Below, piece by piece: positions 1 to 48,069 of a stretch of DNA of 48,069 nt (positions are counted from its first letter, which is position 1; every line of letters starts with the position of its first letter). The notes beneath the pieces are model-generated. The model worked only from the letters and a program-made list of their open reading frames with translations, searched no databases and was not told where the DNA came from. This DNA comes from Chrysophaeum taylorii (lineage: Eukaryota > Sar > Pelagophyceae > Pelagomonadales > Pelagomonadaceae). The position numbers and the translations under genes are program-made. The stretch lies in NCBI GenBank assembly GCA_029834535.1, contig JAQMWT010000380.1, forward strand, positions 1 to 48,069, in the 5' to 3' direction.

Positions 1-37
1 CGTCGTCCCCGACGTCAACTCGAAAGGTCTAACGTCA

Positions 38-1948
38 TCATCGTGAACTGCCCTGCAAGACATGCACATTGACGAATGGGGACACTGGAACCTGCGGCAT
101 GTGGTCTCCGTCTGAGTCTGAGTCTTCCCAGTAGTGCGGAGAATCCCAAGTAGCATCTGACATTGCTTCCACATACGATGTAGAAGGCCACCGAACGATC
201 CGAGCGTTGGTGGTATGTTGCTCCTGTTGCAAACGATGGCTGCTCGTCACAGCGACATCGGCAACATCATCGGAGACTCGGGCAGGGCGCGCCGTCGGGT
301 AAAGACAACCCCCGACATTGGCGGCGCGTCGCATAAAGATTGGAACGAAAGATGCGCTCGAATGTCCCGAACTATCCTGATATCTGCCTCCGTCATACTC
401 GTCATCGTAATGTCGATGACGTCGGCGCCGGCGCGAATTGCGACTAGAGCTCCGGTGACGGCAAGGACTCGGGCTGCTTTGAGCAGTATGGGCTTTTCGA
501 TCAGGGCTCTGGCTTCGATGTCGGCGCGACGATCGTCTAGAAGGTGATCGTCCGTCTCGCTGTGGTGTAGAAAACGACGTAGTATCCTTGATGCCTCTGA
601 CCTCGCTCACCATGGTCGCCATTGTGGTTCCAAGATCGGTGAGGGCCGTTTGAATTTCATTAGAAGGCTCCGATCCGTGCGTGGCGTTCGCATTAGATGC
701 ATCATCACGCTTTGCCCAATCGGACCGCGATATGGGCTGCTTCTTCTGCTTACGAATTCGCTTCCACATCGCACAGTAGTAACGATCCGGATCGCGGTTG
801 CAAACTACGCGATTTCCGTGTTCATCTTCATCATGGGTGGTCCAGAAGAACCCACAGTGCGGGCACGTTCTCTTGCCCCACTAAAAAGGATCTCGTAAGA
901 TCAGCGGATCCGTATTCCCAGACGGTTTATCCGCATCTTGCTTGGCTTGTTGATCGGAGGCCATAGCTCGACCTCCCCGCCCTCGCGGCGGTTTATTCGA
1001 TTTCGGATTAGGAGGGCCTTGGTCCTTCTCCTCCTCCATCAACTTTCGTAAGTCGTTCTCGAGCCGCGTAATAAGCGCTACCATCGACTTAAAAGTCACG
1101 TAACTATCAGGATGTCCGCTCCTCATAGTCCGCACACGGGTCCTCAACTCCTTGGACGTCAATCCACTGATAAGCTGGTCAAGGATATCGACATCATCCA
1201 TCGTGCGGCTGGACACGGAACAAAACTCCAAGGCTTCAGATTGGAATCTGGTACAATACGTTTGGACGTGCCGCTCCCCAGACTTCCTCGGAACTGAAGC
1301 CTGGGTGACCTTCCGCAGCTTGTCGAGCAGCTCCTGCTGCGTGCGCGGAGGTCGGCAAGTCGATCTAAAATAATCCAAAATCTTGTCGCAATACGTCTTG
1401 TTAAGACGACGGATACGACGAACCGAGACTCCATGCTCTTCATCGTCAGTATCTAATTTCAAGTAAAACGACGGACCGTGTGGTAGCTCATCGCAGAGCT
1501 CCTCGTATTTCTGCAAGTGTTCCTCAAAAATTGGTGCAACGGTGTCCCGTAGATGCACAGGTAGTAAGTAACGTAATTTCTCGACCGAGTAATGGTCATC
1601 TGCTAAAGTATGCATCATCGCCGCCGAATCCAAATTGAATTGCCGTTGGTCTCGGCCGTCGATGACGAGTTTGAAGTTGTCAGGCTTCAAACTGGAGGTG
1701 GGTCGACGGGATCGGCTCAAGTTGCCCTTTTCGAAGGCGTTCGCAACCGTCGGCGATATTCCCCGCGATAATTCCCGTAAAATTTTCGTACTTTCATTCT
1801 CAATGTCCGCCCTACCCTCAGTCTCCGTATCGACTCGGGGCGGAGGTTCATTCCCCGTTTCAGTGTACCTTACCGGTTCAGGCGGCCTCACGGGCGTTTC
1901 CGGTTCGGGTCGACTCACGGGTCGTTCGCGGCTACTCTCCCGACGCAC
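38..1948 (-). pseudogene. Gag polyprotein (capsid, Cys/His motif, SR-rich tail), unit 1
   Basis: One reading frame runs from 1948 to 38 on the minus strand, broken only by an in-frame TAG at 881-883. The capsid-like part carries a Ty3-type Gag helix pattern (TMDDVDILDQLISGL, then a basic region and LITRLENDLRKLM). Just after the TAG come CPHC and, about 25 residues on, VVC and YYC, a zinc-binding arrangement unlike the usual CCHC knuckle. The tail is rich in SR/RR and acid residues. Unit 2 has TTG where unit 1 has TAG, so the stop is a point mutation and Gag originally read through into the Cys motif. Confidence 0.75.
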
Positions 1949-2365
1949 GTTCGGCTAACAATTCATCGTTCACGACGAAATCGTTCAACCTCTTCGCGAG
2001 GGTCTTCGGTCTCGATCTCTTGCTGTAATCATCATGAGCATATCAACTTCTCGTCGAGCCGCTTCCTCTTTCGCTCAGCCCTTTCACGAGCAAAAGCCAG
2101 CTAATCGTTCATTTTCGCGACGTCCCGCTCGAGGTCTTCACGAAGTCGACTTCGGGCTGCAGATCCGCGCTCAATAGTAACACGCTCGCCACGATCCGGG
2201 TCGTTGGACTCACCGGCGAAAAAATGGCAGTATCCGGAGGCACATCAGGGGCACGTCAGCAACGTCGACTGCCTGGCCTCTCTTAATTCACCTTCCTCGC
2301 GGCCTATCTCAGGGGCGGCGGGAAGAACGGGGAGATTCTTCCTCACGCACTGCGTTTATCTCCAT
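1949..2365 (-). pseudogene. Degraded Gag N-terminus, unit 1
   Basis: This aligns to the intact coiled-coil N-terminus of unit 2 (3980-4668), but several 1-3 bp deletions scatter it over frames. The expected start ATG is at 2363-2365. No usable frame remains. Confidence 0.7.
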
Positions 2366-3120
2366 ACCGTATCAAATCATCGATCAAGAATCTCGAAAAC
2401 GTCCGGATCCGATCACTCGAAGTAATTCACGTTGATTCCAACAACGCTATATGTCGCTGTAAAAACAGCACTCACGGAATTCCAATCCGCTGGCAATTCA
2501 AAAATGCCCGTGGGTAGCGATCCCACCCGCCAAACAGCTTCCACCGTTCAGCTATACCAAAATCAATTCCCGGGAGAATGCGCTGCGATTTCCAACTCGC
2601 ACGCGTGTTCGTCGTCAATCGGATCGTACGAACACAAACAACGTTCGCGTATATCCTCAACGCAAACCGGTCCAATGGAGCTCCGTGTGCTTGATCAGGG
2701 CGCACGTACAAATCCGGACCTTTTAATACAACACGTACGGCAGCACTCGCTCGTCAGCGACCGATGTAGTCGCACGATCTCGTGTCCTCCACCACGCATG
2801 GCGGCACAGAAAAACCTTCCCGACCCCCGGGTGACAAAGGGGGTACTCACCGACTCGTCCGAGACCTCACTGAACGAGGAAAACACGGGCGCGGGGTCGG
2901 ATAAGCTCGCCACACACCTTGCTCACGCTCACCAAGCCTCTCAACAAGATGGAGAGATGGTATATGATAGCAAGGAAAACTACAAGAATACAGCAAGAAT
3001 GCTTCTCACAAAAGAGAGGTATGATGTCACTAAAAAGATCGGGAAGGGTGTCCCGTTGAACGGGTATCAAGCCTCGAGAGAGGGGGGGTAAGCCTTAGCG
3101 GTCAGGAGCTGCCGCCACAG
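2366..3120 (-). other. Non-coding leader of family A, unit 1
   Basis: Upstream region of the minus-strand gag. It has no convincing coding frame; open frames on either strand are short and disagree with unit 2. It is the counterpart of 4669-5460. Confidence 0.55.
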
Positions 3121-4668
3121 GTGGTCCAGAAGAACCCACAGTGCGGGCACGTTCTCTTGCCCCACAAAAAAGGATCTCGTAAGATCAGCGGATCCGCATT
3201 CCCAGACGGTTTATCCGCATCTTGCTTGACTTGTTGATCGGGCCATAGCTCGACCTCCCCGCCCTCGCGGCGGTTTATTCGATTTCGGATTAGGAGGGCC
3301 TTGGTCCTTCTCCTCCTCCATCAACTTTCGTAAGTCGTTCTCGAGCCGCGTAATAAGCGCTACCATCGACTTAAAATTCACGTAACTATCAGGATGTCCG
3401 CTCCTCATAGTCCGCACACGGGTCCTCAACTCCTTGGACGTCAATCCACTGATAAGCTGGTCGAGGATATCGACATCATCCATCGTGCGGCTGGACACGG
3501 AACAAAACTCCAAGGCTTCAGATTGGAATCGGGTACAGTACGTTTGGACGTGCCGCTCCCCAGACTTCTTCGGAACTGAAGCCTGGGTGACCATCCGCAG
3601 CTTGTCAAGCAGCTCCTGCTGCGTGCGTGGAGGTCGGCAAGTCGATCTAAAATAATCCAAAACCTTTTTGCAATACGTCTTGTTAAGACGACGGATATGA
3701 CGAACCGAGGCTCCATGCTCTTCATCGTCAGTATCCAATTTCAAGCAAAACGACGGACCGTGTGGTAGCTCATCGCAGAGCTCCTCGAATTTCTGCAAGT
3801 GTTCCTCAAAAATTGGTGCAACGGTGTCCCGTAGATGCACAGGTAGTAGGTAACGTAATTTCTAGACCGAGTAATGGTCATCGGCTAAAGTATGCATCAT
3901 CGCCGCCGAATCCAAATTGAACTGCCGTTGGTCTCGGCCGTCGATGACGAGTTTGAAGTTGTCAGGCTTCGAACTGGAGGTGGGTCGACGGGATCGGCTC
4001 AAGTTGCCCTTTTCGAAGGCGTTCGCAACCGTCTGCGATATTCCCCGCGATAATTCCCGTAAAATTTTCGTACCTTCATTCTCAACTTCCGCCCTACCCT
4101 CAGTCTCCGTATCGACTCGGGGCGGAGGTTCATTCCCCGTTTCAGTGTTCCTTTCCGGTTCAGGCGGCCTCACGGGCGTTTCCGGTTCGGGTCGACTCAC
4201 GGGTCGTTCGCGGCTACTCTCCCGACGCGCACGTTCGGCTAACAATGCATCTCGTTCACGACGAAATCGTTCAACCTCTTCACGTAGGGTCTTCGAGGTC
4301 GCAATCTCGTGCTGTAATGCATCATTGAGCATATCAACTTCTCGTCGAGCCGCTTCCTCTTTCGCTTCAGCCCTTTCACGAGCAAAAAGCTCAGCTAATC
4401 GTTCATTTTCGCGACGTCTCCGCTCGAGGTCTTCACGAAGTCGACTTCGGGCTGCAGATCCGCGCTCAATAGTAACACGCTCGCCACGGTCCGGAGTCGT
4501 TGGACTCACCGGCGAAAAAATGGCAGTATCCGGAGGCACGTCAGGGGGCACTTCAGCAACGTCGACTGCCGCGGCCTCTCTTAATTCACCTTCCTCGCGG
4601 CCTATCTCAGGGGCGGCGGGAAGAACTGGAGGAGATTCTCCCTCACGCACGTCTGCGTTTATCTCCAT
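3121..4668 (-). pseudogene. Gag polyprotein, unit 2
   Basis: Starts at ATG 4666-4668. Residues 1-70 are acidic and Pro-rich; about 75-160 form a long Arg/Glu coiled coil; a Pro-rich linker and the capsid-like region follow. An in-frame TAG at 3862-3864 interrupts the capsid; unit 1 has TCGAG at this place, so it is a substitution. A 2-bp deletion near 3240 shifts the frame and gives the stop at 3211. The old frame then continues into the CPHC motif, without the TAG seen in unit 1, up to the duplication border. The N-terminus here is the best preserved one for family A in the window. Confidence 0.78.
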
Positions 4669-5460
4669 ACTGTATCAAATATCGAATATCGACCAAGAAT
4701 CTCGAAACACGTCCGGATCCGACCACTCGAAGTAACTCACGTCGATTCCAACAACGCTGTCTGTCGCTGTAAAAACAGCACTCGCGGAATTCCAATCCGC
4801 TGGCAATTCAAAAATGCCCGTGGGTAGCGATCCCACTCGCTAAACAGCTTCCACCGTTCAGCTATACCAAAATCAATTCCCGGGAGAATGCGCTGCGATT
4901 TCCAACTCGCACGCGTGTTCGTCGTCACTCGGATCGTACGAACACAAACAACGTTCGCGTATATTCTCAACGCAAACCGGTCCAACGGAAATCCGTGTGC
5001 TTGATCAGGGCGCACGTACAAGTCCGGACCACGTAATACAACACGTACGGCAGCACTCGCTCGACGGCGACCGAGGTAGTCGCACAATCACGTGTCCTCC
5101 ACCACGTATGGCGGCACAGAAAAACCTTCCCGCCCCCCGGGCGACAAAGGGGGTACTCACCGACTCGTCCTAGCTCACTGAACGAGGGAAACACAAATCG
5201 GGGTCGGATATGCTCGCCACACACCTTGCTCACGCTCACCAAGCCTCTCAGCAAGATGGAGAGATGGTATATGATAGTAAGAATGCTACAAGAATACAGC
5301 AAGACTGCTTCTCACAAGAGAGAGGTATGATGTCACTAAGAAGATAGGGAAAGGTGTCCCGTTGCGCGGGTATCAAGCCTCGAGAGAGGGAGGGTAAGAC
5401 TTAGCGGTCAGAAGTTGCCGCCACGGAGGGTAAGCTAGCGGTCAGAAGTTGCCGCCACAG
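4669..5460 (-). other. Non-coding leader of family A, unit 2
   Basis: Leader upstream of the gag ATG at 4668. It resembles the leader of the complete family A copy (around 10280-10430). No protein signal is seen, and no LTR is recognisable before the Helitron begins. Confidence 0.55.
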
Positions 5461-5554
5461 GCGTGGTTAGCGAGTTTGTCCACGACGGTCCGGCGCTTGG
5501 GCTCGTTGAAGGCATTGCGTTTGTCTGGCCAGCTTGATGATGACCTGGTCGTTT

Positions 5555-6165
5555 GTCCCCCAATTCAGGGTAAGGCACAGGTAGGCGCGCGAGCCAAACA
5601 TTGATCCTCCAAGCCGTATACGGCGACCTCGCGGACTATTTCAACGACCCGCGGCGGCTCTTTCAGCGCGCCATTCTCACGCCCCGTCGAAACGATGTTG
5701 TCGATGCTGACAACGCGCGCATGACCGCGGCCTTTTTTTCCCGGAGACGAGGCGTCGGAGTTCTTTTCGGCCGACTAGGTTGGGTCGGAAGACGACGCCT
5801 CGCTCTTTACAGTCGAGTTTTCAACTCCCTGACAACCAACGGCATGCTGATTTTGAGCGCGAGCTTAAGGTCTTCGCAACCTCGACCCGTCGCACGGCCA
5901 CTGCAACGGTACCAGATACATGATCGATCGTGTCGTTGTCACCGAGGCTCCTCCAACCTGTATCCCTTAAGGCCCGCCGACGCCAAACGATCAACAAGAG
6001 CCAGGGCCAGACGCCCCGCGAGGTCGGCGTCCTCTTGCCCAAGCCCGTCTTCTGCCACGTCCAGCTCTACGTGGCTATCTGTCGATCTGCAACCCCGAGG
6101 ATATACTCATCTGGGTCGACGACTCCACCCTACCCCCCCTCCCGGCGTCTACACGCGCACTATAG
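5555..6165 (+). pseudogene. Helitron helicase C-terminal fragment (copy H1)
   Basis: The frame from 5590 reads ILQAVYGDLADYFNDP then RAILTPRRNDVVDADN, the Helitron/Pif1 helicase stretch before the last motifs. Further on, TINKSQGQT, VGVLLPKPVF and QLYVA are Pif1/Helitron helicase motifs V and VI. The reading frame changes between these blocks. About ten residues expected between the RRRQ and TINKSQGQ blocks are missing. After QLYVA a 1-nt shift leads to a frame with PEDILIWVDD. The same missing segment is found in the inverted copy at 42311-43300. Only the C-terminal end is present; no Rep domain is seen. Confidence 0.8.
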
Positions 6166-6620
6166 GTTAACTTACTGGGACCAGGTGGACTTACTGGAAC
6201 CAGGTGAACTTACTGGGGTTAGAGGTTGAGACTAGGTGAACTTAGTGACCAGGTGAACTTACTGAGACCAAGTGTGAACTTACTGGGGCTTTTAGAGTAA
6301 ACTCAAAGCTTAGCGGCGTGTGCGGATCAAAGCAGCTTAGATTGGCGGGGGTGAGAGCGACGAGCTCAAAGGAGAGTGGGTGTGGGTTTACGCCGAACTT
6401 AATGGGGTTAGAGATTGGGTTTACGCCGAATTTGCTGGGGTTAGAGATTGGGACTAGGTGAACTTAACAGAAACAGGTGAACTTACTGGGGTTAGAGATT
6501 GGGAGTAGGTGAACTTACTGGTCTGCACTTGTTTAGGGTGAACTTAACAGAAACAGGTGAACTTACTGGGGTTAGAGATTGGGAGTAGGTGAACTTACTG
6601 GTCTGCACTTGTTTAGGGTT
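6166..6620 (+). repeat. Helitron-associated minisatellite (AGGTGAACTTACTGG units)
   Basis: Irregular tandem copies of AGGTGAACTTACTGG with GGTTAGAGATTGGGA spacers. The last part is an 80-bp duplication (6461-6540 and 6541-6620), identical except for its final base. Its reverse complement follows the second Helitron fragment at 42005-42310, so it belongs to the 3' end of the Helitron. Both copies end in a TACTGGYCTGCACTTGT junction. Confidence 0.8.
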
Positions 6621-6703
6621 AATTTCGAATTACACCCCACATGCATCGTGGATGCTGGCCTAGCTCTGACGTAACACTATTACCCTGTCAATTTTGGTTT
6701 CAG

Positions 6704-8943
6704 ATGGCGGATGCCGATTCAGCTGGAGTCACAACTGCCGACGCAGATATCACAAGAAGCAACGATGCTTCTGGGGTGGACACTTGGCCGTGCGAACGAA
6801 GTGCCTATCAGATCGGGCATCTCATCGGGCGTGGTGCCTTTGCTAAGGTCTATGTGGCACAATTTGTATCATGTCGTGCTGTCCAACGAGTTGCCTTGAA
6901 GGTTATGGATTTGGACAACGTTGCTACGCAGTTGTCAGACATACTTCGAGAGGTGAAAATGATGCGAATGTGTTCTCATGACAATGTCTTATGTTGCCAC
7001 GCATCTTTCGTGAAAGACAGTGAATTGTACTTAGTCATGCCACTGATGGATAAAGGTTCTTGCCTGCACGTCATGCATGCTGCTAAGAAAAGTGGGCTTT
7101 GTGAAGGAATGTCTGAGGAGTGGATCGGCTATGTTTTGGCAGAAGTTCTTAATGGGCTGCATTATCTGCACGAGAACGGGCATATCCATCGGGATATCAA
7201 AGCTGGCAATGTTTTACTTGATCCTGCGGGGAAAGTTGCTCTCGCGGATTTTGGTGTTTCCTCATGGTTAGTTCACGGGGGACAGCGGCAACGGAAGGCC
7301 CAAACCTTTGTCGGAACACCGAAAAAAGCCGGCGTAAACTATTGTCAAGTCCTGAGGACAAAAATATGCATCTGCTCTTTTCATCAGGTGTTGGATGGCG
7401 CCCGAAGTAATGGAACAAGTCGACGGTTACGATTACAAGGCGGATATATGGAGTTTTGGGATCACGGCTCTTGAGCTTGCAAAGGGGTTCGCACCTTACG
7501 CATTTTATCCTCCGATGAAGGTTTTGCTGCTAACTATACAAGAAGAACCTCCATCACTGCGGAGTTATTCAACTGAAAAATCTTGCACCGGTAAAAATTG
7601 TCTGAGTTCCGCTGCATGTGGTCACATGCAGGTGAATCATTTTCGCGTTCGTTCAAAGAAATGGTCCGCATGTGTTTGCAAAAGGAGGCACGCAAAAGGC
7701 CAACAGTACAGACGCTGCTGAATTGCAAGTTTTTCAAGGTTAAATGGTCTGTAGCTCCAGTGGTAGAGCAGCTGCTGAATCATGTTGATAATATTTCGGT
7801 AAGTGAACACCGTGAGTCCTGGTACGCTCAACTATGCTCTTTTTCTGTCGCAGTGGAATGTATGGACCTTAAATGAATGTTAATGTTCTCACAGGTGTCT
7901 GGAGAATCAGATGTTCTTCATGAGCGCGGGCCTGGGACGTTGCCCGTTCAGGGCCTTCATTTCCAAACATCACCATCTGCAGCCAAAGTCTGTCTTCTGT
8001 CTTGAAGCTCACTTTATGCTCATCATTAGCGAACCTCCAGGTTGGCGACAGCGAGTTCACACATGACCCGACAGCCGATGGCCGTGTGGATCTTAGTGTT
8101 CTCGTCCACGACAACGAGATCTACGCTGAGAGTAGTCGAGAATGTGTCACTGTCCTTGTTGTGATCTGTGCTTCAAGAGTTTGAGAGAAATTATTTGCTA
8201 GGCCGAGTGCAAAACACCATACCAATCTCTTTATGTGAGCACAGGTTCACGATAACCCAAGCTTGGCGTCAGCTGCTGGTAGTGGAGAATACGTTAACGG
8301 GACAACTTGGACTTTCGATGACGGTGCGTTGTCGTGCAGTAGATCATCATATCACGCCTGTGAGCCGTTCATCACATTTTTACTTGCCACTTGTTGGATA
8401 TACTAGTTTATTTCTGGTCGATTGTTTTGTCTGGGTGAACTCGACTGGACTTGTCGCTTGGGTATTAGTTGTGTGGAGTGGTGCCTTCGGAGCATACTGC
8501 GTTCAACATGCTGTAAAACCACACAGGACATGAGGTGGTACTCAAATCGGAGTCCTATATTCGACGAGAAATCGATGCGAAGTGCGCGCAAGATGCCCAG
8601 GAGTGCGAAGCTATTTTTGATGATTTGGAGGATCTCATGAAGCAACGTGGAGGAGAATGGGATTTCAAAAAAAATCAAGATGTTTGTAATAAGGAGACCG
8701 AAGTGAGTTCGTGACATCCAGCTTGATCGCTGGGATAAAAGGCCGCTACCCGCGGCTGTATTGCCTGTACATGCAAGTGCTAGGCCTGTTGCATGTCTGC
8801 GTGAAAAACACCGCTGTCGTGGACAACGTAGTGTATTCTTGCAGTGCTGGGACCGATCGATACTCCCAACTAAGAGACAATGCCAGTTGATCTCAAGAAA
8901 TCCAACCACAAATGGAGAAACTGCGGTGACAACTACGAGCTAA
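6704..8943 (+). CDS. STE20-family serine/threonine kinase, OSR1/SPAK/Fray-like
   Basis: Spliced gene. Exons read as 6704-7320, 7388-7590, 7632-7798, 7895-7987, 8041 to about 8145 (end unsure), 8245-8323, 8527-8702, 8845-8943; phases agree at every junction I could test. Kinase features: Gly loop GRGAFAKV (42-49), Lys66, Glu83, HRDIKAGN (162-169), DFG (182-184), activation loop TFVGTP then CWMAPEV, and [11 protein letters not shown]. The activation loop and the [18 protein letters not shown] stretch are typical of the OSR1/SPAK/Fray group, which in animals relays WNK signals to ion cotransporters. The C-terminus is helical (exon 7, [15 protein letters not shown]) and I see no clear PF2/CCT domain. 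The start ATG directly follows a splice-acceptor-like TTTGGTTTCAG, so a 5'UTR intron is possible. The stop is TAA at 8941-8943. Confidence 0.82.
7321..7387 (+). other. Kinase intron 1 with apparent GA-AG ends
   Basis: Family conservation demands GTP followed by CWMAPEV. This is obtained exactly if the exon ends after CC at 7320 and resumes with G at 7388, which gives an intron GAAAAAAG...CATCAG. The nearby GT at 7334 would add four residues and shift the frame. The next intron starts GTAAAAAT, so the first donor looks like GTAAAA with the T changed or lost. Confidence 0.55.
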
Positions 8944-9612
8944 GCCTCGGCCCCAACACGTGTTCATGTCGCCGTGCACTGCCTCTTTTGTGTCTACGAC
9001 CCCTCTACACATGTTGCTTGTCAAACCGTTCATGTGTTCATACCGGGACCCCTTGTATTCGTAAACAATTCTCGCCAGCGGCCAATCAAGCGAAATATTA
9101 ACGGGGCATGCTCGTGCGCTCAGTGGTACCGTCGCGTTGCTGGAGACTCACGCGTGCTGGCACTTGAAGCAGTCGGCCGGGCCTGAGCGAGGGGCGGGCA
9201 CTCTCGACGTGTAGATGCTCGGACGAAGGAGATTGGTGTTGTTCTCTGTCGGTAGGTCATTGGCGATTGTAGGTCTTCTTCGCTTATGGGCCTATTTTTT
9301 GAAATTTCACGAGTGTTGCCGCATCACTAATAAGGGCCAGTAGGTTGGAATAGTATGATTTGGTCACGCAGTCCTGGAGCTATATTAGCGCGCTGCGCGT
9401 ATGGGGCTTTGGTGCACAATTGGCATAATTCCATATGCGCACATTGGCGTAAAACAATGTCATGCGTCTCCGCGATGCATCAGAGGTAATTGGTGGCGGT
9501 GCGCCAGGATGCGCCTATTACTGTTGCTGTCGTGAGACTGAGCTAAGGCAGCTAGTAAACCGTTGCCGACGCACACGATAGAGATATATATTTCCCATTT
9601 GAGAGAAAGGCG
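8944..9612. other. Intergenic stretch with no recognisable gene
   Basis: Kinase 3' flank up to the family A 5' LTR. Short open frames only; no repeat shared with the rest of the window was noticed. Confidence 0.5.
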
Positions 9613-10183
9613 TGTGGCGGAAACTCCCGCCTCCTAAAACTTACCCCTCCTTTAGCCCCCCCCTTATCAGGGGCACCCTACTCCGATCTGATAACTAACT
9701 TCAGACCTCTCCCGAGCATGGGAGCCAGGCCGGACCGGCAGGACCCGGTACGGAATCACAGAGGAAAATCACGCAGTTGGGGCAGAGGCGAGGGACGAGG
9801 ACGGACTTGTTGATGGTGGACCGCCACTGCGCGCGGTCTTGTGCGAGGTCAAGCGTCGCAGGCCGCGGACGTGTTGGTCCACGAACAATCGACCTGTCCG
9901 TCGCGTTCTGCCCAACCGAGCGAACCCAACCCAGCGCGGACTTTCCGGGTGCTAACCGGCCAGGCCGGGAGGCGAGCAGGCACCGTCTCACTCCGGGACG
10001 TCCGGGGCCGCCGCAGGGAGCAAGCGTGTTAGGCGCCGTCCTCCATCGCAACCAACGGTTAGCGATCGCAGGGTCAGGGACCTTATGATGTCAGTTTTCT
10101 CTATGACAGCATCTTCCCTGATTTCTGTGATTCAAGTGTTCTTAATCATAAAGCAACAGCCGATCCTCAAGTTGAGAGGACCA
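9613..10183 (+). repeat. Family A 5' LTR (interrupted by LINE-X)
   Basis: The LTR parts are 9613-9692 and 10087-10183. Joined, they match 20351-20527 closely (start TGTGGCGGAAACTCCCGCC, end GTTGAGAGGACCA). No clear tRNA primer-binding site follows; the next bases are GGCACGG. Confidence 0.85.
9693..10086 (-). mobile_element. LINE-X 3' fragment inserted in the LTR
   Basis: 5'-truncated non-LTR retrotransposon. Its 3' end has the family signature (GGCTCCCATGCTCGGGAGAG, GTCTGAAGTTAG). It encodes DLAQDRAQWRS, the very C-terminus of a LINE RT protein as seen more fully at 35742-36246. It splits the LTR between CTGAT and GATGTCAG. Any target duplication is eroded. Confidence 0.82.
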
Positions 10184-10782
10184 GGCACGGCATGTGTTTG
10201 TGGTTGTGTGGCAAGAGAACGGCCTTCCACGTCCAGTGACTCGATCAAGGGCACGGACGTGAGCGGCGAGCCTAGATTTGAAGGTGAGCCAGGTAGGCAT
10301 AATTTCCTGTTACGCCACAGGTGGTGGAGGAATACGAGATTCGAGCGACCATATCGGTCGCAGCGGACGAGTGCATCTCGCATTCTCTACACGGTCCGGA
10401 CAAGCCGTGCGCGCCCGGATCAAGCGCGCCGACGAAGAGTTCGAGAGGGACCATCGCCGTGGGAAAGTTCCCCGGCCGGATACGTTAGTCGTTGGAGGTG
10501 ACGACGCGCGGATCGGTTCGAGCCGACGTGCAACCCGGGTACCGCTGCCGCAGGCGAGCGGAGTGAGATCGCAACTCACTGGAGCATTGATTGCCGGGCA
10601 GAGACGGATTCTGCCACCCACTGGAACTGATAGATCAGTCGGTGGAAGACGCACGCGGCGACGATATTACGCGTGACGTGGACGAGTAGAAGTCCCAGAG
10701 TCGGAGGAGCACGAGAACGACGACGACCCAACCTTTTTGGACCCGTTCCGACTTTGGCCGATTAGAGCGAGCCGGAGCCGAC
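10184..10782 (+). other. Family A untranslated leader
   Basis: Between the 5' LTR and the first Gag-like ATG. It resembles the leader of the minus-strand family A copies. Short open frames on both strands look incidental. Confidence 0.55.
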
Positions 10783-11352
10783 ATGGAGGAAGATGACGCT
10801 GCTGACGAGCAGATACGAGAAACCGAACCTTCAAGTCGTCCCGAGGGGACGAACGAACGGCATGATGATGATGATGATGATACTGATGATGATGATGAGG
10901 AAGAAGAGCTGAACTACAACGGCGATGAACCGCCGAGGGCGCCGCCGGCGAGGCAACCGGCAGCCCATCCAGAACGTGCGCGAGATGATGAACCACCGAA
11001 CGTTGCAGAGATTTACGAAGCCCATTTACGCGAGATACGCCGAGAAAATAAGCGCGCACAAGAGATCCTCATCCAGCTGATAGAAGAAGAGAATATACGG
11101 CGTGAATGGCTACACCAGAAGAAGATAGAAATAATGCAAGAGCAACTGCGGCACGAACACGCTCGATTAGATAAGATACACGAGCAAGTACGATGGTGGA
11201 CCCGCGAGAGGGATGAATTGCGTACGCCGAGTCGCTCGAGGCGAGTGAGCAGTCCTGAGGGAGAATCCCGAGCCTCGGAGGAACTGCCGCCTACGCGAAC
11301 GCGCGCGACAGTTAGGACGTCTCGCGAGACGACGACGAGTCGTCCGAGATGA
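10783..11352 (+). CDS. Gag-like N-terminal ORF, acidic plus coiled coil
   Basis: 189 residues. The first 60 are acidic, with poly-Asp runs encoded by GAT repeats at 10863-10896. Residues 75-150 form a charged coiled coil (EIRRENKRAQEILIQLIEEE). The tail is Arg/Ser/Thr-rich. The layout matches the N-terminus of Gag at 3980-4668 (acidic, coiled coil, Pro/Arg linker), but the capsid that should follow is missing. It overlaps the next ORF by 4 bases (ATGA). Confidence 0.55.
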   Translation: MEEDDAADEQIRETEPSSRPEGTNERHDDDDDDTDDDDEEEELNYNGDEPPRAPPARQPAAHPERARDDEPPNVAEIYEAHLREIRRENKRAQEILIQLIEEENIRREWLHQKKIEIMQEQLRHEHARLDKIHEQVRWWTRERDELRTPSRSRRVSSPEGESRASEELPPTRTRATVRTSRETTTSRPR

Positions 11353-11774
11353 CCGAAACGTCGTTAAACTACGAGCAAGAGCCATCCAAGTCGAAGGAGC
11401 TCACCCAAACCAAAATCCCCACAGGATCGGTGAATCTGACCGAAGCGTCGTTAAACTACGGGCCGAAGCCAACAGCCGCTTCTGACCCGGTGTCACCGTT
11501 TGTGGCACGATATAATTGGTCGTCAGCTGACACAACCCTTGGTTTTGACGACGCGCCGGAGTTATGTTTGAATCCGATTTACGAGCCCCGTGCAGCCGAG
11601 GACGCCCAATGGAATGGACCCGCCGCTGCTACGCTCGATGCTATGAGTCTACCTCCGGACATTCAAGTGGATGACACTTCGTCTCCACGAACTTCGTATC
11701 CACGATCGATCAACGATGCGTCGCAGAGGATTATCTCGAATGATAAGCGCGCACCTGTTTACACGCCCATCTAA
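11349..11774 (+). CDS. ORF with SLNY repeats, family A
   Basis: 141 residues, starting in an ATGA overlap with the previous ORF. It contains ETSLNYEQE and ASLNYGPKP, with SVNLTEA between them. The same SLNYG and SVNFT modules occur in family B Gag, and the underlying DNA is also conserved (TCGTTAAACTAYG). Function unknown. It may be the remnant of a Gag region after loss of the capsid. Confidence 0.5.
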   Translation: MTETSLNYEQEPSKSKELTQTKIPTGSVNLTEASLNYGPKPTAASDPVSPFVARYNWSSADTTLGFDDAPELCLNPIYEPRAAEDAQWNGPAAATLDAMSLPPDIQVDDTSSPRTSYPRSINDASQRIISNDKRAPVYTPI

Positions 11775-11838
11775 CGTCAAGTGCAATTTTGTGGCCATTT
11801 CTTGACGGATATGACGTCGGGGACGACGCCTTCTTCTT

Positions 11839-13335
11839 TTGCAGCCCCCCCCCCCCGACGAACCGATTGCAGACGTTTTTGCAGACGTTTTTTCAGCCCC
11901 CCCCGACGAACCGATTGCAGACGTTTTTGCAGACGTTTTTGCATATGTTTTATATAGGCCGAGTGAAACGGCCGAGAAAATGGATACGAAAGCGGAAGAG
12001 GTGAAGAACCTTATAACGCATGAACCGCCTTTGGAGCTCTGTGAAAGCCCCGGCGTATTACTCACGAACGAAGAGTTCAAAGATTTTCAGCCTGCATATG
12101 ATGATGGCTATGTGATAAAGAAAGATCCCGAACAGACTATGAGGGATGAGTATAGCTGCCGCCCAGAATCGAATTTGGATGGGACGATCAGCATGGATAA
12201 GAGGAAGATGAGCGTACCGACGATATGGATACGAGCTCACTGTTTCCTAAGGAAGAAACCGCCAGAGCGGAAAGAAGTGCGATTCCGACCCCGAGGCATG
12301 GAATTATTCGCCAACGGAGAGTTAATTTACGTTTGGTCGGAGTTTTGGCAAGAAGACGACGCATGTGTCGATGTTTCGATAGACGAGACGATTGAGGCAG
12401 TTCGGATAGGCTTGGGAGCACCAGTCGCCTACAGGGACGATCCAGAGATACTAGGACCTGCCGAACCGACGCCAGAGAGAGACAAAGATAACAAGAGCCC
12501 CAGTCGAAGTTCGCGCCGGCACAGACGACGCCGATCGCGCGACGACGAAGACGACGGAGGCCGATACCAATATAATTTGGGTTCTTTGAGCGCTACGCTC
12601 GCGTTTACGACCCCTTGCGGTCAACAGTTACCATTAGGAGTGATGATGTACCCGGACACGGACACCCGCTCCGACGACGCAGCCGACGCCCTTGCCGCGG
12701 CCGCATTCGAAGATCGTGCTCGCCCGCCGCCGGACGAGCCACCCAACGAAGTGCTGACCGATCGTCGGTCTTTGGCACGGATTTACGAGGAGATATCGGG
12801 CGATGAACCCGGCGAATCGAGCGATGAACTCGAAGCTCCACGATACTGGGAAGGCGATTCGGAATCGGAAGACGAAGAAGCCGCACCTGGTGAACCAGTG
12901 TCATCGATTACGTTACTTGACGAGTCGTCCAAGGACGACCCACCGTTTGTTTTTGACGAGGAAGCCCTCGACGCTTTCGGCCTATCTTTGGATCCTCCCG
13001 AGATGACCTTTGGCGACCGGACTGGCAGTGAGCCAGACATGGGTTTCTGCAGCGAGAGTACGAATGATCATTCGACAGAGGGGACGATGACCATTGCGAG
13101 TGATGCAGAAGACGACCTTACGATAGAGTTGACGTCGGGGACGACGCCATCTTTTCCTGCGGACCCCCCCGAAACGGTTTCGGTTACGACGGATCGAGCC
13201 ACGGATACGCCGCCGGAAGAAAAGGATAAGAAATCGCATAATGCGTCGGACGAGAAGCCACGTGCACGGGCCGAAGACGGAAGGGACGCTTCTCCAATTG
13301 AGCAATGCCCGGACTTGTCACCGCCAGAAGAATAG
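11839..13335 (+). CDS. Long acidic Gag-like ORF, family A
   Basis: 498 residues in one frame. The start lies in a C-rich duplicated stretch encoding two copies of PPDEPIADVFADVF. The middle has a Trp-containing segment (ELIYVWSEFWQEDD), an SR-rich basic patch (SRSSRRHRRRRSRDDEDDGG) and a long acidic region with YWEGDSESEDEE. The SR/acidic part matches the tail of Gag at 38-769. There is no enzyme motif. It is probably the Gag tail or a Gag-Pol linker. Its first codons may not be the original start. Confidence 0.55.
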   Translation: MQPPPPDEPIADVFADVFSAPPDEPIADVFADVFAYVLYRPSETAEKMDTKAEEVKNLITHEPPLELCESPGVLLTNEEFKDFQPAYDDGYVIKKDPEQTMRDEYSCRPESNLDGTISMDKRKMSVPTIWIRAHCFLRKKPPERKEVRFRPRGMELFANGELIYVWSEFWQEDDACVDVSIDETIEAVRIGLGAPVAYRDDPEILGPAEPTPERDKDNKSPSRSSRRHRRRRSRDDEDDGGRYQYNLGSLSATLAFTTPCGQQLPLGVMMYPDTDTRSDDAADALAAAAFEDRARPPPDEPPNEVLTDRRSLARIYEEISGDEPGESSDELEAPRYWEGDSESEDEEAAPGEPVSSITLLDESSKDDPPFVFDEEALDAFGLSLDPPEMTFGDRTGSEPDMGFCSESTNDHSTEGTMTIASDAEDDLTIELTSGTTPSFPADPPETVSVTTDRATDTPPEEKDKKSHNASDEKPRARAEDGRDASPIEQCPDLSPPEE

Positions 13336-13476
13336 AGCAGTGACGGTGTTTCCGGAGTCGAGCCGAACCCGACCGAAAAAGATTGAGGTAAGAAGAAGAT
13401 TCGCAGCGTTCTCGATTGGGACGAAGATGAGCCGACGTGGAACCTGCAGGATTGGTGGACGAGAACTCGGAACTTC

Positions 13477-14884
13477 TTGCTAAAGAAGCCACCAGAAAGG
13501 CCGCTCAGCTACGGAATCGAAGCAGCAGCCGACACGGAACCGATCGGCGCCGACTGTGACGATCAACCGAAGACGAATGAATCTACGGACGCATTCTGGA
13601 AAGACGAAATGAACGAGTTATGGGAGAGGTCCTTTGCTTCCGAGAACGCCGAAGACCGGAGTCCCCTACCAGCGTTGATTCCCTCCGAGATTGTCATGGA
13701 GGAAGAGCGGAAGCCACCAGTTAAAGAGGCTGCCGCGAGCGCTGCGTCGATGACGCCGACGACAGATGATACGGGAGCTCAAGCCGCGGTGTCGATGCCC
13801 AACCCCGGCGACGAGCGAGTCAGAGCCCAATGTTCTCACACTTCGTTACCGCAGCGAGATGGCAGGACTATCGAAGATGATTTGGTTACCCTCCGTTGTT
13901 TGGATACGGATACTCTTGCGTTTATGGCCTGTCACATCTACAGGAATCGTGACGGACCGAAATTCTCGACGACCATCGGTGTCGACGGAATGGCAGATGT
14001 TTCTTATATTTGCCGCGAAATGGTCAGAAAGTTGGCCAAAGATAAGTTGATTTTCGATGAAGGCGAGCTTCCGATTAAGCGCAAGCTGTACAGATCGGGG
14101 TTGAATACGACGATGATCTATCGTTGGATCGCGATCCGGGTCGCTCTCGCCGATGACATCGCCGCCCCCATTGTCGCTATTGTGGCCGAAACCAACTATC
14201 TGTTCCTGTTGGGAGGGCGCGATATCCGAGTTTTAGGGTGCCGTCATGGACTACCCCCACGATCGGATCTGTTTTTATCGAACCCGAGTCGTCTACGGAC
14301 GCAATAAGATTAAAGTCAAGGGTGAACGAGTCGATGCACCCATTGTGACCTTTCGATCTGTTTACGATCGAGACCCGATAACCGTGCCGATTTACAATCA
14401 TGAGAACGACGCCTTTCGGCAGTGTCTCGACCTGGTCAAGACTCGAGTTTACGCTCGTCTGGGCACGATTAAAGATCTCCGCAGCCCGCCGCCAGAACAA
14501 GCGGTAGCCTTGACGAAGCGGGGACATTCTACGACCAAACTCTCCCCAGCTCCGGGAGAAGCCGCGCAGGAAGTTGTCGCTTACGTTGCGCGCACGCTAC
14601 ACATCGAGCACGGTCTGACTTACAATTTACCGGTTGTTTTGTCGAAGCTTATGGAAAAAGGACAGGTCTTCGTCGCTACGTTTGTTGAAAACGAGCAGTT
14701 GGGAGTTGTCGAAGGGATGTGTTCTTCTTGCGAAGAGCACGACAGGTCATCTGCTCGCGTGGCTGTTACTTCCCTGCAAGAAGTGCCAACGGTCGTCACT
14801 CAAGGCGAGGTTCTCGCAATTGGCGACATCGTTCGGCACGAAGATGAGTTGAGCGACGATCAACGAGCTCACGAAAGAATGTGA
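13477..14884 (+). pseudogene. Retropepsin-like protease and linker, family A
   Basis: The frame from 13477 carries FSTTIGVDGMADVSYI. It is placed like the retropepsin D-S/T-G triplet, but the triplet reads D170-G-M. LFLLGGRDIRVLG follows, the usual second conserved protease motif. A 1-nt shift near 14238 moves the frame to MDYPHDRICF, the expected VIDYP-type strand, and the new frame continues to the TGA at 14882-14884. The last ~150 residues are a linker of unknown fold with EVVAYVARTL and CSSCEEH. It is cleaved from Pol by analogy with Ty3 elements. The frameshift makes the copy defective. Confidence 0.65.
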
Positions 14885-14936
14885 AGAAGGGTACGACAAG
14901 AGGAGCCTTTCTTTCACCGTTTCCGTCGCTAGTCAC

Positions 14937-15762
14937 TTGACGCGCTGCGACGCATCTCCCCCGCCGATGTTGCTGAGCACGGCGCAGAAGGACGCTAAAG
15001 CCGCTGCTATGGACGAGTCCTCCCCCAAACGACCCAAGAGAGACGACGATTTCGCTCGATGGTCTGAAGAAGATGAAAAGAAGTGCCGCGAGATCACCGA
15101 AGTGGAGATCCGCCGCCTATACGAAAAGGTTCAATGGCTTCCAATCACTTATCGTAAGGTGGTAATGCTGTTCAGTGGAGCCGGAGGCAGCACTTTAGGT
15201 CTCCAACGAGCCAACCAAATGTGTGGGGCGTCGTTTCGAGTCGTACTAGCACTCGATGCGACGGACACCGCCAACAAGATTCACCGCAAGAACTTTCTGA
15301 ATATTCCTGTGGTGCAGCACACGCTTTGTGGTCGCTATGTTACAACCTTACGGTTGATCGAATCTTATTTACCTTACGCGGAATGGTCGTCGTCGCTGTG
15401 CATCGCGTCGCCGCCCTGCGTACACTCCGATCTGTGCAACTTGACTTCCAGAGATGTTGGGAAGGGAGTCACTGCCACCCACTGGACAATGAAACTATGC
15501 AAGATGGCTGGTTTCTTCATGTGGTTGATAGAGCAGGAGGCCTCGATTATTTCTTACGTTGCGCGTTTGCACCCTTATGTGTACCTCGTCAATTTTTACG
15601 ACATAACGCCCAGTTTGATGAGCTGTCGCGTGCGATTGTTGGTTTCCAGACACCCGCTCCATTTGCGCGCTGTCCCCGAGACCTGCAAGATTATGCAACC
15701 AGAGTTCGCCGCTGCGCTTGGCTACACAGACGAACGGCATTTACTTCAGATGAGCAATTTAG
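14937..15762 (+). pseudogene. C5-cytosine DNA methyltransferase domain in retrotransposon Pol
   Basis: Numbering starts at 14937; the first ATG is 14967. Motif I reads VVMLFSGAGGSTLGLQRA (75-92), followed by VVLALDATD (acidic strand-2 end). Motif IV is CIASPPC with the catalytic Cys161 (15417-15419). WLIEQ (196-200) is the motif VI place, and MSCRVRLLVSR (228-238) the motif VIII place, keeping both Arg. FAAALGY...LLQMSN leads into motif X. SPPC rather than DPPY/NPPY separates it from the adenine methyltransferases of DIRS elements. The preceding 70 residues are charged. The domain is cut by LINE-X exactly where motif X should read GN. It sits between protease and RT, so it is an element gene, not a host gene. 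Confidence 0.8.
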
Positions 15763-16042
15763 TTAGCACCCGGAAAGTCCGCGCTGGGATGGAGTTCGCT
15801 CGGGTGGGCAGAACGCGACGGACAGGTCGATTGTTCGTGGACCAACACGTCCGCGGCCTGCGACGCTTTTGCACGACCTCGCACAAGACCGCGCGCAGTG
15901 GCGGTCCACCATCAACAAGTCCGTCCTCGTCCCTCGCCTCTGCCCCAACTGCGTGATTTTCCTCTGTGATTCCGCACCGGTTCCTGCCGGTCCGGCCTGG
16001 CTCCCATGCTCGGGGGAGGTCTGAAGTTAGTTAGTTAGCTAG
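15763..16042 (+). mobile_element. LINE-X 3' fragment inserted in the methyltransferase
   Basis: It begins TTAGCACCCGGAAAG and ends in the signature GGCTCCCATGCTCGGGGGAG, GTCTGAAGTTAGTTAGTTAG. The flanks AGCAATTTAG (15753-15762) and AACATTTTAG (16043-16052) look like an eroded 10-bp target duplication. The open frame running from the methyltransferase into this element is fortuitous. Confidence 0.82.
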
Positions 16043-16149
16043 AACATTTTAGGATCATCACGAGCAGCGACAGACGCAGCTTGTACCGTTACGCGCGTCC
16101 CACTTCGCATAGGACCGCACCGTTCCATTACAGATCTCTGAATCTGAAA

Positions 16150-16683
16150 ATGACTTCGGAGTTGCTGACGATGCCCCTTGATTTTGATTGGGCCGGCTTC
16201 TCCAGGACGACCTCGTTGAAACACTTGGCGTCCGTCGTGCCACCAGACACAATTGCTTTATTCGCACTCGATATGCACAACTCTGTGACCAAGGATTTTC
16301 ACTTGAGCGGCGAGGCTTTGCCGTCCGCGTTGAGTCCTGCAGACCGACCGTTTGATTATTATTTGCAAATTAATGAAACCACCCTTCGTCACGTACAAGT
16401 TCCGCTGTTAAACACGCGCACACGTGTCGTAAGAAGGGTGTCGACTGATGATCTCCAAGATCGCACCAAATGGAAACCTCCAGAGGTGCCGTTGCTTCCG
16501 CCTGCAACAGATGAGCCGGGGACGTCTCATGCCTCTTCTGTTGCCCCCCCCCGACAACCAAATTTGGAAGTTCCGCCAGATCCGGAGCGAGATCGGAAAC
16601 CGAAGATTAGGAGCGAGCCGAGTGTTCGTGTCGAAGGCGAGAAGATCAACAAAAAGCCACCCGGAAGTGAGACTAAAATATGA
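16150..16683 (+). CDS. Linker ORF between methyltransferase and RT, family A
   Basis: Starts at ATG 16150 and ends in TGA 16681-16683. It has the same frame as the RT ORF that follows, so only this TGA separates them. The first 100 residues look globular (DFDWAGFSRTTSLKHLASVV), the rest is Pro- and Lys-rich linker. I do not recognise it. It may be the end of the methyltransferase target-recognition region or an N-terminal Pol extension. Confidence 0.5.
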   Translation: MTSELLTMPLDFDWAGFSRTTSLKHLASVVPPDTIALFALDMHNSVTKDFHLSGEALPSALSPADRPFDYYLQINETTLRHVQVPLLNTRTRVVRRVSTDDLQDRTKWKPPEVPLLPPATDEPGTSHASSVAPPRQPNLEVPPDPERDRKPKIRSEPSVRVEGEKINKKPPGSETKI

Positions 16684-18009
16684 GAAAAGTTCGATGTGCC
16701 ATGGAAAGATGCGCCGCGCGATGCTGATGGTGCACCGCTGCCGCAAAATCCCGAGCATGTCAAGGATAACCCCGTGATGAAAGTGAAGATTCCTACGAAG
16801 GAAGAAGTTGACAAGGTTGTTCAGGAGCTTGGAATTCCTGACAACCCGCACTTAGATGACGATGCGAAGCTGATGCTCCGTCACTGTGTGCAATATTCTT
16901 GGGCCTTTTTCGACCCGATTATAAGACCTGTAGACTCACCTCCTGTGTCTCTACGATTCAAAGACGCTAATCCGCGACCGATTAAGATGACGCCCTACCG
17001 ACTGACGCCTGCGAAGCTCGATTGTCTCCGCAAGCAGATCAGTGAGTGGTGTCGGGATGGAGTCATTCGCCCGGCCAACTCACCTTGGGGCTTTCCTGTG
17101 TTGATGCTTCCCAAGAAAGGAGCTGAGATTGGAACGTCAAACGCGTTCCGTGCTGCAGTTGACTTACGTCAGCTCAACGATCAATTGGTCAATGGCAGTT
17201 GGCCGAACATTCGACAAGACGATGCTTTAGCTTTTCTCGCCATGCGACGCTGGCGGACATGCATTGATATTAGATGGGGATACCACAACCTTCGTCTGGA
17301 TCCGGCAGCGCAAGACGCTGTCACGATGGTTAGCCCACTTGGCGCTCATAGTTTCTTGCGATTACCTCTAGGTGTGAAGACGGCCGGAGCTCTTTTCTGC
17401 AAGCAAATAGCGAGTGACCTTTCGAAATGGATGTATCGAGACTTGGTTGCGTTTGTTGACGATATTATGATGGGATCCGACGATCTTCATCGACATTTAC
17501 AAGTTTTGATCGAAGTTATGTGTCATTTGGCACAGAGAGGGTACAGCGGTCGAACCGCAAAGTTCCACCTTCTCAAGGATGATATAGAATTTCTGGGACA
17601 CATTTCGACCCCAGAAGGCTTGAAGCCGAATCCGAAGACGCTGGAAGCACTGCAGAAGATGCCGATTCCAGGTACTTTGCCGAATACTTATCCGAAGACC
17701 CAGATGCGCTCTTTCATCGGCATGAGCAATTACTGCCGGCGATATGTGAAGAGCTACTCGAAGATCGTGGAACCGCTGAGACGATTATGCCTCGAAGGCG
17801 TGAAGTTCGAGTGGACGCCCGAGTGTCAAAAGGCTCGGGATACGATTATTGAAGCTTTGGTTGATTCCAGAGGAGTCTACCACTCCGATTATGATCTGCC
17901 CTTTCAGATCAATCCGATGCTTTCAAGGACGGACTTGGAGCATATCTCTTCCCGATTGTCAAGTCAAGGACAAGGCAGGAAGAGTGACTCGAGAAGAACG
18001 AGTGATTGA
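16684..18009 (+). pseudogene. Reverse transcriptase (Ty3-type Pol), family A
   Basis: The frame from 16684 holds the full finger-palm RT: PYRLTPAKLDCLRKQI, GVIRPANSPWGFPVLMLPKK, RAAVDLRQLND, CIDIRWGYHN (first catalytic Asp), LPLGVKTAGALFCK, FVDDIMMGSDD (catalytic Asp pair, Phe for the usual Tyr) and FLGHISTPEGLKPNPKT. RT-RNase H connection motifs follow (MRSFIGMSNYCRRYVKSY). All three catalytic Asp are present. The frame leaves the RNase H reading near 17911 and runs to a stray stop at 18007-18009. It copies element RNA to DNA in cytoplasmic particles in related elements. Confidence 0.88.
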
Positions 18010-18871
18010 ATACTGGAGCCGAGCCGTGCCGAAGGAGATGCGCAATTATGAGCCCCGTCGGCTAGAGCTGCTGGCAGTTATCCTTTCTCTGGAGCACTTT
18101 CGAGCCTATATCGAAGGGCACCGGACTGTTTTGGAGACCGATCACCGAAATTTGACGTTTTTACGTAAGGCGACGCATTCGTCTGGACAGCTTGCTCGTT
18201 GGGCGATGCGCCTCGCCAAATTTTACCCTGAACTTGGTTACAAGCCGGGAAAGTCACCGGGAATGAGTGTCCCTGACTGTCTCTCCCGCAACCCGATAGA
18301 TCATGTCATCGAGACTGACGAGTTTGGAGAACCTTCGAACCACGCTTATTTGGTGTTCCAAGAGCTTCCCCGACCTATTGATGACCAAGGAATTCCTGTT
18401 TCCGGCTGTCACTTCATATTGTCGTTTGTTACGACCGAACTACCGGAAGACGAAGAAGAAAATCCCGAAAAAGATCCGATGAGATTGACTACGTCTCGCG
18501 CTACGAGACAACGTCGGAAGAACCGTGTGCGCGATGAGCCGCGGGTCTTCAAGGACGCAGCCGCCTACAAGGATTATATCGATAAAACTCCCGATAACAC
18601 GACGCTCGATGAGATCGCACGTGAGCAAGAATCTGATGCTACTTGCGAGGATATTCGCTATCGGATGGCCCAAGGTCATACGTCGCGACGTTACCGAGCG
18701 AACGAACGATATGAAGTTGTGAAAGACATTCTTTACCGCATTTCTGCTGATTTGCACCCGATGATTGTGGCCCCTGCCACGTTGCGCAAGCGCATTATTC
18801 GACTCTACCATGACACTCCGGTTAACGGTGGTCATATGGGACGTCACAGTACTGTCCAGGCTATCCAATAA
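17849..18871 (+). pseudogene. RNase H and integrase zinc-finger region, family A
   Basis: The first RNase H strand (DAFKDGLGAYL, about 17914-17950) lies in a third frame, so two small indels at about 17911 and 17964 break the domain. From there one frame reads RVIEYWSRAVPKEMRNYEP, LELLAVILSLEHF (catalytic Glu) and LETDHRNLTFL (catalytic Asp), ending the domain near PDCLSRNP. A ~150-residue spacer follows, then the integrase HH pair LYHDTPVNGGHMG. An in-frame TAA at 18869-18871 cuts the protein in the integrase zinc finger. Confidence 0.82.
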
Positions 18872-19720
18872 CGATTATGGTGGCCTCACATGTCGAACGA
18901 AGTCGGAGTCTTCGTTGCTGAATGTTTAGTTTGCCAGAAAGCTCGTACACCTGAGCCGAAACGAGCTGGACTCTTGCAACAGCCTGTCTACGATGGTGAT
19001 GGCGCTGTTCTATGCATGGATTTATTTGGACCATTGTCCAGCGCTGGTCCCGAGACGTATCTTCTAGTATTTTTTGATCCGTTCTCGCACTTCTTGATTT
19101 TGGATGTTTTGAACGACAAGACTGCTGAATCCATTCTTGAGTCATTTGTCACTAACATCCTCCTCAAGGGCTACGTGCCCCAGATGATTCGTACCGACAA
19201 CGGTAAAGAGCTCGTGAACAAGTTGATGCGCGAGTTTTGCCGTCACTTCAACACGCGATACCAAACTACGATCCCCTATCATGCCCAGTCGAACCCTGCT
19301 GAGCGTGTGAACCGATTTATCACGGCCTTCCTCCGTGCCTGCCTCCAGGGCCGGAACATCACGGATTGGCCCGACTTTGCCCATTATATTGCGTTTTGCT
19401 ACAACCGCAAGTTTATTCCAGGCACGCAGATTTCTCCCTTTATGCTACGCCCGAACCGTCAGCCGATGTTGCCGACCGATTCAGCGCTTATGGATTTCGA
19501 TACCAGACTGTTGCCAAAGACTCGCTCTGATGCAGTCGCTGAAGCTCGTGGACGATTGAAGTATTATACGAAGATCGTCCACGAAGCTCGTGATAATGCT
19601 TTGAAGAAACAACGACTGGCTTACAACGCCGATTATGTCGATGTCGAATACAAGGAAGGATCGCATGTTTTGCTTTACATTCCTTTCCTGAAGAACGAGC
19701 TTCGACCGGAATGGCGATGA
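18872..19720 (+). pseudogene. Integrase catalytic core, family A
   Basis: Same frame as the preceding part. LWWPHM and CLVCQ complete the HHCC zinc finger. The DDE triad is visible: MDLFGP, RTDNGKE and NPAERVNR with 35-type spacing to the Glu. FCYNRKFIPGTQISPFML is the usual end of the core. A TGA at 19718-19720 falls just before PFIIKERLSPLAYRI, the GPY/F module of Ty3 integrases, where Gly would be expected, so a single G to T change explains it. Confidence 0.86.
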
Positions 19721-20310
19721 CCGTTTATTATCAAGGAACGCCTTTCCCCGCTCGCCTATAGGATTGAGTCTCTCGACTCTCCGCCCGAAGAACGACATGT
19801 TCATGTTAGTCAGATCACGCCTGTGATGGTTCCCCCGATCGTTGATCAAGCAATCCGCAAACCCGAAGAAACCTTCCGTGATGATTATCAGCACGGTAAG
19901 TTTGTTGTTTTCCGGATTCCCAAAGGAAGCGCTCTGATTGGCGCAAGAAGATTTATGTTGCCGAAGTTTACGAGCCTTACACTTACCAGAATGATCGTGT
20001 TGCTCTACATATCTATTCCGATTTGGGTCCGAATGATGATGCTGCTTATTTCAAGCCGACCTCTCACCTTTCGAACCGCAAACTCAAGCCTGAGTACAAG
20101 GACGTTGACGGTCGCAGTTTCACCGACAAGTCCAAGATCTCACCCAGCACAACTCCTGGTGTCACGGATTTCCCTCCGCACGAGATTGATGTGTTGGTCC
20201 CCAAGTTTACTTTATGCAGTGGTCGAGTTCGAGAACCGATCATCACCCGCGTTTACAAGAAGATTCGTTCACGAGATGCTCGTAAGGCGAAGCCGCGCTC
20301 CTCGCGCTAG
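19721..20310 (+). pseudogene. Integrase C-terminal tail, family A
   Basis: It continues in frame from the GPF-type module (PFIIKERLSPLAYRI, HVHVSQITP), then a frameshift near 19945 moves to a frame ending at TAG 20308-20310. The last 90 residues are basic at the end (KKIRSRDARKAKPRSSR). No chromodomain is recognised. Confidence 0.65.
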
Positions 20311-20350
20311 CCGCTCGCTGGGGCAGCTCGTATTCTCACCAGGGGAGTCC

Positions 20351-20527
20351 TGTGGCGGAAACTCCCGCCTCCTAAGGCTTACCCCTCCTTTAGGGCCCCC
20401 CTTATCAGGGGCACCCTACTCCGATCTGATGATGTCAGTTTTCTCTATGACATCATCTTCCCTGATTTCTGTGATTCAAGTGTTCTTAATCATAAAGCAA
20501 CAGCCGATCCCCAAGTTGAGAGGACCA
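20351..20527 (+). repeat. Family A 3' LTR
   Basis: Starts TGTGGCGGAA, ends GAGAGGACCA, and matches the two parts of the 5' LTR. To its right lies family C sequence, so family A inserted into or next to the left family C copy. Confidence 0.88.
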
Positions 20528-20530
20528 GGC

Positions 20531-21695
20531 CTGTCTGGCTGAGGTAGCCGTGCTGGTAAGATTCCAGCGGGTGCGCATAACTCTGGTGAATGCTGACATT
20601 GGCTTGTGCCTGATCTGAAGTCGTGCAGGGAAGCGAGATCGTCTGTGCTTTTGCGGATTGCAGCGACAGGGGCGAGTCATGTGCCTGGGAGGCTAGAAGG
20701 CGGCCTTTGTCTTCCAGAGGCGAAGGGAGCAAGCAGAGCTGTAGCTTCATCTCGTCGTGATCAGATAGGCGCAATGAGCTGGTGCGCGTGATCGTGGTGC
20801 GCTTACCTGTATCTTCATGATGTACTCGTGTGTCCTGCGGTGGTGCTTCTGCGAGCGGGACATATCTGAAGGACTGATCCATCGGACGGGGTGCATCAGC
20901 TATGAATGAGGCAGAAGCCAGTAGCAGTGCAAGGTCGGGAGACAGAACGTGTGCGTGGTCGAGCAATTGAGCGTTGGACCTGGGCATTGTCTGCATAGTC
21001 CGGAACCGTGCTGTGCAGTTGGTTTGCTTTGTCTCGTCTGCTACATCAATGGGCTGACTGGTGTAGCTAGCTTTTGTGGTCTTATGTTTCGTCTTTTTGT
21101 CCAAGAGAGACTGCGACATAGTAGTCGTTGCTATGTGCGAGACTAGAAGTAGCTGTTGAGCAGCTGTTGAGAGCCGAGTGCTATCTTGTCTGGCAGTTTC
21201 TGTTGCTTTGGAGTTCCAGAGACATGATTGCGCAGCTTCAGACGTCTTGGCATTGGGGATTGCCATAAAGTAACTCGTAAGTTCAAAGTCGGACGTCGGA
21301 AAATGCATCGAAAGACCTGTGAGGTCACCAATTGAAATACGCCCTCGTAAGGCGTGCGCGACTTGGTGCGGGCGCGATCGACTTAAGTTGGTGATCGGAA
21401 GGTCGTGAGACACGTGGCGGCGCGGAGCGTCGGTGGAAATGACGAGTGTCTTTGTGTTAAAGGCGGTGACGTGGAGAGCATCGAGAAGCGTGTCATGCTC
21501 CAAGAGCAAAAGCGCGTGATGCGGGTGGTCTCGGTGCCAAAAGGGGTGTGGTTCGCGGCTGACCTGTCTGCAAGGTAGTGCAGATGGGCGCGTGAGTTGA
21601 GATCCCGTGGTGGAGAGTATCCGACCTGGAATGCTTGGGGTCCAGTGTGGGAAATCGAAAAAGGGGATCGCCGAAGGAGAGTGCAGTAGAACCAA
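20531..21695 (-). pseudogene. Family C ORF, downstream part, left copy
   Basis: The frame corresponds to the second half of the right-copy ORF (26640-27279) and beyond. It shares HVSHDLPITNLSRSRPH, GRISIGDL and SQSLLDKKTKHKTTK with it. The frame then runs artificially into the family A LTR. Function unknown. The protein is rich in His, Ser, Thr and Leu. Confidence 0.45.
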
Positions 21696-22089
21696 GGGCG
21701 ATGGAAGGGTCAGTCATGCTGGGTGCATCCTCAATGGCGGAGGTGCGGGGACCAGAGCAGTGAGTGCCGTAGTGACCAGGGTTGCCCATAGGCGTGTAGT
21801 GTAGTCGAAGGTGCGGGCATGTGACATGCGTCCTCGAATGAGGAGTGACGTGCCGAGCGATAATACGCTTTTGAGGGAGGCAACGTGCGTGACTTGGGTG
21901 CATGTTTGTGGTGGAGCCGGCAGCTGGCGTGGAACATTTGTTGTACATTCCAGTTATGCGAAAATGCTGACAGAAGCGGATCAGGTGGAGCGAGTCTGTG
22001 CATTGTGCGCGGAGAATGTCACCCGAGAGCGCAACATCGATTTTCCGGAGGCAGCGCAAGCGTGTGGCGTCCAGAAGAGAGCCATGCAA
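21493..22089 (-). pseudogene. Family C ORF, middle part, left copy
   Basis: Matches the middle of the right-copy ORF (LRKIDVALS, HARCLPQKR, HYTPM.NPGHYGT). It is in a different frame from the neighbouring blocks, so the left copy has frameshifts where the right copy has one open frame. Cys/His residues are frequent but form no known finger. Confidence 0.45.
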
Positions 22090-22205
22090 GGGGACATAAA
22101 GGACCGAAGTGGTTGAATAGAAGCGTGCGTGGTTTGCGGCTGATCGGGCCGTTCAGAACTCTCGAAATCTTTGTCTGTTACTGCAGCCATGGGGAAAGCT
22201 TTCCA

Positions 22206-23603
22206 TCAGCTTGGTCGCGGTGAGACATAAGGGTCGGCAGCCGAAAGGAGTGTGTCCTCTGACTGAGAGTTGGGGAGCGGGTGTTCATGTGCTGCGACTG
22301 ATGCTCGTGCGATGACATCCATCGAATCGCAGCACGGTGGTCGCAGATGGGTCCATGCAACCTGCTGAGCAGTGTCATCCAGTGCATCCGGCCGAGAAGG
22401 TGGATGGTGGGTGCAGCAGCGAGCGCCGGTGAGCGGCAGTGCGCGCCTGTCGTTAGTGAGAGAAGGCAGCGAGGTGGAACCAGCTTCGAAGTGATCGGGA
22501 GCGGCTGATCGATAGATATCGAACAAGGCGGGAGTGCCTGGTGAATCTGAGCTGATACCTGCAGGTGCGGTGAGTTCCTGCGAGTATGTTGACCGTGGGA
22601 CCGTTGACAGCGTGTCTTGTCCTTGTGGGTACGGCATTGCGGGGGCATTGGTGATGGTGCTTGGATCAGGTGGCTGATCTGGAATGGTCGGGGAGACCAT
22701 CTTCGAGGCTAGTGAAGTCGGTCTTGCTTCTTCGCTGTATGCATCATACGAGGGGGCTGAATCCGAGTGGATGTTGTCAGTAGCCTGCGGCTCTTGTGCC
22801 TGGGGCATTGAACACGGTGGCGCCATGGGTCTATGAGTGTGGCTGCCATAGTCGATGTAGGCGTAATACTCGGGAACATCTCGAAGTGTCTTGTTCTTTG
22901 ACTTGTCGAACAAGGGAACGAGGTGGCTTGGTGTTCCTTCGGCAAGACTGCTTCCTGGGCCGTTGTGCCCGAAGAGAGAAGAAGCCCTTGTGCATGTCTT
23001 GGCAGCATGATGGTGATCATGACCATCAGGGAGAGAGCTGTCTGTTGATAATTCGGAATTTGTCGACTCTTGATCTACGTTGTTGTGCTTCTTGGTTTCT
23101 CTTTGCACGTCGACAGGACTGCTGTCGAGACCGTTGTGCCCGAAGAGAGAGGATGCCTTGATGCATGCTGTGGCAGCTTGATGGTCGTAGATAGAGCTGT
23201 CTGTTGCTGATTCCGAAGTTGTGGGATCTTGATGTTGGTGGTCTTGTTTCTTGGTGTGACTTACGTGAAGAACGTCGCCGATGCGGGGATGTGGTCGAGT
23301 TGGAATGAGCCAGGTGGCTGAGAAGGCGAGCGGGTGCAAAGGGGTTGGGGGGGTGCCAGATAGGCGAAGAGTGATTTGGCAGAGGAGGAGGGGCCAGAGA
23401 TGGCGATGGGTTGAGAACAGATAGGCGGAGCGGGGGGTGAACCAGGAGAACCAGGTCCGGGGCATCCGTGGAGGTGGTGATGATACTCGGGGATAATCGG
23501 GAGAGAGGCATTGGAGGTTGGTTCGGATGGGGATGAAGGTAGGTTGTGAATGGGAAAGGAGGTAAAAGATGCGATGCAGCATCTTTGGTGGGGTGGGTGG
23601 CAT
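22206..23603 (-). pseudogene. Family C ORF, first part, left copy
   Basis: From about 23280 down it aligns to the start of the right-copy ORF in the same frame for about 200 codons, with one 3-bp indel (FEAGSTS against F-AGSTS). It contains two copies of a RASSLFGHNG module (about 23140 and 22960). The right copy is open where this one ends in TGA. The first ~100 residues are probably out of frame; the 23026-24525 frame fits better there. Confidence 0.45.
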
Positions 23604-24525
23604 CCAAGGAGGTAAGAGTGGTTTGGAGAATGCCGTTGGTTTCGAAGTGGGAGTTGCGAATGTCAGCGTGGGCAGTTTCGAGTGCCTTGAACAGGGTGTG
23701 TGTTAGGTGGAGTTCCGCGTGGGTCGAGACGAATTCGTCAGCTTGGATGGCGAGCAGGGCAGTGGCGAAGGCTAGGGCAGCGTCGGTGATGGCGACTTTG
23801 GCGGCTGTGGAGGACAAAGCGTCGTCCTTGAGAGTGAGCGTGGCCTTGGTTGCGGCCAAGTCGGCGGTCTGGGAGTGGAATGCAGCCTGAGCGATGGCCA
23901 ACTCGCGTTGGAGCGCAGACGGAGGTGCATTGGAACTTTGAGAAAGAAGGTGGAGTGTTGCTTGGGTGGAGACGGGGGAATGGTCGTAGCCGTGGAGTGC
24001 GTAATCACGCGGGTGGAGATGAAAATCGGGGGGACAGCGACTTTCGAAAGGTGATGAAGGTCGGTCAGGAGGGTCCGATGGTTGGGCGGCAGTAGCTTGA
24101 GCCGCGGCAGTAGCTGGGGTAGTAATGGAAGTGCCAGGGCCGTCGTGGCCGTAGGTGGCATGGTCATCGGGAAGGGACTGAGTGTTGCGGCGAAGGGGTT
24201 GACGAGGATGTTGGGGAACTTGAATAGATGGTGAAGGTGGAGTCGCCGATAGTGGGGAGTTAGGCTCCAGTGAAGGAGGTGGAGGCTCCGGTGGAGTTGG
24301 TGGAGTGAAGGGAGTAATGCTTAGTGGTGGTGGTGGAGTGTTCAACATCGCTGGTGCGATATTCGAGCAAGGTGGAGTGTCCTCGTGAATGTGGGGTGTG
24401 CCAGGTTGAGGAGTAACCCTGGCTATGCCTGGGTCCGGAGGGAAGGCAGTGGGGCCCGAGACTTTGTTTGCCGTGGGGTGTTTGACATCCGGTGGGGTTG
24501 ACGGCAGAAGATGGGTGTTGTTCAT
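23026..24525 (-). CDS. Family C Pro-rich, Gag-like ORF
   Basis: Up to 499 residues. About 170 residues of Pro/Thr/Ser-rich sequence precede an Ala-rich helical stretch (residues ~205-300, with ALQRELAIAQAAFHSQTADL and many heptads) likely to form a coiled coil; a second Pro-rich stretch follows. The layout resembles a retroelement Gag, but no capsid or zinc knuckle is recognised. The last ~80 residues overlap another frame and are doubtful. Confidence 0.45.
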   Translation of the reverse strand: MNNTHLLPSTPPDVKHPTANKVSGPTAFPPDPGIARVTPQPGTPHIHEDTPPCSNIAPAMLNTPPPPLSITPFTPPTPPEPPPPSLEPNSPLSATPPSPSIQVPQHPRQPLRRNTQSLPDDHATYGHDGPGTSITTPATAAAQATAAQPSDPPDRPSSPFESRCPPDFHLHPRDYALHGYDHSPVSTQATLHLLSQSSNAPPSALQRELAIAQAAFHSQTADLAATKATLTLKDDALSSTAAKVAITDAALAFATALLAIQADEFVSTHAELHLTHTLFKALETAHADIRNSHFETNGILQTTLTSLDATHPTKDAASHLLPPFPFTTYLHPHPNQPPMPLSRLSPSIITTSTDAPDLVLLVHPPLRLSVLNPSPSLAPPPLPNHSSPIWHPPNPFAPARLLSHLAHSNSTTSPHRRRSSRKSHQETRPPTSRSHNFGISNRQLYLRPSSCHSMHQGILSLRAQRSRQQSCRRAKRNQEAQQRRSRVDKFRIINRQLSP

Positions 24526-24944
24526 GTTCGAGAACGTGTTGAACAGCAGGAGGGGGGGGTGACCATCGAGATGATCGGGTCTTGGGTCGCGACTTCGTGA
24601 GAAGTTTGCTCGAGGGGGGTTGCCGTATGAACAGCTGGTGGAGAAGCTTGTTCAAGTTGCTCGTCCTGGTCGAGTTGCTCGTCTTGAGCTTCGATTCTTG
24701 CGGCGAGCGCAGCATGTTCGGCAGCGTGTTTGGCTCTGAGATCAGCAAAAACAGTGTCGATCCGATTAGAGAAGTCATCTAGGTGCTGTTGCCAGAGAGC
24801 TTGGAGCTCTTGTGGTGTAGCGAATTGCTTCGCTGATTCCAGACTCGGGACTTGTGGGTCGTGAGTCGCCATCGTTTTGGGGTTGCTTTTTGCGCTGTTG
24901 TTGGTTGCCTTTCGCACTTTTTCACACTTTTTCACCAGTAGCAA
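24522..24944 (-). CDS. Family C first ORF, coiled coil
   Basis: 140 residues, the first sizeable ORF after the 5' LTR. The basic start (MLLVKKCEKVRK) may precede the true Met at MATHDPQ. Residues 50-105 form a coiled coil (ELQALWQQHLDDFSNRIDTV, AEHAALAARIEAQDEQLDQ). It resembles the 5' ORF of LTR elements by position only. It overlaps the next ORF by 4 bases. Confidence 0.45.
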   Translation of the reverse strand: MLLVKKCEKVRKATNNSAKSNPKTMATHDPQVPSLESAKQFATPQELQALWQQHLDDFSNRIDTVFADLRAKHAAEHAALAARIEAQDEQLDQDEQLEQASPPAVHTATPLEQTSHEVATQDPIISMVTPPSCCSTRSRT

Positions 24945-25090
24945 GCGATGAGACTTGACTACGGTCTTAGAAACTTCAGGAACTTCAGGAGATTGCTCTT
25001 ACCTGGAAATCCTGGGTCTTTGTCCGAGACGTCGATCGAGATCGATGTTTTTCGGAGGACGTTTCTCTACCAGTACCCGACTGGGTCCAA

Positions 25091-25272
25091 ACCTAGAGAA
25101 CAGTAAAAATCACTGTGCCCCTGGTAGAGAATGGTGGCAGTGGTAGTGCCACTCTGCTTGTCCTGTCCTCTTACGACACAAAGAGCGGCACGGTGTGCGA
25201 CACAGCGATTTGTTGTTTATTGGGTGTGAGTGTAGGGGGGTCCTAACCCTAAATGGAATTTTGTATCTCTAA
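25091..25272 (-). repeat. Family C LTR, left copy (5')
   Basis: The minus strand of this stretch matches the plus strand at about 31030-31222 (shared GTGCCGCTCTTTGTGTCG, GGCACTACCACTGCCA and GGGGCACAGTGA). The end CTCTAGG recurs at 48003. It contains TTTAGGGTTAG near its start. Confidence 0.72.
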
Positions 25273-25461
25273 TGATCACCATCATGGTGCACATGCACAA
25301 GGGCTTCTTCTCTCTTCGGGCACAACGGCCCAGGAAGCAGTATTGCCGACGGAACGCCAAGCCACCTCGTTCCCACTTTCGATAAGTCAAAGAACAAGAC
25401 ACTTCGAGATGTTCCCGAGTACTACGCCTACATCGACTATGGCAACCACACTCAAGGACCC

Positions 25462-27279
25462 ATGGCTCCGCCGTATTCAAAGCCCCAGGCACAAGAGCCG
25501 CAGGCTACTGACAACATCCCCTCGGATTCAGCCCCCCGGTCTGGCGCATACATTGAAGAAGCAAGACCAACTTCACTAGCCTCGAATATGGTCTCCCCGA
25601 CCATTCCAAATCAGCCGCCTGATCCAAGCGCCATCATCAATGCCCCCGCTATGCCGTATCCACAAGGACAAGACACGCTGTCAGCGGTTCCACGGCCACC
25701 ATACTCGCAGGAACTCACCGCACCTGCAGGTATCAGCTCTGATTCGCCAGGCACTTCCGCCTTGTTCGATATCTCTCGATCAGCCGCTTCCGATCACTTC
25801 GCTGGTTCCACCTCGCCGCCTTCTCTCCCCGAAGACAGGCGCGCACTGCCGCTCACCGGCGCTCGCTGCTGCACCCACCATCCACCTTCTCGGCCGGATG
25901 CACTGGATGACACTGCTCAGCAGGTTGCATGGACCCATCTGCGACCACCATGCTGCGATTCGATGGATGTCACCGCACGAGCAACAGTCACAGCACATGC
26001 TCGCCCGCTCTCCACCTCTCAATCAGTGGACGCATTCCTTTCGGATGCCGACCCCAATGTCTCACCGCCACCAAGCTTTTGGCAAGCCTCCATCATGGCC
26101 GCAGTCACAGACACGGATTTCGAGAGTTATGAACGCTCCGATCAGCCGCAAACTATGCACGCTTATATTGCGACCATTTCGGTCCTTTATGTCCACTTGC
26201 GTGGCTCTCTTCTGGACGCCACACGCCGACGCTGCCTCCGGAAAATCGATGTTGCGCTCTCAGTAGACATTCTCCGCGCGCACTGCACAGACTCGCTCCA
26301 CCTGAACCGCTTCTGTCAGCATTTTCGCATAACAGGAATGTACCACGAATGTTCCATGCCAGCTGCCGGCTTCGCCGCAAACATGCACCCTAGTCACGCA
26401 CGATGCCTCCCTCAAAAGCGTATTCTCGCTCGGCACGTCACTCCTCATTCGAGGAAGCATGTCACATGCCCGCACCTTCGCGTGCACTACACGCCTATGG
26501 ACAACCCTGGTCACTACGGCACTCGCTGCTGTGGTCCCCGCATCTCCGTCATTGAAGATGCACCCAGCAAGACTGACCCTTCCATCGCCCTTGGTTCTAC
26601 TGCACTCATCTACTACGACCCCAGCAAACTGGCACTCTCCTTCGGCGATCCCCTCTTTCGATTTCCCGCACTGAACCCCAAGCATTCCAGACCGGATACT
26701 CTCCACCACGGGATCTCAGCTCACGCGCCCATCTGCACTACCTTGCATACAGGTCAGCCGCGAACAACACCCCTCTTGGCACTGACTTCGGACCACCCGC
26801 ATCACGCGCTTTTGCTCTTGGATCATGACACGCTTCTCGATGCTTTCCGCGTCACCGCCTTTAACACCAAGACACTCGTCATTTCCACCGACGCTCCGCG
26901 CCGCCACGTGTCTCACGACCTTCCGATCACCAACATAAGTCGATCGCGCCCGCACCACGTCGCGCACGCCTTTCGAGGGCGTATTTCAATTGGTGATCTC
27001 AAAGGTCTTTCGGTGCATTCTCCGACGTCCGACGTTGAACTTTCGAATCACTTTATGGCAATCCCCAATGCCAAGACGTCTGACGCTGCGCAACCATGTC
27101 TCTGGAAATCCACAGCCACAGAAACTGCCAGACAAGAAAGCAATCAGCTCTCCACAGCTGCTCAACAGCTACTTATAGTCTCGCACATAGCGACGACTAC
27201 TATCTCGCAGTCTCTCTTGGACAAAAAGACGAAACATAAGACCACAAAAGCTAGTACACCAGTCAGCCCATTGATGTAG
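25462..27279 (+). CDS. Family C long ORF of unknown function
   Basis: 605 residues without interruption. Composition is rich in His, Pro, Ser, Thr and Cys, with blocks CCTHHPPSRPDALDDTAQQV, ARHVTPHSRKHVTCPHL and GRISIGDLKGL. Over the first 200 codons the left copy keeps the same frame despite many substitutions, which supports a real protein. However, the G-poor strand also lowers stop-codon frequency, so length alone is weak evidence. No domain recognised. The upstream start is lost with the 5' truncation. Confidence 0.5.
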   Translation: MAPPYSKPQAQEPQATDNIPSDSAPRSGAYIEEARPTSLASNMVSPTIPNQPPDPSAIINAPAMPYPQGQDTLSAVPRPPYSQELTAPAGISSDSPGTSALFDISRSAASDHFAGSTSPPSLPEDRRALPLTGARCCTHHPPSRPDALDDTAQQVAWTHLRPPCCDSMDVTARATVTAHARPLSTSQSVDAFLSDADPNVSPPPSFWQASIMAAVTDTDFESYERSDQPQTMHAYIATISVLYVHLRGSLLDATRRRCLRKIDVALSVDILRAHCTDSLHLNRFCQHFRITGMYHECSMPAAGFAANMHPSHARCLPQKRILARHVTPHSRKHVTCPHLRVHYTPMDNPGHYGTRCCGPRISVIEDAPSKTDPSIALGSTALIYYDPSKLALSFGDPLFRFPALNPKHSRPDTLHHGISAHAPICTTLHTGQPRTTPLLALTSDHPHHALLLLDHDTLLDAFRVTAFNTKTLVISTDAPRRHVSHDLPITNISRSRPHHVAHAFRGRISIGDLKGLSVHSPTSDVELSNHFMAIPNAKTSDAAQPCLWKSTATETARQESNQLSTAAQQLLIVSHIATTTISQSLLDKKTKHKTTKASTPVSPLM

Positions 27280-27714
27280 CAGACGAGACAAAGCAAACCA
27301 ACTGCACAGCACGGTTCCAGACTATGCAGACAATGCCCAGGTCCAACGCTCAATTGCTCGACCACGCACACGTTCTGTCACCCGACCTTGCACTGCGACT
27401 GGCTCCTGTCTCATTCATAGCTGATGCACCCCGTCCGATGGATCAGTCCTTCAGATATGTCCCGCTCGCAGAAGCACCACCGCAGGACTCACAGGTACAT
27501 CACGAAGATAGGTAAGCGCACCACGATCACGCGCACTAGCTCATTGCGCCTATCTGATCACGACGAGATGAAGCTACTTCGCTCGCCCCCTTCGCCTCTG
27601 GAAGACAAGGCCGCCTTCCAGCCTCCCAGGCACCTGACCCGCCCCTGTCGCTGCAATCCGCATTAGCACAGACGAGATCGCCTCCCTGCACGACTGCAGA
27701 TCAGGCACAAGCCA

Positions 27715-28149
27715 ATGTCAGCACTCGCCAGAGTTATGCGCACCCGCTGGAATCTCACTAGCACGGCTACCTCAGCCAGGCAGGTAGGTCACTGCACCAC
27801 CTCGGTCTCCCCTGACACCAGGTCGACGCATCGCTCATTCGCGACCACCTCATGTCATCTATTGGACGACCATGATCTCGAGCACGAACTCATCGCAACG
27901 CTTGAGTCATACCCAAGAAGGAATCCTACTTTGGAGCCACCTCAGCCAATCCCACAGAAACTTTGGCCACCAGACGTCACCATGTGCTCGTGGTTTCTCC
28001 ATTGGTTTCCTCCCGAGCTTTTGACTGCAGCCGAGACAAGATGCAACCATCCCATGCGACTTTTCACGCATCGTCGTTTGGGACACAAGCATTTCATTCA
28101 CGTCCGATGTTCACGCTCGTATTGCCGCCACATACGGCAACCAAGATAG
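27715..28149 (+). CDS. Family C ORF fragment
   Basis: 144 residues, Arg/His/Ser/Thr-rich. Its first part has a counterpart in the left copy (RVMRTRWNLTSTATSARQ). It overlaps the next ORF in another frame, so either may be the coding one. No domain recognised. Confidence 0.3.
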   Translation: MSALARVMRTRWNLTSTATSARQVGHCTTSVSPDTRSTHRSFATTSCHLLDDHDLEHELIATLESYPRRNPTLEPPQPIPQKLWPPDVTMCSWFLHWFPPELLTAAETRCNHPMRLFTHRRLGHKHFIHVRCSRSYCRHIRQPR

Positions 28150-29309
28150 ACGTAGACTGCGCCCCACCCTCATCTCTGAGCGTTACCCCCGACATCTTGC
28201 TCCCGGCACTACTAGCCAGTCTCATCACGTCTGATTCAGCTCCCATCGCCTTATATGACGTCATACATCATATTCCGATTACAGCCCAGACACCGCACAG
28301 GCTCCTATGCACTCGCGACGGCACGTTCACCGCCCCTCTCGGTTTAGACTACCAACATTGCGCCATCCCCGTGGTACACTCACAGTCAACTGAGATGCAC
28401 GCTCGCTTGTCGCACAGTACGATGCCCGAACACCCTTTGGTTCAGGATAAGCAGAACACTGCCATCTCAGTTGGCGCTTACGCGCCCCCTCCGACCGGAG
28501 CCCGGCTCTGCGCTCGTTCTGCAACCACGGTCTCTCCGCCTCACCGGCAATTCGAAGATTTTACCCAGTTCGAATTACGAGGGCGCATTCGTTTTCCACC
28601 GGCGACAAGATCTGTTTTGATTCGTATCAGTCACGTCTCCTATGGCTACTCTGGCTACATCGGAACTCACTTCACGGCACGTACCGAAGTCCCTCTTTCT
28701 AAGGACCTCTGTCACACGCCAAGACCAGATGAGCACTCGTCGTTCCTCCCCGCTTCGACGCGACTCCCGACGACAAAATCCCCGACGATTTGTGATGACA
28801 CAAAGCTCCGTCATCAATGCAATTCAGAGCCTCCCACGCTCTTCCGTCAGTCTCTCGTAGGTCACACCTCTCAAGTTTCAGCTCGCTCGATTTTATCCTG
28901 CATGTTGCCATATGCAAACGAAGTTCTGTCACGCCAACGCCACATGTCGCAGTTATCGCCAGTCTCGCGCAACAAATGCCCGCCACTAAATGATAGCCGC
29001 ACGCAGTGTCCTTTGCTCGCCTCTTTTAACGTCCCTCCCAGCACTATGCTTGACGTTGAAGCTCTGCACCACTATGGTTCGGTTACAACGCGACTTCACG
29101 CGACATCCTCGCCCAGTTCTATTCACGTTTCGTATCTGTCGAAATTACTGTCAGAATTCTGCTTCGGACACAGCTCAGGCTGCACTCGCGTATTACGCTC
29201 TTACGACGCACCCGTTCGCTCTCTCAGTTCACACTGCAGGTTCCATCTTGCAGAACTCCGAGCCCAACAGCCACCATTGCGATTCGCACCCAGTCGACAT
29301 TTTCCGTAG
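27963..29309 (+). CDS. Family C long ORF of unknown function, 3' half
   Basis: 448 residues with no interruption. Contains FELRGRIRF (similar in shape to FRGRISIGD in the preceding ORF), ISHVSYGYSGYIGTHFTA and many His/Ser/Thr residues. There is no second copy to test frame conservation, and the strand is G-poor, so coding status is uncertain. Confidence 0.38.
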   Translation: MATRRHHVLVVSPLVSSRAFDCSRDKMQPSHATFHASSFGTQAFHSRPMFTLVLPPHTATKIDVDCAPPSSLSVTPDILLPALLASLITSDSAPIALYDVIHHIPITAQTPHRLLCTRDGTFTAPLGLDYQHCAIPVVHSQSTEMHARLSHSTMPEHPLVQDKQNTAISVGAYAPPPTGARLCARSATTVSPPHRQFEDFTQFELRGRIRFPPATRSVLIRISHVSYGYSGYIGTHFTARTEVPLSKDLCHTPRPDEHSSFLPASTRLPTTKSPTICDDTKLRHQCNSEPPTLFRQSLVGHTSQVSARSILSCMLPYANEVLSRQRHMSQLSPVSRNKCPPLNDSRTQCPLLASFNVPPSTMLDVEALHHYGSVTTRLHATSSPSSIHVSYLSKLLSEFCFGHSSGCTRVLRSYDAPVRSLSSHCRFHLAELRAQQPPLRFAPSRHFP

Positions 29310-29952
29310 CACCCGCGAGGATAACCCCCAATCTCCACCGGTTGGACACGCGCTCTGCCGCACACCGCTAGCCCCACCCAGTTGTGTTACGAATCAAGGG
29401 AAGTTAACTGCCATGCCTATCTACTTCTTCATTCCCACACACTCGCTGCTAGCCACAGTCTCGCATGGCTCATTGTCGGACAGTCATCGCATTATGGCCG
29501 TTACCTCACATCATGTTCACTCTTCGGACATCCCCCCTCCACAGATTGATCCTCTCTTGAAACACACGCTCCCTACACGTTGTATACTGTACAGCTCTCG
29601 CATATCGACAACACCCTTCTGTCGAATGTCTCACCTTTCAGTCACTGCACGATTCACCAGGGATGCACCACGCCTCGCGCTTGTACATCAAAGGAAGTTT
29701 GATTCTGGTGAAAACGACTCCGGACACGAAATGAATACTGGGTCAGTCGATTGTCACGACTCAGGATTACTTTGCCGAATAGAACACGAAAGATGCGACT
29801 CCGACCATACCTTCGAAGTCAGCTCTCCCCCAGGCAAGGACAATATATCTTCGAACAGTCCATCGCCTTCAGGCATTTACTCCTGTTACCCGACTCTTCT
29901 GCACAAGGCACCGACTCTTCTGCACAGGACACGCGCCTGCATCCACCATTAA
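28990..29952 (+). CDS. Family C ORF, overlapping
   Basis: 320 residues, overlapping the previous ORF by 320 bp in another frame. Cys/His/Ser/Thr-rich, ending near CIHH. No recognised domain. It may continue the preceding protein after a frameshift. Confidence 0.3.
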   Translation: MIAARSVLCSPLLTSLPALCLTLKLCTTMVRLQRDFTRHPRPVLFTFRICRNYCQNSASDTAQAALAYYALTTHPFALSVHTAGSILQNSEPNSHHCDSHPVDIFRSTREDNPQSPPVGHALCRTPLAPPSCVTNQGKLTAMPIYFFIPTHSLLATVSHGSLSDSHRIMAVTSHHVHSSDIPPPQIDPLLKHTLPTRCILYSSRISTTPFCRMSHLSVTARFTRDAPRLALVHQRKFDSGENDSGHEMNTGSVDCHDSGLLCRIEHERCDSDHTFEVSSPPGKDNISSNSPSPSGIYSCYPTLLHKAPTLLHRTRACIHH

Positions 29953-30134
29953 AACGCGCGACACACTCGCAAACCTCAGTCTCAGTCCAATCATCTTTCA
30001 ATGATAGCAAATGGCAACCTCCACGAGACCACAACTCCAGGCCTACAGCAAATTTATAGTTTTCATATTAATGGCCACCCCCAGACAACTTTATCCCGAT
30101 ATCAACATCACACTATGATTATCCGTATATTACT

Positions 30135-30467
30135 TTAGACGCTCATAGTTTAGCTTCAGCTGTCCCACGCTACACTCAGGACGACAGCTTCGACACGTAT
30201 GTGACAGGCAATTCTGGTTCTCTCATCTTCCAGGAACAACTCCGCCTTACTCGCTATCGCTACGACGATTACCTTACCATGTCGAAACCGATTTGGTTGA
30301 ATGGTCATATCGCTTCATGGGATAACGCTGCCGCTCAGTCACATCGTCGCACCCTTATTAGCCCAACTTTAGTCACAATAGAATCTCATTCCTACGGCCA
30401 CTCTCCCTATTCGCCTTTCGATCATTTCATTCGTCTGCTGTACAATTCACGACTGCCTGACCCATGA
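30135..30467 (+). CDS. Family C ORF fragment with WLNGHI motif
   Basis: The frame is open before its first ATG (30201) and ends in TGA 30465-30467. It contains RYRYDDYLTMSKPIWLNGHI, which faintly recalls the WLND..I start of Ulp1-like peptidases, but no catalytic His/Asp/Cys set follows. Treated as unknown. Confidence 0.25.
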   Translation, partial: LDAHSLASAVPRYTQDDSFDTYVTGNSGSLIFQEQLRLTRYRYDDYLTMSKPIWLNGHIASWDNAAAQSHRRTLISPTLVTIESHSYGHSPYSPFDHFIRLLYNSRLPDP

Positions 30468-31029
30468 TTCCTACTGTTGTTATCAGTTAGACCACCCGCT
30501 CTACTACGAGGATCCCTCCGACACTTAGGATTTATCCACCCGCACGCACCGTCGTCCTATGTCACGGAACACCCACGACTTAATGCATGCGAATTTCGAC
30601 TTCAACGATGACACTATTACACCCGCTTATTCTCCACGATACTGTCATTACATCCTTCTTTCATCCGTCACTGAATAAGATGATTATCTGATCTCTATAG
30701 CAGAATTCGCCATGTTTCGCCATTAATCCACCTAGCATCTTCTTCCACGTTTCCTCTTCTTTACGATCGATGCTTTTTCCCTTTCGATTATTCGCCTCTT
30801 CTTGCATTATCCTTTTCACTTTGTTTCCCTTTCAACCTATTCCACGTTCAACTTTGCGCTCTTTCTCCTTTCTCACTCACACTCACATGCTACTCCGCTC
30901 TATCTCTCTCGTGCACTTCGCACACTTCTCATTCCACGCCTCCTCACAACTCAACGTCTATTTGTCTCTGGCCAGACATTTGTTTTATTTGCTCCTGATT
31001 TCGCTCATCACCGAGTTCAATCTGCGAGG
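30468..31029 (+). other. Pyrimidine-rich non-coding 3' region of family C
   Basis: Strongly T/C-rich plus strand (for example around 30770-31000) without a credible conserved ORF. It ends at the 3' LTR. A short GCGAGGGCGTAGAGATAG purine-rich stretch at the LTR border could serve as a polypurine tract. Confidence 0.4.
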
Positions 31030-31222
31030 GCGTAGAGATAGAAATTTTGATTTAGGGTTAGTACCCCTCCCCCTCATATCACACTCACACCCAACAACCA
31101 AAAAAATCACTGTGTCGAACACCGTGCCGCTCTTTGTGTCGTTAGATACAGGGCGTTAAAGACGGCACTACCACTGCCATCATTCTCCACCAGGGGCACT
31201 GTGAATTTTTCCTGTCTCTGAC
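31030..31222 (+). repeat. Family C 3' LTR, right copy
   Basis: Matches the inverted LTR at 25091-25272 over most of its length. Similarity stops near 31222. Contains the TTTAGGGTTAG motif near its start. Confidence 0.7.
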
Positions 31223-31691
31223 CATCGCCGTACTTGCGCCCAATTCAAATTCTACAGTCCGGGACGAAAACGTTTCGCTCCAAGCCCATCTTCGAGCTCC
31301 CGATCGTGAGGGCAGCTCTGCCTTCCGCGAGCTAGCTCGCCCTCCGCCGCTCGTCCGAAACCCAATTGTCGAGCAACCAGCGCGAGAAGCTTCAGTCGAC
31401 GACGCAAAACCGGTCCACAATACTGCTGACGACGATTTCGATCCGGTGACAACCGTCGAGGCCACCAACGACATTGTCATTCCTGCCCCCGCTCCAGCTC
31501 CTCGAGACCCATTGTCTCAGCACTCGCGCCGCGCCCTCGTTCACGACCACCAGATCATCCACGCGCCCCCTGTAGACACGGCGCACAGGTCGAAACCGAC
31601 GCAGGTCGACGCGCAACCGCAGCCCAACGCCCTGACCGTGCAAATGAGGGAACACAGTAAGACCCACGGTGCAAGCGCTGCGGTCGCTTGA
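31218..31691 (+). CDS. Hypothetical ORF beside the family C LTR
   Basis: A frame open for about 158 codons up to TGA 31689-31691; the only ATG is late (31614). It is Pro/Ala/Asp/His-rich (IVIPAPAPAPRDPLSQHS) and less G-poor than family C. No domain. It may be a fragment of another element's ORF or a host exon. Confidence 0.3.
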   Translation: MTIAVLAPNSNSTVRDENVSLQAHLRAPDREGSSAFRELARPPPLVRNPIVEQPAREASVDDAKPVHNTADDDFDPVTTVEATNDIVIPAPAPAPRDPLSQHSRRALVHDHQIIHAPPVDTAHRSKPTQVDAQPQPNALTVQMREHSKTHGASAAVA

Positions 31692-32040
31692 AACAGAGCG
31701 ACACGATCGTCACTAGCAGGCAAGGGCAGCGCGTTAGGAAGACGACGGCAGCCTACTGTCAAGTGGACCCAGCTAAGTACTTGAACGCCAGGTTACCCGG
31801 AGCCTGGTTAGCTAACTAACGAACTATAGGCCCCGGCGCATGGGGCTTAGGGTAATCCCAGCGCCACGGCGCTTGGAGCCTGCTTGTGAGCTTATTAAAG
31901 GCTTAATTCCATTCTTGCGCTTTTCGCGTCGACTAGGGGTGGGGAGGGCGCAGGAGATCGAGATCCTGTCGGACTTAAAGACGGTAACTTCCTTCCTTTA
32001 TCCTCCCCTCCTCAAAACAATAAAATTTATATAGCTCTAT
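31692..32040. other. Non-coding junction
   Basis: Nothing convincing. Contains GGTTAGCTAACTAACGAACT, which looks like a LINE-X tail remnant, and GC-rich near-repeats GGCGCATGGGGCTT and GGCGCTTGGAGCC. Family B starts at about 32041. Confidence 0.4.
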
Positions 32041-32280
32041 ATACAAAATCAGAGCGGGAAGAGATTGAAAGGTAATAGCATTTGGGAATTCTTTGCGTAA
32101 CATGCGCACACGAGTTTCGTCGGACTCAACAGCAATCATAACATCGATGTTCAGAACCAAGTCATTCATGGCTTGTGACAGAAACGCAGGTGTTGACAAC
32201 CCAGAACATAATAGCATGACCGTTGGTTTGCGATAACCATTGGTTGTAATTGATAGGAATGCTGGTCGAGTGCGCAGTCA
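32041..32280 (-). pseudogene. C5-methyltransferase start, family B copy 1 (truncated)
   Basis: After an in-frame TGA (32278-32280) the frame reads GYRKPTVMLLCSGLSTPAFL, then VMIAVESDETRVRMLRKEFP. This is motif I and the acidic strand of a C5-methyltransferase, as in copy 2. The element is cut at about 32041, before motif IV; the remaining ORF residues come from flanking DNA. Confidence 0.62.
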
Positions 32281-33591
32281 AGCAAGAGGAGGGGTATTTT
32301 GTTTAACGTACTCGTTTTGCTTCCGAAGATTAAGTAGTAGGTTGCGCAACCATGGGCGTGCGGAAAGTTTTGTCACCAGGTAATTGTAATAATGACATAG
32401 GTCCCTGATGTATCTCTTCAATGGAAAAGCTAACGAACGTAATTCAATGTTACTGTCACGTGCCAGGACTTACTGGCTGCGATCGCTAACCGTTGGTTGC
32501 GATGGAGGACGGCGCCTAACACGCTTGCTCCCTGCGGCGGCCCCGGCCGTCCCGGAGTGAGACGGTGCCTGCTCGCCTCCTGGACTGGCCGGTTAGCACC
32601 CGGAAAGCCCGCGCTGGGATGGGGTTCGCTCGGTTGGGCAGAACGCGACGTACAGGTCGATTGTTCGTGGACCAACACGTTTGCGGCCTGCGACGCTTTT
32701 GCACGACTTCGCACAAGACCGCGCGCAGTGGCGGTCCGTCATCAACGAGTCCTCGTCCCTCGCCTCAGCCCCAACTGCGTGATTTTCCTCTGTGATTCCG
32801 GATCGGCTCCTGCCTGTTCGGCCTGACTCCCATGCTCGGGAGAGGTCTGAAGTTAGTTGGTTAGTTAGCCAGGGCGCAAGGCGGACAGGATAGTGCCGGT
32901 AGGTAGTGATCCACAAAGTGCGTAGGTACTTGCACATCCTTGTCAATCAAACTGTGAGATGTGACATATTTGGTTGTTCACTGTCGTTGAGGGTGACAGT
33001 TAGCTGTGCCTTGTTCCACTCGGGAGCACTTAGGATAAACAGGTGTCGACCCTGCACTGGCTCGAGGAATAGGGCGTAGTCGAGCTTGACGTAACCGGTG
33101 CCTGGGTGAGCAGGCAGGGGAGATACGATATTTATCGAGATCATAATATGCGACACCTGCTGTTATCCAGTGGCAGTTTGGACAACCGGGGCACACTTAG
33201 GGTCTATGGGGACAATATGATTCGGTAGGGCGAAATCAAATGTGGTCATCGAAGAAAGAGACGGATGCGCAGCTGTCCAGGTATAGGAATTGGAAATGAA
33301 GGGGGGGATTATGGTCTCTCCGGTATTTGGCGAGAAACGCGTTTTCGCGAGGCACACTTGTGACACTGGTAGAGGGAATGCTGGCTGCGAACAAGCTGGT
33401 TTGAGTAAGTAGCTTCGAGGTGCCCACAACTTGTGAAAAAGTAATAAGGACGACGGGCGCAGTAGGCTCGCCGTTGTTCTTGCCGAGACCGTTGTTAAGA
33501 TCGAATGGTGAGAGATCTTGAGCATTACTCGATGATGTAGTATCGGCCGCTGATTGATCGGCGCTCCGACGGCACATAGCTGCAGTGACAT
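32281..33591 (-). pseudogene. Aspartic protease and linker, family B copy 1
   Basis: The protease block LYLDSCASVS is followed by a frameshift to TTFDFALPNHIVPIDPKC. Further blocks ALFLEPVQGRHLFIL and APEWNKAQLTVTLND match copy 2. After LINE-X the linker (LRSLAFPLKRY, LSARPWLRNLLLNLRKQNEY) leads in frame to a TGA at 32278-32280. Differences from copy 2 in the linker are largely synonymous or conservative, so the protein was under selection. Confidence 0.65.
32471..32868 (+). mobile_element. LINE-X 3' fragment in family B copy 1
   Basis: Starts near CTGGCTGCGATCGC and ends with the signature CCATGCTCGGGAGAGGTCTG then AAGTTAGTTGGTTAGTTAG. Flanking GCCAGGACTTA and GCCAGGGCGCAA are probably a worn target duplication. 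It resembles the insertion at 9693-10086 over most of its length. Confidence 0.82.
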
Positions 33592-33601
33592 GTGACTAGA
33601 G

Positions 33602-34152
33602 CTAAGTCAGCCGCACAGGTGACAATTTTCCTATAGCGTCCGCAGTGAAATTTACTGATTCCGCGGGAACAGTGGCGGGTGATGAACTGTTGCCACTTGC
33701 GTTAGATGGAGTGGAGGAGTTGGGTAGAGACACAGTAGGTTGGTCTGCCCCATAGTTTAACGACGTTGCGGTCGAAAGCAGATGTATGTCAACGTTCCGA
33801 ACGATATCTTCGGCATAGGAAAGTTGATCATTTAAGCGGAGCAAATCTGTATTATCGTCTGGGTTAGACGTAGTGGCAATAATATCAGCAGATTGCAACA
33901 ACGTTTCAAATAGCTTTGTAATCTTATCTTGCAGCTGAGACGTAGTGGCACTTTGGTCAGTATATTTGGAGAGTTCGCGAAATTGATCTTTGAGTGCATG
34001 CATGGCATGCTTTGTGCGATATAACAATTTCATGTCCGATCGAGAAGGTCTGTCGAAGGTGCGTGCATACACAGGTCGATCGTTAGATTGAACCGGACTG
34101 CGACCTCTGGGGACATAGGAGTCACCGGACCGGTAGTAGCTAAGATCATTAG
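33602..34152 (-). pseudogene. Gag C-terminal part, family B copy 1
   Basis: Reads YARTFDRPSRSDMKLL, helical stretches (HALKDQFRELSKY, LNDQLSYAEDIVRNVD), then TSLNYGADQ and ESVNFTADAIG, and a stop at 33602. The upstream part continues beyond the hAT insertion at 37573. No zinc knuckle. It is probably a structural Gag-like protein. Confidence 0.6.
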
Positions 34153-34314
34153 CAGCGTTGTGAATTCACTGGGCTCACTTCACTAGGTTCACTGAATTTG
34201 GTTCACTTCACTTCACTTCACTTCACTTCGCTTCATCGAAAATTATCGTCCGAAGTCCAATGTTCACTTCACGTTCATTCACTTCGGCTGACGGCCTGAC
34301 CCTGACCCCGTCTG

Positions 34315-37287
34315 ATGAGCGAAGTCGAGCCGCGCTACCTGCAGGTGGAGGATAATGTTGATGATGAGGAGGAATACGCGGAACAGAAGGAGGAGCACAA
34401 GGACGAGCCGATTGCGACGTCGATGCTGACGTGGAACACACCCGGCAAAAGTGGACGATCATCCAGGTCCAAGGTGTGGGACTGCGTGCGTCGACTGAAG
34501 GAAAATCATCCTGACCGCGTCAGTGGGAAGGCGACGCATGTGTGTATCCGGTGCTGGGAGCGCCTGAAGGTGACGAGGGACTTCAAGAAAGGCACGTGGC
34601 AGACGACCAAGCCCTCTTGGGGCCCACTTCAAGGCTGCGCATCCGGAGGAGGACGAGCTGGGACGTCAACAGCTCACCAAGAAACAGAAGACAGACCAAG
34701 AAAAGGAGGGCGTCGTTATGACGGCCGTGGGCGTTGTGGCAGCCTCGAAGGGTAAATCGGATATTACGAGATACTTCGTGGCCATGCCCAGCCAAGCAAA
34801 GCACTCTTCCCTGATGGCGTTCTCGGCTCGGCACTACGTGTACACGTCGCAGCGGACCTCCAAGCGCACCTTTGACGACGAAGATCATCGCAACCTAATT
34901 GAGGCGTATTACCGCGGCGGTGGCGGGAAAGGCAAGTGCCCGTTCATGACTCGAAAGGCGCTGTTTGAATGGGTGGACGCTGAATGTCGTTGCTTTGTTC
35001 GAATCTCGAAGCACGTCGTTACGGAGTGTTATGAAGCGGCTTTCGGCAATCCATTCGCCCAGGTGCTGCATGACGGCGGGACACTCAAGGATAAGTTCAA
35101 GCGACAGGCCATTGGCCTATCCTTCATCTGGCCCGATTGGAGTGGCGTTGAGACGGTGTGCGTGGGCCTCGTTCCAGCTGACGACGGAACCGATTCCGGC
35201 ACGGCTTCTCTGCTCCGTTTTGTGGTCGCGGAGCGTGCGGGAATCGATATCGATTTGGCGGCCGCAACCATTGTTCAAGACCGGGCTGCAATTGGCGTCG
35301 CCGAAGAATTTTTTGTTGAGGTCGAAGCGTGTGACATGCATGATATCTCGAAAATCTCGGCAGCGGCATGTGGCGACTTGACACGATCCAGAGGCAAGCA
35401 AGTGATCAATCCATTCTCAGCTGGCCAGGAGAAGCTGAACAGTGCCCACGATGGAGCCAAGTTCTTTTCTTACGGCGCACGTTTGAAGGATCTGCATGCG
35501 CTTTTGCCATTACAGCCGGGGAAATCGCCGAAGCTCAAGCTCAAGCTCGACCTCAATAAGACGACGTACCGGGCGCGATACCAACTTATTCGTTCCTTGC
35601 TGCGTATGCACCACGTGCTCAAACTGTACGCGCCTACCAACATTGGACTCCCCTGGAGAATCAGTGATGAGCAATGGGTGGCGTTGGCTGAATTCGAGGC
35701 GATTTTTGCTATAACGGATGCGGCCGTTGTTTTCGTGCAACTAACTAACTAACTAACTTCGGACCTCTCCCGGGCATGGGAGCCAGGCTGGGCCGGCAGT
35801 AGCCGGTCCAGGATCACAGAGCAAAATCACACAGTTGGGGTAGAGGCGAGGGATGAAAAGGCGTTGATGGCGGACCGCCACTGCGCGCGGTCTTGTGCGA
35901 GGTCGTGCCACGAGTTGAAGGGGATGTCGCATTTCCGGAGTGCCTTGGCGAGCGTCCTCCCGTACGTCATCTGCGGAGCCCCCGGTGGGCGCTTGGAGCG
36001 GACCCAAGACGAGAGCATCTTGCGAGGGAGTCGGGGAGAAGGGCATGCGGGCGACGTGACCGGCCCAGCGGAGCTGGCGGCGCGTGACGTAGACGTCGAT
36101 GGACTCGAGGCCGAGGCGCCGCAGCAGGATCTCCGTTGAGATGTGGTGGAGCCAGGTGTGCTTCCGGGTCACACGACACATGACGCGGGCGCACTGCGCG
36201 TGGAAACACCGCTGCCGGCGGAACAGGACCTCGGTGAGGCACCACTGTTTTCGTGCAACATGAACACTTATACCTGGGGGCGTGCGCCGCATTGATCAAG
36301 CCCAACATGATCGAGTCTCTGCGAGCGGGGACGCTTGAAGTCATTGATCTCCTGAACATAACTGCGAAATCCATGCCACGTAAGACTGTCGATGTCGACG
36401 ACCTCAGCGAGACCGGCGAAATCTGTCTTGAGCGGGCTATTCTCGAATATGAGCGTCGGTTTTGCGGGAATAATGAAAGCTACGGGCGTCACTTCGACTA
36501 CGAATTCAACGATCGCGAGCTGATTCCCTTCCTTCTTGACTTTCGAACTATCAACTGCCGGCACCTGTCGTCCAATCAGAGAGCCCAGGCCAGGAAGTTG
36601 CTCAAGGAAGAATATGTGATTTACGCACGGACTGCATTCCACCACGAAAAGGCAAAGACTTCCTCCGAGTCTGCGCCGCCCTCCGAGCCTGCGCCTGCCC
36701 GCAGTCTCTTGGCGGCACTCGACGCACCCGACGCTTGGGACGACATTAGTGGCGACGTGCCTTCTTTTGCTATGCCTGAGAACCAGATGCCCGATTTCAA
36801 TGTGGAGTTTGAACAGGTCTTCACTCAATGGATCAGGCTGTCGAGATCGCTCAAAGGGAAAGAGCATTATCCTGAACTTGAGAAGAAGGATTAAGTCGGC
36901 TTCACAGATCTGGCTGTGCTCGACGTTGGAAAGCTGTATCGACCGCTCACCAAGGAGCAGTATGGGTTCCTTCCGGACATGGCGAGAGCCTCTAAGGGTT
37001 CAATTGGTACACATGGCGCGCAGAGCTACTGTGAGCGCTGCCCGAGCATTGGAAATCTTGTCCTGACCGAGGGAAATACGTTGCTCGGCGCGGACGAGAC
37101 GGACAGAGTTGTCCTACTGCGCATGAACAAGAATTTCATTGCGGCGGCCCGGATTAAGTACAGGGACCTCGGACACGAGACCGAGTTTTTCAAAAACGCC
37201 GAGAGCACCATCCCCGAAGACTCTTCGGAGGTGGAGGCTGATGAGGAAGAAACAAACGAAGATACCGAGGTCGTTCACATCGCCTAG
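34315..37287 (+). pseudogene. hAT transposase with BED zinc finger (disrupted)
   Basis: The N-terminus is acidic, then a BED finger: VWDCVRRL, CIRC (34540-34551), and the His pair in HFKAAH. A single extra G in GGGG near 34617-34620 shifts the frame inside the finger. The main frame then runs 34620-35741 (DITRYF, ALFEWVDAECRCF, LRMHHVLKLYA). LINE-X splits the gene at 35742-36246. After it the frame resumes (FVQHEHLYLGACAALIKP), meets an in-frame TAA at 36892-36894, and continues to TAG 37285-37287. The end (CERCPSIGNLVLTEGNTLL, VLLRMNKNF) is the hAT C-terminal dimerisation region (consensus SERxFSxxGN...R..L). Not functional as it stands. Confidence 0.88.
35742..36246 (-). mobile_element. LINE-X insertion in the hAT transposase, with RT C-terminus
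   Basis: Flanked by a perfect 14-bp duplication TGTTTTCGTGCAAC (35728-35741 and 36247-36260). The minus strand encodes the end of a LINE RT protein: HISTEILLRRLGLESIDVYV, RRQLRWAGHVARMP, then after a 1-nt shift RLPRKMLSSWV, MTYGRTLAKALRKCDI and DLAQDRAQWRS. This RWAGHVARM...WRS block is the usual C-terminus of many animal and fungal LINE RTs. The tail is (TTAG)n. It is the best copy for naming the family. Confidence 0.93.
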
Positions 37288-37598
37288 AGTAAGAAACACT
37301 GAACCCCATCCACGGTAACTCCTCCTTCGCCCCGAAACCCGAAAGAATCTAAGAGCACCAGACCTAGGCAATAGCGCGCGGGGGGCACGGAACTGACGGG
37401 GCGCGACAGGGACCGGCGCTGGCGCCAAAAAAAAAAAAAAAAAGTGGCGTTCACTTCACAAAGGTTCACGATGGCCACGTAGGGTGACGTGTTCACTTCA
37501 AATCACTTCACCAATACTGCGTGGCTGGTGAAGTGGTTCACGTTCACTTGCTGAAGTGAATTCCCAACGCTGATCATTAGGAGAGAAGGGCTGGCTAG

Positions 37599-37650
37599 GA
37601 GTCACCGGACCGGTAGTAGCTAAGATCATTAGGAGAGAAGGGCTGGCTAG
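37599..37650. repeat. 52-bp tandem duplication at the hAT target
   Basis: The stretch GAGTCACCGGACCGGTAGTA...GGCTGGCTAG is present twice in tandem. The left unit is split by the hAT (34112-34152 plus 37573-37598); the right unit is whole. 52 bp is not a multiple of three, so it breaks the Gag frame. Confidence 0.85.
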
Positions 37651-38834
37651 CGTCGTTTGAATTACGCAGGTGTCGTGCGTTAAACGCGTGTTTCGGCTGT
37701 TGTCCATTGGCTGAATTGGCAAGCGACGCAAATACATGTGCTGTGTGCGCCAGTTCAGTGTCCGTAGAGTCCAACAACTGGGTTAACACTAATTTGGGTT
37801 TTTGGTGCGTGAACAATCCTTCTACGTAAGGTATCCAAGAGACTGGCGGTTCAAGACGTCGTTTGTCGCTTGTAATATTGGACACTGAGTTGTAGAGGTC
37901 CAGCGCGAACTCAAGAATGGCTGAAGAGTCAGAAGGATGGCACAGCCTGCTAGCTTCAGGTTGTGCTCTGGTAGAAGAGCGTGTTTCGTAGATGAGGCAC
38001 CAGTCGACTCATCCTCTATCGTAGCGATTGTTGCTGGTATTGTCAGAGGATAGTTCATTTTAGCTGCTCCTGAGAAAGCTGGGCAAGGGCAGCTTCAGTA
38101 AAGTTTGCCGACTCGGTAGTATGGCATAAGTAAAGCCGGCCATTGGAATCAGTAGGAAGAATAGCGCTGGGTCCAGACTCAGTAAAACGTTCTGGCCCAT
38201 AGTTTAACGACATTTCGGTCGGAAGCAGATGTGGGAGAGAGTTCCGCACGAGGTCAAGTTCAGTCAAGTTCAGATCCATGGGTGTCCAACAGTTGAGTTG
38301 AAACAGGAGATGCTTGAAAGAATGCACACATTTAATGAACAACATGTACACACCAATTATACACAACAGCGTTTAATTGTTGATTCAAATACGAGACATC
38401 ATTCGGAGACACTGCTTCATAAGAAAAAAGGTTAAATATTTCTTGGTAATGGCTGGCTAGGCCGAGAGCAATTTCGCGAGAATGGGCGGGGTTAAGGTTG
38501 CATTCACCATCCTCAAGGCGATCGTTGATTCCGGGCGGAAAAGCCCTGACCTCGTTAGCGTAGCAAACAGTAGCCAACTGTGCTACTTGATGGTCGGATA
38601 TTAGTGGGAACGCCGCAGATATGAGGCACCTGGTGTTCAAAGGCAAATCTTCAACATAACCAAGGTCAACACCGCCACTCTGGTGTTGGAATGGTTGTTC
38701 TCGCTGAGAAAATCAACGAGAACCTTAGGTAAGGGAATGTCAGCACCCAGACTGCTTTGGGTGCGACCTTTACTTCTTGCTCGGCATGAGAACTGTGACA
38801 GAGCCTGTGGGTTGTCAGAGAGCTGAATTGACAC
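37651..38834 (-). pseudogene. Gag N-terminal and central part, family B copy 1
   Basis: Blocks in several frames: QFSCRARSKGRTQSSL, DMPLNTRCLISAAFPLI, LATVCYANEVRAFPPGINDR, YLNQQLNAVVYNW, LPTEMSLNYGPERFTE, ESANFTEAALAQL, LEPPVSWIPYVEGL and AFNARHLRNSNDASQPFSPN. Each has a close partner in copy 2 (45637-47097). Frames change at several indels, so the protein is lost. Fold unknown. Confidence 0.55.
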
Positions 38835-38849
38835 CTCCTAGAGCATTCT

Positions 38850-39602
38850 AGGGGGCTCTGTCTGGCGGTGTCTACGTACACTCATCAGGTAAACAAAGGA
38901 AGCGCCTATATGGCAACTGTACAAATAGTGGTTCCTGCCAGTGTGAAAGGGTATGCACTGAACAGGCAGTTGTGTAAGGTGGTGCTCGGAGAGCGGTAGG
39001 TTTGTACTATCGTGGAGTGTCCTAGTGGACATACCCAAAATATTCCAAGCGCGCGTGCAATCAGTACAAGACTAGTACAGACTACACACACACCGACACT
39101 GTCACGACAATACGATACTATAAACAAGCACACGGGGGTACGCAGTCTTTAACGTGTGCGGTGTAGCTATGTACAACCCATGTTAAAGCGTATACAAACA
39201 ATTGTGTTGCATGGCGAGGCTAGACCGGCGCGGTAACGGTCCAAAACCAAAGAAGTACGTGCATACAACACATGATCCCTCAGGACCCCGCTGGGCCCAT
39301 AACCTGCAGAGAATCCCGCTAGGCAGTGGTTGGATCACCGAGAGACCATCCCGTCTCGCCGCGTGAGCCTGGCAAGGATAAGCAGGTTTCAGGGAACTAA
39401 AACGTAGGCCCCTAGCCTCGGCACACGACAGACAATACATAGCAGCACATCAGTGTAACATGTAATTACTACGTACCTGCGGGGCGCGCTGGACCATGAT
39501 GATGAGCTTGAGCACAAATCAGAGGACTAATTGATAGTGTAAAAGGGAAGAATAAGGGTAAGGATGAGATCGCGTTCTCAACGGACGGATAAGGGGTAAG
39601 AA
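38850..39602 (-). repeat. Family B LTR-like repeat between copies 2 and 1
   Basis: Aligns along its length with 47095-47845 (shared GGGCCCATAACCTGCAGAGA, GTCCTAGTGGACATACCCAA, GCGTGTGCGGTGTAGCTATG). The start is TACCCCTTATCCGTCCGTTG on the minus strand. It lies at the end of copy 2 and at the start of copy 1, as a shared LTR would. The last ~30 codons of the copy 2 ORF run into it. It lacks TG...CA ends, so exact borders are uncertain. Confidence 0.5.
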
Positions 39603-40785
39603 GTCAGCAGATTTCTCTGCAGAAGCCTGATATTTGCTAGCCTTGTTTTCAACTAGTAAGTTGCCTTCGGAATGGTGTCCACCAGTAAGAATGAGGATGT
39701 TGAAGGTAGATGAGGAGTTTGCAAGAAATAACCTAGGTGCGGGTTGGTTAGTTTCGAAAATCGCAACATAATAGGACACAGGTGTGGGGATGTTCGGCGA
39801 AATTCTGGCGAACAAGTTACACAAAGTGACGAATGCCTTGAGGCGGATGGGATTTGAAGATCCAGGTAGTGGTTGGTTGGAGGATCTCTTAAACCCAAGG
39901 TGGTGATATGTGCATTCAGAATGCGATTTGCGAGTATTTTGTTCGAGAGCTTGCTGTGAATGAAGCCTGAGAAAGAGTAGGTTCAGAGTCTCAAGCTCAT
40001 AGAAGCTTAGCCGAACAGAACCGGTACGAGAGTATAAAGGGAATGTCGTTGGTGATTGAACAAGACGTGCGAATCCAGTTTTCAGCCAAAGTCTTAGATA
40101 GCCAGAGTGTTTTGGACAATGAGTGGATGTCATCTGCAATGTCCAATAAACGCGTCGGGTGTTGGTTCGGCCAGGACAGCAGATCTATGGGTCCGGTATT
40201 GTATCTGCGAGCAATGCAGATCCATCGTTCCCGAGACTGGTAGTCGCCACAGAGATAAGTAGGGAAGCGATCAACTACATCGACGTTACAGTCGAATGTG
40301 GCGTGAGTGAGGTTAGCCACTGTGGTCCCTGTGGATCAACTTGTGTTGAGGTGTCATCTCCGCAAGCAGAAGCAGGGTTTTAGTAATTTGATGATAGAGA
40401 GCACACTGTCAAAGAGAGAGTCGTCGAGCAAACTAACCAAGTCGGATGTTTTGGTGCTCTTTAGCAGATTTCGGTTGGTACACGGAGGGGTGATTTCTAT
40501 CACATCGCAGTAGAAACGTCGTTTTTCTTCTTCCGATATAGCATGGAGATGGTTAAGGAAAGATGGGAGAGATTCGAAAGTAATAACGTTTGGGAATTGT
40601 TTGCGTAACATGCGCACAAGACTTTCATCGGACTCAACAGCAATCTTAACATCTATGTTGAGGACCAAGTTATTAGTGGCCTGTGACAGAAACGCAGGTG
40701 TTGACAACCCATAACACAATAGCATGAACGTTGGTTTGCGATAACCATTATTTGTAGTTGATAAGAACGCTGGTCGAGTGCGCAG
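39519..40785 (-). pseudogene. C5-cytosine DNA methyltransferase, family B copy 2
   Basis: In frame after the TGA at 40786-40788: PTFMLLCYGLSTPAFLSQA (motif I place), VKIAVESDESLVRMLRKQFP (acidic end of strand 2), FYCDVIEITPPCTNRN (motif IV, catalytic Cys at 40480-40482), LLDDSLFDSVLSIIKLLKP (up to motif VI). A frameshift near 40360 follows. QSRERWICIARR (about 40210) is motif VIII with QxRxR kept. Another shift near 40010 leads to KAFVTLCNLF and ISPNIPTPVSYYVA, similar to motifs IX and X (GN.VP.P). The Gly-rich loop is altered to GLST. It is very divergent from the family A enzyme. The frame ends at 39519 inside the LTR-like repeat. Confidence 0.72.
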
Positions 40786-41676
40786 TCAAGCAAGAAGAGG
40801 GGTATTTTGTTTAACGTACTCGTTTTGCTTCCGAAGGTCAAGTAGTAGGCTGCGCAACCAGGGGCGCGCGGAAAGCTTTGTCGACAGATAATTGTAACAA
40901 TCATGTAGGTCCCTGTTTTCATTGTATCTCTTCAAAGGATAAGCCAACGAGCGGAGCTCGAGGTTCCGATCGCGTGCAAGTGCGTAAGGTAGACAGGGTA
41001 GTGCAGGGAGGTCGTGATCTACAAAGTGAATGGGCACATTTACGTCTTTGTCAATCAAACTTGTGAGATGTGACATATTTGGTTGTTCGCTGTCATTAAG
41101 GGTGACAGTCAGCTGAGCCTTGTTCCACTCGGGTGCGCTTAATATAAATAAGTGTCGACCCTGCACTGGCTTCAGAAACAGAGCGCAATCGAGCTTCACA
41201 TAGCCGATACCAGGGAGATCAGGTAGGGGAGACGCGATATTTTTCGTCAACATGATGTGCGACACTTGCCGTTGTCCAGTGGCGGTTTGGACGACGGGGG
41301 CACATTTTGGATCGATAGGGACGATATGGTTAGGTAGAGCGAAATCAAGCGTGGTCATCAGCGAGATGGAGGCACAGCTATCCAAATATAGAAATTGGAA
41401 GTGAAGGGGGAGATTGTGATCTCTCCGATATTTTTTGAGAAAGGCATTCTCACGGGGCACACTTGTCGAGGGGATGCTGGCCGCAAACAGGCTGGGTTGA
41501 TTAAGGAGCTTGGAGGTGACGTCAACTTGGGAGAAGGCAATAGGGACGACAGGCGCAGTGGGTTCGCCATTGTCCTTTCCTAGTCCATTATTGATGTCAA
41601 ACGGCGAGAGGTTATCTTGCGTGGTAGGGGATGACGTGGCAGACTGGGTTGCTTGAGCAGTAGTATTGTGACACAA
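40786..41676 (-). CDS. Aspartic protease and linker, family B copy 2
   Basis: 296 codons, ending in TGA 40786-40788. LHFQFLYLDSCASISLM (Asp99-Ser-Cys) sits where retropepsins have D-S/T-G. Then PIDPKCAPVVQTATGQRQVS and FLKPVQGRHLFILSAPEWN give the expected beta-strand pattern. The C-terminal 100 residues form a basic linker (NLELRSLAYPLKRYNENRDL, LSARPWLRSLLLDLRKQNEY). The same frame continues past the TGA into the methyltransferase. The DSC triplet is the same in copy 1. Confidence 0.65.
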   Translation of the reverse strand: MCHNTTAQATQSATSSPTTQDNLSPFDINNGLGKDNGEPTAPVVPIAFSQVDVTSKLLNQPSLFAASIPSTSVPRENAFLKKYRRDHNLPLHFQFLYLDSCASISLMTTLDFALPNHIVPIDPKCAPVVQTATGQRQVSHIMLTKNIASPLPDLPGIGYVKLDCALFLKPVQGRHLFILSAPEWNKAQLTVTLNDSEQPNMSHLTSLIDKDVNVPIHFVDHDLPALPCLPYALARDRNLELRSLAYPLKRYNENRDLHDCYNYLSTKLSARPWLRSLLLDLRKQNEYVKQNTPLLA

Positions 41677-41721
41677 GGCTGCAGGAACATGAGAAGAGAG
41701 CTCATTCAGCCGCTCAATTGA

Positions 41722-42003
41722 TCATTGCGCTATAGCATCCGCAGTAAGATTGACTGACTCGGCGGGAGAAGCGGCGGGTGAAGAGTTGTTGTCATTTGCG
41801 TTCGGTGAAGTAGAGGGATTGGGTGCAGACACAGAAGATTGGTCTGCCCCATAGTTTAACGACGATGCGGTCGAAAGCAGACGTATATCGACGTTCCGAA
41901 CAATATCGTCGGCATAGGAAAGTTGATCGTTAAGGCAGAAAATCGGCGTTATCGTCCGAGGTAGAAGTGGAAATGATTTCAGCTGATTGCAGTAAAGTTT
42001 CAC
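41722..42003 (-). pseudogene. Gag C-terminal part, family B copy 2
   Basis: LNDQLSYADDIVRNVDIRLL, SSLNYGADQ and ESVNLTADAIAQ match copy 1. The first ~25 residues are out of frame because of a small indel next to the nested block, which starts at about 42004. Confidence 0.6.
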
Positions 42004-42004
42004 A

Positions 42005-42310
42005 AGTGCAGGCCAGTAAGTTCACCTAGTCCCAATCTCTAACCCCAGTAAGTTCACCTGGCCCCAGTAAGTTTCATATAAGTTCACCTGGTCAGTAAGT
42101 TCACCTAGCTCACACCCACTCCTTTGAGCTCGTCGCTCTCACCCCCGCCAATCCAAGCTGCTTTGATCCGCACGCGCCGCCAACCCTTGAGTTTACTCTA
42201 AAAACCCCAGTAAGTTCACCTGGTCCCAGTAAGTTCACCTGGTCACTCAGTTCACCCAGCCCCAATCTCTAACCCCAGTAAGTTCACCTGGTCCCAGTAA
42301 GTTCACCTAC
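42005..42310 (-). repeat. Helitron-associated minisatellite, inverted copy
   Basis: Tandem CCAGTAAGTTCACCTGGT units with CCCAATCTCTAACC spacers, the reverse complement of 6166-6620. It ends at the family B Gag with a TGCAGGCCAGTAAG border like the end of the first array. Confidence 0.82.
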
Positions 42311-43300
42311 AGTGCGCGTGTTGACGCCGTGAGGGGGCTTATCGGTATTGCGCAGCACGTGTGGGGTAGGGTGGAGTCGTCGACCCAGAAGAGCAAATCC
42401 TCGGGGTTGCCGATCGACAGAGAGCCACGTTGAGCTGGACGTGACAGAAGACGGGCTTGGGCAAGAGGACGCCGACCTCGCGGGGCGTCTGGCCCTGGCT
42501 CTTGTTGATCGTTTGGCGTCGGCGGGCCTTAAGGGATACAGGTTGGAGGAGCCTCGGTGATCGCCGACTGCGGTTGCGATGGAGGACGGTGCCTCATGAA
42601 TCCTGAGCCTTGCGAGGGCATCCGCCCTCCCGGCGTAGGTTGGCACCTATTCGACTCCCGGGCGGGCCGGTTGGCAGCCGGAACGTTCGCAGTGGGACGG
42701 GGTATGATGGCCGGGGGGCGAAGACGGAAGGTTATCGACGAGTTGGTTGTCAGTCACATCGCGGTCTCCTCGTCGCATGGCGACAAGCTTGATGGTCACA
42801 CTCCGCCCACCGACCTTTCGGCGCTCCTCGTCTACAGGCCCGTGATTCCGGACTGGCTCCTGTCGGTCCGGCCTGGCTCCCATGCTCGGGAGAGGTCTGA
42901 AGTTAGTTAGTTAGATAGGAGCCTCGGTGACACGACACGATCGATCATGTATCTGGTACCGTTGCAGTGGCCGTGCGACGGGTCGAGGTTGCGAAGACTT
43001 TAAGCTCGCGATCAAAGTCAGCATGCCGTTGGTTGTCAGGGAGTCGAAAACTCGACTGTAAAGAGCGAGGCGTCGTCTTCCGACCCAACCTAGTCGGCCG
43101 AAATCAAGTCCGACGCCTCGTCTCCGGGAAAAAAAGGCCGGGTCATGCGCGCGTTGTCAGCATCGACAACATCGTTTCGACGGGGCGTGAGAATGTCGCG
43201 CCGAAAGAGCCGCCGCGGGTCGTGAAAATAGTCTGCAACGTCGCCGTAGACGGCTTGGAGGATCAATGCCTGGCTCGCGGGCCTACCTGATCCTTACCCT
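42311..43300 (-). pseudogene. Helitron helicase C-terminal fragment (copy H2, split by LINE-X)
   Basis: Reverse complement of the 5555-6165 fragment: AAACGATCAACAAGAGCCAG (Helitron TINKSQGQ motif) and ACGCCCCGTCGAAACGATGT (LTPRRND) are present. It lacks the same residues between RRRQ and TINKSQGQ as copy H1. LINE-X divides it at 42561-42916. Confidence 0.78.
42561..42916 (+). mobile_element. LINE-X 3' fragment in the Helitron
   Basis: Flanked by a perfect 14-bp duplication AGGAGCCTCGGTGA (42547-42560 and 42917-42930). The 3' signature is GGCTCCCATGCTCGGGAGAG, then (TTAG)n. The upstream part is a variant that differs from the 9.7-, 15.8- and 32.5-kb copies, so at least two subfamilies exist. 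Confidence 0.92.
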
Positions 43301-43682
43301 GAATCGGTGGACAAACAGACCCCTTTGGCACATCCCTCATACCCCACAAACCCACCCACATCCTTCATGCTCCCCACACACACCCCCCTCTTAGCTAACT
43401 AACTAACTAACTAACTTCAGACCTCTCCCGAGCATGGGAGCCAGGCCGGACCGACAGGAGCCAGTCCGGAATCACGGGCCTGTAGACGAGGAGCGCCGAA
43501 AGGTCGGTCGGCGGAGAGTGACCATCAATCGCCATGCGACGAGGAGACCGCGATGTGACGGACAACGAACTCGTCGACAACCTTCCGTCTTCGCCCCCCG
43601 GCCATACACCGTCCCACTGCGAACGTTCCGGCTGCCAACCGGCCCCCTCTTAGCAGTCGACATTCAAAGACAAACAGACCCC
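43301..43682 (+). mobile_element. LINE-Z 3' tail, split by LINE-X
   Basis: Starts near an ACAAACAGACC tail remnant (43309-43319) and carries CCCACAAACCCACCCACATC, then CCCTCTTAGCAGTCGACATT, ending in AAAGACAAACAGAC. It is the same 3' end as the copies at 45.2-45.6 kb. LINE-X sits at its CCCCCTCTTAG. Confidence 0.7.
43395..43642 (-). mobile_element. LINE-X 3' fragment inside a LINE-Z tail
   Basis: Minus orientation, starting with (CTAA)n, the complement of the TTAG tail. Flanked by CCCCCTCTTAG on both sides (43384-43394 and 43643-43653), an 11-bp duplication. Same subfamily as 42561-42916. Confidence 0.88.
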
Positions 43683-45286
43683 TTCCACACCTCGTCGACC
43701 TTCGCGATCCTACGGGTGCCTTGGAGGTCCCTGGCTACCTCCCCCGCCTCGCCTCGGTCCTGGGTGCCACTTCTTTTCGCACAGGTAACGAGTTGCACCG
43801 TTGGCACCACCTCCTCGCATCCGGTTGCCGCCTGGGGCGAGCACTCGAGACTGCGTGGGACGGACTTCGGGCTGATCTCCGTACCACGCTGGCTTCCCAT
43901 GGCGGCGCTGGTTCCGGCGACCCCGCCAACGTTCATCTCGTCGACGGTCCTCTCTCCCACGAATTCGTCTCCATGGGCGTCCTCGTCGACCCCACCATCT
44001 CGACACCCGTGCTCATACCCCAACTCCAGCGTGCTCTAACCTCCCAGCGCGAGACAGCTCGGGCCACTGCACTCCAGCGCCTTGCGGCCACCCTTCCCAT
44101 CACCGATGCACTTCGAGTAGCGGCGTCCTCATGGGATCGTTTCTCGACCACGTTCATCAGCTCGTGGCCCAGCTCCGCCCTTCAAATCCCCAACCGCTGC
44201 TGGGCTGAGATGTGTGCCCAGTACTTTGGCTACCCCTCTCCAGCTTGTTCGGGCCTCGTGGGCACTCGCATTCTGGGCACTGACGTCGTTCTCGACGCTA
44301 ACGGCATGGTGCTTCTCACGCAGGCCAACCTTGTCAACCGCGGAGGAGTGCGGACCACCTCGCATGACGGCCAGCTCGAGTGCGTCCACTGCAGCGTCGA
44401 AGAGGCCGGCATCCCAGCCCTGTCCGAGGTTTTCGGCATCATTGCCGACGTCGTCGCCCCTACCATTCGCACGCGCCTCTACGGCCGGTACCGAGGCAAT
44501 CTCGCCCGTCGCCACGTCGTCCCATACATCCTCACCACGCTCGACAACAAGGAGCAACTCTACGACATCAAAACCCTCGCTTGGGGTTCGTTCTACTCCG
44601 CCCACGCCCTCCATCCCTCCCACCCGTCGCCTGTCGATCGGAGGGCAGCGCAAGTCCCTGCCCTTGCAAGTCCACTCCGAATACCTCGCTCACGCCCGCG
44701 GCATCGACGCCATCATCCCCCAGCCGGATACAGCACCACCGCCTGGCTTCTTGGGCCCTGTCGAACAGCGGCTACGTAGCTACGGCACCGTCGCCGGCCT
44801 CGTCTTTGGTGCCTTCGGTGAGGCCAGCGCGGCGTGCCACGCTCTCGCCCAAACATGCGCAGAGCGCATCGCTGCGCGAACCTGGGTGGCAAGCGGCTGC
44901 GCCAACTTCACAGAGGCAAAGGCGGCCCAAACTCGCCGCATCTACCGTGAGTGGGGGATCGCCAACGCATTAGGCCGGGCTCGCTGTGCCCTCACCGCCC
45001 TCACCCATGTCGCCGCCTCGGGGAACACCACCCAGGCCGCCCGATCCCAGCAGGACGTCACCCTTCGTCGCACATACGTCCGGCGGCAGCATGCGTACGA
45101 CCTACGGGCGGGGCCCGTCCTCTCTTCGCCTGCCCCACGACTCGGCGATGACCCCGACTAGGTCCCGCGTACTTATCTCCGCCCGCCAGGCACATCCCTC
45201 CTACCCCACAAACCCACCCACATCCTTCATGCTCCCCCCACACACACCCCTCTTAGCAGTCGACATTTAAAGACAAACAGACGACC
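43683..45286 (+). pseudogene. LINE-Z RT-protein C-terminal region and 3' end
   Basis: The first frame (43683 to about 44640) reads PHLVDLRDPTGALEVPGYL, ILGTDVVLDANGMVLLTQAN and RRHVVPYILTTLDNKEQLYD. After a 1-nt shift the second frame (to TAG 45159-45161) reads SEYLAHARGIDAIIPQP and FLGPVEQRLRSYGTVAGLVF, then GAFGEASAACHAL. The GPVE-RL-SYG-V-GLV-G-FGE-S pattern is known at the C-terminus of LINE RT proteins of several algae and protists. RT catalytic motifs are not included, so the copy is 5'-truncated. The 3' UTR ends in ACAAACAGAC. Confidence 0.65.
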
Positions 45287-45526
45287 CCAGCAGGACGTCA
45301 CCCTTCGTCGCACATACGTCCGGCGGCAGCATGCGTACGACCTACGGGCGGGGCCCATCCTCTCTTCGCCTGCCCCACGACCCGGCGATGACCCCGACTA
45401 GGTCCCGCGTACTTATCTCCGCCCGTCAGGCACATCCCTCCCACCCCACAAACCCACCCACATCCTTCATGCCCCCCCCACACACCCCCCTCTTAGCAGT
45501 CGACATTTAAAGACAAACAGACAGAC
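45287..45526 (+). repeat. LINE-Z 3' end, repeat copy
   Basis: About 240 bp, nearly identical to 45047-45282, beginning directly after the ACAAACAGAC tail of the preceding copy and ending in ACAAACAGACAGAC. Confidence 0.85.
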
Positions 45527-45636
45527 CTCCGACCCCACAAACCCACCCACATCCTTCATGCCCCACACGCACACCCCCCTCTTAGCAGTCGACATTTAAA
45601 GACAAACAGACAGACAGAGAGACAAACATCTGTCGA
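45527..45636 (+). repeat. LINE-Z 3' end, shortest repeat copy
   Basis: About 100 bp of the same 3' end, beginning right after the previous ACAGACAGAC tail and ending in a longer tail ACAGACAGACAGAGAGACAA. It is followed by TAGTAGTAAGGAAACAGC, which resembles the family B sequence at the left side of the block. Confidence 0.8.
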
Positions 45637-47097
45637 TTAGTAGTAAGGAAACAGCTTGATGATCATATCTTGCAACTGGGCCGTGGTTGCACTTTGGGTA
45701 GTGTGCTTAGACAGCTCGCGAAATTGATCTTCAAGGGTATGCATGGTGTGCTTTGTACGATCCAACAACTTCATATCCGATCGGGAAGGTCGGCCGAAAG
45801 TGCGCGCATACACAGGTCGGTCGTTAGATTGACCAGGACTGCGAGCTCTGGTGACATAGGAGTCGCCAGGGCGGTAGTAGCTTAGATCATTGGGAGAGAA
45901 CGGCTGGCTAGCATCTTTCGAGTTACGAAGGCGTCGTGCGTTAAAGGCGGGTTTCGACTGTTGTCCATTAGCTGGAGTGGTAAGCGAAGCGAAAACACGA
46001 GCTGTGTCCGCTAGTTCAGTGTCAGTGTTGTCCAGCAGCGGAGTTAAAAGTAATTTGGGTTTTTGGTGCGTGGACAATCCTTCAACATAAGGAATCCAAG
46101 AGACTGGCGGTTCAAGACGTCCTTTATCGCTTGTGGTATTGGAGACGGAGTTACAAAGTTCCACAATGGTCCAATGCGAACTCGAGGATGGCTGAAGAAT
46201 CAGACGGTTGACATGAACTGTCGGCTTCGGGTCGTGCTCTGGCAGAAGAACGTGTCTCATAAATGAGTCGACCTATCCTCTGTCATAGCGGTTATTGCGG
46301 GTATTATCATAGGATAGTTCATTTCGATGATCCGACGAAAGCTGGGCAATGGCAGCTTCAGTAAAGTTTACCGACTCGGTAGTATGGCATGAGTAGATCC
46401 GGCCATTGGAATCAGTAGGAAGGATAGCGCTGGGTCCCGGCTCAGTAAAACGTTCTGGCCCATAGTTTAACGACATTTCGGTCGGAAGCAGATGTGGGGG
46501 AGAGTCCCACACGAGGTCAAGTTCAGTATCCATCCGTGGTGTCAGTTGAGTTGAGACAGGAGATGCTCGAAAGAATGCACACATTTAACGAAAACATGTA
46601 CATATCAATTATACACAGCAGCGTTAAATTGCTGTTACAAATACGAGACATCGCTAGGGGACACTGCTTCATAAAGGGTGTGGTAATGGCGAGGCCTCGA
46701 GAGCAAGTTTGAAGTTCGCGAGGATGGGTGAGATTAAGGTTGCGTTCACCATCCTCAAGGCGATCGTTAATTTCGGGCCGAATAGCCCTGACCTCGTTAA
46801 CGTAGCAAAGAGTAGCCAACTGTGCTACTTCATGGTCTGGTATGTGGGGGAACGCGTCAGCTGTGAAGTGTCAGACCTGGTATTCAAAGGCATATCTTCA
46901 ACAGAACCAAGATTAACACCGCTACTCTGGCGTTGGAAGTGGTTGCTCTCATTGAGAAAACAAACAACGGGAGCCTTTAGGTAAGAAAATGTCAGCACCC
47001 TGACTGCTTTGCGTTCGACCTTTACTGCTCGTTCTGCAAGGAAACTGTGACTGAAGCTGTGGGTTGTCATGGAGCAGAATTGACACCTTCTATACAT
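45637..47097 (-). pseudogene. Gag, family B copy 2 (N-terminal and central parts)
   Basis: Blocks: CQFCSMTTHSFSHSFLAERA, DMPLNTRSDTSQL, LPTEMSLNYGPERFTEPGPS, ESVNFTEAAIAQL, LEPPVSWIPYVEGLSTHQKP, AFNARRLRNSKDASQPFSPN, VYARTFGRPSRSDMKLL and HTLEDQFRELSKH. The longest open frame is 46260-45637. Small indels split the rest. The protein ends artificially at the LINE-Z junction (LFPYY). No known Gag domain is recognised. Confidence 0.58.
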
Positions 47098-47845
47098 TAC
47101 AGGGGGCTCTGTCTAGCGGTGTCTGTACACTCGTCAGGTAGACAATGGAAGCGCCTATATGGCAACTGTGCAAACTGTGGTTCCTGCCAGTGTGAAAGGT
47201 TATGCGCGGACAGGCAGTTGTTTGGGGTGGTGCTCGGAGAGCGGTAGGTTTGTACTATCGTGGAGTGTCCTAGTGGACATACCCAAAAATATTCCAAGCG
47301 CGCGTGCAATCAGTACAGGTTAGCCAGACTACACACACACCGACACTATCACTACAATACGATGACTACAAACAGCACACAGGGGGGTGCGCAGTCTTAG
47401 CGTGTGCGGTGTAGCTATGTACAACCCATGTTAAAGCGCATACTAACAATTGTGTTGCATGGCGAGGCTAGACCGGCGCGGTAACGGTCCAAAACCCAAT
47501 ATGGTACGTGCATGCAACACCTGATCCCTCAGGACCCCGCTGGGCCCATAACCTGCAGAGAATTGAGCGGCAGTTTAAGTCACTGAGAGACCATCGTCCC
47601 CACCGACGAGTGCTGCAAGGTAGATTTCAGGGAACAAAAAGGCAGGGTCCAGTTCCGCTAGCCCCGGCACACGACAGACGATACATAGAAACACATCAGG
47701 CTAACATGTGAGTGTACATACCTACGGGGCGCGCTAGACCATGATGATGAGCGTGAGCACAATAAGAGAGACCAAGGTTGGTGAAAAGGAAGAAGAAGGG
47801 TAAGGAAGATCGCGTTTCTCAACGGACGGATAAGGGGTAGGACAG
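47098..47845 (-). repeat. Family B 5' LTR-like repeat, copy 2
   Basis: Aligns with 38850-39602. Contains GTCCTAGTGGACATACCCAA and GCGTGTGCGGTGTAGCTATG. The similarity stops at TACCCCTTATCCG (47845), where copy 2 begins. No protein signal. Confidence 0.5.
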
Positions 47846-48002
47846 ACGGATCCTGCAGGCGGCTTCTCGGATTAGCCTATTTGACCATGTAACAGCACGC
47901 GCGGCTGATAACCGCGTGAAATAATGCCTTCCTAATGTGCTCTCGAACACGCATATAATAAGTTTAAAGGGTATAACGAATGTTGCTAGGCCAATGTAAT
48001 GT
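47846..48002. other. Flank with no recognisable feature
   Basis: A short AT-rich stretch between family B copy 2 and the family C LTR end. Nothing identified. Confidence 0.4.
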
Positions 48003-48069
48003 TCCTAGAGAACAGTAAAAATCACTGTGCCTCTGGTGGAGAATGGTGGTAGGAGCAATACGTAACTTC
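48003..48069 (-). repeat. Family C LTR, partial, at the window edge
   Basis: CCTAGAGAACAGTAAAAATC, then ACTGTGCC.CTGGT.GAGAA, matches 25093-25135. The LTR continues beyond the window. The base-for-base border at CCTAGAG agrees with the left copy, which fixes that LTR end. Confidence 0.75.

Follow-up and report, generated by a model that had tools for sequence, protein, structure and literature searches.

Can a Ty3-type retrotransposon carry a cytosine methyltransferase of its own inside Pol, and if so, what would such an enzyme act upon? The question is raised by a 48,069-nucleotide stretch of Chrysophaeum taylorii DNA (the window), which is one complete contig (C380) of the 70.8 Mb, 697-contig genome searched here. 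The initial annotation placed a C5-cytosine methyltransferase (MTase) between the protease and the reverse transcriptase (RT) of a Ty3-type element. The Ty3 assignment holds, since the plus-strand element at about 9613-20530 has both LTRs and the order RT-RNase H-integrase expected for Ty3/gypsy. Its 5' LTR (9613..10186), into which a nested repeat has been inserted at about 9692-10079, aligns by blastn with the 3' LTR (20351..20530) at 76/80 and 104/108 identical positions. Between them, all on the plus strand, are open frames at the gag position (10690..13335, comprising 10690-11352 and 11815-13335; no Pfam family above the cut-off), a retropepsin-like region (13387..14307, VDGMA ... LLGGRDI), the RT (16684..18009; PF00078, E 6.3e-12), RNase H with the beginning of the integrase zinc domain (17804..18871; PF17917, E 6.7e-20) and the integrase core (18872..19720; PF00665, E 7.5e-13). 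The MTase indeed lies in Pol upstream of the RT, whereas the protease was recognised from motifs by eye, with no Pfam protease at E<=1 in the window frame or at E<=10 in a sister copy. The window copy is degenerate, since its reading frames are interrupted at several points, and neither a clear primer-binding site nor a target-site duplication was recognised in it by eye.

Elsewhere in the window, positions 836-5431 hold two direct repeats about 2.3 kb apart with minus-strand frames that look capsid-like by eye, two of which were scanned and gave no Pfam match. Direct repeats about 8.1-8.5 kb apart and 81-96% identical occupy 32057-47499, and a protease-like DSCAS motif was noted by eye within them, on the minus strand at 40786-41721. 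The sole clear non-transposon gene piece among nine window frames scanned is a protein kinase exon at 6623-7471 (PF00069, E 8.1e-34).

Concerning the MTase of the window copy, motif I (LFSGAGG, 15168-15188), the catalytic SPPC (15408-15419) and the motif VIII sequence RVRLLVS (15627-15647, RVR from 15627) are present as originally described, all in frame 14853-15956; together with a degenerate motif VI, EQE (15531-15539), they make up the 5' part of the domain (15075..15762, plus strand). The span first assigned to the enzyme, 14937..15762, thus contains motifs I to VIII and a stretch beyond, but the MTase does not stop at 15762. Its 3' part, with motifs IX-X (RSLNLKMTSELLTMP ... LASVVPP), is found on the same strand at about 16132-16281, in frame 16039-16683, beyond a nested repeat of about 285 nt (about 15752-16041, plus strand, about 11 nt common to both borders) that cuts the MTase frame, and motifs IX and X are therefore missed by that span. 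The repeat is a later insertion, because all 29 other copies retrieved through DNA similarity are uninterrupted from about 15762 to about 16042; in copy L026 the junction at the insertion point is displaced by a few bases. That the MTase might belong to the nested repeat was ruled out, since the start of the repeat lies only at about 15752 and the element continues through this point in the other copies. Further copies of this repeat are found at 32592-32868 and, in inverted orientation, at 9692-9956. A single family of short repeats, reaching about 390 nt, accounts for window positions 9692-10079, 15752-16041, 32477-32868, 35741-35908, 42789-42918 and 43399-43528, and two of its members sit inside the Ty3 MTase element. 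A single-sequence AlphaFold model of the window fragment was uninformative (mean pLDDT 30.6).

Is the domain a genuine C5 MTase? The window copy matches the Pfam profile PF00145 with E 8.6e-4, yet its 19.3 bits are below the 22-bit cut-off, which means that profile scores can miss such domains. Across the family, all 24 stop-free copies aligned match PF00145 at E<=0.1 (best E 1.6e-5), and a copy of a strongly diverged subfamily (L093) reaches 38.4 bits (E 1.3e-9) with both profile ends covered. For copy L016 the MTase domain scores 24.4 and 26.8 bits against the cut-off of 22, and its entire 1275-aa frame (P0005) 21.5 bits, below it. A family profile built from 10 rows of three subfamilies was aligned with a profile of seven C5 MTases, of which six are plasmid enzymes and one is the host DNMT2-like protein, and they match over 245 columns, from motif I to X, with a probability of 97.4 and E 1.2e-11, while one reversed and eight shuffled controls gave E 0.14-0.82. 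At default settings the alignment comprises motifs I-IV only (E 7.7e-11). The NCBIfam dcm model matches 23 of the 24 rows, far below its cut-off, and searches of PDB sequences with the profiles gave only E 0.11 and 0.58.

The motifs themselves show both conservation and change. Motif I and the catalytic PPC are present in the family, the exceptions among 24 rows of subfamilies A1 and A2 being one SPLC, in which the Cys is retained, and one FRGAGG; motifs VIII (R.R), IX and X align to C5 MTase profiles. The ENV of motif VI typical of C5 MTases is replaced by EQ, with the Glu retained, PPCQ by PPCV or PPCI, and the GN of motif X by GS or AS. The presumed catalytic Cys, the motif VI Glu and two motif VIII Arg are invariant in 24/24 A1 and A2 rows, and likewise in 10/10 rows that include subfamily A3. 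As judged by sequence, the Ty3 Pol domain is confirmed as a C5-cytosine methyltransferase, of presumed activity.

The domain is not a peculiarity of one copy. A protein search of the genome gave at least 140 MTase matches among those listed (140 of 975 candidates scored), of which 111 have no in-frame stop within the matched stretch, and an A3 query gave 138 listed matches (915 candidates, 130 scored), some of which are fragments of single copies. Copies with one open Pol frame do exist: at least 14 have MTase and RT in the same frame, the longest being 3063 and 3067 aa, and PF00145 and PF00078 match together within an 867-aa piece of the third subfamily. The MTase frame is unbroken in 22 of the 30 loci fetched, window included. 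In all three subfamilies (A1, A2 and A3) the MTase occupies an identical place in Pol; motif I and the PPC Cys are retained even where subfamilies share just 39-42% identity over the MTase domain, and the deepest split is that of L093, with 44% identity over MTase to RT.

Looking from the RT side, an MTase was listed upstream in 82 of the 150 RT matches listed. Five of the remaining 68 were fetched and MTase sequence was found in 5/5, two of these being rearranged and lacking the motif I part. No family copy lacking the MTase at this place was found among the 15 RT copies whose sequence was obtained here (10 + 5 loci). Such an enzyme had been called rare in retrotransposons. Within this genome that does not apply, since it is present in many copies and under selection as a component of several subfamilies. 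The sub-threshold Pfam score of the window copy might by itself have suggested a chance likeness of motifs, or a host gene fragment captured by one copy. This explanation is hardly credible: family-wide conservation refutes it, the selection described below and the profile matches speak against it, and chance motif resemblance in particular is ruled out by family-wide presence combined with those matches.

Selection was estimated from stop-free rows covering at least 90% of the respective part, a filter that biases towards low values (rows used for A1 and A2: MTase 22/30 and 8/8, RT 14 and 5, linker 12 and 2). Between A1 and A2, the MTase has a dN of 0.113 with saturated dS (median 2.63), the RT a dN of 0.052, dS of 1.70 and w of 0.030, and the linker a w of 0.228. 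The corresponding w values inside A1 are 0.187 (MTase), 0.202 (RT), 0.349 (linker) and 0.305 (protease-like part). Purifying selection on the MTase is thus nearly equal to that on the RT.

Relatives were also sought outside this genome. When the MTase-RT region served as query, over longer proteins and with scoring confined to the 8000 top candidates, 15 proteins reached E<=0.001. Among them the strongest match (E 7e-111) is P0006, a 2018-aa MMETSP transcriptome protein with a Ty3 Pol and an MTase domain upstream of the RT; it is 49% identical over 40% of the query, on the RT side, and its MTase domain is 27% identical to that of A3 over 308 aa (E 9e-28). In P0006 the Gly-rich motif I is absent or changed and TPDC replaces SPPC, with the Cys, Glu and Arg positions retained, and PF00145 gives no match at E<=1. 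The domain can therefore persist without the standard motifs. PF00145 is absent from the precomputed domains of all 15 matches, and no MTase was found in the two of the other 14 that were scanned. The MTase region of A1 in its 701-aa frame had 2,270 candidates in the protein database (proteins of about 385-1225 aa), none at E<=0.01; P0006 was missed by this search because its 2018 aa exceed the length range.

These changes bear on whether the domain still works as an enzyme. Motifs VI and X are degenerate and P0006 lacks motif I, as would be expected if the domain were enzymatically dead and retained in Pol for a structural or nucleic-acid-binding role. We consider this quite unlikely, given that motif I and the PPC Cys are retained across subfamilies only 39-42% identical over the domain, that the presumed catalytic Glu and Arg occur in every row, and that selection is strong.

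A second retroelement MTase exists in the same genome. The genome search with PF00145 listed at least 57 matches (123 of 474 candidates scored), and 28 of the 30 loci fetched from it belong to one Ty1/copia family distinct from the Ty3 family (family A). The other two are one DNMT2-like gene and one orphan MTase gene; the latter (L032, G000:C621), whose 2086-aa open frame reads GTSCVDYS at motif IV, is probably a host gene. The copia MTase contains PCQ and ENV and matches C5 MTases by profile (probability 91, E 9.5e-7). A copia-type RT (PF07727, E 5.8e-39) lies in the same frame, preceded there by an integrase core (PF00665, E 0.0036, below the cut-off). The resulting order, protease-like motif (by eye), MTase, integrase, RT, identifies a Ty1/copia element. 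Copies of this family include L047 and L069 (G000:C96) and L033-L060, one copy having a 1952-aa open frame that includes the copia RT. In the window, immediately after the 3' LTR, there is an inverted repeat (20530-27784) with arms at about 20530-22997 and 25291-27784, whose pieces are 89-99% complementary; both arms weakly resemble the protease-MTase region of the copia family (one of them at 25291-26703, E 1.7e-5).

How are the two enzymes related? BLASTP shows no similarity beyond chance between the copia and Ty3 MTases, which are kin at the superfamily level inasmuch as both are C5 MTases. The copia MTase region had 2,821 candidates in the protein database and no relative among them, and viral contigs scanned with the Ty3 MTase, the host DNMT2-like protein and the copia protein also gave no relative. 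In a tree of 12 rows, DNMT1, 3 and 5 sequences not included, P0006 groups with the Ty3 MTases in a single clade (100/100), which is the only informative part, the deeper forks being without support; the copia MTase is a long branch (3.09) of unsure position. Both enzymes occupy a like position in Pol: each follows the protease-like region and precedes the next enzyme, which is the RT in Ty3 and the integrase in copia. With the copia row so unsure in its place, independent acquisition of two distinct and only distantly related C5 MTases by Ty3 and Ty1/copia elements at this position is an inference, one that seems somewhat likelier to be right than wrong. If true, it would suggest a common need for an MTase inside the particle, selected more than once, and not chance capture.

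Concerning the target of the Ty3 enzyme, lasting CpG methylation of integrated copies should leave a mutation footprint, which was sought in 23 A1 copies over 3.8 kb, where sequencing errors among singletons would blur it. Singleton C>T changes per column are 0.132 at CG, 0.130 at CHG and 0.135 at CHH, with A/T transitions at 0.145. For C>T in 2-6 copies the values are 0.064, 0.042 and 0.044, with A/T transitions at 0.072. The integrated copies therefore show no strong footprint of lasting CpG methylation, and little or no CpG footprint, so that lasting CpG methylation fits less well than RNA as the target or short-lived marking of the cDNA.

The role first suggested for the enzyme was that the element would methylate its own DNA copies and so escape or shape silencing; as considered here, CpG methylation would be maintained on the integrated copies or across the host genome. 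This has some points in its favour: C>T changes found in 2-6 copies reach, at CG, 1.5 times their frequency at CHG or CHH, though they stay below the A/T transition rate; only two PF00145 genes other than copia ones were found among the 30 loci fetched with that profile, from a search in which 123 of 474 candidates were scored; and Symbiodinium, which bears such elements, has genome-wide CG methylation (PMC5890265). Against it are the CG observed/expected ratio of 1.32 in A1 copies and the equality of singleton C>T across CG, CHG and CHH, and we regard it as distinctly improbable.

A different possibility is a role like that of DNMT2, in which the domain would methylate RNA (m5C) inside the particle, either genomic RNA or the primer tRNA. 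The missing strong 5mC mutation footprint in integrated DNA is consistent with this, and so are the best solved-structure matches of the A1 single sequence, which are DNMT2 / tRNA C38 methyltransferases, although with E 0.046-0.052 only and confined to motif I. The hallmark of DNMT2 is a CFT motif. By inspection, neither this motif nor SPPCQ was seen in the ten-row, three-subfamily MTase alignment (A4). Moreover, A3 has as its best solved-structure match a cytosine methyltransferase other than DNMT2 (8yf3, E 0.031), and the 12-row tree gives no supported joining of the Ty3 MTase family with the host DNMT2-like protein. We regard an RNA target as rather unlikely.

The explanation we favour, tentatively and with confidence just short of even, is an ancient, one-time uptake of the MTase by Ty3 followed by its retention as a working Pol domain that methylates the element's own nucleic acid in the particle. 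An old Ty3 lineage would have acquired a C5-MTase gene, probably once, before the present subfamilies diverged, and the presumably catalytic domain would have been retained between the protease-like region and the RT. Made within Gag-Pol, the MTase would most likely be packaged into the virus-like particle and perhaps processed afterwards; as it is part of Gag-Pol, the simplest reading is that it enters the particle with the RT and acts on the nucleic acid found there, the element's own. The target would be cytosines of this nucleic acid, most simply the new cDNA before integration, and the methyl mark would afterwards be lost or diluted. The elements of this explanation that can be read from the sequences are the domain's identity, its fixed place, its frame common with the RT in many copies, the purifying selection, and the presumed catalytic Cys, Glu and Arg, which do not vary in any row aligned. 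The explanation draws support from the profile match extending from motif I to X, the score of L093, the frames common with the RT, the selection, the invariant residues, the presence of the domain in P0006 and, as a precedent, the activity of SymbioDIRS enzymes in yeast (PMC5890265). Against it stand the altered canonical motifs, the modest scores of several profile searches, the persistence of the domain in P0006 without standard motifs, the lack of activity of other retroelement enzymes in the same yeast test, and integrated copies in which C>T shows no clear excess at CpG.

C5-MTase retroelements have previously been described in dinoflagellates and a charophyte, as the initial annotation had correctly stated (PMC5890265). 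KnitGypsy-Dnmt3 of Klebsormidium nitens (de Mendoza et al. 2018) resembles the present family in having a C5 MTase within a Gypsy/Ty3-type Pol frame and in being under purifying selection, with Ka/Ks < 0.2 (PMC5890265). It differs in its DIRS-like repeat arrangement and in its Dnmt3-related MTase (PMC5890265). The window element, by contrast, has ordinary direct LTRs at both ends, and its MTase is of a strongly diverged type, assigned to no class against a comparison set without Dnmt3 sequences, at a site common to three subfamilies. SymbioDIRS-Dnmt3 and SymbioLINE-Dnmt of Symbiodinium are likewise retroelement C5 MTases with hundreds of copies under purifying selection, but they belong to DIRS and LINE elements and not to LTR Ty3 (PMC5890265). 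The SymbioDIRS enzymes are Dnmt3 members active in yeast, where two copies gave de novo CG methylation; those of KnitGypsy-Dnmt3 and SymbioLINE showed no activity in the same test, which its authors call inconclusive (PMC5890265). DNMT3 members are also reported in LTR Copia and DIRS elements (PMC12344493). These again are C5 MTases in LTR elements, and the published Copia enzymes were assigned to DNMT3 (PMC12344493), whereas the copia MTase described here was placed in no class against a set without DNMT3 sequences.

The literature searched contained no paper tied to this Ty3 MTase family, which is not proof that none exists. Relative to the known systems, what appears to be new is a strongly diverged C5 MTase in three Ty3 subfamilies, its MMETSP relative and the co-occurrence of a different, copia-borne MTase. 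Retroelement-borne cytosine methyltransferases are thereby extended to a strongly diverged enzyme fixed in an old Ty3 lineage, and with two different enzymes at a like position in Pol, their comparison can test why retroelements carry methyltransferases.
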